Shown: positions 1 through 64,000 of the stretch, one piece after another | Numbering within the stretch: the first letter of the stretch is position 1 | How the letters are laid out: each line of letters opens with the position of its first letter | From: Nevskiaceae bacterium | GTDB lineage: Bacteria; Pseudomonadota; Gammaproteobacteria; Nevskiales; Nevskiaceae | Assembly: GCA_004297005.1 (NCBI GenBank) | Contig: SCVA01000025.1 | Span: 1 to 64,000, forward strand | Direction: 5' to 3' | DNA: 64,000 bases | Notes under the pieces: generated by a model | What the model was told of the DNA's origin: nothing | The model's input: only the letters and a program-made list of their open reading frames with translations | Databases searched by the model: none | Position numbers and translations under genes: made by a program

Positions 1-449
1 GGTCCCCTTCGGAGCGCCGAGAAGCGGAGGTCTCCGGGGGTATGGAAGCCGGCGCCTGTTTGAGGCGCCTATAGGGCGCCGAGTTCGCCGGCGTCCCCCG
101 GAGACCGAGCATCGCAGGTTTACCCCCGAAGGGGGCGCTACGCAGGGGTGTGCTTTCTTTTGCTTACTTTTCTTTGCACAAGCAAAGAAAAGTGAGTCGC
201 CAGGGGGCGAAAAAAAGCTATCAAGCTCTGCAAAGCTAAAAGAGCGCGAACGCGCGAACCACGCCAAGAAGATCGCACCAACAGCGCAGCAAAAAGGGCG
301 CGAACGCGCGATCCACCCAGCCCTGAAGGGCTCCCCTAATCCATGCGGACGACGAAGCCCCTTCGCGCCCTGCCTATCGTGCTCCGCGAGCCATCCGTTA
401 GTGATGGCCAAGAACAAAACAGCGGTACCACGTGCAGAGGAGAAGATGA
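1..449. repeat. Gene-free left end with long inverted repeats
   Basis: No credible gene is seen. Two strong inverted repeats stand out. The first pairs 29-40 (GGTCTCCGGGGG) with 95-106, with a second nested pairing of 49-54 with 86-91, so it could fold into a long hairpin. The second is a perfect 12-bp stem, 166-177 with 182-193, with a 4-nt loop. Two copies of a GCGCGAACGCGCGA motif follow near 243-315. Such structures are typical of dispersed extragenic repeats in gammaproteobacteria. They could also end transcription of whatever lies to the left. Confidence 0.6.
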
Positions 450-2753
450 ATGCGTCGCAAGCCCCGTCTTGTGTTGCTGTCACTGAGCGCCCTCTCGGCC
501 CTGTATGGCCCGGCCCAGGCTCAAGCCCCTAAGGAAACCCCTTCCGAGTCCGGCTCCACCGTGCTGGAGACCGTCACCGTAACCGCACAGAAGCGCGAGG
601 AAAAATTGCAGGACGTGCCGATCGCCATCACGGCGATGAACAAGGCGCAGTTGCAGGCGCGCGGCATCGACAACGTGGCCGACCTCAGCGCGCTGGCCCC
701 GGGTCTGCAAGTGAGCCGGTCGCCCTCCAACGACAGCATTTCGCAGATCGCCATCCGCGGTAACTCCGAGATCAATCCGGCGATCTACTGGGACCCGGCG
801 GTGGGCATCTATATCGACGGTGTCTACCTCGGCAAGTCGCAGGGCACGGTGTTTGATGTCGTCGACCTGCAAAGGGTGGAAGTGCTGCGTGGCCCGCAGG
901 GCACGCTCTATGGCCGCAACACCATCGGTGGCGCCATCAATCTGGTGACCCGTCCGCCGACCGGCGAGTGGGGCGGCGAAGTCAGCACCGATGTCGGCAA
1001 CTACGGCGCCTGGGTGCGCAAGGCCTCGGTGGACCTGCCCGCCTTCGGCATCGCCAAGCTGTCCTTCGCGGCGCGTTCCGAGCAGCGCGACGGCTGGGTC
1101 GAGACCCAGCCGGGCAGTTCGGTGTCGGAGATGAACGACCGCCACAGCAACGGCTTCCGCTTCGCGGCCGACATCGACTTCAGCGAGGATTTTCAGGCGG
1201 CGCTGCGCTACGACCGCTCGGCGATCAACCAGAACGGCACCTTCAGTCAGCTCTACCGGCTGCGTCCGACCGGCGCCTTCGACCCGGCGGCGCCGGGCGG
1301 CGCCTTCCTGTTTGGTGCCCTCTCCGCTTCGGCCTCTACCGAGCGGCAGGAAACCGCAGCCGTGGATGGCCCGCAATATCAGAAAGTGATCGTCAAGGGC
1401 GCCTCCGCGACCCTCAGCTACAAGCTGGGTGCCAACGACACGCTGAAGTCGATCAGTGCCTATCGTCAGTTGGTCAACAACGACGGCGGCGACTACGACG
1501 GCTCTTCGCTGGCCATCGCCCAGACCGAGCGCATGACCACCTTCGACCAGGCCTCGCAGGAGCTGCAATGGGTGGGCCAGCGCGGCGCGTTCAACTACGT
1601 CGGTGGTTTGTACTACTACCGCGACGACGGCGATACCAACAATCCGCAGTCGTACTTCTTTGGCGGCGCCAACTACGACTCGCGCTACGGCACCCGCACC
1701 AATGCCCGCGCGGTCTACGGGCAGTTGGACTATCAGGTGATGGAGCCTCTGAGTCTGAGCGCCGGTCTGCGCTACACCTCGGAAAAGAAGGCGCTGACCC
1801 GCACCTTCGGCGTTGCCGGTGCCGCGCCGGCGCCGTTCTTCTACTTCATTCCGGAAGGCACGGCGGCCGAGAAGACCTTCGACGCCTTCACGCCCACGGT
1901 GAGCGCCAGTTGGAAGTTCAACGAGCAGCTCAGCACCTACATTCGCTACGCCGAAGGTTTCAAGAGTGGCGGCTTCAATGGGGAGTTCAGCGACACCACC
2001 TTGTCCCCGGCGCAGAACGTCGCCGAAACGCAGACGCCGTTCAAGCCGGAAAAGCTGAAGTCATTCGAGCTGGGCGCCAAGAGCAGCTTCGCCGGTGGCC
2101 GCGCGCAGCTGAATGCGGCGATCTTCCACAACAAGCTCGACGACTATCAGGTGTCGGTGTTCACTGCCTCGGGCGCGGCGGCCTCGGTGATCCGCAATGC
2201 TGGCCAGGCAACCATCCAGGGTCTGGAGCTGGAGGCGGTTGTACAACCGATCAAGGCGCTGCGCCTGCAGGCCAACTACGCCTGGCTGCATGGCAAGTAC
2301 GACGAGTTCATCGACCTTGATCCGACTCTGGGCGTGGACACCAACCAGGCCGACAATCGCGCCCTCGTCCATGCGCCGCAGAACACCTTCAACCTGGTGG
2401 CCGATGCCCAACTGGCGCGGCTGTCCTTCGGTGAACTGCGCGCGCTGGTCGATTACGCCTACACCAGCTCCTACTACACCTACCCCTACCAGCTCGCGGC
2501 CACCAACACGGTGGCGCCGGTCGCCGGCGACACCAAGGTCAGCGCCCATGGCCTGCTCAATGGCCGTCTGGCGCTGGGCAAGCTGAAGCTGGGCAGGACC
2601 GCCAGCGGCGAGCTGGCGCTGTGGGTGCGCAATGCCCTGGACGAGGACGAGCCAGTGAACTTCATCGACTTCGGCCCCGGCTTCGGCAACCTCACACCTT
2701 CGTACTTCTTGGACCCGCGCACCTTCGGAGCGACCGCGACCTTGCGCTGGTAA
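450..2753 (+). CDS. TonB-dependent outer-membrane receptor
   Basis: Predicted 767-residue TonB-dependent receptor that would import a substrate through the outer membrane using energy passed on by TonB. A signal peptide covers about residues 1-25, ending in an Ala-rich cleavage site. It is followed by a TonB-box-like stretch with ETVTVTAQKR near residues 40-49. A plug domain follows (IRG..., VLRGPQGTLYGRNTIGG near 150-168), then a long beta-barrel that ends with a C-terminal aromatic residue, as outer-membrane barrels do. An AGAGGAGA ribosome site sits about 7 nt before the ATG. Its position at the head of steroid-degradation genes suggests steroid or another hydrophobic ligand; that is inference, since the sequence does not identify the ligand. 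Confidence 0.9.
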   Translation: MRRKPRLVLLSLSALSALYGPAQAQAPKETPSESGSTVLETVTVTAQKREEKLQDVPIAITAMNKAQLQARGIDNVADLSALAPGLQVSRSPSNDSISQIAIRGNSEINPAIYWDPAVGIYIDGVYLGKSQGTVFDVVDLQRVEVLRGPQGTLYGRNTIGGAINLVTRPPTGEWGGEVSTDVGNYGAWVRKASVDLPAFGIAKLSFAARSEQRDGWVETQPGSSVSEMNDRHSNGFRFAADIDFSEDFQAALRYDRSAINQNGTFSQLYRLRPTGAFDPAAPGGAFLFGALSASASTERQETAAVDGPQYQKVIVKGASATLSYKLGANDTLKSISAYRQLVNNDGGDYDGSSLAIAQTERMTTFDQASQELQWVGQRGAFNYVGGLYYYRDDGDTNNPQSYFFGGANYDSRYGTRTNARAVYGQLDYQVMEPLSLSAGLRYTSEKKALTRTFGVAGAAPAPFFYFIPEGTAAEKTFDAFTPTVSASWKFNEQLSTYIRYAEGFKSGGFNGEFSDTTLSPAQNVAETQTPFKPEKLKSFELGAKSSFAGGRAQLNAAIFHNKLDDYQVSVFTASGAAASVIRNAGQATIQGLELEAVVQPIKALRLQANYAWLHGKYDEFIDLDPTLGVDTNQADNRALVHAPQNTFNLVADAQLARLSFGELRALVDYAYTSSYYTYPYQLAATNTVAPVAGDTKVSAHGLLNGRLALGKLKLGRTASGELALWVRNALDEDEPVNFIDFGPGFGNLTPSYFLDPRTFGATATLRW

Positions 2754-2778
2754 GCACACGACTTAAGGACAGGCAGGC

Positions 2779-3543
2779 ATGACGCAGAGACTCAGGGGCA
2801 AGATCGCGCTGGTCACCGGTGGCGGCCAGGGCGTGGGGCAGGGCATCGCTTACGCACTGGCGGCCGAGGGTGCGGCGGTGGCGGTAACCGGCCGCACGCT
2901 TGCAAAACTCGAAGGCACTGTCGCCGAGATCGGGCGCCGTGGCAGCCGCGGCCTGGCGCTGGCCTGCGACGTGAAGAACGCCGGCTCGCTGGAGCAGGTG
3001 GTCGCGGAGACGGTGGCGCAGCTCGGTGGCCTCGACATCCTGGTCAACTGCGCGCAGGAGGTGCCGCTGGGCACGCTCAACGGCCTGAGCGAGGCCGCGT
3101 TCGCGGCGGGCTGGGAATCCGGCCCACTGGCGACCTTCCGCCTCATGCGGCTGGCCTATCCGCATCTGAAGAAGGGCGGCGACGGCAACATCATCAACCT
3201 CGCGTCCTCGGCCGCCTATCGCTGGGACGCCGCCGGCTATGGCGCCTACTCGGCGGTGAAGGAGGCGATCCGCCAGCTCACCCGCGCCGCCGCCTGCGAG
3301 TGGGCGAAGGAAGGCATCCGCACCAACTGCATCCTGCCGCTGGCCGACTCGCCGGCGATGGCGGGCTGGAGCGCGGCGCGGCCGGAAGAGGCCGCCGCCT
3401 TCGTCGCCACCGTGCCGCAACAGCGCGTCGGCGCCTGTGAGGCCGACATCGGCCGCTTCGTCGCCAATCTCTGCACCGAGGACTGCCGCTACATCAATGG
3501 CCAGAGCATCGGCGTCGACGGCGGCCAGGCGTTTCTTGGGTGA
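2779..3543 (+). CDS. SDR-family oxidoreductase
   Basis: Classical short-chain dehydrogenase/reductase of 254 residues. The Rossmann motif TGGGQGVG lies at 13-20 and the catalytic Ser143/144, Tyr157 and Lys161 have normal spacing. The usual NNAG motif is altered to NCAQ at 90-93, which is unusual but occurs in some family members. It starts 25 nt after the receptor gene and is probably co-transcribed with it. A hydroxysteroid or hydroxyacyl-CoA substrate would fit the neighbourhood, but the substrate cannot be read from the sequence. Confidence 0.85.
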   Translation: MTQRLRGKIALVTGGGQGVGQGIAYALAAEGAAVAVTGRTLAKLEGTVAEIGRRGSRGLALACDVKNAGSLEQVVAETVAQLGGLDILVNCAQEVPLGTLNGLSEAAFAAGWESGPLATFRLMRLAYPHLKKGGDGNIINLASSAAYRWDAAGYGAYSAVKEAIRQLTRAAACEWAKEGIRTNCILPLADSPAMAGWSAARPEEAAAFVATVPQQRVGACEADIGRFVANLCTEDCRYINGQSIGVDGGQAFLG

Positions 3544-3580
3544 GGCACCGCGGCTTGCGAGCACTGCTCGCGGCGGTGCC
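3544..3580 (+). terminator. Strong hairpin directly after the SDR stop
   Basis: GGCACCGC at 3544-3551 pairs with GCGGTGCC at 3573-3580, and inside it GCGAGC (3557-3562) pairs with GCTCGC (3566-3571). It begins at the base after the stop codon. There is no T-tract, so it may slow or process the transcript rather than end it. Two copies of the palindrome-like word GCCATGGATGGC follow (near 3590 and 3636), a common extragenic motif. Confidence 0.45.
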
Positions 3581-3666
3581 GAACGTCCGGCCATGGATGG
3601 CCGGGCAGGGGGCGGGTACGGAGTGCACCGTCGCGCCATGGATGGCAGGGAAAAACTAGGAAAACC

Positions 3667-4881
3667 ATGAGCACCGCCTTCACCACGCTACAGATCGGCC
3701 CCCTGAAGCTGCGCAACCGCTTCATCAAGTCCGCCACCAACGAGGGCATGGCCAAGGGTGGCGTGCCCTCCAAGGCCCTGGTCGAGCATCACCGGCGCAT
3801 GGCCGCCGGCGGTGCGGCAATGACCACGGTGGCCTACTGCGCGATCAGCGCCGACGGCCGCACCTTCGACGATCAGGTGACGCTGGACGAACCCAGCCTC
3901 AAGCACCTGCGCGCGCTCACCGACGCGGTGCACCGCGAGGGCGGCGCCGCCTGCGCGCAGATCACCCACGGCGGCTGCTTCACCTTTGTGAAGCAATCCG
4001 CGGGGCGGCCGATCAGCGCCTCCGGCGGCTTCAATCCGCCCGGCTCGATCAGCGGGCAGTTCTTCAAGTCGGCGATGACCGAGGCCGATCTCCAACGCGT
4101 CGCCGAGGAGTTCGTGCAGGCCGCGCTGCGCGCCGAGCGCGCCGGCTTCGATGCGGTCGAGATTCACATGGGTCACGGCTATCTGCTCAGCCAGTTCATC
4201 TCGCCCAGCTACAACAAGCGCCGCGACCGTTGGGGCGGCAAGACCGCCGCCGAGCGGGTGCGCTATCCAGCGCTGGTGCTGCGCCGGGTGCTCGATGCCG
4301 TCGGCGAGCGGCTGGCGGTGACCTGCAAGATCTGCGTCACCGAGGGCTTCAAGGGTGGTGCCACCGCCGAGGATGCGGTGCAGGTGGCACAGGCGCTGGA
4401 GCGCGAGGGGGCGCATCTCTTGGTGCTCAGCGGCGGCATGAACGTGGAGTCGCCCTGGGCGATCTTCGGCAGCAACATGCCCAAGGCCGCCACCGACGTG
4501 ATCGACAACCCGGTGGTACGCATGGCCACCCGGCTGATGAAGCTCTGGGAGCCGAAGGTGCCTTTCCACGAGCTGTATCTGCGCGAGCACTCGCTGAAGG
4601 TGCGCGCCGCGGTGAAGATGCCGCTTGCCTATCTCGGTGGTGCCAAGTCCATGGCCGGCGTGCGGCAGGTGCTGGCCGACGGTTTTGATGCCGTGGTGAT
4701 GGGCCGCGCGCTGATCCACGAGCCCAATCTGGTCAATCAGTTCCGCGACGGCACCGCCACGGTGTCCGGTTGCACCGCCTGCAACGAATGCGTGGTGAGC
4801 ATGTACACGCCCGGTGGCACCCGCTGCGTGCTGCATCCGCCCAGCGATGTGAAGCTCAACCAGACGCCAGCGGCGGCCTAA
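3667..4881 (+). CDS. OYE-type FMN oxidoreductase with Fe-S site
   Basis: 404-residue NADH:flavin oxidoreductase of the old-yellow-enzyme family, with the TIM-barrel start LKLRNRFIKSATNEG and the HMGHGYLLSQFISP stretch typical of the family. Near the C-terminus Cys369, Cys372, Cys375 and Cys387 form the four-cysteine [4Fe-4S] pattern seen in 2,4-dienoyl-CoA reductase and in the bile-acid enzymes BaiCD/BaiH. The second, pyridine-nucleotide-binding half of those large enzymes is absent, so this is a barrel-only form. A steroid enone or dienoyl-CoA reductase or dehydrogenase role is plausible from context but unproven. Confidence 0.85.
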   Translation: MSTAFTTLQIGPLKLRNRFIKSATNEGMAKGGVPSKALVEHHRRMAAGGAAMTTVAYCAISADGRTFDDQVTLDEPSLKHLRALTDAVHREGGAACAQITHGGCFTFVKQSAGRPISASGGFNPPGSISGQFFKSAMTEADLQRVAEEFVQAALRAERAGFDAVEIHMGHGYLLSQFISPSYNKRRDRWGGKTAAERVRYPALVLRRVLDAVGERLAVTCKICVTEGFKGGATAEDAVQVAQALEREGAHLLVLSGGMNVESPWAIFGSNMPKAATDVIDNPVVRMATRLMKLWEPKVPFHELYLREHSLKVRAAVKMPLAYLGGAKSMAGVRQVLADGFDAVVMGRALIHEPNLVNQFRDGTATVSGCTACNECVVSMYTPGGTRCVLHPPSDVKLNQTPAAA

Positions 4882-4924
4882 GCGGCGGCCTTGGGCAGCG
4901 ACAACTGAATGCCCGCGCAACCGC

Positions 4925-5006
4925 GTAGGGTGGGCTTCAGCCCACACGTCGTAGGGCCGCACTCCGCATTACCCCCCGTGGGCATGCCTCGCTTTGCCCA
5001 CCCTAC
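4925..5006. repeat. Extragenic palindrome
   Basis: GTAGGGTGGGC at 4925-4935 is the exact reverse complement of 4996-5006, with internal self-complementary stretches (GGGCTTCAGCCC). The word GTAGGGTGGGCTTCAGCCCAC is a familiar dispersed element in many proteobacteria. It lies between the flavoprotein gene and a convergent gene of lower GC, and could act as a bidirectional terminator. Confidence 0.7.
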
Positions 5007-5011
5007 CTCGC

Positions 5012-5773
5012 TCATGACGTTTGCCATTCTGCTTGATGGTGTCCGGCGCAAAGGCCCATCACTTTGGCGACGAGACTCCAAAACTCTTCATAGCCGCACC
5101 GATGGTGTTCGTCTGGCGCTACCCAGAAAAAAGTCACAGACCGCTCCGGGTTGTCCTTAGTGTTTGCGTCAATGATCGATTGGACATGGTGCAGTCGGTG
5201 CATGAACTCGCAGTTCAGCAGTTTGGTAGTTGCCTCAATGATCTCTGGGGCGAGGAACGTTACATAGATTTGTAGCCCGGTCGTCAGCTGCTCAGAGCCT
5301 TGTCTAGCAGTGTTCTCGAACATCTCCCACCACTTCGGATACTCCTTGCCGTCGTAATAGGGTGACCGTGCATTGAGGTTTAGGCGCGAAAGCGCTGCGC
5401 GACGATCAGTAGCGAGGAGGTCGGCCGGCGAAAGTGGTTCTGGGTGTCCTTCGTGCCAAAGCCGAGATTCCTTGAAGACACAGACAATTCGCTCAACGCC
5501 TCGTAGGAGTTGATCTTGTCCAATAAGAGCAATCTCATTCCGAAGAGCTTGCTGGGAAGCTTGGGACGCGTGGTTGCGCTTCGTAACAAGCAAAGAGGTC
5601 ATGAGCGCAACGGCGCCAATACCAACGACCACCCAGCCCACCAACGTAACTTTTGAGAGGCCGATGGCGGCTTCGTTCCACTTTGGAGCGCCGACTACAG
5701 CAACTAGCGCTGCAATGAAGGCAACGACGGGTGGAACGTAGTCGAGAGACCGTGAAAGGCGGGAGCGAATCAT
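5012..5773 (-). CDS. Unrecognised membrane-anchored protein
   Basis: I do not recognise the family of this 253-residue protein. Two hydrophobic segments, about residues 13-30 and 43-62, would anchor it in the inner membrane. The remaining 190 residues look soluble, with a Trp/Tyr-rich middle (YPKWWEMF near 145) and His/Cys-rich words (RLHH, EHHRCGYEEFW, AGHH) near the C-terminus. Base composition is clearly less GC-rich than the neighbours and codon use is more AT-tolerant, so recent acquisition is likely. No ribosome-binding site is obvious before the ATG. It stands alone and faces the flavoprotein gene. Confidence 0.6.
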   Translation of the reverse strand: MIRSRLSRSLDYVPPVVAFIAALVAVVGAPKWNEAAIGLSKVTLVGWVVVGIGAVALMTSLLVTKRNHASQASQQALRNEIALIGQDQLLRGVERIVCVFKESRLWHEGHPEPLSPADLLATDRRAALSRLNLNARSPYYDGKEYPKWWEMFENTARQGSEQLTTGLQIYVTFLAPEIIEATTKLLNCEFMHRLHHVQSIIDANTKDNPERSVTFFWVAPDEHHRCGYEEFWSLVAKVMGLCAGHHQAEWQTS

Positions 5774-6105
5774 TTGTTGGCGGCTAACAGCAAATTAGGA
5801 GGAATGCCGTCCCTACATGCAATGTTGGTCCGGGCGCCGAAGTCGGGCACTAAGCCCCTGTTCTTGAAAGCGGTCGCATTCATCCCGTCTCCTTATGCGG
5901 TGTTCGCCCGGACGTTCCCGGCGCCCTAGTTCGATGCTGCCCCGGCAGGGGGTGAGAAGCAAGGAGCGATTGCGGCCGGATCAACCGCCTTGGGCTGCGT
6001 ACGGCTAGCCCAAGACCCAGGCCGTTCGGCCTGACCCGGATCGGCGCCTGTTCAATCGCTGGCATGGCCTAAGCTGTCCTCCCTTTCTGGAGAGAGATAG
6101 AGCCC
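5774..6105. other. Intergenic stretch without a gene
   Basis: About 330 bases between the AT-richer membrane-protein gene and the crotonase gene. Only shadow reading frames are present. It should hold the promoter of the crotonase gene, whose ribosome site GGAGAGAG lies at about 6089-6096. No operator, RNA gene or clear repeat is seen. Confidence 0.5.
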
Positions 6106-7005
6106 ATGGGCCACAACAACTACAGCGCGCTCGACTACACGGTTGCCGACGGCATCCTCACGCTGACGCTCAACCGTCCCGAGCAGATGAATGCCTTCAC
6201 GGTGGAGATGGCCAACGAGCTGGTCGCCGCCTTCGACCGCGCCAGCGAGGACGACGCGGTGCGCGCCATTGTCGTTACCGGCGCCGGCAAGGCTTTCTGT
6301 GCCGGCATGGATCTCAGCAAGCCGGGCAATGTCTTCGGCCTCGATGAGAGTCAGCGGCCGACGCTGGAAGATATGCATACGCGCCTCGACGACCCCGCCA
6401 TCCACGACGGCGTGCGCGACACCGGCGGCCGGGTGACGCTGTCGATCTACCGCTGCAAGAAGCCGGTGATCGGCGCCATCAACGGCGCGGCGGTCGGCAT
6501 CGGTGCCACCATGACGCTGGCGATGGACGTGCGGTTGGCCTCCGAGAAGGCGCGGATCGGCTTCGTGTTCGGCAAGATCGGGATCGTGCCGGAGGCCTGC
6601 TCCAGTTGGTTTCTGCCGCGCATCGTCGGCATCTCGCAGGCGCTGGAGTGGGTGCTGAGTGCCGACATCCTCAGCGCCGAGGAGGCCAAGGCAGGTGGCC
6701 TGGTGAAGGCGGTCGTGGCGCCCGATCAATTGCTGCCGGAGGCATACACGCTGGCCCGCAAGTTCGTGGCAGGCCGCTCGCCGGTGGCCGTCGCCCTGGC
6801 CCGGCAGATGCTGTACCGCAACTCCGCGCAGCCGCACCCGATCGAGGCGCACCGCATCGACTCGCTGGCGATGTTCTACACCAGCCTGGGTGACGGCAAG
6901 GAAGGGGTGCGCTCGTTTCTGGAAAAGCGCGCGCCGGACTTCGCCGCCAAGGCCTCCGCCGACATGCCGCCGTTCTACGCCGACTGGGCGGTGGAGCCGC
7001 GCTGA
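6106..7005 (+). CDS. Enoyl-CoA hydratase/isomerase (crotonase) family
   Basis: 299-residue crotonase-fold protein acting on acyl-CoA thioesters in the cytosol. The oxyanion-hole motifs are present: AFCAGMDLS near 64-72 and INGAAVGIGA near 125-134. The second catalytic glutamate position is kept (IVPEACSSW), but the first is replaced in GATMTLAMD. This suggests an isomerase or a one-glutamate hydratase rather than classical enoyl-CoA hydratase. It lies in a single-gene unit next to steroid genes; the substrate is unknown. Confidence 0.85.
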   Translation: MGHNNYSALDYTVADGILTLTLNRPEQMNAFTVEMANELVAAFDRASEDDAVRAIVVTGAGKAFCAGMDLSKPGNVFGLDESQRPTLEDMHTRLDDPAIHDGVRDTGGRVTLSIYRCKKPVIGAINGAAVGIGATMTLAMDVRLASEKARIGFVFGKIGIVPEACSSWFLPRIVGISQALEWVLSADILSAEEAKAGGLVKAVVAPDQLLPEAYTLARKFVAGRSPVAVALARQMLYRNSAQPHPIEAHRIDSLAMFYTSLGDGKEGVRSFLEKRAPDFAAKASADMPPFYADWAVEPR

Positions 7006-7142
7006 GCCGGGCGGGTGTTCTGGCTCGCGGTTTGCGAGCTGCATCCCGTGTCGCGCCCGGCGCGATTGGTTACGCTAACCGCGTCGCTGGGAGCACCGCT
7101 CCCGCCGCCCCCACTCACTGTCCTCACCCGCAGGAGCCCGCC

Positions 7143-7313
7143 GTGCCCTCAGACAACAACGAAGAAAAGTTCACCCGCACCGTCGCCTTCGTGAAGCAGC
7201 GCCAGGCCGAGAAGGAAAAAGACGGCCGCTGGACCGGCAAGGTGTCCTTCGTCATCGGCGCCATCGGCGCCACGGCCATCGTACTGGGTACGCTGTACTT
7301 CCTGTTCCGCTGA
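7143..7313 (+). CDS. Small single-pass membrane protein
   Basis: 56-residue protein started by GTG with a GCAGGAG ribosome site 6 nt upstream; longer in-frame starts upstream would give an unlikely Ala/Pro-rich leader. The first 32 residues are charged and helical-looking (KFTRTVAFVKQRQAEKEKDG), followed by one hydrophobic helix at about 33-55 and a C-terminal Arg. It is probably an inner-membrane small protein with a cytoplasmic N-terminus. Function unknown. It is followed by a strong hairpin. Confidence 0.65.
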   Translation: MPSDNNEEKFTRTVAFVKQRQAEKEKDGRWTGKVSFVIGAIGATAIVLGTLYFLFR

Positions 7314-7335
7314 GCGGGGTCACCGGCGCTTGTTG

Positions 7336-7364
7336 GCCGGCTCCGGAGCTGCTCCGGGGCCGGC
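7336..7364. terminator. Bidirectional hairpin between convergent genes
   Basis: GCCGGCTCCGGAGC (7336-7349) pairs with GCTCCGGGGCCGGC (7351-7364) with one wobble pair. It lies between the small membrane-protein gene and the convergent SDR gene. A short TTT follows on the plus strand. It probably terminates both transcripts. Confidence 0.65.
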
Positions 7365-7377
7365 TTTGCATTTCGGC

Positions 7378-8280
7378 TTAGAGATAGCTCAGGCCGGTGA
7401 GTTGTTGCGATACGAGCCACAGGCGCCGCGCCAGCTCCGGGTCTTTCGCGGCGGCGCTGCAGTCCACGCGCTTGGGTAGGCCGCCCAGCTCCTTGTAGCC
7501 GCCGGGGCCGTAGTAGTCGCCGCCTTTCACCGCGGCGCCGGTGGCGGCCATCAGCGCCGGTAGCGCCCCGATCTCCGGTTTCTGCGCGAACAGCCGCGTC
7601 GACAGGCGCATGAAGAAATTGCCCAGATCGAGATTGGTGGCCGTGTAGCCAGGGTGTGCCGCGACCGCGATGCTGCGCTTGCCGGCGCGGCGCAGGCGAC
7701 GTTCCAGCTCGAAGGTGAACAGCAGCGCCGCCAGCTTGCTGCGGCCGTAGGCGTCCATCTCCTTGTAAGGGCGCCGGGTCAGTCCGGGGTCCTCCGGGTC
7801 CAGACCCTGCGTCATGCGGTGCGCGAGGCTGGCCATGCTCACCACGCGCGCCGCGGGCGCGGCCTCCAGACAGTCCAGCAGCAGGCCGGTAAGCGCGAAC
7901 GGCCCGAGGTGGTTGGTGGCGAGATGGGTCTCGAAGCCGTCCTTGGTCTTGCCCTGCGGAACCATGATCGCGGCGGCGTTGTGGATCAGCACATCCAGAC
8001 TGGCGTAGCGGGCCCTGAAGGCATCGGCGAAGCGGCGCACCGAGGCGAGGTCGGCGACATCGAGTTCCATTGCCTCCACCTTCGCCGTTGGCTGGGCCGC
8101 ACGCAGGCTGGCGACAGCCGCCGCGGCCTTGGCGGGATCGCGGCAGGCCAGCACCAGTTCGGCGCCCGCACCGGCCAGCCCGAGAGCGATCTGGTAGCCG
8201 AGTCCTCGGTTGCCGCCGGTGATGAGGATGCGCTTGCCGTGGAGGTCGGGCAGTGCGTTGAGGTTGCTTGGATGACTCAT
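7378..8280 (-). CDS. Retinol-dehydrogenase-like SDR
   Basis: 300-residue SDR of the retinol dehydrogenase/WW-oxidoreductase-like type. The cofactor motif TGGNRGLG lies at 21-28, and CRD after the second strand suggests NADP preference. The NHLGPFAL motif is at 123-130, with catalytic Ser151, Tyr178 and Lys182. It is transcribed leftward, 52 nt after the 5-alpha-reductase-like gene, so the two probably form an operon acting on steroids or other hydrophobic alcohols. The substrate is not proven. Confidence 0.85.
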   Translation of the reverse strand: MSHPSNLNALPDLHGKRILITGGNRGLGYQIALGLAGAGAELVLACRDPAKAAAAVASLRAAQPTAKVEAMELDVADLASVRRFADAFRARYASLDVLIHNAAAIMVPQGKTKDGFETHLATNHLGPFALTGLLLDCLEAAPAARVVSMASLAHRMTQGLDPEDPGLTRRPYKEMDAYGRSKLAALLFTFELERRLRRAGKRSIAVAAHPGYTATNLDLGNFFMRLSTRLFAQKPEIGALPALMAATGAAVKGGDYYGPGGYKELGGLPKRVDCSAAAKDPELARRLWLVSQQLTGLSYL

Positions 8281-8332
8281 GGCGATGGCCGCTTGGGTGG
8301 TCTGGGGGAAGAAAGATGCGCTGTGCCCGGGC

Positions 8333-9130
8333 CTACAGCAGGCCGGGAATCAGCACCTTGCGATTCGCGGGGTAGTCGGGGAAGGTCTCGCGATACCAGC
8401 GATGGTTGGCGCAGGCGCGGGGAATCAGGTTGGCGGCAGTCCAGGCCACGAAACTCAGGCCTGCCAGCGACCAGGTGGCGATCGCCCAGCCGGTCCAGAT
8501 CATCAGCTCGCCCAGGTAGTTTGGGCAGCTCACTTTTTCGTAGAGCCAGCCGCGCGGAATCTTGTAGCCACTCTCCCCGGGCTTGCGCAGTGCCGCCAGC
8601 ATGGCGTCGGCCCGGCGGTTGATGTAGTAGCCGGCAACGAACAGCGCCGCGCCGAACAGAAAGCGCGGGTCGCTCAGCCAGCTTGGCGGGTAGGGCCGGC
8701 TGATGCCGGGCCAGGACAGGATCGCGGCGTTGGCGAAGGAGACGCCCAGGTTGGTGGTGAACGCCAGCACCGGCACCAGCAATGGCGTGGTATCGCCCGG
8801 TTTGGTGCGCAGGCGGAAGGGAAAGATGAAGCTGCGCTGGAAGTAATGCGCCTGCCACATCGCGAGTAGCAGTAGTGGCGCCAGATTCCACGCCTCGGCG
8901 CCTAGGAAGTAGATCAGCGCGAAGCCCAGCGCCGAAGGTGCCTCCATCAGCATCCAGGCCCAGCGGGTGGGCACGCCGGGGCCCCAGAACCAAGCGGTTT
9001 TCGCGCCCTTGTGGCGGCCGTAGGCGGCCTTGATGAAAAACTGCAGCACCACGAAGACCAGCACCGAGGCCAGCAGGTAGGCGAGAACGAGGTAGTGGTG
9101 CCACTGGGCTGCTACTGGGCTGACGTTCAT
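8333..9130 (-). CDS. Steroid 5-alpha-reductase family membrane enzyme
   Basis: 265-residue polytopic membrane protein with about six hydrophobic segments. The C-terminal third strongly resembles 3-oxo-5-alpha-steroid 4-dehydrogenase (SRD5A): SCPNYLGE near 200-207, ANLIPRACANHRWYRETFP near 235-253 and the terminal KVLIPGLL. These enzymes reduce the 4,5 double bond of 3-keto-4-ene steroids with NADPH. The ATG has a GGAGGAG site. Together with the SDR downstream it could interconvert 5-alpha-reduced and unsaturated steroids. The family call is firm; the exact substrate and direction are inference. Confidence 0.85.
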   Translation of the reverse strand: MNVSPVAAQWHHYLVLAYLLASVLVFVVLQFFIKAAYGRHKGAKTAWFWGPGVPTRWAWMLMEAPSALGFALIYFLGAEAWNLAPLLLLAMWQAHYFQRSFIFPFRLRTKPGDTTPLLVPVLAFTTNLGVSFANAAILSWPGISRPYPPSWLSDPRFLFGAALFVAGYYINRRADAMLAALRKPGESGYKIPRGWLYEKVSCPNYLGELMIWTGWAIATWSLAGLSFVAWTAANLIPRACANHRWYRETFPDYPANRKVLIPGLL

Positions 9131-9175
9131 CGCTCCTCCCTCGGCTCTCTACCACCAACGGCATGCTTGGGGCCT

Positions 9176-9250
9176 GCGGGTCGCGGGCCAGCCCGCTCCT
9201 GCAACCAAGGCCGCGTCGGCGGAGGCGGGCCTGTGCAGCCCGCGACCCGC
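9176..9250. repeat. REP-like paired palindrome
   Basis: GCGGGTCGCGGGC (9176-9188) is the exact reverse complement of 9238-9250. Read on the minus strand the right-hand word is GCAGGAGCGGGCTGGCCCGC, very close to the Pseudomonas REP consensus. It is a typical paired REP unit in the gap between two leftward genes. Confidence 0.7.
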
Positions 9251-9264
9251 CGGCGCGAAAACCG

Positions 9265-10044
9265 TTAAACCCCCGGTGCCCCAGGGAAGCCCACGTAGTA
9301 CTGGCCGGTGAGCATGCCGCCATCGACCGCGATCTCGGCGCCGCAGAGATAGCTGGACTCGTCGCTGGCGAGGAACAGGCTGGTGCGCGCCACTTCTTCC
9401 GGCTCGCCGACCCGTTGCAGCGGCACCATGGCGTAGCGCTTGTTCACCTCGGCCTTCTGCTCGGCGTAGGGATTGCCCATGGCGGTATCCACACCCCCCG
9501 GATGCACAGAGTTCACCCGCACGCCCTTGTGGCCGTACTCCATCGCCGCGACCTTGGTCAGGCCGCGCACCGCCCACTTGCTGGAGCAGTAGGCGCCCAG
9601 GCCGTTGGCGGCCTTCATGCCGTCCACCGAAGAGATGTTGACGATGGAGCCGTGGCCCTGGGCCAGCAGCTCGGCGCCGACGATGCGCAGGCCGAGAAAG
9701 GTGCCGACCAGATTGATGTTGATGACGCGCTCAAACTCGGCTTTCTCGGTGGTCTGCAAAGTCTTGAACAGCAGCACGCCGGCGTTGTTGACCAGGATGT
9801 CGATGCCGCCGAAGGCACTCTTCGCCAGCGCCACCACCGCCTGCCAGCTGGTTTCGTCGCTGACATCGTGGCGGATGTACTGGGCGTTGGCTCCCAGCTC
9901 CTTGGCTAGCGCCTGGCCCTCGGCCTCCAGCAGATCAGCGATCAATACCTTCGCACCCTCGGCCACGAACAGCCGCACCGTCGCCGCACCCATGCCGCGC
10001 GCGCCGCCGGTGATGATGGCGACCTTGCCTTGCAGACGTCCCAT
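9265..10044 (-). CDS. Hydroxysteroid-dehydrogenase-like SDR
   Basis: 259-residue classical SDR resembling bacterial 3-alpha(20-beta)-hydroxysteroid dehydrogenases. It shows TGGARGMG at 12-19, NNAG at 86-89, catalytic Ser139, Tyr152 and Lys156, and Asp37 after the second strand, which points to NAD. The ATG at 10042-10044 has an AGGAGA site; longer upstream frames lack one. It lies 32 nt downstream of another leftward SDR gene and is probably co-transcribed with it. An oxidoreductase step on a steroid hydroxyl or ketone is the likely role. Confidence 0.87.
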   Translation of the reverse strand: MGRLQGKVAIITGGARGMGAATVRLFVAEGAKVLIADLLEAEGQALAKELGANAQYIRHDVSDETSWQAVVALAKSAFGGIDILVNNAGVLLFKTLQTTEKAEFERVININLVGTFLGLRIVGAELLAQGHGSIVNISSVDGMKAANGLGAYCSSKWAVRGLTKVAAMEYGHKGVRVNSVHPGGVDTAMGNPYAEQKAEVNKRYAMVPLQRVGEPEEVARTSLFLASDESSYLCGAEIAVDGGMLTGQYYVGFPGAPGV

Positions 10045-10076
10045 ATCGTTATCTCCTCGCTGATTGCGCTTCTGTC

Positions 10077-10940
10077 TTAGTCGACGATGGCGGGATGCGC
10101 CTGTGCCGGCGAACCCAACATCGGCCGGTGCGAAGGCGGCTGCCGGCCTTCGTCGGTCAGGCCGTATTCGGTGGCGATCTCGGCACCGATGATGACCTGG
10201 CCAGATTTCTCGGCGCGCTTGGGGTCGCGGTAGATCGCCGAGATGATGTGGCCGGTGAACTCCGGCGTTTCGGCGATCTCCCAGAAGCCGGCGTACTGCT
10301 CGGCGGCGCGGTCCATGGCGCGGCGGGTGCGGTCGGTACGCAGCATGCCCATCCAGATCGACACCGCGGCGACGTTGTAGGGACGAAAGTCCACCGCCAT
10401 GTCCTTGGCGAACTTGTCCACGCCGGTCTTCTGCGCGCCGTAGCCGGGGCCGTGCATGTAGCAACTGGAGCCGAAGCTGGAGGTAAAGGCGATCAGGCCG
10501 TTCTTCTGTTTGGCCATCAGCGGCGCCGCGTACCAGCTCGCCACATAGCCGGAGCGCAAGCCGACATCGAGGATGTCCACCAGCTCCAGCGGCTTCTCCC
10601 AAAACGGCCCCTTGTCGATGAGCTTGTCGTGCAGGAAGGTGGCGTTGTTCACCAGGATGTCGAGCCGGCCCTGCTCGCGCTCCACGCGCTCGAACAGCGC
10701 CTTCACCTCGGCGTCCTTGGCGTGGTCGCAGGCGACGGCGATGCCCTTGCCGCCGGCTTCGGTCACCAGTTGCGCAGTGTTGCCGACCGTGCCCGGCAGC
10801 GGCGCCTCGCCTTCCTTGACGGTGCGGCCGGTCACGTAGACGGTGGCCCCCTCGCGCCCTAGCGCGATGGCGATGCCCTTGCCGGCGCCGCGCGAGGCAC
10901 CGGTGACGACCGCGACCACGCCGGCCAATGGCTTGCTCAT
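10077..10940 (-). CDS. SDR family protein (DHRS1-like)
   Basis: 287-residue SDR with TGASRGAG at 13-20, the DHRS1-like word YVTGRT at 35-40 (NADP type), NNA at 98-100, catalytic Ser154/155, Tyr167 and Lys171, and a C-terminal extension of about 40 residues. The start at 10938-10940 is preceded by AGGAGA. It is the first gene of the two-SDR leftward unit. The substrate is unknown; a steroid or hydroxyacyl-CoA intermediate fits the setting. Confidence 0.85.
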   Translation of the reverse strand: MSKPLAGVVAVVTGASRGAGKGIAIALGREGATVYVTGRTVKEGEAPLPGTVGNTAQLVTEAGGKGIAVACDHAKDAEVKALFERVEREQGRLDILVNNATFLHDKLIDKGPFWEKPLELVDILDVGLRSGYVASWYAAPLMAKQKNGLIAFTSSFGSSCYMHGPGYGAQKTGVDKFAKDMAVDFRPYNVAAVSIWMGMLRTDRTRRAMDRAAEQYAGFWEIAETPEFTGHIISAIYRDPKRAEKSGQVIIGAEIATEYGLTDEGRQPPSHRPMLGSPAQAHPAIVD

Positions 10941-11094
10941 GTCTTCTCCTCCTTCTTCTGATGGCTTTAGGCGGAGGATGCCAGCGGCCTCCGGGCGCGG
11001 ACTCATCCGATTACGGGAGGTAGTTGGCATCTCGGACCAGCGGCCTTCCCTATGATGGCGGTGCGCGGCGGGAGGCCGCGAAAAGGGAGGCGAT

Positions 11095-11919
11095 ATGCAA
11101 GGAACGTCGTTGGCGCGCGCGCTGGTACTGGGCTTGCTGCTGGTGCTGGCTGGTCCGGTCTGGGCCAAGGTGGGCTGGGCCGAGAAGGTCAAGGGAAACG
11201 TCTCGCTGGAAATGATCGGCGAGCCACCCCGGCCCTTGCTGGTCGGCGACGCCATCGAGGAAAAGGCCAGGCTGCGCACCGGTGCCGATGGTGAGGTGGT
11301 CGTCCACTTCGTTGACGAAGCCCTGCTGGTGATCCGTCCCAACAGCCAGATCGATGTGAACTACTACCGCTTCACGGCGGGCGATCACAGCAGCGCCAGC
11401 GCGGTACGGCTGCTCAAGGGCGGCCTGCGTTTCGTTACCGGCCTGATCGGCAAGCTCAACCGCGAGGAAGTGAAGATATTCACGCCCATGGCCACCATCG
11501 GTGTCCGAGGCACCGACTTCGACACCCTGTTTCTGGAAGTGCCGCGCGACGACGCCGACGCCGGGCTCTATACCTGCGTCACCGAGGGCGGCACCGTGCT
11601 GACCGGCGAAAACGGCGAGAGCATCGAGGTCGCCCAGGGCCAGACCGCGTTCACCACCACCGCCGACTTCGTCGCCAAGGGCCTGTCGAAGGCGCGCGAG
11701 TGGGGGCTGATCCGCCCGCCGCCGGGCCTGTTCCAGTCCGGCACCTTCGACGGTCAGATCGAGGAGCTGAAGCGCGAGGGCCTGAACCGCCTGCAGGGCA
11801 AGCTCACCGACCAGTTGCCCAGCGAGTTTCGCGGCCTGGTGCCGACCGACATGCTCGGCTCGCTGTTCGCGAAGAAGAAGGAAGCGCCGAAACCGGCCTC
11901 GAGTCGTTGCGGAGCCTAG
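11095..11919 (+). CDS. FecR-domain exported protein
   Basis: 274-residue exported protein. Signal peptide about 1-24 (hydrophobic core, VWAKV cleavage region), then a FecR-type beta-domain: VGDAIEEKARLRTGADGEVVVHF near 50-72 and ATIGVRGTDF near 135-144 are the hallmark words. The C-terminal 80 residues are helical and charged. Unlike FecR anti-sigma proteins it has no N-terminal cytoplasmic part, so it is a periplasmic FecR-like protein of unknown role. AGGGAGG precedes the ATG. It points convergently at the CoA-ligase gene, 9 nt away. Confidence 0.8.
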   Translation: MQGTSLARALVLGLLLVLAGPVWAKVGWAEKVKGNVSLEMIGEPPRPLLVGDAIEEKARLRTGADGEVVVHFVDEALLVIRPNSQIDVNYYRFTAGDHSSASAVRLLKGGLRFVTGLIGKLNREEVKIFTPMATIGVRGTDFDTLFLEVPRDDADAGLYTCVTEGGTVLTGENGESIEVAQGQTAFTTTADFVAKGLSKAREWGLIRPPPGLFQSGTFDGQIEELKREGLNRLQGKLTDQLPSEFRGLVPTDMLGSLFAKKKEAPKPASSRCGA

Positions 11920-11928
11920 GACGGGCCG

Positions 11929-13506
11929 CTAGCGCGGCAACTGGAACTTCATCACCTTGCCGGAAGCATTGGTCGGCAGCGCTTCGACGATCTCGATATG
12001 GCGCGGCACCTTGTAGTTGGCCATCTGTTCGCGACACCAGGCGATCAGCGACTTTTCGTCGACGCTCTGGCCAGGGCGCAGCGTGACGTAGGCCTTGCCG
12101 ACCTCACCCTGGCGCTCGTCGGGAATGCCAATCACCGCCACCTGAGCGATGGCCGGGTGCGCCGACATCATCCGCTCGATCTCGGCCGGATAGCAGTTGA
12201 AGCCACCGGTGATGTACATGTCCTTGAGGCGGTCGGTGATGCGGATGTAGCCGCGCTCGTCGATCACCGCGACATCGCCGGTGTGCAGCCAGCCGTCGGC
12301 GTCGATGGCCTCGGCGGTGGCCTTGGGGTTGTCGAGATAGCCCTGCATGACGTTGTAGCCGCGCACCAGCAGCTCGCCGGCGACGCCGTGCGGCAGGCGG
12401 TTGCCCTGCTCGTCGATGCACTTCACCTCGGTATCGGGGATCGGCTTGCCGCAGGTGCGGGCGACGGTCTCGTCGTCGTCGGTGGAGTGGCAGAACGACA
12501 CCATGCCGCTGGCCTCGGTGAGGCCATAGCCGGTGAGCAGCACCTTGAAGCGCAGCTCCTTACGCATCTGCTCGATCAGCGAGGGCGCGACGGTGGCCGC
12601 GCCGGTCATGGTCGCGCGCAGCGAGCTCAAGTCGGTGCTGGCGCGCTCGGGCGAGTTGAGCAGGCTGATGAACAGGGTCGGCGGGCCGGGCAGCACCGAG
12701 ATACGGTCGCGCTCGATGCGCTTCATCACCGCCGCCGCGTCGAACACCGCATGCGGCAGGATCGCGCAGCCGTAGAGCAGGGCGGTGAGCCAGCCGGCCT
12801 TGTAGCCGAAGGCGTGGAAGAAGGGATTGATGATCAGGTAGCGGTCTTCCGGCACCAGTTCCACCCGCTTGCCCCACTCGTGGCTCACCCGCAGGTTCTG
12901 CCCGTGCGCGCTCATCACGCCCTTGGGCTGGCCGGTGGTGCCACTGGTGAACATGATGTCCATCAGGTCGCCGGGCTGCACCTGCGCGGCGCGGCAGTCC
13001 ACCTCGGCCGGATCAACGCCCTCGGCCTTGGCCAGGAACTGCGTCCAGGTCAGTTCCTTGGTCGCTCCGCAAGCGTCGCTCCGGTCGCCTTCCAGGGCGT
13101 CGCTCATCACAATCAGATGTTCGAGGCTGGCGGGCTTATGGCCTTCCAGCAGCGCCGGGAAGTACTGGTCGAGAAAGCGCCCGCAGGTGAACAGCAGCTT
13201 GGCCTGGCTGCGCTCCAGCACATAGGCGACTTCCTGGCCGCGCATGCGGGTGTTCACCGGCACCAGTACCGCGCCGATGCTCTGCACCGCCAGCGCCGCG
13301 ATCACCCACTCCGGCGTGTTCTGCGCCCACAGCGCGACGCGGTCCTTGGGCTGCACGCCCAGCGCGATCAGTGCCTGCGCGGCGGTGCGGCGCTGCGCAT
13401 CCAGCTGCGCGTAGCTGAAGCTGCGGCCTTCTTCGCCGATCAGGGCGGGGCGGTCGGCGAACTTGCGGACCGATTCGGCGAAGGCGAGGGGCAGGGTCAG
13501 TTGCAT
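11929..13506 (-). CDS. fadD3: FadD3-like acyl-CoA ligase
   Basis: 525-residue AMP-forming acyl-CoA synthetase. The P-loop-like motif TSGTTGQPKG is at 187-196, followed by the GYGLTEASG motif, the hinge ITDRLKDMYITGGFNCYPAE and the catalytic lysine 517 in NASGK. The words INPFFHAFGYKAG, LPGPPT and ITDRLKDMYI closely match mycobacterial FadD3, which adds CoA to the propionate side chain of HIP, the two-ring product of steroid ring A/B cleavage. The adjacent ipd genes support this function. It lies 100 nt downstream of an SDR gene on the same strand. Confidence 0.8.
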   Translation of the reverse strand: MQLTLPLAFAESVRKFADRPALIGEEGRSFSYAQLDAQRRTAAQALIALGVQPKDRVALWAQNTPEWVIAALAVQSIGAVLVPVNTRMRGQEVAYVLERSQAKLLFTCGRFLDQYFPALLEGHKPASLEHLIVMSDALEGDRSDACGATKELTWTQFLAKAEGVDPAEVDCRAAQVQPGDLMDIMFTSGTTGQPKGVMSAHGQNLRVSHEWGKRVELVPEDRYLIINPFFHAFGYKAGWLTALLYGCAILPHAVFDAAAVMKRIERDRISVLPGPPTLFISLLNSPERASTDLSSLRATMTGAATVAPSLIEQMRKELRFKVLLTGYGLTEASGMVSFCHSTDDDETVARTCGKPIPDTEVKCIDEQGNRLPHGVAGELLVRGYNVMQGYLDNPKATAEAIDADGWLHTGDVAVIDERGYIRITDRLKDMYITGGFNCYPAEIERMMSAHPAIAQVAVIGIPDERQGEVGKAYVTLRPGQSVDEKSLIAWCREQMANYKVPRHIEIVEALPTNASGKVMKFQLPR

Positions 13507-13553
13507 TGCGGATTTCAGATTTCGGATTGCGGATTGAACAGGCAGAAGCGGAG

Positions 13554-13583
13554 CGGCTTGCGGACGGTCACCACCGCAAGCCG
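13554..13583 (-). repeat. Hairpin between SDR and fadD3-like genes
   Basis: CGGCTTGCGG (13554-13563) and CCGCAAGCCG (13574-13583) form a perfect 10-bp stem with a 10-nt loop. It lies in the 100-nt spacer of the leftward unit, upstream of the CoA-ligase start. Without a T-tract it may act as an RNA-stability or attenuation element. Confidence 0.45.
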
Positions 13584-13606
13584 AGCTCGGCGATCCGCAA
13601 TGGGCA

Positions 13607-14386
13607 TCAGTCGGCCCAGAGCAGGTAGCCGTTGTCGATGCGGTACTCGGAGCCGTTGATGAAGCTGGACTCGTCGCTGGCCAGGAACAGCACCAGGTTG
13701 GCGATGTCCTCGGGCTTGGCGAAGCGGGCCATCATCTGCTTCTGGTCCATCATCCGCACCGCGCTCTGCGCGCCCTTGGGCATGCTCTGGTGCAGGCCGG
13801 TGACCATCGGGGTCATGATCCCGTCCGGGTGGATCGAATTGCAGCGGATCTTGTGCAGGTTCATGCGCGAGTGCGCCGCAATCGAGCGGGTCATCGCCGC
13901 CACGGCGCCCTTCGAGGCCGAGTAGGCGCAGAACGAGCCGACGCCACCGATGCCGGCCATCGACGACATGTTCACGATCGAGCCGCCGCCGCGCTTGAGC
14001 ATGGCCTTGTAGCCGTAGTGGCAGCCGAGGAAGTAGCCGTCGGAATTGATCTTCTGGATCTTCTGCCAGGTGGCGAGATCGGTGTTCTCGATGTTGCCGT
14101 AGGCCAGGATCGCGGCGTTGTTGACCAGGATGTCGAGGCCGCCGAACTTCGCTTCGGTGTCGGCGATCACCGACTTCCAGCTTTCCTCGTCGGCGATGTC
14201 GTGCTTGAGAAACAGTGCCGAGCCGCCCTTGGCGCGGATGCCTTCGGCGGCCTTCTCGCCGTCTTTGTCGTTGAGGTCGGTGAGCACCACGTGCGCGCCC
14301 TCGCGCGCCAGCAGTTCGGCGTCGGCCTTGCCCACGCCGCTGGCGGCGCCGGTGATGATCGCCACCTTGTTCTGTACTCGACCCAT
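13607..14386 (-). CDS. 3-beta/17-beta-hydroxysteroid dehydrogenase-like SDR
   Basis: 259-residue SDR with TGAASGVG at 13-20, NNAA at 89-92, catalytic Ser142, Tyr155 and Lys159, and Asp37 favouring NAD. The C-terminal region (NSIHPDGIMTPMV, LVLFLASDESSFINGSE) closely resembles the 3-beta/17-beta-hydroxysteroid dehydrogenase of Comamonas testosteroni. It probably oxidises a steroid hydroxyl to a ketone before ring degradation. It is the first gene of the leftward unit and reads away from the dioxygenase operon. Confidence 0.8.
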   Translation of the reverse strand: MGRVQNKVAIITGAASGVGKADAELLAREGAHVVLTDLNDKDGEKAAEGIRAKGGSALFLKHDIADEESWKSVIADTEAKFGGLDILVNNAAILAYGNIENTDLATWQKIQKINSDGYFLGCHYGYKAMLKRGGGSIVNMSSMAGIGGVGSFCAYSASKGAVAAMTRSIAAHSRMNLHKIRCNSIHPDGIMTPMVTGLHQSMPKGAQSAVRMMDQKQMMARFAKPEDIANLVLFLASDESSFINGSEYRIDNGYLLWAD

Positions 14387-14675
14387 GCTGCTCTCTCCTC
14401 AAGTTTGTTAGATCTATGGTGGTTGGTCGCTGCATCCGGGGCTTTCGCGACGCGGCCTGGGATGTCTTGTCGTCAGGCCGCGCAGGCTGCCTGCGCCGGT
14501 GGCTTGCGGCCGGTGGGCGGCATTATTTCGGCTGCCCTCTGGCTAGCCTTCGTCCAATAAGACGACCTGCCGGTGCTTGCTGCTGAGATCGACTCATCAA
14601 AACGGGTGAAGCTGTGCCGCAGGGCGGTCTCGATAATCCTGGTCGTTCAATTCCCCCCTTTCAGGCAGACCTTCC
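14387..14675. promoter_or_regulatory. Divergent control region with overlapping palindromes
   Basis: This region separates the leftward HSD/fadD3-like unit from the rightward dioxygenase/ipd operon. A perfect 9-bp inverted repeat, CGCGGCCTG (14451-14459) with CAGGCCGCG (14474-14482), runs into a second one, GCGCAGGC (14480-14487) with GCCTGCGC (14489-14496). Together they make a strong candidate operator for a repressor that controls both transcripts. The regulator gene is not adjacent. No promoter boxes could be assigned with confidence. Confidence 0.5.
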
Positions 14676-15590
14676 ATGAGCAGTCCCAAGCCCTTGATCC
14701 AGGCGCTGGCCTATGTGGTCGCCGAGTCCACGGATGTTTCGCGCTGGCAGCAGTACGGCGAACAGGTTCTGGGCGCGATGACCAGCCCGGCACCGGAAGG
14801 CGGCCTGTACCTGAAGCTCGACGAGCGCCGCTTCCGTCTCGCCGTGGTCGCCGGCAGCGAAGACCGCTACCAGGCCTCCGGCTGGGAGGTGGCGAATGCC
14901 GCCGACTTCGCCGCGGCTGTCGCCGCCATCGAAAAGGCCGGGGTGAAGGTCGAGCCGGCCAGTGCCGCGCTGAAAGCCGCGCGCTGCTACACCGACCTGG
15001 TGCTGTTCACCGACCCCTCCGGCAACCGCCACGAGATGGGCTACGGCATCAGCTATCCGGATGGCGGCGGCGAGTCGCCGTTTGTCTCGCCGCTGGGCAG
15101 CACCCGCTTCAAGACCGGCGCGCAGGGCATGGGCCATACCGTGCTGCCCTCGCTCAATTTCGATGCCAGCCTGAAGTTCTTCACCGAGGTGCTGGGCTTC
15201 GGCATTTCCGACATCTTCAACTTCCAGCCTGGCCCGGACGCGCCGGTGATGCGCATCTACTTCCTGCATGCCGGCTCGGGCCGTCACCACAGCCTGGCGC
15301 TGGCGGAGATGCCCAGCCCCTCCGGTTGCGTGCACATCATGCTGGAGGTCACCGAGAAGGACGAGGTGGACCGTGGCGAGCTGCGCCGCGAACAGCACGG
15401 CGCCAAGCTGATGGCGACGCTCGGCCAGCACGAGAACGACAAGATGACCTCGTTCTACATGCTCACGCCCAGTAACTTCGCGCTCGAATACGGCTGGGGC
15501 GGCATCAGCGTCGAGCCCGGCGTCTGGGAAACCACCTACACCAAGCAGGTCTCCATCTGGGGCCACGACTTCTCGGTCGGCTTCCGCTAA
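14676..15590 (+). CDS. hsaC: Extradiol ring-cleavage dioxygenase (HsaC/TesB type)
   Basis: 304-residue type I extradiol dioxygenase with two vicinal-oxygen-chelate domains. The expected Fe(II) ligands are His154, His220 and Glu271. The second-shell catalytic residues His204/205, His252 and Tyr261 are also in place. Enzymes of this type in steroid clusters (HsaC in mycobacteria, TesB in Comamonas) open the aromatised A ring of 3,4-DHSA by meta cleavage. Size and context fit. HsaA/B/D-like partners are not in this window. It leads the ipd operon, 10 nt before ipdA. Confidence 0.8.
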   Translation: MSSPKPLIQALAYVVAESTDVSRWQQYGEQVLGAMTSPAPEGGLYLKLDERRFRLAVVAGSEDRYQASGWEVANAADFAAAVAAIEKAGVKVEPASAALKAARCYTDLVLFTDPSGNRHEMGYGISYPDGGGESPFVSPLGSTRFKTGAQGMGHTVLPSLNFDASLKFFTEVLGFGISDIFNFQPGPDAPVMRIYFLHAGSGRHHSLALAEMPSPSGCVHIMLEVTEKDEVDRGELRREQHGAKLMATLGQHENDKMTSFYMLTPSNFALEYGWGGISVEPGVWETTYTKQVSIWGHDFSVGFR

Positions 15591-15600
15591 CAAGAACAAC

Positions 15601-16482
15601 ATGGCACTCAACAAACAGAAGTCGGCGGCCGAGGCCGTCGCGGCCCTGCGCGATGGCATGACCATCGGCATCGGCGGCTGGGGCCCGCGCCGCAAGCCCA
15701 TGGCCCTGGTGCGCGAGATCCTGCGCTCGCCGCTGAAGGATCTCACCGTCGTGTCCTACGGTGGCCCGGATGTCGGCATGCTCTGCGCCGCCGGCAAGGT
15801 GAAGAAGCTGATCTTCGCCTTTGTCACCATGGACGCGATCCCGCTCGAGCCCTACTACCGCAAGGCGCGCGAGTCGGGTGCCATCCAGGTCGAGGAATAC
15901 GACGAGGGCATGTTCGAGTGGGGCCTGCGGGCCGCCGGCATGCGCATGTCCTTCCTCCCCACCCGCGTCGGTCTCGCCACCGACGTGCTGGCAAAGAATC
16001 CGCAGCTCAAGACCATCGCCTCGCCCTACGCCGACGGCGAAGTCTATGTGGCGATGCCGGCGCTCAAACTCGACGCCGCGCTGATCCACGTCAACGAGGC
16101 CGACCGCCTGGGCAACACCCTGGTGCGCGGCCACGACACCTTCTTCGACCACCTCTACGCCCGCGCCGCCGATCACGTCATCGTCAGCAGCGAGCAAGTG
16201 CACGAGAAGCTGGAGCTGGACGCCGACACCGCCAAGCTCAACCCCTTCGAGCGCTACCTGGTGCACAGCGTGGTGGCTGCCGCCGGTGGCGCGCACCCGA
16301 CCTATCTCGGCCCCAACTACGGCTGGGACATGGAACACCTCAAGCGCTACAACGCCTCCGCCAGCGAAGAGGGCGGCTGGGCGAAGTATGTGGAGGAGTT
16401 CGTGAGCGTCGGCGAAGCCGCGTACCAGACCCAGATTGGCGGCGCCGAGCGCCTCGCCAAGCTCAAGCTGCCGGTGTTTTGA
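15601..16482 (+). CDS. ipdA: COCHEA-CoA hydrolase alpha subunit
   Basis: 293-residue protein of the family I CoA-transferase alpha-subunit fold (GMTIGIGGWGPRRKP near 19-33). In mycobacteria IpdA with IpdB does not transfer CoA; it hydrolyses ring C of the steroid intermediate COCHEA-CoA. The acidic stretch YDEGMFE at 100-106 lies where the catalytic glutamate of that hydrolase is expected, from memory of the family. The order ipdA-ipdB-hydratase-ipdC and the 2-nt spacing to ipdB support the call over ordinary 3-oxoacid CoA-transferase. Confidence 0.85.
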   Translation: MALNKQKSAAEAVAALRDGMTIGIGGWGPRRKPMALVREILRSPLKDLTVVSYGGPDVGMLCAAGKVKKLIFAFVTMDAIPLEPYYRKARESGAIQVEEYDEGMFEWGLRAAGMRMSFLPTRVGLATDVLAKNPQLKTIASPYADGEVYVAMPALKLDAALIHVNEADRLGNTLVRGHDTFFDHLYARAADHVIVSSEQVHEKLELDADTAKLNPFERYLVHSVVAAAGGAHPTYLGPNYGWDMEHLKRYNASASEEGGWAKYVEEFVSVGEAAYQTQIGGAERLAKLKLPVF

Positions 16483-16484
16483 AC

Positions 16485-17303
16485 ATGAGCGACCTAGCCC
16501 CCGCCACCCTCGCCGAATTGATGATCGTCGCCGCCAGCGAAGCCTGGCGCGACAACGGCGAAGTGCTCGCCTCCGGCATCACCACCATCCCGCGCCTGGG
16601 CGCGAGCCTGGCCAAGCTGACCCACTCGCCCGAGCTCTTGATGACCGACAGCGAGAGCTATCTGGTCAGCGAGCCGGTGCCGCTGGGCCCGCGCGGCGAC
16701 ACCAGTAATGGGGGATATAGGCCCAAGTACGAGGGCTATATGTCCTTCGAGCGGGTGTTCGAGTGCGTCTGGGGCGGCAAGCGCCACGCCATGATCGGCC
16801 CGACCCAGATTGACCGCTGGGGGCAGACCAATCTCTCCGCCGTCGGCCCCGACTACGCCAAGCCGAAGTCGGCGGTGCTGGGCGTGCGCGGCCTGCCCGG
16901 CAACAGCATCTGCCACATCAACTCGCTGTTCGTGCCCAACCACGGCCCGCGCGTGTTCGTCGCCGGTGAGGTCGATATGGTCTCCGGGGTTGGCTACAAG
17001 CCGGAGCGCTGGGGTCCGGGCATGAAGCAGGACTATGTGGACCTGCGGCTGATCGTCACCGATCTCTGCGTGCTCGACTTCAGCGGGCCGGACCACGCCA
17101 TCCGCGTGAAGTCCCTGCACCCCGGCGTGAGCTTCGAGCAGGTGCAGACGGCGACTGGCTTCCCGCTGCTCCAGGCCGAGAACCTGGGCGAAACCCCGCT
17201 GCCGACCGCCGAGCAGCTCGCCATCATCCGCAAGCTCGACCCGCACAATCTGCGCGGCATGGTCTTGAAGAACGACCCGCCCGCGCTGCGCGCGGCGGCC
17301 TGA
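16485..17303 (+). CDS. ipdB: COCHEA-CoA hydrolase beta subunit
   Basis: 272-residue CoA-transferase beta-subunit-like protein that would pair with IpdA to open the last carbocycle of steroids. It has the family's glycine-rich segments (LASGITTIPRLGASLAKL near 28-45, VRGLPGNSICHIN near 133-145). The start at 16485 lies 2 nt after the ipdA stop, a typical coupled arrangement. It lacks the SENG active-site motif of true CoA-transferase beta subunits, consistent with the hydrolase branch. Confidence 0.84.
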   Translation: MSDLAPATLAELMIVAASEAWRDNGEVLASGITTIPRLGASLAKLTHSPELLMTDSESYLVSEPVPLGPRGDTSNGGYRPKYEGYMSFERVFECVWGGKRHAMIGPTQIDRWGQTNLSAVGPDYAKPKSAVLGVRGLPGNSICHINSLFVPNHGPRVFVAGEVDMVSGVGYKPERWGPGMKQDYVDLRLIVTDLCVLDFSGPDHAIRVKSLHPGVSFEQVQTATGFPLLQAENLGETPLPTAEQLAIIRKLDPHNLRGMVLKNDPPALRAAA

Positions 17304-17312
17304 GCGCGGCCC

Positions 17313-18206
17313 ATGAGCGATCTGGTCGAGCCCAAGAAGGTCGAGATCACCTACGAGACCGAAGAGCCGGTGCTCTACGAGGTGCGGGATGGCGTGGCCT
17401 GGGTGACCATGAACCGGCCCAGCTACAACAACGCCCAGAACTCGCAGATGACCTACGCGCTGGACGCCGCTTTCGCGCGCGCGGTCGGCGACGATGCGGT
17501 GAAGGTGATCGTGCTCAAGGGCGCCGGCAAGCATTTCTCCGCCGGCCACGACATCGGCACGCCAGGGCGCGATCTGCACAAGAGCTTCGAGCGCAAGCAC
17601 CTGCTGCCGGACCACGTCAACAAGCCGGGCGCCGAGCTGCTCTACACCCGCGAGCAGGAGGTCTATTTGGGCATGTGCCGGCGCTGGCGCGACGTGCCCA
17701 AGCCGACCATCGCCGCAGTGCAGGGCGCCTGCATCGCCGGCGGCCTGATGCTGGCCTGGGTCTGCGACCTGATCGTCGCCAGCGAAGACGCCTACTTCCA
17801 GGATCCGGTGCAGCGCATGGGCATTCCGGGCGTGGAGTACTTCGCGCACGCCTTCGAGCTGCCGCCGCGCGTCGCCAAGGAGTTCCTGATGCTCGGCGAG
17901 CGCATGCCGGCGGCGCGTGCCTACAACTTCGGCATGGTCAACCGCATCGTCGCCCGCGAGGCGCTCGACGCCGAGGTGGCGAAGATGGCCGCCAACCTCG
18001 CCGAGAAGGGCCGGCTCGGCCTCTGGCTGACCAAGCAGGCGATCAACCACGTCGAGGAGCTGCGCGGCAAGCGCACCGCCATGGACGCGGTCTTCCACAT
18101 GCACCACTTCGCGCATGCCCAGAGCGATCTCACCCAGGGCAATCCCCTGGGCGGGCAGGACGCCAAGTCGATGGCCGCCGGCAACAAGAAGCCGGACGGC
18201 CAGTAG
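17313..18206 (+). CDS. Enoyl-CoA hydratase of the HIP pathway
   Basis: 297-residue crotonase-fold protein with HFSAGHDIGTPGRD near 74-87 and QGACIAGGLML near 133-143 forming the oxyanion hole, and a long C-terminal tail (DLTQGNPLGGQDAKSM) found in a steroid-linked subgroup. Its place between ipdB and ipdC suggests it hydrates an unsaturated CoA intermediate of HIP, for example the product of IpdE1E2. It is not the EchA20 orthologue, which lies two genes on. Exact substrate is inferred. Confidence 0.8.
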   Translation: MSDLVEPKKVEITYETEEPVLYEVRDGVAWVTMNRPSYNNAQNSQMTYALDAAFARAVGDDAVKVIVLKGAGKHFSAGHDIGTPGRDLHKSFERKHLLPDHVNKPGAELLYTREQEVYLGMCRRWRDVPKPTIAAVQGACIAGGLMLAWVCDLIVASEDAYFQDPVQRMGIPGVEYFAHAFELPPRVAKEFLMLGERMPAARAYNFGMVNRIVAREALDAEVAKMAANLAEKGRLGLWLTKQAINHVEELRGKRTAMDAVFHMHHFAHAQSDLTQGNPLGGQDAKSMAAGNKKPDGQ

Positions 18207-18221
18207 CCACCACAGAACGCC

Positions 18222-19295
18222 ATGAGCGCACCCGCCGCACTGCAAACCCCATTGACCCAGTTGCTGGGCTGCCGCTACCCCATCGTCCAGACCGCGATGG
18301 GCTGGGTGGCGGACTCCAAGCTGGTCGCCGCTACCAGCAATGCCGGTGGCTTCGGCTTTCTCGCCGCCGCCACCATGTCCACCGAGACCCTGCGCTCGGA
18401 GATCGCCGCCGTGCGCGCGGCGACCAATGCCAAGTTCGGCGTCAATTTCCACATGTTCCAGCCCAATGCCGCCGAGGTGATCGAGCTGGTGCTGCAGAAC
18501 GCCGACCGCGTCCGCGCGGTCAGCTACGGTCGCGGCCCGAGTGCGGCGATCATCAAGCGCTTCAAGGACGCCGGCGTGCTGTGCATGCCGACGGTGGGCG
18601 CGCTCAAGCACGCCCAGAAAGCGGTGGAGCTGGGCGCCGACATCATCACCGTGCAGGGCGGCGAGGGCGGTGGACACACCGGCTCGGTGCCGACCACGCT
18701 GCTGCTGCCGCAGGTGCTCGAGGCGGTGAAGGTGCCGGTGGTCGCCGCCGGCGGCTTCTACAACGGCCGTGGCCTCGCCGGTGCGCTGGCCTATGGCGCC
18801 GCCGGCATCGCGATGGGCACGCGCTTTCTGATGACCGCCGACTCGCCGGTGCCGCGCAGCACCCTACAGAAGTACGTTGCCGTCAAGGAGGCCGCGCAGA
18901 TTCGTGCCTCCACTGCGGTCGACGGCATGCCGCAGCGGATGATCGACAACCCCTTCCTGCTGCGCCTGGAAAGTGGTGGCCTGCTGCACCGCCTGTTCGT
19001 GGCGCTGTCCAGCGCCTGGGCCTGGCGCGCGCACACCGGCATGACGGTCGGCCACATGGTCAAGACCTTCTTCGCTGCCCTGCGCGAAGGCGATGGCGCC
19101 ATCCAGACCATGATGGCGGCCAATGCCCCGGTGCTGATCCAGCGCGCCATGGTCGAGGGCAAGCCCGACGAGGGCGTGCTGCCTTCCGGCCAGGTCGCTG
19201 CCAATATCGCCAGCCTGCCGACGGTCGCCGAGCTGATCGCCGGCATCGTCAGCGAGGCCGAGCAGCGCCTGGCGGCGCTGCCGCGTTCCCCATGA
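18222..19295 (+). CDS. ipdC: IpdC, nitronate-monooxygenase-like FMN enzyme
   Basis: 357-residue FMN-binding TIM-barrel protein of the nitronate monooxygenase/enoyl reductase II family. Flavin-binding words are QGGEGGGHTG near 146-155 and VVAAGGFYNGRGLAGAL near 171-187, followed by GIAMGTRFL. In the mycobacterial ring C/D pathway IpdC is a flavoprotein required before the ring-opening hydrolases. Gene order next to ipdAB and echA20 supports orthology. It lies 15 nt after the hydratase gene and is followed by a palindromic repeat. Confidence 0.83.
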   Translation: MSAPAALQTPLTQLLGCRYPIVQTAMGWVADSKLVAATSNAGGFGFLAAATMSTETLRSEIAAVRAATNAKFGVNFHMFQPNAAEVIELVLQNADRVRAVSYGRGPSAAIIKRFKDAGVLCMPTVGALKHAQKAVELGADIITVQGGEGGGHTGSVPTTLLLPQVLEAVKVPVVAAGGFYNGRGLAGALAYGAAGIAMGTRFLMTADSPVPRSTLQKYVAVKEAAQIRASTAVDGMPQRMIDNPFLLRLESGGLLHRLFVALSSAWAWRAHTGMTVGHMVKTFFAALREGDGAIQTMMAANAPVLIQRAMVEGKPDEGVLPSGQVAANIASLPTVAELIAGIVSEAEQRLAALPRSP

Positions 19296-19314
19296 AAACG
19301 CAGCCGACTTTGTT

Positions 19315-19434
19315 CCCCTCCCCCCTCGTGGGGGAGGGGCTAGGGGAGAGGGGGGACTTTCGTTCCCGGCCCGCGTGCACCGTGAGCGAGCGCGGCCCCC
19401 TCTCCCCAACCCCTCCCCCACGAGGGGGGAGGGG
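19315..19434. repeat. Extragenic palindrome, C/G-tract family (copy 1)
   Basis: A roughly 40-base CT/GA-rich arm at 19315-19354 is nearly the reverse complement of 19396-19434, separated by about 40 bases. Each arm itself folds around CTCGTGGGGGAG. It lies inside the operon between ipdC and echA20, so transcripts carry a large hairpin here. A close relative is at 23618-23716. Confidence 0.8.
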
Positions 19435-19455
19435 CTCACTTAACCCGAGTCGCCC

Positions 19456-20220
19456 ATGAGCGAACAATTCAAAACCACCATCAGCGACGGCATTGCCGAG
19501 CTGGTCATAGCCCGGCCGCCGGTCAACGCCCTCAACGACGCCGGCTGGCATGCGCTCGCCGACGAGATCACCCGGCTCGGCACGCTGCCGGAGGCGCGAG
19601 TGATCGTGCTGCGCGCCGAGGGCCGTGGCTTCTGCGCCGGGGTCGACATCAAGGAGCTGGACAAGCACCCGGAGAAGATCATCTCGGTCAATGCCGGCAA
19701 TTACCGCAGTTTTGAAGCGGTGCACCGCAACCCCTTGCCGGTGATCGTCGCGGTGCATGGCTTCGTGCTCGGCGGCGGCATCGGCCTGGCCGGCGCGGCG
19801 GACATCGTCGTCGCCAGCGAGTGCGCGACCTTCGGCGTGCCAGAGGTGGACCGTGGCGCCATGGGCGGCGGCGCGCATCTGCAGCGGCTGTTCCCGGTGC
19901 AGAAGGTGCGCATGATGTATTTCACCGGCGACTCCATCACCGCCGCCGAGGCCTACCGGCTGGGCGCGATCGAAAAGGTGGTGCCCAAGGCCGAGCTGCG
20001 CGAGGCCGCACTCGCCATCGCCGCCAAGATCGCCGCCAAGAGCACGGTGATGATCCGGCTCGCGAAGGAATCGCTGAACGGCATCGAGGACGGCAACCTC
20101 GAAAGCAAGTACCGCTGGGAGCAGGGCTTTACCCTACAGGCCTACAGCAGCAAGGATTCAGCGGAGACCCGGCGCGCCTTCGTCGAGAAGCGCGAGGCCG
20201 AGTTCAAGGACAAGGCATGA
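19456..20220 (+). CDS. echA20: EchA20-type ring-opening hydrolase
   Basis: 254-residue crotonase-fold protein matching mycobacterial EchA20 in key words: ILRAEGRGFCAGVDIKEL near 51-68, GFVLGGGIGLAGAADIVVAS near 97-116, ATFGVPEVDRGAMGGGAHL near 119-137 and the C-terminal YRWEQGFTLQ. EchA20 hydrolyses ring D of the two-ring CoA intermediate, just before IpdAB opens ring C. Its stop overlaps the next start by 4 nt (ATGA), implying translational coupling with the dehydrogenase pair. Confidence 0.83.
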   Translation: MSEQFKTTISDGIAELVIARPPVNALNDAGWHALADEITRLGTLPEARVIVLRAEGRGFCAGVDIKELDKHPEKIISVNAGNYRSFEAVHRNPLPVIVAVHGFVLGGGIGLAGAADIVVASECATFGVPEVDRGAMGGGAHLQRLFPVQKVRMMYFTGDSITAAEAYRLGAIEKVVPKAELREAALAIAAKIAAKSTVMIRLAKESLNGIEDGNLESKYRWEQGFTLQAYSSKDSAETRRAFVEKREAEFKDKA

Positions 20221-21383
20221 GACTGGAATACACCGAACGACAGAAGAAATTCCGCGCCGAAGTCCGCGAGTGGATGGCGGCCAATGTGCCGAAGCAGGCC
20301 CTGACCAGCTTCGACACCAAGGAAGGTTTCGCGCAGCACCGCGCCTGGGAAGCCAAGCTCAACGAGGGCCGTTGGAGCGCGGTGACCTGGCCCAAGGAGC
20401 TCGGCGGGCGTAGTTGCGACCTCATCGACTGGCTGATCTTCGAGGAGGAGTACTGGCGCGCCGGCGCGCCGCTGCGCGTCAACCAGAATGGCGTATTCCT
20501 GCTGGCGCCGACGCTGATGGAGTACGGCACCGACGAACAGAAGGCGCGCTTCCTGCCGCGCATGGCGGCGGGCGAGGACATCTGGGCGCAGGGCTGGTCT
20601 GAGCCCGGCGCCGGTTCCGACATGGCGGCGATCCGCACCAAGGCCATCCTCGAGGGCGACCACTACGTCATCAATGGCCAGAAAACCTGGTCGACGCGCG
20701 CCGTGTTCGCCGACTGGTGCTTCGGCCTGTTCCGCACCGATCCGGACTCGCAGCGTCACCACGGCCTCACCTTCATCCTGCTGCCGCTGAACCTGCCGGG
20801 CATCACCATCCGCCCGATCAAGCAGCTCAACGGCCTGCCCGGCTTCGCGGAAATCTTCTTCGACAATGTCCGGGTGCCGGCCGCCAACCGCCTGGGCGCC
20901 GAAGGCCAGGGCTGGAACGTGGCGATGGCCACCGCCGGTTTCGAGCGCGGTCTGATGCTGCGCTCGCCGGCGCGCTTCCAGAAGACCGCGCAGAACCTGG
21001 TCGCGCTCTATCAGCGCCACCGCGAACATGCCGACCGCGATCCCTCGATCCGCGACGCGGTGCTGAAGAGCTGGATGGACGCCGAGGCCTATGCGCTTTC
21101 CACCTACCAGACCGCCAGCCGGCTGGTGCGCGGCGGCCACATCGGCCCCGAGGCCTCGACCAACAAGATCTTCTGGTCGGAGCTGGACCTGCTGATGCAC
21201 GAGACCGCCATGCGCATCCTCGGCGCCCGTGGCGAGCTGATGCCGGAAGCGCCGGAGGCCGCCGAGAGCGCGCCCTGGCTGGATGGCTTCCTGTTCGCGC
21301 AGGCCGGGCCGATCTACGCCGGCAGCAACGAGATCCAGCGCAACATCATCGCCGAGCGCATGCTCGGCTTGCCGAGGGCCTGA
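20217..21383 (+). CDS. ipdE1: Acyl-CoA dehydrogenase subunit IpdE1-like
   Basis: 388-residue FAD-dependent acyl-CoA dehydrogenase, alpha-type subunit. It has the flavin/substrate words WAQGWSEPGAGSDMAAI near 122-138, INGQKTWST near 153-161 and the C-terminal GPIYAGSNEIQRNIIAERMLG. Steroid degraders use alpha2beta2 dehydrogenases made from two adjacent genes. IpdE1-IpdE2 of mycobacteria dehydrogenates 5OH-HIP-CoA. The ATG at 20217 overlaps the echA20 stop; longer upstream starts would run through that gene. Confidence 0.82.
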   Translation: MRLEYTERQKKFRAEVREWMAANVPKQALTSFDTKEGFAQHRAWEAKLNEGRWSAVTWPKELGGRSCDLIDWLIFEEEYWRAGAPLRVNQNGVFLLAPTLMEYGTDEQKARFLPRMAAGEDIWAQGWSEPGAGSDMAAIRTKAILEGDHYVINGQKTWSTRAVFADWCFGLFRTDPDSQRHHGLTFILLPLNLPGITIRPIKQLNGLPGFAEIFFDNVRVPAANRLGAEGQGWNVAMATAGFERGLMLRSPARFQKTAQNLVALYQRHREHADRDPSIRDAVLKSWMDAEAYALSTYQTASRLVRGGHIGPEASTNKIFWSELDLLMHETAMRILGARGELMPEAPEAAESAPWLDGFLFAQAGPIYAGSNEIQRNIIAERMLGLPRA

Positions 21384-21385
21384 CC

Positions 21386-22444
21386 ATGGACTTCACCTTC
21401 ACCGAAGACCAGCTCTCGCTCAGCGACGCCATCCACAAGTTCCTGATGGTGGAAGCAGCCCCCGAGCTGCTGCGCGAGATCTGGGAAACCGAGTCCGGCC
21501 GCAGCGCCGAGATGCGCGCCAAGCTCGCCGACCAGGGCCTCACCGCGCTGTCGGTGCCCGAGGCCTACGGCGGCATGGGCCTGGGCGATCTCGACTGGGT
21601 GCTGATCCAGCAGGAGCTGGGCTACTACGCCATTCCCGATTCGCTCACCGCCACCGCCTATCTGGCGGTGTACCTGAGCAAGGCGCTGCCCGAGGACTCC
21701 AAGCTCAAGGCGCACTGGCTGCCGAAGATCGCCGATGGCAGCGCGCGCATCGCCGTGGGTCATCCGATCAATCCCTTCGTCGCCGATGCCGCCAACGCCA
21801 GCCTCTTGCTGCTCTGGCACGCCGACGAGCTGCACGCGCTGCGGCCCTCGGAAGCGACGCTGACGCTCAACCCCAGCATCGACTCCTCGCGCCGGCTCTA
21901 CCGCGTGCAGTGGACGCCCACTGACAAGACCCGCGTCTGCGGCGCCGAACAGGGCCGCGAGCTCTGGCAGGGTGTGATCAACCGCGCCGGTGTCGCCATC
22001 TCCGCGCAGCTGCTCGGCCTGGCCCAGCGCATGCTCGATCTGGGCACCGACTACGCGGCGCAGCGCAAGCAGTTCGGCAAACCGATCGGCAGCTTCCAGG
22101 CGGTCAAGCACCATCTGGCGGATGTTGCGGTGAAGATCGAGTTTGCCCGCCCGGTGGTGCAGCGCGCCGCGCAGTCACTGGCCACCGGCCACCCGCGCGC
22201 CAGCCTGCACGTCTCGCACGCGCGGCTGGTGGCCGGCGAGGCGGCGCGGCTGGCGGCGCGCAAGAGCATCCAGGTGCACGGTGCCATGGGCTACACCTGG
22301 GAAGCCGATCTGCAGATGTTCATGAAGCGCGCCTGGGCGCTCGACTCCACCTGGGGCGACGCCATCTTCCACAAGGCGCGCATCGCCGAATTCGTGCTGG
22401 CCGAGGGCGCTGCCCTGGGGCCGGCGGAAACCTTCACTCACTAA
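21386..22444 (+). CDS. ipdE2: Acyl-CoA dehydrogenase subunit IpdE2-like
   Basis: 352-residue partner subunit, shorter and more diverged than the alpha subunit as is usual for beta subunits of steroid acyl-CoA dehydrogenases. It keeps the helical C-terminal domain words RKQFGKPIGSFQAVKH near 230-245 and IQVHGAMGYTWEAD near 295-308. The middle beta-domain is degenerate, so catalysis probably needs IpdE1. The start lies 2 nt after the IpdE1 stop. Confidence 0.82.
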   Translation: MDFTFTEDQLSLSDAIHKFLMVEAAPELLREIWETESGRSAEMRAKLADQGLTALSVPEAYGGMGLGDLDWVLIQQELGYYAIPDSLTATAYLAVYLSKALPEDSKLKAHWLPKIADGSARIAVGHPINPFVADAANASLLLLWHADELHALRPSEATLTLNPSIDSSRRLYRVQWTPTDKTRVCGAEQGRELWQGVINRAGVAISAQLLGLAQRMLDLGTDYAAQRKQFGKPIGSFQAVKHHLADVAVKIEFARPVVQRAAQSLATGHPRASLHVSHARLVAGEAARLAARKSIQVHGAMGYTWEADLQMFMKRAWALDSTWGDAIFHKARIAEFVLAEGAALGPAETFTH

Positions 22445-22462
22445 GCAAGCAAGAGAAACCCC

Positions 22463-23611
22463 ATGGCCGAAGCCTATATCGTTGACGCCCTGCGCACGCC
22501 CACCGGCAAGCGCAAGGGCAGCCTGTCGCAGATCCACGGTGCCGATCTCGGCGCCCACGTGCTGAAGGCGCTGGTCGAGCGCAATGCCATCCCCGCCGAC
22601 GATTACGACGACGTGATCTTCGGCTGCCTCGACGCCATCGGCCCGCTCGCCGGCAACATCGCGCGCACCTGCTGGCTGTCCGCCGGCCTGCCGCTGCACG
22701 TGCCGGGTGTGACCATCGACCGCCAGTGCGGCAGCTCGCAGCAGGCGGTGCACTTCGCTGCGCAGGCGGTGATGTCCGGCACGCAGGACGTGATCGTCGC
22801 CGGCGGCGTGCAGACCATGACCCAGATCCCGATCTCCTCGGCGATGATCGCCGCCAAGCCGCTGGGCTTCGCCGACCCCTTCTCCGGCTCCAAGGGCTGG
22901 ACCGAGCGCTTCGGCACCGATCCGGTCAGCCAGTTCCACGGCGCGCAGCTGATCGCCGACAAGTGGAAGATCTCCCGCGAGGAGATGGAGCGCTTCTCGC
23001 TGGAAAGCCATGTGCGTGCCCGCCGCGCCATCGCCGAGGGCCGCTTCAAGAAGGAGATCGTGCCGATCAATGGCCTCGAGCACGACGAGACCACCCGCGA
23101 GACCTCGCTGGAGCAGATGCAGAAGCTCGAGCCGCTGGCGCCGGGCGGCACCATCACCGCCGGCGTTTCCAGCCAGACCGGCGACGCCGCCTCGGCGATG
23201 CTGATCGTGTCCGAACGCGCGCTGAAGAAGTACAACCTGAAGCCGCGCGCGCGCATCCAGCACATCAGCGTCTACGCCGACGATCCCATCCTCATGCTCA
23301 CCGCGCCGATCCCGGCCACGCATTACGCGATGAAGAAGTCGGGCATGAAGCTGGAGGACATTGACCTGGTCGAGATCAACGAGGCCTTCGCCCCGGTGGT
23401 GCTGGCCTGGTTCAAGGAAACCGGCTATCCGCACGCCAAGACCAACGTCAACGGCGGCGGCATCGCGCTGGCGCATCCGCTCGGCGCCACCGGCGTCAAG
23501 CTGATGACCACCCTGCTGCACGAGCTGGAGCGCACCGGCGGCCGCTACGGCCTGCAGACCATGTGCGAAGGCGGCGGCGTGGCCAACGTCACCATCATCG
23601 AACGACTCTGA
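22463..23611 (+). CDS. fadA6: Thiolase FadA6-like
   Basis: 382-residue thiolase with nucleophile Cys89 in DRQCGSSQQ, His338 in ALAHPLGATG and second Cys368 in TMCEGGG. Many words match mycobacterial FadA6 (VPGVTIDRQCGSSQQAV, IPISSAM, YGLQTMCEGGGVANVTIIERL). FadA6 cleaves acetyl-CoA from the ring-opened C/D product. It closes the core set of the operon. Confidence 0.85.
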   Translation: MAEAYIVDALRTPTGKRKGSLSQIHGADLGAHVLKALVERNAIPADDYDDVIFGCLDAIGPLAGNIARTCWLSAGLPLHVPGVTIDRQCGSSQQAVHFAAQAVMSGTQDVIVAGGVQTMTQIPISSAMIAAKPLGFADPFSGSKGWTERFGTDPVSQFHGAQLIADKWKISREEMERFSLESHVRARRAIAEGRFKKEIVPINGLEHDETTRETSLEQMQKLEPLAPGGTITAGVSSQTGDAASAMLIVSERALKKYNLKPRARIQHISVYADDPILMLTAPIPATHYAMKKSGMKLEDIDLVEINEAFAPVVLAWFKETGYPHAKTNVNGGGIALAHPLGATGVKLMTTLLHELERTGGRYGLQTMCEGGGVANVTIIERL

Positions 23612-23617
23612 GTATTT

Positions 23618-23716
23618 CCCCTCTCCCCTCGTGGGAGAGGGGTAGGGGAGAGGGGGTTCTCCGCGACGAAGTGCGCTCCCCCTCTCCCTCGATCCCTCTC
23701 CCACGGGGGGAGAGGG
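23618..23716. repeat. Extragenic palindrome, C/G-tract family (copy 2)
   Basis: The arm at 23618-23656 is nearly the reverse complement of 23678-23716, same family as 19315-19434 (central words CTCGTGGGAGAGG and CTCTCCCACGGG). It lies within the operon between fadA6 and the next SDR gene and probably forms a stable RNA hairpin. Confidence 0.8.
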
Positions 23717-23743
23717 AAGACCAGCTAACGAGGAAGCAGCATC

Positions 23744-24622
23744 ATGGGTATCTGCGACAACCGCACCATCATCGTCACCGGCTCCGGCGCAGGCCTGGGG
23801 CGTGAATACGCTCTGGCGCTGGCCGCCGAGGGCGCCAATGTCGCGGTCAACGACATTCGCCTGGAAGCCGCCGAAGGCGTGGTGAAGGAAATCCAGGCCG
23901 CCGGCGGCAAGGCGGTGGTGGCGCTGGGCGACATCACCAGCATGGCCGGCGCCGACGCGATCATCGCGGCCGCGCTTTCCGCCTTCGGCGAGGTGCATGG
24001 CGTGGTCAACAACGCCGGCGTGGTGCGCGACCGCATGTTCGCCTCGCTCAGCGAGGACGACTGGGACACGGTGATCCGCGTGCATCTCAAGGGCCACTTC
24101 TGCCTGGCCAGCAAGCTGGTGCAGCGCTGGCGTGACCAGGTGAAGGCCGGTGGCAAGCCGCTGGGCCGCATCGTCAACACCAGCTCCGGTGCCGGCCTGC
24201 AGGGCAACATCGGCCAGAGCAACTACTCGGCGGCGAAGGGCGGCATCGCCTCGCTGACCCTGGTGCAGGCGGCCGAACTCGGCCGCTACGGCGTCACCGC
24301 CAATGCGCTGGCCCCGGCGGCGCGCACCGGCATGACCGAAGGCCCGTTCGGCGCGATGATGAAGGCGCCGGAAGACGGCAGCTTCGATCACTACCACCCC
24401 GGCAATGTCGCGCCGCTGGTGGTCTACCTGTGCAGCGAGCTGTCGCAGGGCGTGAGCGGCAAGGTGTTCGAGGTGGAGGGCGGCAAGATCTCCATCGCCC
24501 GCGGCTGGAAGACCGGCACGGTGAAGAACAAGGGCGCCCGCTACACCCCGCAGGAACTGCACGAGGTGATCGGCGGACTGATCGCCACCGAACCCCCGGC
24601 GCAGAAGGTCTACGGCACCTAG
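23744..24622 (+). CDS. SDR, hydroxyacyl-CoA dehydrogenase type
   Basis: 292-residue SDR resembling the dehydrogenase domain of multifunctional enzyme 2: TGSGAGLGR at 12-20, Asp37 for NAD, NNAG at 89-92 followed by VVRDRMF, and catalytic Ser148, Tyr161 and Lys165. It probably oxidises a 3-hydroxyacyl-CoA in the HIP or side-chain route. A good ribosome site (AACGAGGAAG) lies upstream. It is the last gene of the long operon, and its TAG stop sits at the edge of an inverted-repeat element. Confidence 0.83.
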   Translation: MGICDNRTIIVTGSGAGLGREYALALAAEGANVAVNDIRLEAAEGVVKEIQAAGGKAVVALGDITSMAGADAIIAAALSAFGEVHGVVNNAGVVRDRMFASLSEDDWDTVIRVHLKGHFCLASKLVQRWRDQVKAGGKPLGRIVNTSSGAGLQGNIGQSNYSAAKGGIASLTLVQAAELGRYGVTANALAPAARTGMTEGPFGAMMKAPEDGSFDHYHPGNVAPLVVYLCSELSQGVSGKVFEVEGGKISIARGWKTGTVKNKGARYTPQELHEVIGGLIATEPPAQKVYGT

Positions 24623-24763
24623 AGCTTGTGAGTAAATCTACTGCGCTGCCCATCCGCGTCGTCATGCGGTGCTCGAAATCCTCACGCACAGTAGTGCGCT
24701 CCGGTTTCTGCGCTCCTATTCCTAGCGGCTGGGCATGCTCGCTACGATTTCTTCACAAGCTCT
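24621..24763. repeat. 143-bp element bounded by 11-bp inverted repeats
   Basis: AGAGCTTGTGA (24621-24631) and TCACAAGCTCT (24753-24763) are exact inverted repeats at the ends of a non-coding stretch with internal partial palindromes (CTACTG near 24638, CAGTAG near 24690). The left end overlaps the stop codon of the preceding SDR gene. It looks like a dispersed non-autonomous element or structured extragenic repeat. Confidence 0.6.
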
Positions 24764-24769
24764 GAGCCG

Positions 24770-25201
24770 ATGCCACTAAGTACCGAAGGCACGCGCCCGG
24801 AGGATTACCGCTACTGGGCCGACGAGCGCGTCCGCTTCTACGACCTCGACCTGATGGGCCATGTGAACAACGTGGCCTACACCATCTATGCCGAGTCGGG
24901 TCGCGCCGCCTTCCTGCGCCATATCGGTTTCTGGACCGAGACCGGCCGCCGCCAGAACGTGATCGCGCGGCTGGAGATCGACTACCGGCAGGAGCTGAAG
25001 TACCCGAACGAGCTGAAAGTCGGCCTGCGCGTTCTGAAGATCGGCGGCAGCTCCTTCACGCTCGGCATCGGCATCTTCGCCGGCGCCGTCTGCGTCGCCA
25101 CCGCGCAGGCGACGCTGGTGCGCTTCGATGCCGAGACCCGCAAGGCCATCGCGCTCGACGCCGCCGACCGCGCCCTGCTGGCGCCCTATCAGGTGGGCTG
25201 A
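24770..25201 (+). CDS. Hotdog-fold acyl-CoA thioesterase
   Basis: 143-residue 4-hydroxybenzoyl-CoA-thioesterase-type hotdog protein. The signature DLDLMGHVNNVAY at 25-37 contains Asp27 and the HVNN turn of the active site, with RLEIDYRQEL as the second strand motif. It would release CoA from accumulated acyl-CoA intermediates or recycle CoA in the pathway. The ribosome site is weak. The gene is close behind the inverted-repeat element. Confidence 0.82.
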   Translation: MPLSTEGTRPEDYRYWADERVRFYDLDLMGHVNNVAYTIYAESGRAAFLRHIGFWTETGRRQNVIARLEIDYRQELKYPNELKVGLRVLKIGGSSFTLGIGIFAGAVCVATAQATLVRFDAETRKAIALDAADRALLAPYQVG

Positions 25202-25268
25202 ACCCCGGCGACAGTGCCGGCGGTGGATGCTAGTGTCCGCGTCCGGTTCCCCTGCTTCCGTCTCGCCG

Positions 25269-25925
25269 ATGCGCCCACTGGTTCCTGTGCTGTCTCTGCT
25301 GCTGGCGCTCGCCGGCCTCGCCTTCGGTGGCTGGCAGTGGTACTCGGCGCGCGAGGCGCGGCAGGCGCTGGCGGCGATGAGCCCGAGCGTGGTGGATATC
25401 CGCTTCGCGCAGTTCATGTCCCTGCACCATCACCAGGCCGTGGTGCTGTCGCAGATGATGCGCGGCACGGTCTCCCCCGGCGTGCTGGTGCTGGCCGAGA
25501 CCATCCGCAGCGAGCAGCAGTTGGAGCTGGGCGAGATGCGCGGCTGGCTGCGCGTTTGGGGCCAGCCGCATCTGCCGGAAAACCGCAACATGGAGTGGAT
25601 GCTGCTCGGCCGCACGCCACCCGACGATTCCCTGCGACAGTACCTGCTGGACTGCCGGCGCGCGCCCAGCGGCATGACTGGTCTGGCCACGGATGCCGAG
25701 GTGGCCGAGCTGCACCACCTGCAGGGCAAGGCCCGCGAGCGCCGCTACCTGGAACTGATGCTGCGCCACCACGAGGGCGGGCTGCCGATGGCCCGTTTCG
25801 CGGTCGACAACGCCCAGCATCCGGCGGTGCGCTCGCTGGCCTCGCGCATCGTCCTCGACCAGCAGCGCGAGGTGCTGGGCATCCGTCTGATGCTGGCGCA
25901 GATGGCGGCCACCAGCGCCCATTGA
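25269..25925 (+). CDS. DUF305 membrane-anchored protein
   Basis: 218-residue protein with an N-terminal hydrophobic segment (about 5-24) and two ferritin-like His-rich helical repeats: FAQFMSLHHHQAVVLSQMM near 46-64 and YLELMLRHHEGGLPMARFA near 158-176. DUF305 proteins are periplasmic and often linked to metal handling. The ATG at 25269 is chosen because it gives an immediate signal anchor; an upstream in-frame start would add an uncharacteristic leader. Role here unknown. Confidence 0.75.
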   Translation: MRPLVPVLSLLLALAGLAFGGWQWYSAREARQALAAMSPSVVDIRFAQFMSLHHHQAVVLSQMMRGTVSPGVLVLAETIRSEQQLELGEMRGWLRVWGQPHLPENRNMEWMLLGRTPPDDSLRQYLLDCRRAPSGMTGLATDAEVAELHHLQGKARERRYLELMLRHHEGGLPMARFAVDNAQHPAVRSLASRIVLDQQREVLGIRLMLAQMAATSAH

Positions 25926-26017
25926 CCGCCGCGCCCGACCGTTGCGCGGGCCGGCGGTTGTGCAGATGACAGTTGCTTCAGATAATTGCGCCCCCCGACG
26001 CCCTGAGGAGTGCGCGA

Positions 26018-27445
26018 ATGAATGGCAGCCACCGTCTGCTAGTGCTGGCCCTGCTGTCTTTCAGCCTGTCCGCCTGCGATAAAAGCGGCGTTTCCGCCGA
26101 CGGCCCGCTGGTGTCCGGCCCCACGCCGAAGGCTGTCTGCGGACCGGGTTCGCGTCCCGAACTGGGCATGCAGGGCCGCGTCAGCCGCGCCGAGCACGAG
26201 AGCGGCCGTGCCGCCGAGGGCTATACCTGCAACACGGTGATGGTCAGCAACTACCTGCCGCCGGGCGTCGTGACCGGCACCGCCACCGGCACCATCGGCG
26301 GCTTCAAGGTGGAGCGCTATACCGATTCCAGCGGCCGCGACTGCGCCTACTACGACACCACCCTGCTGTACCCGACCAACCTGGTCGACGTCGAGGCCGG
26401 CGTCAACGTGCTGGACATGAGCGACCCCGCCAACCCGGTGCGCACCGCGCAGCTGGTGTCGCCGGCGATGCTGACCCCGCACGAGTCGGTGGTGGTATCG
26501 CAGGAAGCCGGCGTGCTCGCGGCGGTCACCGGCAATCCCGCGTTCTACCCGGGCATCGTCGATGTCTACGACCTCAAGGCCGACTGCCGCACGCCGCAGT
26601 TGCGCTCCAGCACGCCCTTCGGCTTCCTCGGCCACGAGAGCGGCCTCTCGCCCGATGGCAAGACCTTCTACTCCGCCAACCCGGGCTCGCCGACGCTGAC
26701 CGCGCTCGACATCTCCAACCCGCTGATCGCCATCCCGCTGTGGACCGGGCCTTATTACTCGCACGGTCTCACCATCGGCGCGGGCGGCAATCGAGCCTAC
26801 GTCGGCGCCGGCGACAACCAGGGCATGGTGATTCTCGACACCTCGGAGCTGCAGGCACGCAAGGCCAACCCGCAGGTGACGGAGGTCGGCAGCGTCACCT
26901 GGCCGAACCTCACCATCCCGCAGAACGCCATTCCGTTCACCCGCAACGGCAAGCCCTACGTGCTGGAGATCGACGAGTTCTCCACCGACTCGCCCGGTGG
27001 CAGCGTCGCCTTCAACGGCGCGGTGGTCGGCGCCGGCCGCATCATCGACATCAGCGACGAGACCAAACCGAAAGTCGTCTCCGACCTGCGTCTGGAAGTG
27101 CACGAACCGCAGAACCGCGAGCTGATCGCCGACGATCCGGGCGCGAATCTGCCGGTGCAGGGCTATGCCGGCCACTACTGCAACCTGCCGACGCGGGTGA
27201 ATCCGGACATCGTCGCCTGCAGCATGATCGCCTCCGGCCTGCGCATCTTCGACATCCGCGATCCGCGCAAGCCCAAGGAGGTCGCCTATTTCGTGGCGCC
27301 CGCCAAGCCGCGTCTGACGCCGGTGTTCGAGGCCAGCAACTGGGCGATGTCCAGCCCCAGCTTCGTCCCCGAGCGCAAGGAGATCTGGTACTCGGACGGC
27401 TACAGCGGCTTCTACGTGGTGCGGGTCACCAACGGCGTCTGGTAG
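26018..27445 (+). CDS. LVIVD-repeat lipoprotein
   Basis: 475-residue predicted lipoprotein: hydrophobic signal ending in the lipobox LSAC with Cys20, so it is exported and lipid-anchored. The body consists of LVIVD-type beta-propeller repeats (NVLDMSDPANPVRTAQL, IVDVYDLKA, ALDISNPLIAIPLW, GLRIFDIRDPRKPKEVAYF). GAGGAG lies 7 nt before the ATG. Such propellers occur in several aerobic degradation clusters without known activity; a binding or scaffold role outside the inner membrane is inference. Confidence 0.8.
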   Translation: MNGSHRLLVLALLSFSLSACDKSGVSADGPLVSGPTPKAVCGPGSRPELGMQGRVSRAEHESGRAAEGYTCNTVMVSNYLPPGVVTGTATGTIGGFKVERYTDSSGRDCAYYDTTLLYPTNLVDVEAGVNVLDMSDPANPVRTAQLVSPAMLTPHESVVVSQEAGVLAAVTGNPAFYPGIVDVYDLKADCRTPQLRSSTPFGFLGHESGLSPDGKTFYSANPGSPTLTALDISNPLIAIPLWTGPYYSHGLTIGAGGNRAYVGAGDNQGMVILDTSELQARKANPQVTEVGSVTWPNLTIPQNAIPFTRNGKPYVLEIDEFSTDSPGGSVAFNGAVVGAGRIIDISDETKPKVVSDLRLEVHEPQNRELIADDPGANLPVQGYAGHYCNLPTRVNPDIVACSMIASGLRIFDIRDPRKPKEVAYFVAPAKPRLTPVFEASNWAMSSPSFVPERKEIWYSDGYSGFYVVRVTNGVW

Positions 27446-27545
27446 TCCCCTGAAGCCGGGCGGTGTGGCGCCGCGGTCCCTCGCAGGCACTCATCACCCC
27501 AACGGGTGATGAGTGCGCGCCGGGCGGATTGAATAATCCGCCACC

Positions 27546-29876
27546 ATGAATCTCTCTCTGAATGACGACCAGCGGCTGATCCGCGAGTCGGCCGAAAGCT
27601 TTCTTGCCGATGCCAGCGCCTCGGCGGCGGTGCGCGCGGCAATGGAGGGCGAACTCGGCTACGACCCCGCGGTCTGGCAGCGCATCGCCGGCGAGCTGGG
27701 CTGGTGCGGCATCGCCGTGCCGGAAGAGCTGGGCGGCCTGGGCCTGGGCCCGGTGGAGCTGGCCCTGGTGCAGGAGGTCTGCGGCTACCGCCTGCTCTGC
27801 GCGCCGTTTTTCTCCAGCGCCTGTCTGGCCAGCACCCTGCTGCTGGAACTCGCCAATGACGACGCGCGCGCCGCCTGGCTGCCACAGCTCGCTGCGGGCG
27901 AGCAGCGCCTGAGCGCGCCGCTGCCTTCCGATGCCGCGGGCTTTCTTGCCGCTACCGCGCTCAAGGCCAGCCAGGAGGGCGAGGGCTGGAGCCTGAGCGG
28001 CCGCGCCACGCGGCTGCCCGAGGGCGACAGCGCGGACGCGCTGCTGTTGCTGGCGGCGGTGGAGGGCGAGGCGCTGCCGGGCCTGTTCCTGGTGCGCCGC
28101 GCGGCGGCCGGCCTGCGACTGAGCAGCCAGCCCGGCTTTGATCGCGGCCGGCGCTTTGCCGAGGCCGAGCTGAGCGCGGTGGCCGCCGAACGCATTGACG
28201 AGCGCGAGCGCGCCGCCGCCGGCTATGCCGCCGCCGCCGCGCGCGTTCGCCTGTACATCGCCGCCGAGCAGTTGGGCGCGGCGCAGGCTTGCCTAGATCT
28301 CACGGTGGCCTACACCGCCACCCGCAAGCAGTTCGGCCGCGCCATCGCCGGCTTCCAGGCGATCAAGCACCGCTGCGCGGAGATGATGGTGCGCATCGAG
28401 GCGCTGCGCTCGGCGGTGGCCGGCGCGGCGGCGCAACTCGCCGCCGGGGCGGAGCTGGCGGAATGCGTTGCCGAATGCGCCGCCGCCAAGGCACTGGCTT
28501 CCGACACGCTGTTCTGGTGCGCGCAGGAGGCGATCCAGTTGCATGGCGGCGTCGGCTTCACCTGGGAATACGACCCGCAGCTCTACTTCAAGCGCGCGCA
28601 GGCCTCGAGCCACTGGCTGGGCACGGCGGAGGCGCTGCGGGAGCTGGTTGCGGGGTTTGTCTTGCGTACCCCGCACGCCCCCACCCCAGCCCTCCCCCGC
28701 GACGCGGGGGAGGGAGCATTGGCGGGGTTTCGCGAAGAGATCGCCGGCTGGATGCAGCGCCATCTCAGCGGCCGCTATGCCTCGCTCAAACACCGCGGTG
28801 GCCCCGGCGATGAAGAGGCCGATCCCGCGCTGCGCAAGGAATGGGAGCGCGAACTCGCCGCCGGCGGCTGGACCGGCGTCGGCTGGCCGAAGTCCCACGG
28901 CGGCCGTGGTCTGTCCATCGCCGAGCAGGTGGTCTTTCACGAGGAATACGCGCGCGCCGGCGGCCCCGGCCGCATGGGCCACATCGGCGAGGGCCTGCTT
29001 GGGCCGACACTGATCAAGTTCGGCACGCCGGAGCAGCAGCAGCGCTTCCTGCCGCGCATCCTCGACGGCAGCGAATACTGGGCGCAGGGCTATTCCGAGC
29101 CCAATGCCGGCTCCGATCTCGCCAATGTGCAGACCCGCTGCTGGCAGGAGGCCGACGGCAGCTGGCGCGTGCAGGGCCAGAAGATCTGGACCTCGCTGGC
29201 GCACGAGTCGGAATGGATCTTCGTGCTCGCCCGCAGCGAGCCGGGGAGCAAGGGCGGCAAGGGCCTGAGCTTCCTGCTGCTGCCGCTGGACCAGCCCGGC
29301 ATCGAGATCCGGCCGATCAGCCAGCTCGGCGGCGGCAGCGAGTTCAACGAGGTGTTCTTCGACGGCGCGAAAGCCGAGGCCGCGCACCTGGTCGGCAAGC
29401 CGGGCGAGGGCTGGAAGGTGGCGATGGGGCTGCTGGAGATCGAGCGCGGTGTTTCCACGCTGGGTCAGCAGATGCACTTCCTGCACGAGCTGGAGCGGGT
29501 GGTGGCGGCGGCCCGGCAGCGCGGGCTCGACCGCGACCCGTTCATCCGCAATCGCATCGCCGGCGCCTGGGCGGGCCTGAAGGTGCTGCGCTACCACGCG
29601 CTGCGCATGCTCGCCACCGATGACCAGTTGAGCCTCGGCCGCGAAGCCCTGGTCTACAAGTACGCCTGGAGCAACTGGCACCGCGAGTTGGGCAAGCTGG
29701 GCATGGACGTGCTGGCTGCGGCAGGCGAGGGCGGCGACGAAGCCGCGCGGCCCCTGCAGCAGCTGTTCTTCTTCTCGCGCGCCGACACCATCTACGGCGG
29801 CACCAACGAGATCCAGCTCAATCTCATCGCCGAGCGCGGGCTAGGCATGCCGCGCGAGGCACGGCCAGTCGGCTGA
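27546..29876 (+). CDS. Fused two-domain acyl-CoA dehydrogenase
   Basis: 776-residue protein made of two acyl-CoA dehydrogenase domains. Residues about 1-375 are beta-like (RKQFGRAIAGFQAIKHR, IQLHGGVGFTWEYD). Residues about 395-776 are alpha-like (YSEPNAGSDLANVQTR, VQGQKIWTS, IYGGTNEIQLNLIAERGLG). It is thus a single-chain version of the alpha/beta steroid dehydrogenases, comparable to mycobacterial FadE34. The linker (TPHAPTPALPRDAGEGALAGF region, about 377-398) is encoded by a palindromic extragenic repeat, described separately. It is likely a side-chain or ring-product dehydrogenase; the substrate is unknown. Confidence 0.85.
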   Translation: MNLSLNDDQRLIRESAESFLADASASAAVRAAMEGELGYDPAVWQRIAGELGWCGIAVPEELGGLGLGPVELALVQEVCGYRLLCAPFFSSACLASTLLLELANDDARAAWLPQLAAGEQRLSAPLPSDAAGFLAATALKASQEGEGWSLSGRATRLPEGDSADALLLLAAVEGEALPGLFLVRRAAAGLRLSSQPGFDRGRRFAEAELSAVAAERIDERERAAAGYAAAAARVRLYIAAEQLGAAQACLDLTVAYTATRKQFGRAIAGFQAIKHRCAEMMVRIEALRSAVAGAAAQLAAGAELAECVAECAAAKALASDTLFWCAQEAIQLHGGVGFTWEYDPQLYFKRAQASSHWLGTAEALRELVAGFVLRTPHAPTPALPRDAGEGALAGFREEIAGWMQRHLSGRYASLKHRGGPGDEEADPALRKEWERELAAGGWTGVGWPKSHGGRGLSIAEQVVFHEEYARAGGPGRMGHIGEGLLGPTLIKFGTPEQQQRFLPRILDGSEYWAQGYSEPNAGSDLANVQTRCWQEADGSWRVQGQKIWTSLAHESEWIFVLARSEPGSKGGKGLSFLLLPLDQPGIEIRPISQLGGGSEFNEVFFDGAKAEAAHLVGKPGEGWKVAMGLLEIERGVSTLGQQMHFLHELERVVAAARQRGLDRDPFIRNRIAGAWAGLKVLRYHALRMLATDDQLSLGREALVYKYAWSNWHRELGKLGMDVLAAAGEGGDEAARPLQQLFFFSRADTIYGGTNEIQLNLIAERGLGMPREARPVG
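28670..28730. repeat. Palindromic repeat inside the fused dehydrogenase gene
   Basis: CCCTCCCCCGC (28690-28700) and GCGGGGGAGGG (28704-28714) form a perfect 11-bp stem with a 3-nt loop, flanked by CCCCACCCCAG on the left. It belongs to the same class as the extragenic palindromes of this window but lies in frame within a coding region, exactly between the two dehydrogenase domains. Confidence 0.75.
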
Positions 29877-29880
29877 GCCC

Positions 29881-29950
29881 ACCCCTCCGGCGGCTACGCC
29901 GCCACCTCCCCTGCTGGCAGGAGAGGTGGCGCCGAAGGCGACGGAGGGGT
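29881..29950. repeat. Extragenic palindrome, CCACCTCCCC family (copy 1)
   Basis: ACCCCTCCG at the left end pairs with CGGAGGGGT at the right end, and GCCACCTCCCCTG pairs with CAGGAGAGGTGGC around a CTGG loop. It lies just after the fused dehydrogenase stop. A relative is at 30450-30555. Confidence 0.75.
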
Positions 29951-30005
29951 TCTATTCGGCTGCGGCTATCATCGCCGCATCATTCCCCCCGCTTGAGGAT
30001 TGCCC

Positions 30006-30431
30006 ATGTCGTTTGCCGCACCCCTGCTGGCCCCGGTCGTCGCCCTGGTGGGCTGGACGCATTTCATGTGGCTGTGGATGTACGCCACCCGCATCCCCGC
30101 GATCCAGCGCGAGCAGCTGATGCTGGACCCGGGCATCCCGCCGCGCGAGCTGATGAACCGGCTGCCGCCCGCGGTGCGCTGGAAGGCCGACAACTACAAC
30201 CACCTGTTCGAGGCGCCGACGCTGTTCTACGCGCTGTGCCTGACGCTGGCGGTGCTCGATGACAGCAGCTACTGGAGCCAGCTCCTGGCCTGGGCCTATG
30301 TCGGCCTGCGGGTGGTGCACAGCATCTGGCAGTCGCTGTTCAACATCATCGAGGTGCGCTTCACGCTGTTCCTGCTTTCCTCGCTGGTGCTGATCACCTT
30401 CACCGCGCGCGCGGCGATGCAGGTGTTCTGA
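30006..30431 (+). CDS. MAPEG-family membrane protein
   Basis: 141-residue four-helix membrane protein of the MAPEG family (eicosanoid and glutathione metabolism superfamily). Hydrophobic helices lie at about 5-26, 73-87, 92-108 and 118-138, and the RWKADNYNHLFEAPTLFY segment at 58-75 is the family signature. The ATG at 30006 has GAGG upstream. Bacterial members are mostly uncharacterised; a glutathione-related detoxification role is only a possibility. Confidence 0.78.
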   Translation: MSFAAPLLAPVVALVGWTHFMWLWMYATRIPAIQREQLMLDPGIPPRELMNRLPPAVRWKADNYNHLFEAPTLFYALCLTLAVLDDSSYWSQLLAWAYVGLRVVHSIWQSLFNIIEVRFTLFLLSSLVLITFTARAAMQVF

Positions 30432-30449
30432 GGCTACTGGGCGCGCGGG

Positions 30450-30555
30450 ATCCCTCCGGCGCTGCGCGCCACCTCCCCTATTGCCATAGGGGAGGCAACA
30501 GCAATGTCTCCCCTGCCTGAGCAGGGGAGATGTCGCCACGGGCGGCAGAGGGGTT
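30450..30555. repeat. Extragenic palindrome, CCACCTCCCC family (copy 2)
   Basis: Left part CCCTCCGGCGCTGCGCGCCACCTCCCC folds with the CAGAGGGG end, and two inner hairpins are visible: CCCCTATTGCCATAGGGG and CTCCCCTGCCTGAGCAGGGGAG. It lies between the MAPEG gene and ipdF and probably isolates the two transcripts or stabilises RNA. Confidence 0.72.
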
Positions 30556-30640
30556 GCGGTGGCCGCTGCTCTCGTCTTTCTGACGTAGGCGCACAGGCGC
30601 GCTGAAACGGCACACTCGCGGCTCGGTAACGAGAGCCCGC

Positions 30641-31438
30641 ATGTCGACAGAACCGCAAGCCGCACCCGCCTATGTTCCCGCCCACGGCCTGCTGAAAGGC
30701 CGCTCGGTGCTGATCACCGCCGCCGCCGGTGGCGGCATCGGTTACGCCGCCGCCAAGCGCTGCCTGGAAGAAGGGGCGCGGGCGCTGATGCTCTCCGACA
30801 TCCACCCGCGCCGCACCGCCGAGGCCGCCGAGGCGCTGGCGAAGGAATTTCCGGACGCGCAGGTGTTCGGCCAGGTCGGCAATGTCGCGGTCGAGGCCGA
30901 TGTCCAGGCCCTGATCGAGGCGGCCGAGGAAAAGCTCGGTGGCGTCGATGTGCTGATCAACAACGCCGGCCTGGGCGGCAGCAAGCGGGTCGTCGACATG
31001 AGCGACGAGGAGTGGAACAAGGTGCTGGACGTGACCCTGACCGGCACCTTCCGCATGACCCGCGCGATGCTCAAGAAGATGCAGCCGCGCGGTCGTGGCG
31101 CCATCGTCAACAATGCTTCGGTGCTCGGCTGGCGCGCGCAGAAGGAGCAGGCGCACTACGCGGCGGCCAAGGCCGGCGTGATGGCGCTGACCCGCTGCTC
31201 GGCGCTCGAAGCCGCCGACTACGGCGTGCGCATCAACGCGGTGTCGCCGTCCATCGTCTTCCACGACCATCTGCGCAAGTCGGCGCCGGAGTCGCTGCTC
31301 AAGGAGCTCGCCGCGCGCGAAGCCTTCGGCCGTGGCGCCGAGTCCTGGGAGATCGCCAACATCATGGTGTTCCTGGCCTCCGACTATTCCTCCTACCTGG
31401 TTGGCGAAGTGATCTCGGCTTCGTCACAACGTTCCTGA
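30641..31438 (+). CDS. ipdF: IpdF-type SDR
   Basis: 265-residue SDR with the unusual cofactor motif TAAAGGGIG at 26-34, NNAGLGG at 107-113 and catalytic Ser160, Tyr173 and Lys177. Long identical words to mycobacterial IpdF (NNASVLGWRAQ, HYAAAKAGVMALTRCSA, YGVRINAVSPSI, FLASDYSSYL) make orthology convincing. IpdF oxidises a hydroxyl of the HIP-derived CoA ester before ring opening. It is separated from the main ipd operon here and is followed 13 nt later by a MaoC gene. Confidence 0.85.
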   Translation: MSTEPQAAPAYVPAHGLLKGRSVLITAAAGGGIGYAAAKRCLEEGARALMLSDIHPRRTAEAAEALAKEFPDAQVFGQVGNVAVEADVQALIEAAEEKLGGVDVLINNAGLGGSKRVVDMSDEEWNKVLDVTLTGTFRMTRAMLKKMQPRGRGAIVNNASVLGWRAQKEQAHYAAAKAGVMALTRCSALEAADYGVRINAVSPSIVFHDHLRKSAPESLLKELAAREAFGRGAESWEIANIMVFLASDYSSYLVGEVISASSQRS

Positions 31439-31451
31439 ACAAACCAAGCGC

Positions 31452-31910
31452 ATGGCCAACAAGACTTTCTCCTCCGCCGAAGAACTCATCGCCGCCATCG
31501 GTCAGCCCTTGGGTGAAACCGAGTGGCTGACCGTCACCCAGGAGCGCGTCAATCTGTTCGCCGACGCCACCGACGATCACCAGTGGATTCATGTCGACGC
31601 GGTCAAGGCCAAGGACGGCCCCTTCGGCGCGCCGATCGCCCACGGCTATCTCACGCTGTCGCTGGCGGCGCGCTTCCTGCCGCAGCTGATCGAAGTGAAG
31701 ATGAAGATGGGCGTCAACTACGGTTGCGACAAGGTCCGCTTCCCGGCACCGGTGAAGGTCGGGCAGCGCATCCGCGGCAAGGGCGAGATCGTCGCGGTGG
31801 AGCAGACCAAGGACGGCGGCGTGCAGTCGACGCTGCGCCTGACGGTGGAGATCGAGGGCGGCGCCAAGCCCGCCTGCATCGCCGACACCATCAGCCGCTA
31901 CTACTTTTGA
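31452..31910 (+). CDS. MaoC-type (R)-enoyl-CoA hydratase
   Basis: 152-residue hotdog-fold hydratase. The hydratase-2 active-site motif is present as Asp42...His47 (DHQWIH), followed by the GAPIAHGYLTLSL helix. It would hydrate trans-2-enoyl-CoA to the (R)-hydroxyacyl-CoA, or act on a steroid-derived enoyl-CoA. It is co-transcribed with ipdF. Its last 15 bases are duplicated 186 nt downstream. Confidence 0.85.
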   Translation: MANKTFSSAEELIAAIGQPLGETEWLTVTQERVNLFADATDDHQWIHVDAVKAKDGPFGAPIAHGYLTLSLAARFLPQLIEVKMKMGVNYGCDKVRFPAPVKVGQRIRGKGEIVAVEQTKDGGVQSTLRLTVEIEGGAKPACIADTISRYYF

Positions 31911-32096
31911 GGCGCGGCGATTTTCAGATCCGCCGCGTAGCAGCGGCTGAAAATCGCCGTCTCAGCCCATAGTGCTGCTGCAGGCAGCCTGTGCGTAGCC
32001 GCGGCTGAAAATCGCCTTCCTGCCAGAATCGCGGCTCCTTTTTTGGAGCGCTAATTTCGAGAACGCATTCTCGAAGTTCGGCGCTACTACTTTTGA
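31896..32096. repeat. 15-bp direct repeat flanking an inserted palindromic segment
   Basis: CGCTACTACTTTTGA, the end of the maoC gene (31896-31910), recurs exactly at 32082-32096. Between the copies lie a hairpin (31916-31927 with 31947-31958), another copy of the word GGCTGAAAATCGCC near 32003-32016 and a perfect palindrome TTCGAGAA-N4-TTCTCGAA (32056-32075). This has the look of a small inserted or duplicated element with a target duplication. Confidence 0.6.
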
Positions 32097-32158
32097 ACGA
32101 GGCTTGCCCAGGCCCGGCGGCCTAGGCTCCTTGCCATTCCCGTTATCCGGAGAGCTGC

Positions 32159-33364
32159 ATGAACGAAGCCGTCATTGTCTCGGTTGCCCGTACCGCCATC
32201 GGCAAGGCCTATCGCGGGGCCTTCAACGACACCGAGGCGCCGGTGCTGGGTGGCGAGGTGGTGAAGGCGGTGGTGCAGCGCGCCGGCGTCAGCCCGGCCG
32301 AGGTCGATGACGTGCTGATCGGCTGCGCCGCCCAGCAGGGCACCCAGGCCTACAACCTCGGCCGCCTCTGCGCCTACACCGGCGGCCTGCCCGACACGGT
32401 GCCGGGCATGACGCTCGACCGGCAGTGCTCGTCGGGCCTGCAGACCATCGCCATCGCCGCCAAGAACATCCTCGCCGGCGAGCAGAACATCGTCGTCGCC
32501 GGCGGCCTCGAATCGATCTCGCTGGTGCAGAACAAGCACAAGAACAGCTACCGCTTCGTCTCCGAGGCGGTGCTCAAGGCGCAGCCGGCGGCCTACATCC
32601 AGATGATCGAAACCGCCGAGCTGGTCGCCCAGCGCTACGGCATCTCGCGCCAGCAGCAGGACGAATACTCGCTGCAGTCGCAGCAGCGCACCGCCGCCGC
32701 CCAGGCGGCGGGCAAGTTCAGCGACGAGCTGATCAGCTTTGAAACCACCAAGCAGCTCTACGACAAGGAAGGCAATCCCACCGAGAAGCAGGTGGTGAAG
32801 CTGGCCAAGGACGAGGGCAACCGCGCCGACACCACACTGGAGAGCCTGAGCGCGCTCAAGCCGGTATGGAAGGACGGCAAGTTCGTCGCCCAGGGCGCGC
32901 ACATCACCGCCGGCAATGCCTCGCAGCTTTCCGACGGCGCCGCCGCCACCCTGCTGATGAGCAGGGCCGCCGCCGCCAAGCGTGGCTTGAAGCCGCTGGG
33001 CATCTATCGCGGTTTCGCGGTGGCCGGCTGCAAGCCTGACGAGATGGGCATCGGCCCGGTCCACGCGGTGCCCAAGCTGCTGGCGCAGGCCGGCCTCAAG
33101 GTCTCCGACATCGGTCTGTGGGAACTCAACGAAGCCTTCGCGGTGCAAGTGATCTACTGCCGCGACCAGCTTGGCATCGCCAACGACCGCCTCAACGTCA
33201 ATGGCGGCGCCATCGCCATCGGCCATCCCTTCGGTATGTCCGGCGCGCGCATGGTGATGCACGCCCTGATCGAAGGCCGCCGGCGCGGCGTCAAGTACGT
33301 GGTGGTGACCATGTGCATCGGCGGCGGCATGGGCGCGGCCGGCTTGTTCCAAGTGGCCGATTAG
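32159..33364 (+). CDS. Acetyl-CoA acetyltransferase family thiolase
   Basis: 401-residue thiolase with nucleophile Cys90 in DRQCSSGLQ, His356 in [10 protein letters not shown] and Cys386 in TMCIGGGMG. All catalytic residues are present. It resembles degradative thiolases of the FadA5 type that shorten steroid side chains or finish beta-oxidation. It is distinct from the fadA6-like gene at 22463. The start ATG follows CCGGAGAGCTG. It stands alone between repeat-rich spacers. Confidence 0.82.
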
Positions 33365-33526
33365 GGACTGTCGGCGCGGATGGAACAGCAAACCCATTCG
33401 CGACGAGTGCGTCTGAGCTGGCGGACCTTGGTGGCCCGTTGCACACTCAGCAGAACGCCCCTCTGGACGCTGGGGACGCAAGGAGCCGCAGGATGCGCAA
33501 GCTCCACATTTGAATAGGGCCTGGCG

Positions 33527-33539
33527 ATGACCGGGTCAT
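33527..33539. promoter_or_regulatory. Operator-like palindrome ATGACC-G-GGTCAT
   Basis: A perfect 6-bp inverted repeat with a 1-nt centre lies 19 nt before the start of the YCF48-like gene, just upstream of its GAGGAG ribosome site. A regulator binding here would block transcription or translation of the transporter unit. No matching regulator is adjacent. Confidence 0.35.
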
Positions 33540-33558
33540 GCAGCAGAGGAGATTCAGC

Positions 33559-34671
33559 ATGGCAAGCACCGCCCCGGGCTCCCGCCCGGGCATAACGCCA
33601 GCCCGCGCCGTCAGCGCCTGGCCGTCCTATGTCGTCTCACTGATCGTATTGCTGGCGGCGGTCTACGCCTTCTCGCCGCGTCCGATGCCGCCGTTCCCGG
33701 CCACCGAGGTGCATCCCGACGGCCTGCAGATCAACGCCCTGCTCAAGGCCGGCGGCAAGCTGCTGGCGGCGGGTGAGCAGGGGCGCATCCTGATCGCCGA
33801 CAGCGAGAAAGGTCCCTGGGCCGAAGCCAAGGTCGAACCGCAGCGCGGCAGCGCGCTCACCCAACTGACGGCGGTTGGCGCCAAGACCCTGATCGCGGTC
33901 GGCCACGACGGCTGGATTCTGCGCAGCGAGAACGGCGGCGCGAGCTGGCAGGAGGCGAACTTCGACTCCGAAAGCTCCGATCCCCTGTTGGGCATCGCCG
34001 GCCCCTATGCCGGCAAGCTCTACGCCTTTGGGGCCTTCGGCAAGCTGCTGGTGTCCCTCGACGACGGCAAGACCTGGCGTCAGCAGCCGATCGTGGAGAA
34101 CAGCGTAGCCGGCGATGCCGCCGCACCGGCCGGGGAGGAGGACCCCTATGCCGATCCTTTCGCCAATATCTCCACCGGCGGCGGCATCGCCGACGGTCAC
34201 ATCAACGCCATGACTCGGGCCCCGGACGGCGCGCTGGTGATGGTCGGCGAGCGCGGCATGATCGCCCGCTCCACCGACGAGGGGGCGAGCTGGACGGCAG
34301 TGCCGCAGGTCTACACCGGCTCCTTCTACGGCCTGCTGGCGCTGCCGCCGAAAGGCCTGCTGGCCTACGGCATGCGCGGCAATGTCTTCCGCAGCGAGGA
34401 CAGCGGCCAGACCTGGGTGAAGGTCGAGACGCCGCTGGCGCTGTCGCTGTTCGGCGCCACCAGCACCCTGCGTCGGGAGATCATTCTGGTCGGCGAGAAC
34501 GCGGTGGTGATGGTGTCCAAGGACGGCGGCAAGAGCTTCAAGCTCGGCTCGCTGGGCGAGCAGCAGCGGCTCGCCGCCGCCCTGCCGCTCGATAGTGGCG
34601 ACCTGCTTACCGCCGGCGAGTTGGGCCTCGCCCTGCGCAATCCCTACCGTGGTACCGGAGTGCAGCCATGA
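33559..34671 (+). CDS. YCF48/BNR-type beta-propeller protein
   Basis: 370-residue protein with one N-terminal membrane segment (about residues 22-40), then a periplasmic beta-propeller of Asp-box/YCF48-type repeats (GWILRSENGGASWQEA, LLVSLDDGKTWRQQ, MIARSTDEGASWTAV, NVFRSEDSGQTWVKV, VMVSKDGGKSFKLG). GAGGAG precedes the ATG at 33559, so this start is preferred over one 21 nt earlier. Its stop overlaps the RND gene by 4 nt, which couples the two. It is probably a periplasmic partner of that transporter. Confidence 0.8.
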   Translation: MASTAPGSRPGITPARAVSAWPSYVVSLIVLLAAVYAFSPRPMPPFPATEVHPDGLQINALLKAGGKLLAAGEQGRILIADSEKGPWAEAKVEPQRGSALTQLTAVGAKTLIAVGHDGWILRSENGGASWQEANFDSESSDPLLGIAGPYAGKLYAFGAFGKLLVSLDDGKTWRQQPIVENSVAGDAAAPAGEEDPYADPFANISTGGGIADGHINAMTRAPDGALVMVGERGMIARSTDEGASWTAVPQVYTGSFYGLLALPPKGLLAYGMRGNVFRSEDSGQTWVKVETPLALSLFGATSTLRREIILVGENAVVMVSKDGGKSFKLGSLGEQQRLAAALPLDSGDLLTAGELGLALRNPYRGTGVQP

Positions 34672-37247
34672 GGCGCATGGAAAGCTTCGTCAAGGCCTGC
34701 TCCGCGCTGCTGCTGGGCTGGCGCAAACCGCTGTCGGTGCTGTTCACCGCCATCACCCTGTTCTTCGGCTGGAGCGCCACCCACATCAAGCTCGACCCGG
34801 GCTTTTTGAAGCTGATCCCCATCGAGCATCCGTATATGCGGACGATGATGGAGTACATGAAGGACTTCTCCGGCGCCAACACCCTGCTGGTGAACCTGCG
34901 CTGGAAGGGCGAGGGCGACATCTACAATCCGGAATTCATGGATGCGATGCGCAAGGCCACCGACGAGGTGTTCTTCATCCCCGGCATCAACCGCACCGCC
35001 GTCGCCTCCATCTACACGCCCAACACCTATTACATCGAGATCACCGAAGACGGCTTCAAGGGCGAGCCGGTGGTGCCGGCGAAGTTCTCCGGCCAGCCGG
35101 AAGAACTTGATCGCGTGCGCCACAACGTCAAGCTCTCCGGCCAGATCGGCCTCTTGGTCGCCAACAACGGCAAGTCGGCGCTGATCCGCGCCAATCTGCA
35201 GGACTACGATCCCAACAAGCCACAGGAAGAACAGCGCGTCGACTACTGGGAGGTGCAGAACCGACTGGAGGAAATCCGCGGCCGCTTCGAGAATCCCAAG
35301 AAGTACGTCTACAAGCTCAAGGAAGATCATCCGCCCCTGAAGGCCGGGGAGGTCGTGGCCGAGGGCTATGTCGATCACGGCATCGCGCTGTTCATGCAGA
35401 CCTTCAAGGCGCTGCGCCCGGTCGAAGGCCAGGACGCGCCGCAGGCGATCGCGGTCAAGGGCGGGGAGCTCAGCGTCGAGACCGTCGACAACCCCGAATA
35501 CAACGACAAGATCGAGGTCAATATCATCGGCTTCGCCCGCCTGCTCGGCGATGTCATCAAAGGCCTCTTGGGCGTGTTCGCCTTCTTCGCCCTGGCCTTC
35601 CTGATCACCATGGCGCTGCTGTACTTCTACTCGCGCTCGGTGCGGCTGACCGTGGTCGCCCTGGTGGTGGCCCTGCTGCCGGTGCTCTGGCTGATCGGCA
35701 CCCTGCCGCTGATCGGTTTCGGTGTCGACCCGATGTCGATCCTGGTGCCGTTCCTGATCTTCTCCATCGGCGTCTCGCACGCGGTACAGATGACCAGCGC
35801 CTGGCGCCACGAGGTGGTGGCCGGCGCCGACTCGGTGCAGGCCGCCGACTCCGCCTTCCGCAAGCTGTTCATCCCTGGCGCGGTGGCGCTGCTGACCAAC
35901 GCGCTGGGCTTCGCGGTGATCATGTTCATCGACATCCCCATCGTCCATGAGCTGGGCATCACCGCCTGCATCGGCGTGCTGCTGATGATCGTCACCAACA
36001 AGATGATCCTGCCGATCATCCTCAGCCATGTCAGCCTCGAGGAGTCCTGCAAGAACCACCACCGTTCGCGCGCCAAGAGCCGCAGCGAGAACGGCTTTAG
36101 CGAGCGCTGCTGGAAGTGGATCGGCCGCTGTGCCGAGCCCAAGACCGCGCTGCTGATGTTCGGCATTGGCCTGGGCGTGCTGAGCGTAGCCACGGTGCTA
36201 TCGCGCGGCATGGTGATCGGCGACCTCGGCCGCGGCGTGCCCGAGCTGCGTCCGGACTCGCGCTACAACCGCGACAACGACGTGATCGGCAGCAATTACA
36301 ACATCGGCACCGACCTGCTGACGGTGATCGCCGAAGCCAAGGATTTCGACGGCGACTCCTGTCTGCATTACGAGGTGGTGGGGCTGATCGATCGCTTCGA
36401 GCTCTACCTGCGCGGCGTTGATGGCGTGCGCTCGGTGACCAGCGTCGCCGGCATCGGCAAGCTGGTGATCGCGGCCTTCAACGAGGGCAATCCGCGCTGG
36501 CGCGCATTGCCGCGTACCCAAACCGGCCTCTCCACCGGCTCCAAGGCCTTCGACCCCAACCTGGGCCTGAACAACGAGGGCTGCAAGGCCATCCAGGTGA
36601 TGATCTTCACCAACAACCACGACGGCACCACCATTGCCCACGTGGTGGCCGAGATCAAGAAGTTCATCGAGGCCAATCCGACGCCGGGCGTGAACCTGCG
36701 CCTTGCCACCGGCAATGTCGGCGTGATGGCCGCCACCAACGAGGCGGTCGCGGAAGCTGAGGAGACCATGCTGCTCGCCATTTTCGGCGCGCTGACCCTG
36801 CTCTGCCTCATCACCTTCCGCTCACTCAAGGCGACGCTCTGCGTGCTGGTGCCCTTGGCGCTGGTGTCGATCTGCTGCAACGCGCTGATGGCGATGCTGG
36901 GCATCGGCCTGAAGGTGGCGACGCTGCCGGTGGTGGCGCTGGGCGTGGGCGTGGGCGTGGACTACGGAATCTACCTGTTCGAGCAGATCCAGCACGAGAT
37001 GCGCGAGCACGGCTCCAGCTTCCGCGAGGCTTTCGAGGCGGCGATGCGCCAGCGCGGCAGCGCGGCGGTATTCACCGCCATCACCATGGCCATCGGCGTC
37101 GGCACCTGGACGCTGTCGGCCCTGAAGCTGCAGGCCGACATGGGCCTGCTGCTGGCCTTCATGTTCGTGGTCAACATGCTCGGCGCGATCTGCCTGCTGC
37201 CGGCGCTGGGCGCCTGGTTTTTCGGCAGCGAGGGCAAGAAGGGCTAG
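34668..37247 (+). CDS. RND/MMPL-family transporter
   Basis: 859-residue inner-membrane protein with two repeats of one helix, a large periplasmic loop and five or six helices, as in RND/MMPL hydrophobe exporters. The second half carries LPVVALGVGVGVDYGIYLFEQ near 756-776, the family motif with the proton-relay Asp. Family members move lipids, hopanoids or other hydrophobic molecules. Coupling to the YCF48-like gene and proximity to DUF1302/DUF1329 genes recur in many degraders of lipophilic compounds. Transport of steroid or CoA-pathway intermediates is inference. Confidence 0.85.
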   Translation: MRRMESFVKACSALLLGWRKPLSVLFTAITLFFGWSATHIKLDPGFLKLIPIEHPYMRTMMEYMKDFSGANTLLVNLRWKGEGDIYNPEFMDAMRKATDEVFFIPGINRTAVASIYTPNTYYIEITEDGFKGEPVVPAKFSGQPEELDRVRHNVKLSGQIGLLVANNGKSALIRANLQDYDPNKPQEEQRVDYWEVQNRLEEIRGRFENPKKYVYKLKEDHPPLKAGEVVAEGYVDHGIALFMQTFKALRPVEGQDAPQAIAVKGGELSVETVDNPEYNDKIEVNIIGFARLLGDVIKGLLGVFAFFALAFLITMALLYFYSRSVRLTVVALVVALLPVLWLIGTLPLIGFGVDPMSILVPFLIFSIGVSHAVQMTSAWRHEVVAGADSVQAADSAFRKLFIPGAVALLTNALGFAVIMFIDIPIVHELGITACIGVLLMIVTNKMILPIILSHVSLEESCKNHHRSRAKSRSENGFSERCWKWIGRCAEPKTALLMFGIGLGVLSVATVLSRGMVIGDLGRGVPELRPDSRYNRDNDVIGSNYNIGTDLLTVIAEAKDFDGDSCLHYEVVGLIDRFELYLRGVDGVRSVTSVAGIGKLVIAAFNEGNPRWRALPRTQTGLSTGSKAFDPNLGLNNEGCKAIQVMIFTNNHDGTTIAHVVAEIKKFIEANPTPGVNLRLATGNVGVMAATNEAVAEAEETMLLAIFGALTLLCLITFRSLKATLCVLVPLALVSICCNALMAMLGIGLKVATLPVVALGVGVGVDYGIYLFEQIQHEMREHGSSFREAFEAAMRQRGSAAVFTAITMAIGVGTWTLSALKLQADMGLLLAFMFVVNMLGAICLLPALGAWFFGSEGKKG

Positions 37248-37250
37248 GCC

Positions 37251-37694
37251 ATGGCGACGCGCCGCAAGCCGCGCAGCACCGCCGAAACTGGCGGCGCACG
37301 CGGCCTGCTGGCGCGGCCGCGCGAGGCCTCGCTGGATGTCGATGGCGCGCAGTTGGCCCGGCTGCGGCGCGCCTGCCTGGCGCTGCCGGAAGTGTGCGAG
37401 CGGCTGGGTCATGGCTCGCCCTGCTTCTACGCCGGCAAGAAGATCTTCGCGATGTACAGCGACAACCACCACGGCGACGGTCGCCTCGCGGCCTGGCTGA
37501 AGGCGCCGCCCGGCGCGCAGGAGATGCTGCTGGAGACCTCGCCCGAGGCTCTCTTCCGTCCACCCTATGTCGGTGCCTATGGCTGGATCGGTGTGCACCT
37601 GCGCCATTGCGACGATGCGGCACTGGCGAATCTGGTCGGCAGCGCCTACCGCGCGGCGGCAAACAAGAAGCTGCTGGCGCTGCTCAACGACTAG
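37251..37694 (+). CDS. MmcQ/YjbR-family protein
   Basis: 147-residue protein with the YjbR fold: LRRACLALPEVCERLGHGSPCFYAGKKIFAMY near 41-72, then the strand-helix pattern ending APPYVGAYGWIGVHL-like (PPYVGAYGWIGVHL near 104-117). YjbR proteins are small, often called DNA-binding, without a settled function. The start lies 3 nt after the RND stop, so it travels on the same transcript. Confidence 0.75.
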   Translation: MATRRKPRSTAETGGARGLLARPREASLDVDGAQLARLRRACLALPEVCERLGHGSPCFYAGKKIFAMYSDNHHGDGRLAAWLKAPPGAQEMLLETSPEALFRPPYVGAYGWIGVHLRHCDDAALANLVGSAYRAAANKKLLALLND

Positions 37695-37983
37695 GTCCGG
37701 CGGCGCCCCGCAGCCGGCACAGGCGCAACCGCCGCTCGTTCGCCAGTGCATTCGTCGGCTCAGAGCCGCCGTTCAGTCGGACTGCGGTCAACGCTGGTGA
37801 GCCTGCCTCGCCGCTGCGCGCGCGGCGAGCGACTGAATCCCTTGGAGTTTTCCCGCCGCCTCGGCGCGGCGCGCGGCGCGGCTGTGCCCGGCCATCGTCT
37901 GCATGGACTAGGAGCTGTCTCCATTGCCCTGGCCATGATCGCCTCAGCCGGACATCCAACAAAGTCCGGGAGGAGATATAAAA
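37695..37983. other. Spacer before the DUF1302 gene
   Basis: No gene is seen. CTCGCCGC near 37808 and GCGGCGAG near 37823 form a GC-rich hairpin. A strong GGGAGGAGATA ribosome site at about 37970 serves the DUF1302 gene. Confidence 0.45.
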
Positions 37984-39597
37984 ATGAAGTCCGGCAACAC
38001 GGTCGGCGGTCGGCGTGCATGGCGCCCCGCACACAAGCTATTTGCGGCGGCGCCGCTGCTTTGGCTACCACTGGCGCAGGCCGGCTCGGTCAATCTGAGC
38101 CCCAGCCTTTCACTCGACTATCTGGCCAACCTCACCTACAGCGCCGCCTGGCGGCTGGAAGATCCCGATCCGGCACTGACCGCCGACGTCAACAGCGACG
38201 ACGGCAATCGCAACTTCGCCGGCGGTTCGATGATCAACAACCGGCTGGCGCTGCTCGGCGAGCTGAATCTGAAGCAGGGGCGGCAGGGCGTGTTCCTGCG
38301 CGGCAGCGCCTTCTACGATCAGGTCTACCGCGACAGCAACGACAACGACTCGCCGAGCACGGTCAACAAGAGCGGCGACAACACCGCCTTCACCTCCGAG
38401 GCGCGGCGCTATCTGGGCATGCGCGCGCGGCTGCTCGACGCCTACGTCTACAGCAGCTTCGACCTGGGCTCGACCGCGCTGGATCTGCGCGTCGGCGACC
38501 AGGTGGTGAGCTGGGGCGAGAGCCTGTTCTTCCCCAATGCCAGCGGCGCGCAGTCGCCGGCCGATGCCACCAAGTCGAACGTGCCGGGCACCGAGGTGAA
38601 GGAGATTCTGTTGCCGGTCGGGCAGGTCTACGCGCAATGGGGCCTGACCTCGCGCTGGAGCGTGGCCAGCTACTGGCAATGGCAGTGGAAGGGCACCGAG
38701 CTGAACCCGCCCGGCGCCTACTTCAGCGGCAGCGACGTAGTGGGGCCGGGTGCCAGCGTGCTGCTGGTGCCGGCCTTGGCGCCGTTCGGCGCCGACCGCG
38801 TGCCGCGCGGTGCCGACCTCGCACCTGGCGATGACGGCCAGTGGGGCGTCTCCACCAAGTTCCTGTTCGGCGAGGCCACCGAGGCCGGGCTCTACTACCT
38901 GCAGTACAGCGACAAGAATCCGGTCGGCGTGCAGTTGGACTACACCGCCATCCAGGTCGCCCCCGGCGTGTTCGTGCCGGTACCGGCGCAGTACCACGTC
39001 GCCTACACCGACGACATCCAGATGTTCGGCACCAGCGTCTCCACGCAGCTGTTCGGCACCGCGCTGACCGGCGAAGTGAGCTATCGCCAGGACGCCGGCA
39101 TCGGCATCAACGCCCCCAGCGCCACTCCAGGGCGCGGCGACGCGGTGCAGGCCAATCTCGGCTTTACCCGGCTGATACTGCCGACCTCGCTGTGGGACAC
39201 GCTGACCCTGGTCGGCGAGGCCTCCTGGGTGGAGCTGACCGAGGTGCAGGCCCTGACCGTCGGTGGCACCACCTACGACCAGCCCAGCAATGGCGACAGT
39301 GCCGGCGCCTACCAGTTCTTGGCGCAGTTCGGCTATCAGCAGGTGCTGCCGGGCTGGGATCTGACCGTCTCGCTGGTGCATGCCAATGCCTTCAAGGGCA
39401 AGTCGGCCATCGGCGGTGCGCTGGGCAGCCTCACCGGCTCGGCCGACAAGCGCTACAGCCTGGGGTTTGGCTTCAAGTACCTGCAAAACCTCGAGCTGCA
39501 GCTGGCCTACAACGGCTATCACGGCACGCCCGACCCCATCAATCGCTCGTTGGCCGACCGCAGCAATCTCGCCTTCAGCGCCAAGTACAGCTTCTGA
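37984..39597 (+). CDS. DUF1302 outer-membrane protein
   Basis: 537-residue DUF1302 protein. A signal peptide of about 33 residues ends in LAQAG. The rest is rich in beta-strands with aromatic girdles (QVVSWGESLFFPNASG near 172-187 is a family hallmark) and ends in Phe, as outer-membrane barrels do. DUF1302 genes usually sit beside DUF1329 genes in degraders of steroids, terpenes and aromatics. A role as a channel or receptor for hydrophobic substrate is likely but unproven. Confidence 0.83.
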   Translation: MKSGNTVGGRRAWRPAHKLFAAAPLLWLPLAQAGSVNLSPSLSLDYLANLTYSAAWRLEDPDPALTADVNSDDGNRNFAGGSMINNRLALLGELNLKQGRQGVFLRGSAFYDQVYRDSNDNDSPSTVNKSGDNTAFTSEARRYLGMRARLLDAYVYSSFDLGSTALDLRVGDQVVSWGESLFFPNASGAQSPADATKSNVPGTEVKEILLPVGQVYAQWGLTSRWSVASYWQWQWKGTELNPPGAYFSGSDVVGPGASVLLVPALAPFGADRVPRGADLAPGDDGQWGVSTKFLFGEATEAGLYYLQYSDKNPVGVQLDYTAIQVAPGVFVPVPAQYHVAYTDDIQMFGTSVSTQLFGTALTGEVSYRQDAGIGINAPSATPGRGDAVQANLGFTRLILPTSLWDTLTLVGEASWVELTEVQALTVGGTTYDQPSNGDSAGAYQFLAQFGYQQVLPGWDLTVSLVHANAFKGKSAIGGALGSLTGSADKRYSLGFGFKYLQNLELQLAYNGYHGTPDPINRSLADRSNLAFSAKYSF

Positions 39598-39643
39598 GCC
39601 GCCCCAGGGCCGCTCAGTGATTTCCTGCATTAGGAGAATCCAC

Positions 39644-41017
39644 ATGCTTCAACTACATCCGGGCCGCCGCACTCTGCTGGCCAGCCTGCTATGCCTCGCG
39701 CTGCTGCCGGCCGCGCAGGCGGCGGTGAGCGCCGAAGAAGCGGCGCAGCTGGGCAAGACCCTGACTCCGACCGGCGCCGAAATGGCCGGCAATGCCGATG
39801 GCAGCATCCCTGCCTGGAGCGGCCAGTGGCTGGGCGCGCCGCCGCAGGTGAAGTACGACGGCAAGCGCAACGCCGACCCTTATCCCGGCGAAAAGCCGCT
39901 GTTCGTCATCACCGCCCAGAACCTCGCAACCTACAAGGACCGCCTGAGCGAGGGGCAGAAGGCGCTGTTCGCCAAGTACCCGACCAGCTACCGGATGCCG
40001 GTGTACGCGACCCATCGGGATTTCCGCTACAGCGACCAGCTCAACGAAAACGTCCGCCTCAACGCCACCGGCGCCAAGCTTTCCAACGACGGTCTGACGC
40101 TCAAGGGCGCCTATGGCGGCCCGGCGTTTCCGATCCCCAAGACCGGCATCGAGGTGGTGTTCAACATCATGACCACCGCCTCGGCCTGGATGTACGAGGC
40201 GCCCAATGTCGGCGCCTATGTGCAGCCGGGTGGCAGCGTTGGCTGGTCGCGCACCACGCTGGCCGCCTACAACCGCTACCAGAAGGGCGACGACCGCGCG
40301 CACTGGGACGACGGCATCTACTCGCAGAGCATCAGCGTGCAGAAGGCGCCACCGCGCGACGCCGGCAAGATCTCCTACACCGTCAACACCTTCGACTTTG
40401 TCGGCGCGCCGCGTCAGGCCTGGCAGTACGACCCCGGCTCGCGGCGCCTGCGCAAGTCGCCGGATGTCGGCTTTGACTACCCGATGCCCACCGGCCCGCG
40501 CGTGGTGGACGAGCAGAACGGCTTCAACGGCTCGCCGGAGCGCTTCGACTGGCAGTTGATCGGCCGCCGCGAAATCTACGTGCCCTTCCACACCAACCGG
40601 CTGGAAGACCCGGCCACCCGCTATGCCGACGTCATCAGCACCCGTGGTCACCCCAACCCCGATCTGATCCGCTGGGAGCTGCGCCGCGTGTGGGTGGTGG
40701 AGGGCACGCTCAAGAAGAGCACCCGCCACGTCTATGGCAAGCGCCGCTTCTACGTGGAGGAGGACTCCTGGCAGTCGCTGCTGGCCGACAACTACGACAC
40801 CCGCGGCCAGCTCTGGCGGGTGGTGAGCAATTGCGCCGCCTATGCCTACGACGGCAAGTTCTACTACCTCAACGCCAGCTTCTACCAAGACCTGCAATCG
40901 GGCGCCTACAGCGCCGAGAACATCACCAGCGAGGAGCCGACTTCGGCACGCTTCAACCGTCGCGAGCCGGGTGCCAACGAGTTCACCCTGGACGGCGTGC
41001 GCCGCGGCGGTAACTAA
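39644..41017 (+). CDS. DUF1329 periplasmic protein
   Basis: 457-residue DUF1329 protein with signal peptide about 1-26 (LLPAAQAAVS), the N-terminal word LGKTLTPTGAEMAGNADGSIPAWSG near 35-59 and the long beta-rich body typical of the family. The ATG at 39644 has TAGGAGA upstream; the frame is open further left but only within the DUF1302 gene. It probably works with the DUF1302 barrel in moving a hydrophobic ligand across the periplasm, in the manner of Lol-type carriers. That comparison is inference. Confidence 0.82.
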   Translation: MLQLHPGRRTLLASLLCLALLPAAQAAVSAEEAAQLGKTLTPTGAEMAGNADGSIPAWSGQWLGAPPQVKYDGKRNADPYPGEKPLFVITAQNLATYKDRLSEGQKALFAKYPTSYRMPVYATHRDFRYSDQLNENVRLNATGAKLSNDGLTLKGAYGGPAFPIPKTGIEVVFNIMTTASAWMYEAPNVGAYVQPGGSVGWSRTTLAAYNRYQKGDDRAHWDDGIYSQSISVQKAPPRDAGKISYTVNTFDFVGAPRQAWQYDPGSRRLRKSPDVGFDYPMPTGPRVVDEQNGFNGSPERFDWQLIGRREIYVPFHTNRLEDPATRYADVISTRGHPNPDLIRWELRRVWVVEGTLKKSTRHVYGKRRFYVEEDSWQSLLADNYDTRGQLWRVVSNCAAYAYDGKFYYLNASFYQDLQSGAYSAENITSEEPTSARFNRREPGANEFTLDGVRRGGN

Positions 41018-41194
41018 GGCAACGCCCGCGGCGCCCGGTTGGAGCCTGGCGCCGCGGTTTCATCGGGCTGGTGAGTCTCACCCATTTGAGGCAGGTGCCT
41101 GGGGAGCGCGGCCGTTGTAATCGGGCGGCAGCCGCCAGATCGGTTGCCGCGGCTCCGTGCCGCCAGAACCCCAAAACAGTCTGGAGGAGCCCCG

Positions 41195-42292
41195 ATGACC
41201 GCCGCTATCAAGGAACGCCTGGTTTCCGCCGATTCGCACGTCTACTTCACCAACGACTGGATCAAGCAGCGCCTGCGCCGCGAGCTGCACGCGGTCTGGG
41301 ACGAGGCCGGCGCCAAGGCCGAGGCCTATGCCGCCAAGGTGCTGCGCGGCGGCCAGCCGCAGCTGCATCTGGAAGACTTCGTCGACCCCGAGGCCTCCAA
41401 CGACCCCGGCTACAAGAACCCCGCCGACAAGCTCAAGGCCATGGACCGCGATGGCGTCGAGGCCGAGGTGATCTTTCCCGAGCTGGGCGGCGCCAAGATC
41501 TGCACGCCGCAGCTGATGGGCAGCGACTGGAAGGAAGTCTTCAAGGGCTACAACGACAGCATGCGCGACTTTGCCGCGCACAGCCCTGACCGTCTGCTCT
41601 GCGCCTATCAGCTGCCGCTGATCGACATCGACTTCGCGGTGCGCGAAGTCACCCGCCTGGCGCGCGACAACAAGGCGCGCTGCGTGCAGCTCACGCCGTT
41701 CCCGGCCGATCTCGGCCTGCCGGATTTTCACGATCCGCGCTACATCCCGCTCTGGAAGACCATCGAGGAGACCGGGCTGACGATCATGAACCACCTCGAC
41801 CTCAAGGCCGATCTCTGGGACGTGTTCCGCCGTGACCCGACGCCGCAGAAGGGCATCTTCACCGCGCTGCCCTGGGCGCCGATGGCCGAGACGCTGTGCT
41901 TCTGGATACTCACCGGCACGCTGGAGAAGTACCCGAAGATGAAGGTGGTGTTCGTCGAGCCCGGCCTGGGCTGGATCCCCTGGTTCTTCGAAACCCTGCT
42001 CGACCCGCGCATGGATATGCACTACCAGTTTCCGGGCGTGAAGCAGAAACCCAGCGACACCTTCCGCCAGCAGTGCGGCGCCACCTTCATGTACGAGCCC
42101 AAGGGCCTGAAGACCTTCTACGACTACTTCGGCGCCGACTGCCTGTACTGGTCCACCGACTTCCCGCACCCCGCCACCTGCTGGCCCAACTCCCAGGCGC
42201 AGGTGATCAGCCAGTGCGCCGAGGCCGGTATCGGCGAAGCCGACCGCCGGAAGATCGTCAGCCAGAACGCACTGAAGACTTTTGCGCTTTGA
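41195..42292 (+). CDS. Amidohydrolase-2 family metal-dependent hydrolase
   Basis: 365-residue TIM-barrel amidohydrolase (PF04909-like). The SADSHVYF motif at 9-16 supplies the first metal-binding Asp/His region, and YWSTDFPHPATCWPNS near 325-340 holds the C-terminal Asp of the barrel. Relatives include ACMSD-type decarboxylases and hydrolases in aromatic and steroid clusters. The ATG at 41195 follows GGAGGAG; the earlier in-frame start lacks one. Substrate unknown. Confidence 0.8.
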   Translation: MTAAIKERLVSADSHVYFTNDWIKQRLRRELHAVWDEAGAKAEAYAAKVLRGGQPQLHLEDFVDPEASNDPGYKNPADKLKAMDRDGVEAEVIFPELGGAKICTPQLMGSDWKEVFKGYNDSMRDFAAHSPDRLLCAYQLPLIDIDFAVREVTRLARDNKARCVQLTPFPADLGLPDFHDPRYIPLWKTIEETGLTIMNHLDLKADLWDVFRRDPTPQKGIFTALPWAPMAETLCFWILTGTLEKYPKMKVVFVEPGLGWIPWFFETLLDPRMDMHYQFPGVKQKPSDTFRQQCGATFMYEPKGLKTFYDYFGADCLYWSTDFPHPATCWPNSQAQVISQCAEAGIGEADRRKIVSQNALKTFAL

Positions 42293-42297
42293 AATCC

Positions 42298-42352
42298 GTG
42301 AGGCGTGAGGGGTGAGGCGCAGCCGCAGCTCAGCCCTCACCTCACGCCTCAC
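42298..42352. repeat. Hairpin between amidohydrolase and CoA-transferase genes
   Basis: GTGAGGCGTGAGG (42298-42310) is exactly complementary to 42340-42352. Further GTGAGG/CCTCAC words flank it. It lies in the 84-nt spacer, upstream of the CACGGAG ribosome site of the next gene. Confidence 0.65.
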
Positions 42353-42376
42353 GCCTCAACCCTCACGGAGATACAG

Positions 42377-44947
42377 ATGTCCGCCGTATTCGAAAAACTG
42401 AAAGTCCTCGACCTGACCTGGGGCATCGCTGGCCCGATGGCCACCATGCTGCTGGCCGACAACGGCGCCGAGGTCACCAAGATCGAACCGCCCGGCGGCG
42501 ATCCCTACCGCAACCAGCTCGGCTATCACGTCTGGCAGCGCGGCAAGCGCAGCGCCATCCTCGACTTGAAGAACGCCGAGGACAAAAAGGCCTTCCTGGC
42601 CCTGGCGCAGGTCGCCGACGTGCTGGTGGAGTCCTACTCGCCGGGCACCACTGCCAAGCTCGGCATCGACTACGCCACGCTCAGCAAGCTCAACCCGCGC
42701 CTGGTGTACTGCTCGATCACCGGCTACGGTCGCGAAGGCGAGCTGGCTCAGCGCCCGGCCTACGATGCCCTAGTGCAGGCGCGCACCGGCCTGATGTTCG
42801 AGCAGCGCGGCTGGGCGGAAGGCGCGCTCAACCACATCAGCGGTCTGCCCGATCCCTTCCCCGATCTCGAAATCCCGCAGGACTGGGTGCAGGGCGCGCC
42901 GCGCGAAGGCCCGCTGTTCGTGGCCTCGCACTGGCCCAGCCTGGGCGCCTTCTTCAACGCCAGCCTGGGTATTTCCGCCGCGCTGCGCGCGCGCGAGCTG
43001 ACCGGCCGTGGCCAGTGGGTGGAAACCTCGCTGCTGGCTGGTGCCCTGGCCGGCGCCGCCGGCGTCTGGCAGCGCGCCGAAAAGCCGGATGCCCCCGGCT
43101 TTGATACCTGGATCCTCAACTGCAAGTCGCCCAAGGGTCACTTCCAGGCCAAGGACGGCAAGTGGCTGCACAACTGGGTGCCCAACCCGCGCTTCATCCT
43201 GCAGGCCGCCGAGGGCGACACGCTCAACGCCTCGCCCGACCTCACCGTGCAGAACGACCCGGACCGCTTCGGCACCGGCCCGGAAGAGATTCTGGTGATG
43301 TCGCACTACCAGCCCATCCTCGCCGAGGCGGTCGCCAAGTTCCCGGTCGCCGACTGGGTGCAGGCCGCCGCCACCGCCGAGATGACCATGCAGCCGGTGC
43401 GCTCCATCGAGGAGTCGCTGGCCGACAACGCCTTCGTGGAAGACGGCTGCGTTACCGAGGTGCAGGACCCGGTGCTGGGCCGCATCCGCACCGTCGGCAA
43501 TGCCTTCAACATGAGCAAGACCCAGGGCAAGCCCGGCCACGCCCCGGTCGCTGCCGGCGCCAACACCGCCGAGGTGAAGGCCGAGGCGGCGAAGATTCTC
43601 GCCGAGGCCAAGGCCGCCACCGCTGCCGCCAACGCCGGCAAGCAGATCAAGTCGCCGCTGGAAGGCGTGGTGGTACTTGATCTCGGCCTCGCCATCGCCG
43701 GCCCCTTCGGCACGCAGTTGCTGAGCGATCTCGGCGCCACGGTCATCAAGATCAACGGCCTGTTCGATCTGTTCTGGCACCGCGTGCACATCGCCTACAT
43801 GGCCAACCGCGGCAAGAAGTCGATCACGCTCAACCTCAAAGACCCGCGGGCGATGAAGATTTTGCTCGACCTGGTGAAGCAGGCCGACGTGGTGCAGCAC
43901 AACATGCGCTACGACGCCGCCGAGCGCCTGAAGATCGACTACGAGAGCTTGAAGCAGATCAACCCCAAGCTCATCTACGCCCACTCGCGCGGCTTCGAGC
44001 GCGGCGTGCGCGCCGGCCTGCCCGGCAACGACCAGACCGGCGCCTGCCTCTCCGGCATCCAGTTTGAGGATGGCGGCATGGCGCGTCCCGGCGCGCATGG
44101 CGAAGTCGGCCGGCCGCTGTGGAGCTTCACCAGCTTTGGCGACACCGGCAACGGCTTTCTCTCAGCCACCGCCATCATCAACGCGCTCTACCATCGCGAC
44201 CGCACTGGCGAAGGCCAGTTTGTGGATACCTCCATCATCAATGCCGCGCTGCTCAACACCAGCTACGCGGTGGCCACGCCCGAGGGCAAGGGTTTTGCCC
44301 GCCCGCGCATCGGTGGCGATCAGCTGGGCTATTCCGCCGGCCATCGCCTCTACCAGGCCAAGGACGGACGCTGGCTGTGCTTCGTGCTGGTCGAGCAGAG
44401 CCATTGGGACGAGCTGTTCACCGTGCTGCGCGCGCCCAAGCTCGCGGTCGATCCGCAGTTCGCCACGCCCGAGGCGCGTGCCGAGCACGACGCCGCGCTG
44501 GCCGCCTTCATCGACGGCCGCATGAAGGCCAAGACCGCCGCCGAATGGTTTGCCGAGCTGGATGCCGCCGGCGTGCCGGTAGAGATCGTCGACGAGGAGT
44601 TCTCGCGCCGCCTGCACGACAACCCCGAGTTCCAGAAGCAGGGGCTGGTGGTGTCTTACCCGCATCCGGTGGTCGGCAAGCTCGACCAGATTGGTCTGCT
44701 ATTCAGCCTCAGTGACACTCCCGGCGTGATCCAGGGCCGGCCGCTGCTGGTGGGCGAGCACACCAAGGAAATCCTCGCCGGCCTCGGCTACAGCGAAGAC
44801 GAAGTGAAGACCATGGAAGAGCAGATGGCCATCGGCTTCGTCGGCATGCCCCGCATGCCTCCGCGCCCGGCGCCGAGTGCTGCCGGCAAGGAAGCACCCA
44901 AGCAGGGCATGGCGGGCATGCTGGCGCAGGAGTCGGCGAAGAAGTAA
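42377..44947 (+). CDS. Fused two-domain CaiB/BaiF CoA-transferase
   Basis: 856-residue protein with two family III CoA-transferase domains, about 1-400 and 432-820, joined by an Ala/Lys-rich helical linker (about 400-430) and ending in a Pro/Ala-rich tail. Each half begins with the VLDL...GPF/GPM motif. Each half keeps an aspartate near the expected catalytic position (PAYDALVQARTG in the first, GNDQTGACLSG in the second). Single-domain relatives work as interlocked dimers, so this is a built-in heterodimer. It may move CoA between steroid acids; substrate unknown. Confidence 0.85.
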   Translation: MSAVFEKLKVLDLTWGIAGPMATMLLADNGAEVTKIEPPGGDPYRNQLGYHVWQRGKRSAILDLKNAEDKKAFLALAQVADVLVESYSPGTTAKLGIDYATLSKLNPRLVYCSITGYGREGELAQRPAYDALVQARTGLMFEQRGWAEGALNHISGLPDPFPDLEIPQDWVQGAPREGPLFVASHWPSLGAFFNASLGISAALRARELTGRGQWVETSLLAGALAGAAGVWQRAEKPDAPGFDTWILNCKSPKGHFQAKDGKWLHNWVPNPRFILQAAEGDTLNASPDLTVQNDPDRFGTGPEEILVMSHYQPILAEAVAKFPVADWVQAAATAEMTMQPVRSIEESLADNAFVEDGCVTEVQDPVLGRIRTVGNAFNMSKTQGKPGHAPVAAGANTAEVKAEAAKILAEAKAATAAANAGKQIKSPLEGVVVLDLGLAIAGPFGTQLLSDLGATVIKINGLFDLFWHRVHIAYMANRGKKSITLNLKDPRAMKILLDLVKQADVVQHNMRYDAAERLKIDYESLKQINPKLIYAHSRGFERGVRAGLPGNDQTGACLSGIQFEDGGMARPGAHGEVGRPLWSFTSFGDTGNGFLSATAIINALYHRDRTGEGQFVDTSIINAALLNTSYAVATPEGKGFARPRIGGDQLGYSAGHRLYQAKDGRWLCFVLVEQSHWDELFTVLRAPKLAVDPQFATPEARAEHDAALAAFIDGRMKAKTAAEWFAELDAAGVPVEIVDEEFSRRLHDNPEFQKQGLVVSYPHPVVGKLDQIGLLFSLSDTPGVIQGRPLLVGEHTKEILAGLGYSEDEVKTMEEQMAIGFVGMPRMPPRPAPSAAGKEAPKQGMAGMLAQESAKK

Positions 44948-44968
44948 GGCGGACTTGCTGCAAGAGAA

Positions 44969-45000
44969 GCCCTCGCGGTGTGAGCTGCGGGGGCTTTTTT
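44969..45000 (+). terminator. Rho-independent terminator
   Basis: GCCCTCGCGG (44969-44978) pairs with CTGCGGGGGC (44985-44994), including two G-U pairs, with a 6-nt loop and a run of six T. It ends the CoA-transferase transcript and marks the left limit of the catabolic block. Confidence 0.85.
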
Positions 45001-45347
45001 GTATCTCTGCCGTGGTTGCGAGGGGGCAGGTAGCCATCAGCCTGCTGCTACCATAGGTGCCATCGAAATTAGCGCCGGATGACGGACGTCCAGAGGGTTG
45101 GTAGCCCAAACCACCGCGATCCAGCGATTGCTGCCGGTCAGCACTGGTGGTCGACTATTTGGGGCCCTCCAAGTGGCTCCACAGCGTTGAATCGGCGTAA
45201 CAACGATTTCAGGTTCTTCGTCTTGCTTGAGTTAGGCATCAACGCATCCGATTGCGTAGCCTAGCCGTCGGTCGACTCGAAAGTTAACTGCGAAGATGCA
45301 AAAATATCAGGTCAAGATGTCTGCAGAAATTAGTTCTAACGTGATCC
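45001..45347. other. Intergenic boundary before the defence island
   Basis: About 350 bases without a convincing gene. GC content falls from about 45060 on. Only a short 61-codon frame is open, without a ribosome site or recognisable sequence. It should contain the methyltransferase promoter. No integrase, direct repeat or tRNA is visible at this edge. Confidence 0.5.
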
Positions 45348-46418
45348 ATGTCGCTCGTAATTGAAGGGGTTGACCTCTTTTGCGGTGTCGGCGGCCTTTC
45401 GTATGGGCTTGGGGCCGAAGGAGTTCGCGTAGTAGCTGGAATCGACGTAGACCCGGCGTGCCAGTACCCCTATGAAGCAAATCACGAAGGTGCCAAATTT
45501 CTGTTGCGAGATATCGCAACAGTTAACGGCGAAGAGCTGAATGCGCTGTGGTCGCCAGGCGTCGTGCGGCTCTTGGCCGGATGTGCGCCATGCCAGCCGT
45601 TTTCCAGTTATGCCAACACCGCTACTGTCGACAAAGCCAAATGGCGGTTGCTCAGTGAGTTCGCCCGGCTGGTGGAGGAAAGCCAGCCGGACCTCGTCAC
45701 CATGGAAAACGTACCTCGCTTGCAGCAGGCGCAGCCTTTCAAGAACTTTCTGCGCGCATTAATGCGGGGGGGGTATCAGGTGGCCTACGCAGTGGTCAAC
45801 GCTGCCGACTACGGAACACCTCAGCGCCGAAAGCGACTGGTGCTGGTGGCCTCCCGACTTGGCCCAGTAGCCGTGCCGGAGCCAACCCACAAGGGGGCCG
45901 AGAACTGGGTGACGGTGCGTCAAGCAGTGGGACATCTCAAGAAGCTCAAGGATGGTGAATCCTGCAAAAGCGACCCCCTGCACGTTGCTTCGACCCTTTC
46001 AGAGCTAAATCGTGCGCGTATCCGAGCAAGCAAGCCGGGGGGCACTTGGCGCGACTGGCCTGAACAATTGGTGGCCGCCTGTCATCAACGCGAAAGCGGC
46101 AAACACTCTGCCGGAGTGTATGGCCGCATGGAGTGGTATAAGCCCGCGCCCACAATGACGACTCTGTGCAACGGGTACGGCAATGGGCGCTTCGGGCACC
46201 CTGAGCAGGACAGGGCCATCTCTTTGCGGGAAGCGGCAATCTTCCAGTCATTTCCGGAAGCCTACCGCTTCACCCGCGACGGCGAAGCGGTGTCGATCAA
46301 GACGGTCGCCAGACTGATCGGCAATGCCGTCCCGCCAAAGCTGGGCGAGGCGGTAGCTAGGGCCCTTCATGCCTCAGTGCGGGCCTCGGCTGGCGCTGTA
46401 ACAGCAGTGGGCGGCTGA
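45348..46418 (+). CDS. DNA (cytosine-5) methyltransferase
   Basis: 356-residue C5-cytosine methyltransferase with all main motifs in order: I (DLFCGVGG, 9-16, AdoMet binding), IV (PCQ, 81-83, catalytic Cys82), VI (ENVP, 120-123), VIII (QRRKR, 159-163) and X (GNAVPP, 325-330). The target-recognition region between VIII and X is short to moderate. The recognition sequence cannot be read. GC content is below the surrounding catabolic genes. No cognate restriction endonuclease of known type is adjacent; the facing DUF262-HEPN pair is the likely partner. Confidence 0.92.
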   Translation: MSLVIEGVDLFCGVGGLSYGLGAEGVRVVAGIDVDPACQYPYEANHEGAKFLLRDIATVNGEELNALWSPGVVRLLAGCAPCQPFSSYANTATVDKAKWRLLSEFARLVEESQPDLVTMENVPRLQQAQPFKNFLRALMRGGYQVAYAVVNAADYGTPQRRKRLVLVASRLGPVAVPEPTHKGAENWVTVRQAVGHLKKLKDGESCKSDPLHVASTLSELNRARIRASKPGGTWRDWPEQLVAACHQRESGKHSAGVYGRMEWYKPAPTMTTLCNGYGNGRFGHPEQDRAISLREAAIFQSFPEAYRFTRDGEAVSIKTVARLIGNAVPPKLGEAVARALHASVRASAGAVTAVGG

Positions 46419-47131
46419 GCCAGGTAGCGTCGGCCCTGCAGGTAGTTATCGACCTCGGCAGCAATTTTTCGCAGAGTGTCGAACACCGCCAACGAATCGG
46501 TTTCCAGGGTTGAGACGGCGAGGTTTCGGCCTAGATCGGTGAAACTCTTTTCTCCATGGGCCAACTCGTTTCGGTTGGTCTTGACCTTCTGAAGAGCTGC
46601 GTCCGTCAGATGCGCGGGCGGGCGGTCGTTGGGGGTCTGGGCCACCACGCCAAATTTCTTCAGTTGCTCGTAAAAAACCAAACTGTCGACGCTGCCAGAA
46701 ATGCCGTCGATGCGTTTATCCTTGCCTGAGGTTCGGCCCTTCCAGTCGTCCATCCAATACCGGAACAGGCTTGTGTGAAGTGGGGAAGCCGAGGACAGCA
46801 CCGTGGATTTGGAGTCTTTCTTCACGGCTTTCAAAACCACGCGGAGCAACTGTGCATTGAGAGCATCCGCGCTGGAACAGTTGGCACCTATAGCATCATG
46901 CATCTCGTCGAGTAGCTGGACCAACGTAGCCTCCATGGCGCTGTAAAGCAGTAGGATTAGGTTCGCCTTGAGGGTGTGTGTGAGTTCCAAGGTCAATGGC
47001 AGTTGCAGCTCACCATCCTTTGCGCTGAGCATCGCCCGTCGTTCAACAGCCACTTTCAGGAAGTCCAGGTAGGCTGATATTTCAAGGCTTCTCTGCTTCA
47101 AAAGATCGTCTGTAAGCTGAACCTGGCTCAT
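46367..47131 (-). CDS. HEPN-family protein (MAE_28990-like)
   Basis: 254-residue mainly helical protein. Arg187-Asn-Glu-Leu-Ala-His192 is the R-x4-H signature of HEPN ribonucleases, and the N-terminal helix LILLLYSAMEATLVQLLDEMHD near 58-79 is typical of the MAE_28990/MAE_18760-like HEPN group, which accompanies DUF262 genes. It probably acts as the RNase effector of a defence unit. The ATG shares one base with the upstream DUF262 stop (TAATG), indicating coupling. Its 3' end overlaps that of the methyltransferase gene by 52 bp on the other strand. Confidence 0.75.
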   Translation of the reverse strand: MSQVQLTDDLLKQRSLEISAYLDFLKVAVERRAMLSAKDGELQLPLTLELTHTLKANLILLLYSAMEATLVQLLDEMHDAIGANCSSADALNAQLLRVVLKAVKKDSKSTVLSSASPLHTSLFRYWMDDWKGRTSGKDKRIDGISGSVDSLVFYEQLKKFGVVAQTPNDRPPAHLTDAALQKVKTNRNELAHGEKSFTDLGRNLAVSTLETDSLAVFDTLRKIAAEVDNYLQGRRYLAQPPTAVTAPAEARTEA

Positions 47132-48324
47132 TAAAAGAGTCCCGGTTGCGACGGGTTCCCTTCTTCCTCAGGTGGGTCAGGCGGCGAATCGGCGTTGGCA
47201 CTGGCCTCAACCTCGGCGGTGTCTGGGTCTTCTACGAATGTCGTGCCCAGTAAGTTGTCGCGCACGTAATGGATGCGATTAACGAGCTTTGGCCGTGAGT
47301 TGCTCGCGTCTGAGCGGGTGTGTTTGATGAATGCATCGCTGTCCAACCATTGGCTGATGTCACCCGGCGCAAGGTCTGGATTTGTACGCAATGCGAGAGA
47401 GACACCAACCGCAATGGCCTCGAATCGGATGCGCGGAACGGTGTTATAGCCAACACGCTTGAAGCCGCTTGGAAAGTGCTGCGATACAAAGCTCAGCATC
47501 CGGGTAAATTCATCAAGCATGGCTTTCTTGTCAGAATCAGGGAAATTCCCGTTCTTACTTTTTAGATATTCGGTCAGGAAGTCTTCAACGCTCTTCTTGA
47601 AGCCTTGGTAGTTGTTGAGATAGGCGAAGTACCGTAGGACAATTTCTTCGTACTCCTTGCGCTTTGCGTTGCGTTCGCTCAGTGGGACGAGTGCTTTGAA
47701 ATCTGCGTTGGCAGCGCAGTCGGTGATGAAGGCCATGAAAGGCCCATCCTCTACACCGCGCCGGACTTCCATGGTTGTGAGCCGCGTGCCTCCAGAGTTC
47801 AGGCGGTCGAACATTTCGCGACGTGCATCCTCATCAGCCTTTTCGGTTAACTCAATGACGCGAACGGTAGTTCGCTTGAATCGCAGTTGCCGCGGCTTGC
47901 TGAAGTCGGAAAACCGCATGCCGATAGCCTGGGTGAGCTTCTTGAGACCAACCAGCTCAAGCTTGTTGGAAAGGAAATTATCCAGGGTTCTGATGCGCTG
48001 AGATCCGTCGATGATTTCCAGGTTACCTTCCCGATCGCCTTGCCCGACATCGGCTGCAAAGATGAAGGGAACCGGCAGCTTGATGAGGATCGATTCGATG
48101 AAGCGGGACTGCTGCTTGGGTGTCCAGACCATTTCTCGCTGGTAGTCTGGAATAAAGATTTCCGACTCATCGGTCTCACGGCCACTGGTGAATTTTTCCA
48201 CCAGCACGCCGATAGGCCACTCCTTAATTTCGTAATCCGTGATCTTCTGCAATTCCTCTATCTGCTGGTCAACGAGGATTTCACGCGCGCTGTCGCCCAG
48301 CGGCAGTTGTGCTTCGTCCGTCAT
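47131..48324 (-). CDS. DUF262 (GmrSD/ParB-like) protein
   Basis: 397-residue DUF262 protein. IPDYQREMVW at 58-67 and the nucleotide-linked motif DGSQR at 106-110 mark the ParB/Srx-like N-terminal domain, followed by RLNSGGTRLT near 172-181. In GmrSD and related systems this domain is an NTPase sensor fused to a DUF1524 HNH nuclease. Here no HNH domain is visible, so nuclease activity would have to come from the HEPN partner. The C-terminus is acidic and Pro-rich. Low GC; first gene of the two-gene leftward unit. Confidence 0.82.
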   Translation of the reverse strand: MTDEAQLPLGDSAREILVDQQIEELQKITDYEIKEWPIGVLVEKFTSGRETDESEIFIPDYQREMVWTPKQQSRFIESILIKLPVPFIFAADVGQGDREGNLEIIDGSQRIRTLDNFLSNKLELVGLKKLTQAIGMRFSDFSKPRQLRFKRTTVRVIELTEKADEDARREMFDRLNSGGTRLTTMEVRRGVEDGPFMAFITDCAANADFKALVPLSERNAKRKEYEEIVLRYFAYLNNYQGFKKSVEDFLTEYLKSKNGNFPDSDKKAMLDEFTRMLSFVSQHFPSGFKRVGYNTVPRIRFEAIAVGVSLALRTNPDLAPGDISQWLDSDAFIKHTRSDASNSRPKLVNRIHYVRDNLLGTTFVEDPDTAEVEASANADSPPDPPEEEGNPSQPGLF

Positions 48325-48469
48325 GGCTTTCCTTGTGCGTTATCAGAAATGTCAGACACCTTGACCATCAAGACATGTTTGAAATCGGCTGGGATTTACA
48401 GATTTCATTGTGCAACAAAGTTGGAAGATGTTATGCCGCAAAAAAATCGCCAGCCAATCGGCTCGTAGC

Positions 48470-48556
48470 ATGGAACTGACTGCGCAACAGCTCAATCTCT
48501 TGGCCCCAAAGCCGTCGTTCAAAAATGCCTACAAATGGCACTTTCCAGTCGTCTAG
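48470..48556 (+). other. Short 28-codon open frame at the island edge
   Basis: The frame MELTAQQLNLLAPKPSFKNA continues for eight more residues (YKWHFPVV) and then stops. It reads like the N-terminus of a longer protein but ends early, has no clear ribosome site and no recognised family. It may be a remnant left at the right edge of the lower-GC island; the rest of 48325-48596 shows nothing coding. Confidence 0.2.
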
Positions 48557-48596
48557 GCATAAGTGTGTCTGGTGACCAGGCCAAGCAGACGTGCCG

Positions 48597-49262
48597 CTAC
48601 CCCAACGCCCCCATCGTGCTCCGCAAGAGCAGCGCATTAGCCGTCACCAACACCTTCCTCGGTGCCCGGTAGTCGCTCAGCAGCCAGTGCGCGGCGGATT
48701 GCGTGACGCCGCCGATCAGGGCCATGGCGATGTAGTGGGCCTCGTCGTCGGAGGCGGGCCAGCGCGGCAATAGCCGCTGGGCGACCGAGATCAGCAGTTC
48801 GGTGAACTGCTCGATGCGCCGGGTGTAGAGCGCGTCGATGCGCGGGCTCACGCCCAGCACTTCCAGCCAGCAGACGCGGGCGACGCGGGCGTTCTCAAAC
48901 GCCTTGAAGAAGGTATCCAGCCCGGCAGTGACAATCCGCTCGGTGTCGCCGGAGGGCAGGGCGGCCGCGAGGGCGGCCATCACCTCGGCCTGAATCTGGT
49001 CCATGGACTCGGTGTAGATCGCCGCCAGCAGCTCTTCGGTGTCGCTGAAGTTCTTGTAGAAGTAGCGGTCGATCAGGCCGGCCTGCTTGCACAGCAGGCG
49101 CACGGTGGTGGCGCGGTAGCCGATGCTGCCGAACAGGGTGAGGCCGGCGTCCAGAAACTGCCGGCGCTGGCGCGCCAGCCGGTCGGCGGCGGTTTCGCCG
49201 CCGTAGGTGCGGCCGGGCTCGGTGGATTCCGTGGGTGTCGCCATGCGGCTATTTGACGACAT
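48597..49262 (-). CDS. TetR-family transcriptional regulator
   Basis: 221-residue TetR-type repressor. The helix-turn-helix covers about residues 36-72 (GLTLFGSIGYRATTVRLLCKQAG... DRYFYKNFSDTEELL), followed by a helical ligand domain. It is divergent from the Baeyer-Villiger monooxygenase gene, and the region between holds two palindromes, so it probably represses that operon and itself, released by a steroid-like ligand. The first ATG lies inside one palindrome; a start six codons in (49242-49244) would leave that operator free and is a real alternative. Neither has a clear ribosome site. Confidence 0.85.
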   Translation of the reverse strand: MSSNSRMATPTESTEPGRTYGGETAADRLARQRRQFLDAGLTLFGSIGYRATTVRLLCKQAGLIDRYFYKNFSDTEELLAAIYTESMDQIQAEVMAALAAALPSGDTERIVTAGLDTFFKAFENARVARVCWLEVLGVSPRIDALYTRRIEQFTELLISVAQRLLPRWPASDDEAHYIAMALIGGVTQSAAHWLLSDYRAPRKVLVTANALLLRSTMGALG

Positions 49263-49298
49263 GCGTCATCAGAAATAAAGTGATGTCCATTGTCATCA
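49254..49298. promoter_or_regulatory. Two tandem TetR-type operators
   Basis: Site 1 (49254-49271) reads TGACGAC-ATGC-GTCATCA and site 2 (49281-49298) TGATGTC-CATT-GTCATCA. Both fit a palindrome TGATGAC-N4-GTCATCA with at most one mismatch, 27 bp apart centre to centre. They lie between the divergent TetR and monooxygenase genes and are the likely binding sites of that regulator. Confidence 0.7.
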
Positions 49299-49338
49299 CA
49301 TAAACGGCCCCTCGGGGCTCATCGAGGAGCAGGAGCGC

Positions 49339-50796
49339 ATGCAGGCGTACAAGGTCGTCATCATCGGCAGCGGTTTCGGCGGGCAGTGCGCCGCCATCCG
49401 CCTGCTGGAGCAGGGCATCAATGATTTCCGCATCCTGGAGCGCCGCGACTTCATGGGCGGCACCTGGTGCCAGAACAGCTATCCGGGCGCGGCGGTGGAT
49501 GTGCAGTCGCCGCTGTACTCGATATCCAGCGAGCCCTACCAGTGGTCGCAGATGTTCGTGGAGCAGGACGAGTTGCAGCGCTACACCAACGAGGTGATCG
49601 ACAAGCACGGCCTGCGCGACAAGACCACGCTCAACGCCAATGTGCGGCAGGTGCACTGGGGCGAGGAGCGCAAGCGCTGGATCGTTGAGACCGAGGCGGC
49701 GGGGACCTTCGAGGCGCAGATCCTCATCAATGCCTCCGGCCCGCTGAGCACGCCGGTGATCCCCAACTTCCCCGGCCGCGGTTCCTTCCAGGGCAAGAGC
49801 TTTCACACCAATGCCTGGGACCACAACTATGACTATCGCGGCAAGCGCGTGGCGATCATCGGCAGCGGCGCCAGCGCGGCGCAGGTGATCCCGGCCATTG
49901 CTGGCGAGGTGGGCGCGCTGCATGTGTTTCAGCGCACGCCGCATTGGGTGCTGCCGCGGCCGGATCGCCGCTTCAGCGGCTTCGAGCGCTGGTTGCTGGG
50001 CTTCAAGCCGCTGCACAAGCTGCTGCGCTGGGCCATCTACTGGGGGCTGGAGACGCGAGTAATCGGCTTCAAGTACTCCAAGACCATGCTCAACGTGGTT
50101 GCCGAGCGGGTGGCGCGCAAGCATCTCGCCACCCAGGTGCCGGACCCGGTGCTGCGCCAGAAGCTCACGCCGGACTTCACCATCGGCTGCAAGCGCATCA
50201 TCCTCTCCAGCACGCTCTATCCGGCGCTCAGCCGCGCCAACGTCAAGCTGCACGACAAGCAGGACGGCATCGCCGAGATCAACGCCAGCGGCATCCGCAC
50301 CGCGCAGGGCGAGCAGGTGGATGTCGATCTCATCATCTGGTCCACCGGCTACGACGCCACCGACGGCGTGATCTCTTATCCGGTGCTCGGCAAGGGTGGG
50401 CAGTCGCTGGCCAAGGTCTGGGAGGAATTCCCCCGCGCCTACCTGGGCACGGCCATCCCCGGCTTTCCCAACTTCTTCGTAGTCACCGGCCCCAACACCG
50501 GCATCGGGCACACCTCGGCGATCTTCATCATCGAGTCGCAGATGAACTACATCCTCGACAGCCTCAAACGCCTACAGCAGTCGGGCAAGCAGTCCATCGA
50601 GGTCAAGCCCGAGGCCGAGGCCGAGTACACCCGCATGATCCATTCGGAGATGGAGAAAACCGTGTGGAAGGCCGGCGGCTGCCGGAGCTGGTACCAGAGC
50701 AAGAGCGGCCACGTCATCGCCATGTTCCCGGGCTTCAGCTTCACCTACCGCTGGCTGGCGGCGCACTTCAAGCCCAAGCACCACCGCTTTGCCTGA
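49339..50796 (+). CDS. Baeyer-Villiger-type flavin monooxygenase
   Basis: 485-residue FAD/NADPH monooxygenase with two dinucleotide motifs, GSGFGG at 10-15 (FAD) and GSGASA at 175-180 (NADPH). Between them is the Baeyer-Villiger fingerprint F150-x-G-x3-H156-x3-W160-D161. It inserts oxygen next to a ketone to give an ester or lactone. Downstream SDR and hydrolase genes fit an alcohol-ketone-ester-hydrolysis sequence. A steroid ketone is a plausible substrate; not proven. Confidence 0.88.
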   Translation: MQAYKVVIIGSGFGGQCAAIRLLEQGINDFRILERRDFMGGTWCQNSYPGAAVDVQSPLYSISSEPYQWSQMFVEQDELQRYTNEVIDKHGLRDKTTLNANVRQVHWGEERKRWIVETEAAGTFEAQILINASGPLSTPVIPNFPGRGSFQGKSFHTNAWDHNYDYRGKRVAIIGSGASAAQVIPAIAGEVGALHVFQRTPHWVLPRPDRRFSGFERWLLGFKPLHKLLRWAIYWGLETRVIGFKYSKTMLNVVAERVARKHLATQVPDPVLRQKLTPDFTIGCKRIILSSTLYPALSRANVKLHDKQDGIAEINASGIRTAQGEQVDVDLIIWSTGYDATDGVISYPVLGKGGQSLAKVWEEFPRAYLGTAIPGFPNFFVVTGPNTGIGHTSAIFIIESQMNYILDSLKRLQQSGKQSIEVKPEAEAEYTRMIHSEMEKTVWKAGGCRSWYQSKSGHVIAMFPGFSFTYRWLAAHFKPKHHRFA

Positions 50797-50805
50797 GGCC
50801 GCGCC

Positions 50806-51654
50806 ATGAAACACTTTCAGGACAAGACCGTCGTCATCACCGGTGCCGGCTCCGGCATGGGCCGCGCCTATGCGCTGGAATTCGCCCGGCTCGGCGCGCG
50901 TCTGGCGCTCAATGACTACGACGCCGCCGCGCTCGACGAGACCCGCGCCCTGCTCAACGGCGTGCCGGGCCTGCGCGTGCATCTCGGCGTCTTCGATGTC
51001 TCCGACCGCGCGGCGATGGAGCGCTTCGCCGCCGAAGTGCAGGCCACGCTCGGCAACGCCCATGTGGTCATCAACAATGCCGGCATCGAGGGCTCCGGCC
51101 GGCCAATGTGGGCCACGCCGCTGGCCACCTTCGAGCGGGTGATGCGCATCAACTTCTACGGCGTGCTGCACGGCAGCCAGGTGTTCCTGCCGCAACTGCT
51201 GGCCAACGGCGAGGGCGCGCTGGTGAACGTCTCCAGCGTCTTCGGCCTGATCGGCACGCCCAGCAATAGCGACTACTGCGCCAGCAAGTTTGCGGTGCGC
51301 GGCTTCACCGAGGCGCTGATGGTGGAACTGCAGGGCAGCCCGGTGAGCGTGCATCTGGTGCACCCGGGCGGCATCAACACCAACATCACCCGCGCCGAGC
51401 ACACCCAGGCGTTCAAGAAGAAATACCTTTCCACGCCGCCGGAAGAAATCGTCCGCTACGTCATCCAGGGCATCCGTCGCCGCCAGCCGCGCATCGTCTA
51501 TGGCAAGGACTCCTTCAAGATCTGGCTGGGCTCCAAGCTGCTGCCGCTGCGCTGGCTCAATCCCATCGTCTGGCACGACATGGGCGGGGTGCTGGATGCC
51601 CGCGACTATCCCGCCAGCCGCGCGCTGAACTCCACCGACCGCACACAGGGCTGA
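50806..51654 (+). CDS. SDR-family oxidoreductase
   Basis: 282-residue SDR with TGAGSGMG at 12-19, Asp37 indicating NAD, NNAG at 90-93 and catalytic Ser143/144, Tyr157 and Lys161. The C-terminal extension after 250 contains the hydrophobic stretch WLGSKLLPLRWLNPIVW, which may bind a membrane or hydrophobic substrate. It starts 9 nt after the monooxygenase gene and probably makes or uses its ketone substrate. Confidence 0.85.
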   Translation: MKHFQDKTVVITGAGSGMGRAYALEFARLGARLALNDYDAAALDETRALLNGVPGLRVHLGVFDVSDRAAMERFAAEVQATLGNAHVVINNAGIEGSGRPMWATPLATFERVMRINFYGVLHGSQVFLPQLLANGEGALVNVSSVFGLIGTPSNSDYCASKFAVRGFTEALMVELQGSPVSVHLVHPGGINTNITRAEHTQAFKKKYLSTPPEEIVRYVIQGIRRRQPRIVYGKDSFKIWLGSKLLPLRWLNPIVWHDMGGVLDARDYPASRALNSTDRTQG

Positions 51655-51662
51655 ATCCAAAC

Positions 51663-52607
51663 ATGAAGCGCACGCTCGCTCTCGTCGCCGCCGGCCTTGC
51701 CGTCGTGGCGGCCATCGCCATCGCGGTCACCTATCCCGCGCTCGGCCACTGGATCTACCACGACGGCGGCCAGTTGGAGGCGCGCCTGTCCGGCTTCCAC
51801 CGCGAGCAGATCGCCGCCGGCGACGTGACCTTCAGCGTCTATCGCGGCGGCACGCAGCCGGGCCGCGAAACCATCGTGCTGCTGCACGGCTACAGCGCCG
51901 ACAAGCAGGTCTGGGTGCGCTTCGCCAGGCATCTGCTCGACCGCTACGAGGTGATCGTCCCCGACCTCGCCGGCCACGGCGACACCGGCTTCGTGACCGG
52001 CCTCGACTACAGCGCGCCGGCGCAGGCGCGGCGGGTGGCGGCGATGCTCGACAGCCTGCACATCGAGCGCGCGCACATCGCCGGCAATTCCATGGGCGGC
52101 TTCATCACCGCGCACTTCGCGCTGGCTTTTCCGCAGCGCACGCTGAGCGCCGGCCTGATCGACGCCGCCGGCGTCCACTCGCCCGAGCCCAGCGACATGG
52201 GGCGGATGCTGGAGGCGGGGCGCAATCCTTTCGAGGTGCACTCGCGCGCCGAGTTCGACGAGTTCTACGCCATGACCATGGCGCAGCCGCCCTGGCTGCC
52301 CGGCATCGTGCTGGCTTCGATGGCCGAGAGCTATCAGCAGCGGCGCCCCGAGCTGACCGAAATCTTCCGCGGCTTCTACGACCGCGACTGGCTGGACTCG
52401 CGCCTGGCCGAAATCACCGCGCCGACGCTGGTGCTCTGGGGCGATCAGGATCGCCTCATCCATGTCAGCAGCGCCCAGGTCTGGGCGGCTGGCCTGCCCA
52501 AGGCCACGCTGGTGATCCGCGAAGGCATCGGCCACATGCCCTCGGTGGAGCAGCCGGCCGAGAGCGCTGCGATCTACCGCGACTTTCTCGCCACATTGAG
52601 CCGCTGA
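51663..52607 (+). CDS. Alpha/beta hydrolase (esterase-like)
   Basis: 314-residue alpha/beta hydrolase with an N-terminal signal anchor (about 5-25). The oxyanion motif HGYSADK is at 75-81. The nucleophile is Ser143 in GNSMGG, with probable acid Asp263 and His291. It probably faces the periplasm, anchored by the first segment. In this operon it is well placed to cleave the ester or lactone made by the Baeyer-Villiger enzyme, although the different compartment would then need explanation. Confidence 0.85.
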   Translation: MKRTLALVAAGLAVVAAIAIAVTYPALGHWIYHDGGQLEARLSGFHREQIAAGDVTFSVYRGGTQPGRETIVLLHGYSADKQVWVRFARHLLDRYEVIVPDLAGHGDTGFVTGLDYSAPAQARRVAAMLDSLHIERAHIAGNSMGGFITAHFALAFPQRTLSAGLIDAAGVHSPEPSDMGRMLEAGRNPFEVHSRAEFDEFYAMTMAQPPWLPGIVLASMAESYQQRRPELTEIFRGFYDRDWLDSRLAEITAPTLVLWGDQDRLIHVSSAQVWAAGLPKATLVIREGIGHMPSVEQPAESAAIYRDFLATLSR

Positions 52608-52617
52608 GGGCGCCGGC

Positions 52618-53436
52618 ATGAAGAGCTACAAGAACAAGGTCGCCATCGTCACCGGCGGTGGTGGCAACGGCATCGGCCACCATCTGGTGCTGGCGCTGGC
52701 GCAGCAGGGGGCCAAGGTCGCCTTCTGCGACATCGCCAAGCTGGAGTCCACCGAGCAGCCCTTGCAGAAGCTGGGTGCCGACTACCTGAGCGCGACGGTG
52801 AACATCGCCGACAAGCGCGCCATCGACGCCTTCGTCGAGCAGGTGCTGGCCCGCTACGGGCACATCGACCTGCTCATCAACAACGCCGGCATCGCCCTGG
52901 GCGATCTCACCTTCGGCGAGGTCAGCGAGGCCGACTTCGAGAAGATCACCGCCATCAACTACTGGGGCGTAATCCACACCACCCAGCGCTGCTATCCGCA
53001 TCTGCTGAAGCGGCCGGAGGCGGCGGTAGTCAACCTCTCCAGCTCGCAGGGCATCCTGGCCTTGCCCTATCTGGTGCCCTACTGCACCACCAAGTTCGCG
53101 GTGCGCGGTTTCACCGACGCGCTGCGGGCCGAGCACCGCCTGCGTGGCATCGACAATCTGAGCTTCCACACCGTGCATCCGGGCGCGGTGGCGACCGACA
53201 TCACCCTCAACGCCGACTACCACAACAGCGGCACCGAGCGTTTCCACCGCATGTTGCAGCAGGGCACGCCACCGGCGAAGGCGGCGCAGATCATCCTGCG
53301 TGGTGTGCAGCGCAACACCGGCCGCATCTTCATCAGCGACGGCCGTGCGCAGGACATCCTGGCGCGGCTGCTGCCCAACGCTTACCTGGGTGTGGTCCGC
53401 TGGCTGATGCGGGCGCGCAAGATCGCGGTGCGCTGA
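52618..53436 (+). CDS. SDR-family oxidoreductase
   Basis: 272-residue SDR with the variant cofactor motif TGGGGNGIG at 12-20, NNAG at 88-91 and catalytic Ser142, Tyr155 and Lys159. The C-terminal 60 residues are basic with NAYLGVVRWLMRARK at the end. It is the last gene of the TetR-controlled cassette, 10 nt after the hydrolase. It could act on the alcohol or hydroxy acid released by the hydrolase. Confidence 0.84.
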   Translation: MKSYKNKVAIVTGGGGNGIGHHLVLALAQQGAKVAFCDIAKLESTEQPLQKLGADYLSATVNIADKRAIDAFVEQVLARYGHIDLLINNAGIALGDLTFGEVSEADFEKITAINYWGVIHTTQRCYPHLLKRPEAAVVNLSSSQGILALPYLVPYCTTKFAVRGFTDALRAEHRLRGIDNLSFHTVHPGAVATDITLNADYHNSGTERFHRMLQQGTPPAKAAQIILRGVQRNTGRIFISDGRAQDILARLLPNAYLGVVRWLMRARKIAVR

Positions 53437-53481
53437 AGGCAGGCAGGAGTCTCGCCAGATCGGGCGCCGCGGGCACCCACG

Positions 53482-53709
53482 CTAGTTTGAGTCCGGCGGC
53501 GGCAGACCGGCCGCACAGCGCGGGCACAGGCAGGCGCGGTTGACCCACTCCGCCGGCACGCGGGCCAACGCCTGAGGGCTGATCGTCGCCCGGGTACACC
53601 AGCATTCGACATCCAGCGTTCCCGCCCGCGCGGGCGCGCACTGATTCGCGCCGCCGCAGAGCGGGCACTGGCTGTTGGGGAGGGCTTGCAGGCCGGGCAT
53701 GGCGGGCAC
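53482..53709 (-). CDS. Cysteine-rich CWC-family protein
   Basis: 75-residue small protein with the CWC signature: CPLCGGANQCAP near 15-26, ECWC near 35-38 and CLCPRCAAG near 60-68, a set of paired cysteines for one or two zinc ions. Family members are widespread in gammaproteobacteria, without known function. It is convergent with the SDR gene and independent of the catabolic cassette. Confidence 0.75.
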   Translation of the reverse strand: MPAMPGLQALPNSQCPLCGGANQCAPARAGTLDVECWCTRATISPQALARVPAEWVNRACLCPRCAAGLPPPDSN

Positions 53710-53993
53710 CTACAGCCGCAGCACGGTGCCCACAACCAGCAGGGTGCCGCCGATGCCGATCAGATCGCTCAACTCGAATCTCTCCAGACCGCGCCGGTGC
53801 GTGGACGACGGGGAATCTATCCCGGCACCGCGTTGGCGGCCAAGCCGATCCGCTCCACTGCCGGGAGCGCGGCGGGCTCGCCGTGTTTGCGCAGGCTTGC
53901 CTCCGGGTTGTGGCTGAGGCGCAAAGCTATCATTCGCGGTCACCAGCTAGCCCCCACCGGGGCTGCGGCAGCTCCCCCTCAAACATGGAACCC

Positions 53994-54626
53994 ATGAGCG
54001 AATTCCCCAGCGACATCTACACCGAGCCCTCCGACATCGACGTCGACACCCTGCGCAATCTCGGCCCGCTGACCGGGATGGCGGGCATCTGGGAGGGCAC
54101 GCGCGGTCTGGACGTGAAGCCCAAGGCCGAGGGCCCGAAGAAGCAGGCCTATGTCGAGCGCATCGAGTTGCAGCCCATCGACCCGCAGACCAATGGTCCG
54201 CAGCTGCTCTACGGCCTGCGCTACCACACCCATGTGGTCAAGCCGGGGCAGGTGAAGACCTATCACGACCAGGTGGGCTACTGGCTCTGGGAGCCGGCCA
54301 CCGGCACCGTCATCCACACCCTCACCATTCCCCGTGGGCAGATCGTGATGGCCAGCGGCCAGGCCGCTGCCGATGCCAGGCGCTTCGAGGTGCGGGCGAC
54401 GGCCGAAGACATCTCGTTCGGCATCCGCTCCGCGCCGTTTCTGGAGCAGGCCTTCCGCACCGTGGAGTTCCGCATCGCGGTCAGCGTCGATGCCGACGGC
54501 ACCTGGTCCTACGAGGAGGACACCGTGCTGATGATCAAGGGCCAGACCGAGCCGTTTCACCACACTGATCGCAACACGCTCAGCAAGCTCGCCGAGCCCA
54601 CGCCCAATCCGCTGGCGCGCAAGTAG
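53994..54626 (+). CDS. Haem-binding beta-barrel (nitrobindin/FABP-like) protein
   Basis: 210-residue protein with the small-barrel start LGPLTGMAGIWEGTRG near 22-37 and strands ending in a SYEEDTVLMIKG segment. It resembles THAP4/nitrobindin-like and fatty-acid-binding-like barrels, which bind haem or a hydrophobic ligand. The start at 53994 is preferred; one three codons earlier (53985) is possible. The His ligand of true nitrobindins is not obvious, so lipid binding is as likely as haem. Confidence 0.65.
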   Translation: MSEFPSDIYTEPSDIDVDTLRNLGPLTGMAGIWEGTRGLDVKPKAEGPKKQAYVERIELQPIDPQTNGPQLLYGLRYHTHVVKPGQVKTYHDQVGYWLWEPATGTVIHTLTIPRGQIVMASGQAAADARRFEVRATAEDISFGIRSAPFLEQAFRTVEFRIAVSVDADGTWSYEEDTVLMIKGQTEPFHHTDRNTLSKLAEPTPNPLARK

Positions 54627-54636
54627 GCGCGCCGCC

Positions 54637-55530
54637 TCAGCGGTTTGAGGAAAGCCTGACCGCCAGTACCCCGTCGCCATTCAGCTCGGTGCTGAAGCCG
54701 GCCTTCTGCAGGCGGCCGGCCACTTCCCGGGGGACGTCGCGGCGGCTGGTCAGCTTGTTGGGGCTGCCGGTGTAGTGGAACAGCCGCGCGCGCGGTTTCA
54801 GCACCCGCGCCAGCTGGTTGTAGAAGGCCTGCGAGTACAGCTCGCCGGCGATGCCGAAGCGCGGCGGGTCGTGCAGCGCGGCGTCCATGCTGGCGCTGGG
54901 CAGGCCGGCGATCCGCTCGGCGACATCGCCTTCGGTGAGTCGCAGCGCCGGCTCGCCGTGCTCGCCGTCGGCGTGCTCGGGCGACCAGGGGTTGAGGCCG
55001 CGCAGCCAGATCACGTCCGGGTTCTTCTCGAAGGACAGCACCTCTAGCGCGCCGCCGCGCAGGCACCAGGCGGCGAAGTAGCCCAGCCCGCCGCAGGTGT
55101 CGAGGATGCGCTTGCCGCGCGGCTCGATCAGGCCGACCTTGCGCTCGGCATCCGCATACGGCGAAACCTGCGCGGTCGGCAGCATCTTGATGCCGTCGAT
55201 CTCGAAGGTCGGCGGCCCCCAGGCTGTGGGCACCAGCTTGATCAGCCCGCCGCCGCCGAAGCGGGCCACCGGCTGAAAGCCCTCGCCGGTCCACCAATAG
55301 ATCGTGCGTTCCTTGCAGGCCTGAGCGTAGGGGTAGCTCTGGTCCTGCCAGCGCCAGCCATCTGCGCCGACCTCGACGCTGGTCTCGGAGCGGCCCAGAT
55401 CCAGCGAGCACGCGAGCTTGGCGTCGCCGGCCGCCCTGGCGGTCAGCAGGGCGGCGTGGGTGCTTTGGGTCAGCAGCGGGCCGCGGTATTTGCTCACAGG
55501 TGGAAATCGTCCGGTTTGGGGCAGGGCCAT
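54637..55530 (-). CDS. SAM-dependent methyltransferase (COG2521-like)
   Basis: 297-residue class I methyltransferase. The AdoMet motif LDTCGGLGYFAAW is near 143-155, an acidic residue follows in SFEKN near 165-169, and the catalytic-type motif HDPPRFG near 219-225 resembles N-methyltransferases acting on nucleic acid or protein (D/N-P-P-x). It matches a predicted archaeal-type methyltransferase group without a known substrate. Convergent with the barrel-protein gene. Confidence 0.72.
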   Translation of the reverse strand: MALPQTGRFPPVSKYRGPLLTQSTHAALLTARAAGDAKLACSLDLGRSETSVEVGADGWRWQDQSYPYAQACKERTIYWWTGEGFQPVARFGGGGLIKLVPTAWGPPTFEIDGIKMLPTAQVSPYADAERKVGLIEPRGKRILDTCGGLGYFAAWCLRGGALEVLSFEKNPDVIWLRGLNPWSPEHADGEHGEPALRLTEGDVAERIAGLPSASMDAALHDPPRFGIAGELYSQAFYNQLARVLKPRARLFHYTGSPNKLTSRRDVPREVAGRLQKAGFSTELNGDGVLAVRLSSNR

Positions 55531-55598
55531 CGCGAGGTTGGGCGCCCAGCGACTGGCCGCCGACGCGGCGCCATGATCGCAGACGCGGCGCGCCGACC

Positions 55599-56747
55599 CT
55601 AGGCCCTGACCGGCCCGCGGCAGAGGTGGACCCGGTTGCGCCCCGCCTCCTTGGCCGCGTACAGCGCCTGGTCGGCAGCGGCGATCAGATCGTCGCCGCT
55701 GGTGCCGTTGCCGGGAAAGGCGGCGACGCCAAACGAGGCGGTCACCGGAATCACCCCGGCGGCGTAGGGCACCGGTGTGCTGGCCAGGGTCTGGCGCAGA
55801 TGCTCGGCCCTTTCCACCGCCAGCTCCCCGCTCATCTGTGGCAGCAACAGCAAAAACTCTTCGCCGCCGTAGCGGCAGTAGATATCGCTGGCGCGCGCGC
55901 TCTGTTGCAGCAGCTTGCCGAAGTAGCGCAACACTTCGTCGCCGGCCAGATGGCCGTAGCGGTCGTTGACCGACTTGAAGTGGTCGAGATCGCCCATCAC
56001 CACGCTCACCGAATGGTGCTGGCGCGTGGCGAGCTCCAGCTCGCGGCTCAGGGTTTCCTCCAGATAGCGGCGGTTGTACAGGCCGGTGAGCGGGTCGCGT
56101 ATCGACTGCTCGCGCAACTGCTCTTGCAGCAACTGCACCTCGCGCGCCGCGCGGGTGCGCTCGGTGACGTCCATGAGCAGGCTGATCAGCGTTGGCCGGC
56201 CGCCGATGTCCATGGTGCTGCTGTAGAGCTCGATGTCGATCGCCGCGCCGTTCTTGCGCAGGCCACGAAACTGGTAGTGCACCTGGGTGACCTCGCCACT
56301 CAGCCGCTTGCGGATGTTCTCGGCTACCAGTGGCCGGTCGTCGGCGCAGACGAGATCGAGTGGCCCCAGCGCGCGGGCCTCCTCGGCGCTGTAGCCAAAC
56401 ATCTCGTTGAACTTGCTGTTGGAGTAGCTAAACCGGCCGCCCTCGACGATCACGATGCCCACCAGCGACTGGCTGACCAGGCCGCGGAACTTGGCCTCGG
56501 ACTCGCGCAGCGCGCGATTGATCCGCTCGTTGTCGTGCAGCGCCGCCTCCAACTCGGCGGTGCGGCGCTGCACTTTCTCCTCCAGCTGGATGGTGGTCTG
56601 GAACAGGCTGAAGTCGGAGCTCTGGGCAATGGTGCTGCGCTCGGCGCGGTCCATCAACGCGCGGATGATCTTCTGCTGGCGGGCGACCTCGCTCTTCAGC
56701 GCCAGCAGCTCGTGGCCAGCGTCTGGCGGTGCTGCCGGCTCAGGCAT
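55599..56747 (-). CDS. PAS-GGDEF diguanylate cyclase
   Basis: 382-residue signalling protein: N-terminal coiled coil (about 15-85), PAS domain (about 87-205, FSYSNSKFNEMFGY) and a C-terminal GGDEF domain with the active motif GGEEF. It makes cyclic di-GMP in response to a signal sensed by the PAS domain or passed on by the neighbouring FIST protein. The ATG at 56747 has GGGAGCG upstream and overlaps the FIST stop by 8 nt, so the two proteins are translationally coupled; no transmembrane segment is seen. Confidence 0.88.
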   Translation of the reverse strand: MPEPAAPPDAGHELLALKSEVARQQKIIRALMDRAERSTIAQSSDFSLFQTTIQLEEKVQRRTAELEAALHDNERINRALRESEAKFRGLVSQSLVGIVIVEGGRFSYSNSKFNEMFGYSAEEARALGPLDLVCADDRPLVAENIRKRLSGEVTQVHYQFRGLRKNGAAIDIELYSSTMDIGGRPTLISLLMDVTERTRAAREVQLLQEQLREQSIRDPLTGLYNRRYLEETLSRELELATRQHHSVSVVMGDLDHFKSVNDRYGHLAGDEVLRYFGKLLQQSARASDIYCRYGGEEFLLLLPQMSGELAVERAEHLRQTLASTPVPYAAGVIPVTASFGVAAFPGNGTSGDDLIAAADQALYAAKEAGRNRVHLCRGPVRA

Positions 56748-57942
56748 CGCGCGCTCCCACAGCGCCGGCGCCGGCGCCAATCGCGACGCCGACCAGCGTC
56801 TGGTTCACATGCACGCCGTGAAACTGCTCGCCATAGGTGTTGAAGCCCAGCGTGTGGTTTTGTTCCAGCAGCTCGACGATGCGGCCTTTCACCGGGCTGG
56901 TCGCGATCTCCAGTTTGCGCAGCACGCAGTCGCAGGCGATCAGCAGCTGCGGCCGGCCGATGGCGGCGTTGATGCCGGCCAGCGCCTGCTCCAGGTTTTC
57001 CACCAGGTCGACGCCGCGTGCCAGCCGAAGCACCAGTCCGTTTTCGATGGCGCAGAAAAAAGTCAGGCTGCCGTCGGGATTCGCCTTCTGGATCGAGCGC
57101 ACGTAGTTGGTGCCGTCGATCATCACCACCACCGGGTAGGCGGCGAAGCGCAGCGGGTCGAGATCGGTGGCGCTGATGCCGAGCATACGGGCGAATTCCC
57201 CCGCCGCCGGCAGGCCGTTGATCTCCTTGACGATGCGGTGCGCGGAGTCGGCCTCGGTGACCACCAGGCGCTGGTCGGTGGCGACGTAGTGCTGGGTCTT
57301 GAACAGCTTGATGGGCAGCGGCGTGGTGAGTAGCGTCAGCACCGCGCTGTCGGAGTGGAAGCGGCCTTCGAAATACACCTGGGTATGGCCGAAGTTCAGG
57401 CCGTCTCCCGCTGAGCCGCCAACCAGCGGCAGGCGGCCGAGCGCGCTCTGCAAGGTGCCGGTCACCGGCTCTTCGCGTACCGACAGGCCGTCGATCAGGA
57501 GCAGGGCAAAGCTATTGTCGGCACTGGCCTGCGGCGCGCGGCTCTCCAGCTTCTGCAACAGTGTCTGGGCCAGGGCCAGGCCCTTGGGAATCTCGTACTG
57601 CTGCAGCTGTTCCAGCAGGCCGCTGACGACGCTGAAACTGCCGGCCGGGAAGCTGGCGCCGGTCAGGCTGTGGTCGCGGTAGCCGGCGGGGCCGATCTCG
57701 CCGGCGGTGGTGCAGCCGACGACTTGCACGCCGGCGAACGCCTGCTGCATGGCCTCGGCGAGCGCGGCCAGGTCATAGCTGCTGGAGCAGAAGAACAACA
57801 CCAGCGCCATGTCGGCCTGCGCCACGCCGGCGTGGAACTCACGCACCGCGTCGCGGGCATCGGTCGCGCAGGACTGCGCTCTGCGAATGCCGGCGGCGCC
57901 CTCCGATGAGGCCTGTTGGTTGTCAGACAGTTGGTCGGGCAT
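56740..57942 (-). CDS. FIST-domain sensor protein
   Basis: 400-residue cytosolic protein with FIST N-terminal (about 30-220; GCTTAGEIGPAGYRDHS) and FIST C-terminal (about 225-375) domains, a sensor family proposed to bind small ligands such as amino acids. The start at 57942 has AGGGG 6 nt upstream; earlier in-frame starts lie in sequence with promoter features. It is coupled to the diguanylate cyclase gene and probably feeds that enzyme's signal. Confidence 0.85.
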   Translation of the reverse strand: MPDQLSDNQQASSEGAAGIRRAQSCATDARDAVREFHAGVAQADMALVLFFCSSSYDLAALAEAMQQAFAGVQVVGCTTAGEIGPAGYRDHSLTGASFPAGSFSVVSGLLEQLQQYEIPKGLALAQTLLQKLESRAPQASADNSFALLLIDGLSVREEPVTGTLQSALGRLPLVGGSAGDGLNFGHTQVYFEGRFHSDSAVLTLLTTPLPIKLFKTQHYVATDQRLVVTEADSAHRIVKEINGLPAAGEFARMLGISATDLDPLRFAAYPVVVMIDGTNYVRSIQKANPDGSLTFFCAIENGLVLRLARGVDLVENLEQALAGINAAIGRPQLLIACDCVLRKLEIATSPVKGRIVELLEQNHTLGFNTYGEQFHGVHVNQTLVGVAIGAGAGAVGARDA

Positions 57943-58026
57943 GGTCATCCCCTGCATCGGCGCACCGGGTGATGCGACCAGGCCAAATCTACCCGTTCTT
58001 GGTCTCGGGGTGAGATGAAAGGCGCG

Positions 58027-58040
58027 TTGACCTGGGTCAA
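58027..58040. promoter_or_regulatory. FNR/Anr-type box
   Basis: TTGACCTGGGTCAA fits the FNR/Anr consensus TTGAY-N4-RTCAA exactly. It lies 85 nt before the FIST start and 120 nt before the small lipoprotein start on the other strand. It could switch on either unit when oxygen is low. Confidence 0.6.
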
Positions 58041-58160
58041 GTGCGGCCTGGCCGGGAGACTTCATAGTGATTTCGAACTCTTGCCGGGCCAGATGCCGAT
58101 ACGGCCTGCGCGAGAGCAGGCAGTTCCCTGCCGACTCATGTGGTGCTTTACGGAGAATTT

Positions 58161-58388
58161 ATGAACACAAAAGCGTCAAGTAACAACGTGTCGCCAAGGG
58201 ATCTGGCGATTCTCGCGGCGCATCAGCGGCGCCCGCGTGGCGCCCGGCTACTGGCCAGTGCACTGGCCGCGGCCTCGCTCCTGTTGATCGCCGGTTGCAG
58301 TGGTAGCGACGACGTGAATATCAACGTCGAGGACAAGCCGCCGCTGCAATGGGACGGCGGAACCTGGGACCAGGTTCGTTGGCAGTAA
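58161..58388 (+). CDS. Small lipoprotein
   Basis: 75-residue protein with a charged N-terminal 30 residues, a hydrophobic stretch and the lipobox LIAGC (Cys near 46), then a short acidic tail ending in WDQVRWQ. The unusually long n-region may be explained by a later start, but the ATG at 58161 has CGGAG upstream. Lipid-anchored, function unknown. Followed 37 nt later by another exported-protein gene. Confidence 0.65.
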   Translation: MNTKASSNNVSPRDLAILAAHQRRPRGARLLASALAAASLLLIAGCSGSDDVNINVEDKPPLQWDGGTWDQVRWQ

Positions 58389-58425
58389 GCGGCAAGCACG
58401 ACTATCAAATTCGGAGAACCCCTTC

Positions 58426-59130
58426 ATGAACAAGCACATCACTCGTTTCCTCGCCCTGTCCACCTTCAGCGTCGCCGCGCTGGCGGCCTCGGTGCCCAAT
58501 ACCTTCACCGCCGGAACGCCCGCAGTCGCCGCGCAGGTCAACGCCAATTTCACCGCCCTGGTCAATGCCGCCACCGCGCTGGAGACCAAGGCCGCCGCCC
58601 TGGAAACCAAGGTGACGGCGCTGGAGGCCAAGGTGGCCGCGCTGGAGAGCATCGATTCCGCGGTCACCGCCGACGATTTGGTTGGCAGCTACAAGATGGT
58701 GACTCTGGAATCGACGACCGGCGGCAAGACGGCGGACCGTTTGTTCGCGTCCAGCTCTGGCTCCACCACAGCCTCCATCACCTTTACCAAGACCAGCGAA
58801 ACCGGCGGTACCTTCACCTACAGCGCTACTAACAGAACCACTGGATATGTCGGCCAGGCTACTGGCTGCGATAACGCCGGTAACTGCAACGCCGGTGGCT
58901 TTGCCGAAACCCGCAACGAGGATGGCAGTGACAGCGGCAGTGGCACCTGGGCGCTGGGTAGCGGCAATACCGTGGTGGTGACGCCGCCGGACGGCGCGCC
59001 GCTGACGGTGTACTTCTCCAAGCGTGGTCAGGTCGGCTTCGCGATGGAGATCGAGGCCGTGACCCAAAACACGGTCAGTGGCCGCAGCTTCTCGCTGAAC
59101 ATGCTGGTCCGTACCGGCAGCGACGCCTGA
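58426..59130 (+). CDS. Exported coiled-coil protein with lipocalin-like domain
   Basis: 234-residue exported protein: signal peptide about 1-21, the word NTFTAGTPAVAAQVNANFTAL common in trimeric exported proteins, a heptad coiled coil (about 48-76, repeated ALETKVTALE), then a beta-rich domain of about 150 residues containing two Cys (near 149 and 154). Probably a trimer held by the coiled coil. Function unknown. A good terminator follows. Confidence 0.65.
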   Translation: MNKHITRFLALSTFSVAALAASVPNTFTAGTPAVAAQVNANFTALVNAATALETKAAALETKVTALEAKVAALESIDSAVTADDLVGSYKMVTLESTTGGKTADRLFASSSGSTTASITFTKTSETGGTFTYSATNRTTGYVGQATGCDNAGNCNAGGFAETRNEDGSDSGSGTWALGSGNTVVVTPPDGAPLTVYFSKRGQVGFAMEIEAVTQNTVSGRSFSLNMLVRTGSDA

Positions 59131-59171
59131 GGGGCTGGTTAAGCCCGCGCCTCTGGCAGTGGGGCGGCAGG

Positions 59172-59205
59172 CCCTCGCCATCTCCGGATGGCGGGGGTCT
59201 TTTTG
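59172..59205 (+). terminator. Rho-independent terminator
   Basis: CCCTCGCCATC (59172-59182) pairs with GATGGCGGGGG (59187-59197) with one G-U pair and a 4-nt loop, followed by TCTTTTT. It ends the coiled-coil protein transcript. Confidence 0.85.
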
Positions 59206-59302
59206 TTGGAGCGCGGCCGGAGCGGATGATCGCGACGGATGAGTCAAAATGCGCTGTCTGCGCGAGCCCACTTGGCCTTCGCCCGTCGCAGCCAGGAGCG
59301 CC

Positions 59303-59989
59303 ATGGGGGAGACCCGTCCGAACAAGCTGTCGCGCACGCACGATCGCCGTCTGCGGCAGATGTATCGCTCGGCCGGCTGGCCCTGCCTGGATACGGTGGA
59401 GATCGAGCTGCTGGCCGCCGGCCTGCTGGAGCGGCGGTTGGAGCCGAGCGGCAAGGAGTATCTGCGCGTCACCGAGGCCGGCATCGCGCATCTGGCTCGC
59501 ACGCTGGACAGCAACCGCGCCGCCTTTGACGCCCATGAGTCGCTGGTGCAGCGCGTTGCCGAGGAAATGCAGCGCCAGGGCCGCGTCGCCTACCGGGGCC
59601 TGAGCCTGCGGGCCAAGCCGGGAGAGAGCTGGCTGCAACTGCGGCCGGATGTCTACTCGATCCGCAACACCACGGTGGAGGACTATGTCGAGCCGGTGGT
59701 GCACGAGATCAAGGTGCGCCGCGCCGACCTGCTCTCCGACCTCAAGAAGCCGGACAAGCGCGCCGGCTACCTCGCGTTGTCGGCCGAGTGCTACTACGTG
59801 TTGCAGGCCGGCATCGCCGAGCCTGCCGAAATCCCGCCCGAGTGCGGGGTGCTGATCGCCGGCGAGAGCCGCATCGAAGTCGCCAGGCTGGCACCGAAGC
59901 GGCCGCTGAAACTCGGCTTCGCTACCTGGATGGCCCTGGCCAAGGCCGAGCCCAGCCGCGCGCCGCCGGAGCCGGAACCAGGGCTGTGA
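59303..59989 (+). CDS. PD-(D/E)XK nuclease-like protein (MmcB-like)
   Basis: 228-residue protein. An N-terminal winged-helix-like part (about 5-70) is followed by a fold with RPDVYSI near 116-122 and HEIKVRRADLLSDLKKP near 135-151. The Asp...Glu-x-Lys pattern and the ADLLSDLK word resemble the MmcB DNA-repair family of restriction-fold proteins. The ATG at 59303 has CCAGGAG upstream. Nuclease activity is inferred from the motif only. Confidence 0.7.
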   Translation: MGETRPNKLSRTHDRRLRQMYRSAGWPCLDTVEIELLAAGLLERRLEPSGKEYLRVTEAGIAHLARTLDSNRAAFDAHESLVQRVAEEMQRQGRVAYRGLSLRAKPGESWLQLRPDVYSIRNTTVEDYVEPVVHEIKVRRADLLSDLKKPDKRAGYLALSAECYYVLQAGIAEPAEIPPECGVLIAGESRIEVARLAPKRPLKLGFATWMALAKAEPSRAPPEPEPGL

Positions 59990-60065
59990 GCAGCGCCGTG
60001 GGAGTCAAAACCGATGCCCGCGCGTCTTAAGGCCTACACTGTGCAACCCAATCATCGGAGCTCCC

Positions 60066-60206
60066 GTGGCCAAGCCCAACTACCAGTTCGACAAGCGGCA
60101 GCGGGAACTGAAGAAAAACAAGCAGCAGGAAGAAAAGCGCCTGAAGAAGCTGGCCCGCGGTGAAACCGCGGAACCCTCGGCGACAAAACCGGAGCCATCC
60201 GCATGA
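60066..60206 (+). CDS. Small Lys-rich conserved protein
   Basis: 46-residue basic protein starting with GTG (MAKPNYQFDKRQRELKKNKQ...), with CGGAG 5-9 nt upstream. The N-terminal word is one I recognise from many gammaproteobacterial hypothetical proteins. It is a charged helix followed by a Pro/Ala-rich tail. Its stop overlaps the next start by 4 nt (ATGA). A nucleic-acid or ribosome-associated role is a guess from charge only. Confidence 0.7.
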   Translation: MAKPNYQFDKRQRELKKNKQQEEKRLKKLARGETAEPSATKPEPSA

Positions 60207-60295
60207 GCAAGGGCATGGATCGCAAGAAGGAAACCAAGAAGAAGCCGGCCAAGACCCCGGCCGAGAAGAAGGCGGCCAAGGCCAAGAAGAAGTAG
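60203..60295 (+). CDS. Tiny Lys-rich protein
   Basis: 30-residue protein (MSKGMDRKKETKKKPAKTPA...) with about half Lys/Arg, coupled to the preceding small gene by ATGA overlap. Tiny proteins beginning MSKGMD-RKK are common in proteobacterial genomes. Too short for a fold; function unknown. Confidence 0.65.
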   Translation: MSKGMDRKKETKKKPAKTPAEKKAAKAKKK

Positions 60296-60309
60296 GCGGA
60301 GGAGACCGC

Positions 60310-61620
60310 TCAGGGCCTAGGCGCGGCTTCCTGTCGCTCTGATTCGGCCTTGCGCGGGGCCTGGACCGGCGCCAGGAAGTTGGCCGCGAGCGCCCGGTAC
60401 ACCGGGGTTCTGCAAAACAGGCGCGAACAAAGCAGCGCGATGAAGGTGGCCGCCAGCATCGGCAGCGCCATGGCGTGGTCGTCGACCATTTCCATGACGA
60501 TGACCGCGGCGGTGAGAGGCGATTGCGTGACGCCGGCGAAATAGCTGGCCATGCCCAGAACCACCAGGGTTGCCGCCGGCGCCTGCGGCACCAGGGGAGC
60601 GAGGCCGGCGCCGATGCCGGCACCGGTCGCCAGCGAAGGCGAGAAGAAGCCGCCGGGGATGCCGGTGAAGTACGAGGCTAGCGTCGCCAGACTCTTGAGC
60701 AAGGGAAACAGCACCCCGGGGTCGGACTCGCCGGTCAGCAGGCCGCGCGCCTGCTCGTAGCCGGTGCCATAGCTGTTGCCATCGGAGACGATGCCCAGAA
60801 CGGCAATCACCACGCCCAGCAGGAAGGCGACCCGCAGCGGTTGTTTCCGTATCACCGGGGCGAGGCGCGCTCCTAAGTCGAGCAGCACGCGGCTGAACAG
60901 GCCGCCCGCCAGCCCACCGCAGATGCCGCACAGGGGCACCGCCAGCCAGGCCTTGAGGTTGGGCAGTTGGGCGTTGGCGCTGCCGAAATAGGTGTAGTCG
61001 CCCAGCAGCCCCAGGCTGACCACGCCGGCCAGCACCACGGCGGTGAGCAGGGTGCCGGTGGTGCGTTCTTCCAGCGAGCGCGACATTTCCTCCACCGCGA
61101 ACACGATGCCGGCGATGGGGGTGTTGAACGCGGCGGCCAGGCCGGCGGCGCTGCCGGCCAGCACCAGACTGCGGCGCAGGTACTCGTAGGGAAAGCGCGC
61201 GAAGCGCCCTAGGGCGTCCATGATCGAGGCGCCGATGTGCACGGTCGGCCCCTCGCGCCCCAGCGAGGCGCCCGCCAGCAAGCCCAGTACGGTCAGCCCG
61301 ACCTTGCTCAAGGCGATGCGCAGCGACAGCAACTGGCCACGACGCTCGGCATCCTGCACATCCAGCGCGGCGATGGCCTGGGGGATGCCGCTGCCTCGAC
61401 TGCCGGGGGAGAGTCGGCCGGTGAGCCAGGCGACCAGCACCAGGCCCAGCGGGGTGAGCAGCATGGGCGACCAGGGCCAGCGGCGGAGAATTTCGGCGTG
61501 CGTCTCCAGCGCCCAGTCACAGGCTTCGGCGAACCCCACCGCGACCAAGCCGACCAGAATGGCCCCCGCCCAGAAGACGGTTCGGGTTCTCCAGCGTCGC
61601 AGGAAATCCAGGCGGCTCAA
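60310..61620 (-). CDS. ClC-family chloride channel/antiporter
   Basis: 436-residue ClC protein. The selectivity motifs are all present: GSGIP at 76-80, GREGP at 121-125 with gating Glu123, and GGFFSP at 323-328. Glu177/178 (VEEM) matches the internal proton glutamate of exchangers such as E. coli ClcA. No CBS domains follow the membrane part. It probably exchanges chloride for protons across the inner membrane; single-gene unit. Confidence 0.9.
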   Translation of the reverse strand: MSRLDFLRRWRTRTVFWAGAILVGLVAVGFAEACDWALETHAEILRRWPWSPMLLTPLGLVLVAWLTGRLSPGSRGSGIPQAIAALDVQDAERRGQLLSLRIALSKVGLTVLGLLAGASLGREGPTVHIGASIMDALGRFARFPYEYLRRSLVLAGSAAGLAAAFNTPIAGIVFAVEEMSRSLEERTTGTLLTAVVLAGVVSLGLLGDYTYFGSANAQLPNLKAWLAVPLCGICGGLAGGLFSRVLLDLGARLAPVIRKQPLRVAFLLGVVIAVLGIVSDGNSYGTGYEQARGLLTGESDPGVLFPLLKSLATLASYFTGIPGGFFSPSLATGAGIGAGLAPLVPQAPAATLVVLGMASYFAGVTQSPLTAAVIVMEMVDDHAMALPMLAATFIALLCSRLFCRTPVYRALAANFLAPVQAPRKAESERQEAAPRP

Positions 61621-61831
61621 GGTGGGGGCTCAGTCGTTGCCGGTGGCATGCCCGCAGTGTCGCAGCTTGCCGCCGGCATGCCCAGCGACGACGCCTCGCT
61701 GCTGGCCAAGGTCAGGAGGAAACCGACTCACCCGTTTGTGGCAGGCAGTTGTCACTCGCCGCCCGCTACCGTGATGACATGGCGCCCGAGCTGCACGGCG
61801 CAGAGGTTTTCCGCTTTCACTCCAGGACTCT

Positions 61832-62275
61832 ATGAGCACTCCCACCGAGGGCGCCCCGGCGGCTCCCGCCGCACCCAAGCCGATCCGCATCGCGCCCATC
61901 GTCACTCCCGACGCCAAGACGTTCTGGGAGGCCTGTGACCGTGAGGAGTTCATCGGCCAGAAGTGTGGCGACTGCGGCCAGTTCGTGTTCCCGCCGCGGC
62001 CGATGTGCCCGCACTGCCACAGCCTCAACCGGCAGGAAGTCCAGCTGGCTGGCACCGGCAAGGTGGTGTCCTGGACCATCCCGCGTCACCCGCCACCGTT
62101 TGGCTTCCGCGAGGCGCCCGTCGTCGCGGTGATCGAGCTGGCCGAAGGCATCCGCATGGTCTCCAACGTCGTCGGCATCAAGCCGGAGGACATGAAGATG
62201 GACATGGAGGTCGAGGTTGGCTTTGAAGACACCATGAACAAGCACAAGGTCCACGTCTTCCGCCCCCGCACCTGA
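61832..62275 (+). CDS. DUF35 OB-fold zinc protein, partner of Ltp2-like aldolase
   Basis: 147-residue DUF35 protein: zinc ribbon with Cys45, Cys48, Cys59 and Cys62, then an OB-fold (GTGKVVSWTIPRHPPPFGF near 74-92). In steroid degraders DUF35 domains form a complex with thiolase-like aldolases that remove the last side-chain carbons from C17; in mycobacteria the DUF35 domain is part of ChsH2, while here it is a free protein. The aldolase-like gene follows 146 nt later. Confidence 0.82.
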   Translation: MSTPTEGAPAAPAAPKPIRIAPIVTPDAKTFWEACDREEFIGQKCGDCGQFVFPPRPMCPHCHSLNRQEVQLAGTGKVVSWTIPRHPPPFGFREAPVVAVIELAEGIRMVSNVVGIKPEDMKMDMEVEVGFEDTMNKHKVHVFRPRT

Positions 62276-62317
62276 ATCCGCCTGCTGCGCGGGCCGATCT
62301 CGCAGCTGCGGTGCTCA

Positions 62318-62334
62318 CCGTACTTTAAGTACGG
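62318..62334. repeat. Palindrome CCGTACTT-T-AAGTACGG
   Basis: A perfect 8-bp inverted repeat with a 1-nt centre in the DUF35-aldolase spacer, surrounded by partly complementary GCGGTGCTCA/CTCCTCGCTGC words. It looks like a dispersed structured repeat; an operator is a less likely reading. Confidence 0.55.
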
Positions 62335-62421
62335 CTCCGCTCCTCGCTGCGACCTTGGCCCTGCTCACAACGGCGGCTTCAGGCGCGGCCGCCGCGCTCA
62401 TCATTCAAGGAAATAGAAAAC

Positions 62422-63594
62422 ATGGCTCGTACCTTTACTGAAGCCGCCATTGCCGGCATCGGCGCCACCGAGTTCTCCAAGGAGTCCGGCCGCAGCGAGC
62501 TGCAGCTCGCCGCCGAGTGTGCCAAGTCCGCCTGCGAGGACGCCGGCGTCGATCCGCGCGACATCGACGGCATGATCACCTTCACCATCGATAACAGCGA
62601 CGAGATTGGTCTCGCCCGCTGCCTCGGGGTGAAAGACCTCGCCTACACCACCCGCATCCCGGGTGGCGGCGCGGCGGCGGCGGCGACCATCGCCCAGGCG
62701 ATGGCGGTGGTGAACGCCGGCCTGTGCAAGAACGTGCTGATCTGGCGCGCGATGAACGAGCGCAGCCAATATCGCTTCGGCCAGAATCCGACCAATATGC
62801 AGGGCTATACCGGCGGCCACGGCACCGGCTCGCTGCTCTGGTGCATTCCCTTCGGCGCGATGACGCCGGCGAGCTGGGGCGCGCTGCAGGCGGCCCGCTA
62901 CATGCACACCTACGGCATCACCAATGCCGACCTCGCGCATGTCTCGGTGCTGGAGCGCAAGTACGCGGCGACCAATCCCAAGGCCTGGTTCTACGGCAAG
63001 CCGATCACCGTCGAGGACCACCAGAACTCGAAGTGGATCCAGGAACCCTGGCTGCGCCTGCTCGACTGCTGCCAGGAGAGCGACGGCGGCGTCGCCATCC
63101 TGGTCACCTCGCTGGAGCGCGCCAAGGACTTGCGTCAGAAGCCGGTGAAGATCACCGGCGCCTGCCAGTCGATCCCCTACAACGTGGAAGTCATCAGCAA
63201 CTTCTACCACGAGGACCTCACGGTGATGCCGGAGGCGCAGGGCACCGCCAAGCGCCTGTGGGCGCAGACCGGCCTGGGCCCCAAGGACATGCAGGCGGCG
63301 ATGCTCTACGAGGCCTTCACCCCGCACCTCCTGATGCAGCTGGAAGCCTTCGGCTTCTGCGGCAAGGGCGAGGCGGCGAAGTTCGTGAAGAGCGGTGCGC
63401 TGGAGCTGGACGGCATCATTCCCACCAACACCCACGGGGGTCTGCTCGGCGAGGCCTACATCCACGGCATGAACAGCATGGCCGAGGGTGTCCGCCAGGT
63501 GCGCGGGACCTCGGTGAATCAGGTGACCCGGCGCAAGGTGGAGAACGTGCTGGTGTCCTCCGGCATGGCGGGCGCGGTGTTGTCGGCGGTCTGA
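62422..63594 (+). CDS. Thiolase-like steroid aldolase (Ltp2/Sal type)
   Basis: 390-residue thiolase-fold protein without the classical thiolase Cys-His-Cys set, of the lipid-transfer/SCP-x thiolase-like group. The words PGGGAAAAATIAQAM near 80-94, MLYEAFTPHLLMQLEAFGFC near 294-313 and NTHGGLLGEAYIHGMNS near 335-351 fit Ltp2 of mycobacteria and Sal1 of Pseudomonas, which cleave the hydroxylated C17 side chain by a retro-aldol reaction. The neighbouring DUF35 protein supports this. It overlaps the next gene by 1 nt (TGATG). Confidence 0.82.
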   Translation: MARTFTEAAIAGIGATEFSKESGRSELQLAAECAKSACEDAGVDPRDIDGMITFTIDNSDEIGLARCLGVKDLAYTTRIPGGGAAAAATIAQAMAVVNAGLCKNVLIWRAMNERSQYRFGQNPTNMQGYTGGHGTGSLLWCIPFGAMTPASWGALQAARYMHTYGITNADLAHVSVLERKYAATNPKAWFYGKPITVEDHQNSKWIQEPWLRLLDCCQESDGGVAILVTSLERAKDLRQKPVKITGACQSIPYNVEVISNFYHEDLTVMPEAQGTAKRLWAQTGLGPKDMQAAMLYEAFTPHLLMQLEAFGFCGKGEAAKFVKSGALELDGIIPTNTHGGLLGEAYIHGMNSMAEGVRQVRGTSVNQVTRRKVENVLVSSGMAGAVLSAV

Positions 63595-64000
63595 TGGCGG
63601 CCACGGTGACGCGGCGACTGACCACCACGGTCCAGTTGCCGGGCGAAGCGCCGCTGCGGATCGCTGCCGAGGTCTTTGCTCCGGCCGAGTTGGCGCCGCC
63701 GCCGGTGGTGCTGGTCTGCCTGCCTGGCGGCGGCATGTCGCGCCGCTACTACGACCTGCAGTCGTCGGATGGCGACCAGAGTTTTTCCTTTGCCCGGCAG
63801 ATGGCCGGGCGCGGCTACCTCGTCGTCACCCTCGACCACGCCGGCATCGGCGACAGCGACAAGCCCGCCGACAGCTATGCGCTGACGCCCGAGCGGGTGA
63901 TGCAGGCCAATGCCGAGGCCACTGCCCAGGTGCTGGAGCAATTGCGTAGCGGCGCCCTGCTGCCGCAGTTCGGGCCGCTGCCGCAGTTGCGCAGCGTCGG
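63594..64000 (+). CDS. Alpha/beta hydrolase, truncated by the window end
   Basis: The first 135 residues of an alpha/beta hydrolase are visible and the frame is open at the right edge. CLPGGGMSRRYYDL near 44-57 is an oxyanion-type loop and LVVTLDHAGIGDSDKP near 78-93 the following strand-turn. The nucleophile elbow lies beyond the window. The start codon shares a base with the aldolase stop, so the enzyme is probably part of the side-chain removal unit, for example as a CoA-ester or lactone hydrolase. Confidence 0.7.
   Translation, partial: MAATVTRRLTTTVQLPGEAPLRIAAEVFAPAELAPPPVVLVCLPGGGMSRRYYDLQSSDGDQSFSFARQMAGRGYLVVTLDHAGIGDSDKPADSYALTPERVMQANAEATAQVLEQLRSGALLPQFGPLPQLRSV

Follow-up and report, generated by a model that had tools for sequence, protein, structure and literature searches.

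AmeABCD of Castellaniella defragrans is a monoterpene-related system that has been studied with a deletion mutant (PMC6394551). It comprises AmeA (DUF1302), AmeB (DUF1329/LolA), AmeC (COG4447/YCF48) and the RND protein AmeD, which is placed in a separate lineage within HAE3 (COG1033). Growth of the mutant was poor when monoterpenes were the only carbon source, yet normal on acetate with up to 5 mM limonene. It accumulated slightly more Nile Red, which the authors read as a sign of export, and it released Nile Red with nearly the same kinetics as the wild type (PMC6394551). In Pseudomonas putida, all four positions PP_0765/PP_0766 and PP_2018/PP_2019 were needed for growth on Tween 20, and the DUF1329 protein co-folds, as judged by predicted contacts, both with the barrel and with the RND protein (PMC10866462). 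We infer that PP_2018 is the YCF48 homologue of this set. An earlier reading of our locus from its sequence only (the sequence-only reading) called such gene sets functionally undefined, which was wrong in view of the AmeABCD deletion mutant (PMC6394551) and the fitness data and co-fold from P. putida (PMC10866462). Such four-family sets have already been described in bacteria that degrade terpenes, aromatics or fatty esters.

The locus described here lies in a window of 64,000 nucleotides, by which we mean the whole stretch of DNA that was analysed. Judged by its enzyme families, the window is a steroid ring degradation island of a Stagnimonas-like bacterium (Table 1). Apart from the SDR, MaoC and thiolase genes that directly precede YCF48, the island holds genes for a steroid 5-reductase-like protein, a FadD3-family ligase, an HsaC-like dioxygenase, an IpdA-like CoA transferase, an IpdE2-like dehydrogenase and a thiolase. 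The FadD3-family ligase and several thiolases and SDRs of the window score above curated cut-offs, and its HsaC-like, IpdA-like and IpdE2-like enzymes score below the equivalog cut-offs. We also observed an apparent fusion of 776 aa with two acyl-CoA dehydrogenase units (27546-29876), which are separate ORFs in several relatives, and another of 880 aa with two CoA-transferase family III stretches (42305-44947). The latter gene is followed by what is probably a restriction/defence cassette, a stretch of lower GC content (45348-48324) with genes for a C5 cytosine methyltransferase, a MAE_28990-type HEPN protein and a GmrSD_N-domain protein.

Table 1. Features of the window discussed in the text.
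Feature	Position	Strand	Basis
Remaining steroid catabolic island	8333..25201	.	family matches
SDR - MaoC - thiolase catabolic genes directly upstream of YCF48	30641..33364	+	
YCF48-type beta-propeller, N-terminal membrane anchor (AmeC-like)	33559..34671	+	Pfam PF14870 (PSII_BNR/YCF48) 6e-12
HAE3/MMPL-type RND inner-membrane transporter (AmeD-like), 859 aa	34668..37247	+	Pfam MMPL 1e-25
YjbR-family protein	37251..37694	+	Pfam PF04237 1e-12
DUF1302 outer-membrane beta-barrel (AmeA-like)	37984..39597	+	Pfam PF06980 3e-143, full length
DUF1329 periplasmic protein, LolA-like fold (AmeB-like)	39644..41017	+	Pfam PF07044 2e-108, full length

The sequence-only reading had listed YCF48, RND, YjbR, DUF1302 and DUF1329 genes at this locus, and all five were recovered at their positions and on their strand, with matches to the respective families. 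The 4-nt overlap that it reported is likewise present, the YCF48 stop and the RND start sharing the letters ATGA (34668-34671). YjbR starts 3 nt after RND and is followed by a gap of 289 nt before DUF1302, which is separated from DUF1329 by 46 nt; a scan for sigma-70 promoters and terminators found nothing exceeding shuffled sequences. The YCF48 start at 33559 is correct, with AGAGGAG about 7 nt upstream and relatives aligning there. The start at 39380 listed for the DUF1329 ORF is too early; the true start is 39644, and the protein read from there carries the Sec signal peptide that had been claimed for it. Hydropathy analysis also confirmed the membrane anchor of YCF48 as a single, N-terminal hydrophobic segment and revealed at least 11 such segments in the RND protein. 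DUF1302 has a Sec signal peptide and a C-terminal Phe, the latter typical of outer-membrane barrels, and YjbR is without signal or membrane segment.

The YCF48 profile matches the PDB Ycf48 structures 5ojr/2xbg (4e-24). Sequence searches of DUF1302 and DUF1329 against the PDB gave no useful match. AlphaFold models of these two proteins, built on alignments of 7 sequences, are of low confidence (pLDDT 49 and 46, respectively) and were used for fold class only. In fold searches, the low-confidence DUF1302 model matches 16-18-strand outer-membrane porins, and that of DUF1329, likewise of low confidence, matches LolA-superfamily structures including the DUF1329 crystal structure 4z48. DUF1329 also matches Pfam LolA_like at 5e-6, which is below the cut-off.

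For the RND protein, the best NCBIfam model is TIGR00921 (HAE3; 2e-52), but the score of 178 bits stays below the cut-off of that model, 352. Assignments as an HpnN hopanoid transporter (TIGR03480, 81 bits vs 752; NF052374, 32 vs 1100) or as a BstA sterol transporter (NF045600, 32 bits vs a cut-off of 1400) were rejected. HpnN, BstA, MmpL3 and NPC1 have the RND fold and sterol-, hopanoid- or lipid-type cargo, with a proton relay expected at TM4/TM10. The RND protein of the window differs from them in its TM4, which carries Ser-His rather than an acidic residue, and in its partners, a LolA-like carrier, a propeller and a barrel. Its intramembrane residues are S370-H371-Q374 in TM4 and D765-Y766 in TM10. 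Ser-His-x-x-Gln is present in TM4 of 46/46 RND proteins of the cassette type, in which the TM10 Asp is also kept; this makes the TM4 His and the TM10 Asp candidate proton-relay residues, and the TM4 motif should be usable as a family signature. In other Pseudomonadota, we observed distant triads (L096, L097 and L098) in which genes for a LolA-like protein, an RND protein and a DUF1302-like barrel are consecutive. Their RND proteins have Ala-Asp-x-x-His instead of Ser-His-x-x-Gln in TM4, and they are without YCF48, which therefore looks like a later addition.

The sequence-only reading had proposed co-occurrence of the four families as a check, and this expectation was borne out. Each family was searched in the same 299 Pseudomonadota genomes; scores were bimodal, and full-strength matches were counted with thresholds chosen after the scores were seen. 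On this basis, RND, YCF48 and DUF1329 occur in an identical set of 45 genomes, and DUF1302 in the same 45 and 2 more (Fisher p <1e-50, not corrected for kinship; ~27 genera). Among the matches listed, YCF48 lies on the same strand and within 300 nt of RND in at least 62 of 66 cases, DUF1302 lies within 3 kb of DUF1329 in at least 83 of 120, and all three partners lie within 8 kb of at least 37 of the 66 RND copies. Several gene orders and some split loci are found in other genomes. The protein trees of the four families correlate across 18 complete cassettes (Mantel r 0.77-0.94; 0.62-0.86 with two divergent cassettes removed). Moreover, the two cassettes of the window's own genome (the one described here and L080) belong to separate clades in each of the four trees, so that species history alone is insufficient to account for the congruence. 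Whole four-gene cassettes are also carried by the Vibrio alfacsensis plasmid pVa1, beside meta-cleavage pathway genes (L146 7523-14121), and by a conjugative plasmid of P. putida YC-AE1 (L148 4760-11304). Presence in the same genomes, agreement of the trees and plasmid-borne cassettes together argue that the four families work together, and these comparisons support YCF48, RND, DUF1329 and DUF1302 as one functional unit.

Linkage within this unit varies among relatives. The RND protein shares 96% identity with its Stagnimonas aquatica counterpart, and the relatives are mostly from Solimonas, Nevskia, Hydrocarboniphaga and Panacagrimonas. YCF48 precedes RND in 28/28 of these relatives, and SDR, MaoC and thiolase stand before the two genes in 24 of them. 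Only Stagnimonas, Algiphilus and Zavarzinia have the DUF1302-DUF1329 pair closely behind RND. On the corresponding contigs of S. flava, S. terrae and others, the DUF1329 that lies ~8-26 kb downstream is a different one (43-45% identity). A close orthologue of the window's DUF1329 (75-79% identity) is present in only three others of the genomes checked, so its pairing with the window's RND is not one-to-one. A constant link between the pair and RND was rejected, since adjacency varies by lineage; the tight linkage in the Stagnimonas-like lineage is that of YCF48-RND with SDR-MaoC-thiolase, rather than that of the pair with RND. The earlier inclusion of YjbR in the set did not survive this comparison: among the 28 relatives it is present only in Stagnimonas loci, and it is best described as a lineage-specific passenger outside the conserved set.

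Should the locus bring together two unrelated modules by chance, with the YCF48-RND pump belonging to the steroid operon and the DUF1302-DUF1329 pair serving something else, the 289-nt gap after YjbR and the separation of pair and RND in most relatives would be accounted for, as would the 18 of 66 RND copies that, among the matches listed, have YCF48 as their sole partner and neither DUF1302 nor DUF1329 within 8 kb. We nevertheless consider this highly improbable, because co-occurrence at the genome level is near-perfect even where the genes are unlinked, the trees of linked sets are congruent, the four genes come together again in several different orders, and the unlinked modules of P. putida have a common phenotype (PMC10866462).

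Almost certainly, the four-protein set transports oily molecules through the cell envelope. More specifically, we favour, with a probability of about 0.6, a four-component trans-envelope machine of the AmeABCD kind, which would here be dedicated to steroids or hydrophobic breakdown intermediates. In such a machine, DUF1302 would form the outer-membrane pore, and the ligand would be bound in the periplasm by DUF1329, a carrier of LolA fold. YCF48, a propeller anchored in the membrane, would dock on the periplasmic domain of RND and present the DUF1329 carrier to it, and RND, driven by the proton gradient, would shift the ligand between this carrier and the inner membrane, with proton coupling likely via H371 (TM4) and D765 (TM10). 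NPC2 and NPC1 handle sterols in a comparable hand-over. The trans-envelope route drawn by the sequence-only reading is partly supported: a single unit that spans both membranes and lies in a steroid island is retained, YjbR is no longer a part of it, and RND as the energy source for the DUF pair is kept as a conjecture. The location of the DUF pair away from RND in most steroid-island relatives, its pairing with this RND that is not one-to-one, the low confidence of the two AlphaFold models and the export reading of the ameABCD Nile Red data count against the machine model.

The own genome (3.57 Mb) encodes 13 full DUF1329, 15 DUF1302 and 3 YCF48 proteins and 4 RND proteins of the cassette type. 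Six of the 13 DUF1329 genes lie within 5 kb of DUF1302 (0.5 expected, p ~1e-4), and 4/4 cassette-type RND genes lie within 5 kb of DUF1302 or DUF1329 (0.3 expected, p ~5e-5). One RND gene, on contig C40 (L082 8966-13027), has an M48-like peptidase gene before it and DUF1329 after it, with neither YCF48 nor DUF1302 nearby. Relatives carry 7-22 DUF1329 genes per genome, the 22 being those of Solimonas fluminis. These copy numbers, in the own genome and in relatives, reflect a strong expansion of paralogues. Each inner pump is thus matched by several outer pairs, and the simplest reading would be one inner pump shared among them. Extended to a hub-and-spoke scheme of steroid uptake resembling NPC2/NPC1, the conserved YCF48-RND acceptor with its Ser-His/Asp relay would be fed by interchangeable, more numerous DUF1302-DUF1329 pairs that set the substrate range; we offer this as a tentative proposal. 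The many copies per genome also bear on the idea that the cargo of the set is endogenous envelope lipid (hopanoids, phospholipids or outer-membrane lipids) and that the set aids the envelope against hydrophobic substrates without carrying any substrate. Such a role would suit the LolA fold, the kinship with HAE3/HpnN and the distant triads of LolA-like protein, RND and barrel, but it is improbable given this multiplicity, the repeated linkage to catabolic genes, in the window and on a plasmid, and the absence of the set from most genomes, including 14 controls.

As to the direction of transport, our analysis slightly favours import for catabolism over export. Working outward, the same four-part machine would export toxic steroid or dead-end intermediates from the inner membrane via the periplasm and DUF1302, and would thereby confer tolerance. 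HpnN, the studied HAE3 member, exports hopanoids, which counts against import. Export is also the reading that the authors of the AmeABCD study gave to the lower tolerance and higher Nile Red content of their mutant (PMC6394551), and it agrees with the aromatic-stress reading of the Aph-regulated operons described below (PMC6449761). We regard it as less likely than import. Our lean to import follows from the sole-carbon defect of the ameABCD mutant, the rescue of its limonene phenotype by acetate and its near-equal Nile Red kinetics (PMC6394551), together with the need for the P. putida set on Tween 20 (PMC10866462); the ameABCD phenotype is compatible with a loss of uptake and also with a loss of tolerance, and the RND gene is locked into a catabolic operon.

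In a survey of 2016, the route of steroids across the two Gram-negative membranes was stated to be unidentified (PMC4810484). Because the four families co-occur almost perfectly, the set is a prime candidate for the transport of steroids and likewise of terpenes, aromatics and fatty esters. H371 and D765 provide two candidate residues for energy coupling and, if the model is true, functions would be assigned to DUF1302 and DUF1329, two widespread families that still go by their DUF names.

Among described systems, PP_0765/0766 and PP_2018/2019 resemble the window in that DUF1302 and DUF1329 are joined by a periplasmic protein and an RND-type transporter, but they are split between two separate loci and concern a fatty-ester substrate (PMC10866462). 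The COG4447-COG1033-PF07044-DUF1302 operons under AphS/AphR/AphT in Betaproteobacteria unite the window's four families in one operon and adjoin aromatic degradation genes; they relate to aromatic compounds, by regulatory inference only (PMC6449761). The highly expressed 'Nanopod' cluster of the benzene degrader ORM2a brings together a porin-like protein, DUF1329, YCF48 and MMPL, but it belongs to Desulfobacterota, its barrel is not called DUF1302, and a universal stress protein gene lies inside it (PMC13101534). The same paper's claim that DUF1329 deletion impaired growth on phenanthrene was set aside, being unconfirmed by the 2011 nanopod paper, which deleted npdA. Like the window, AmeABCD adjoins catabolic genes for a lipophilic substrate and is made of the same four families (PMC6394551); in the window, DUF1302, DUF1329, a periplasmic YCF48 and RND are all encoded together on one strand. 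The gene orders differ, with YCF48-RND-(YjbR)-DUF1302-DUF1329 in the window and DUF1302-DUF1329-YCF48-RND in AmeABCD. An ameABCD cassette in the narrow sense was rejected on account of this permutation and the inserted YjbR, and since orders also vary and loci are split elsewhere, we file the window under the wider four-family set. The setting differs as well, monoterpene in AmeABCD and, by gene content, steroid in the window. By the family composition described in these papers, the set of the window belongs to the known AmeABCD type, here in a steroid setting.
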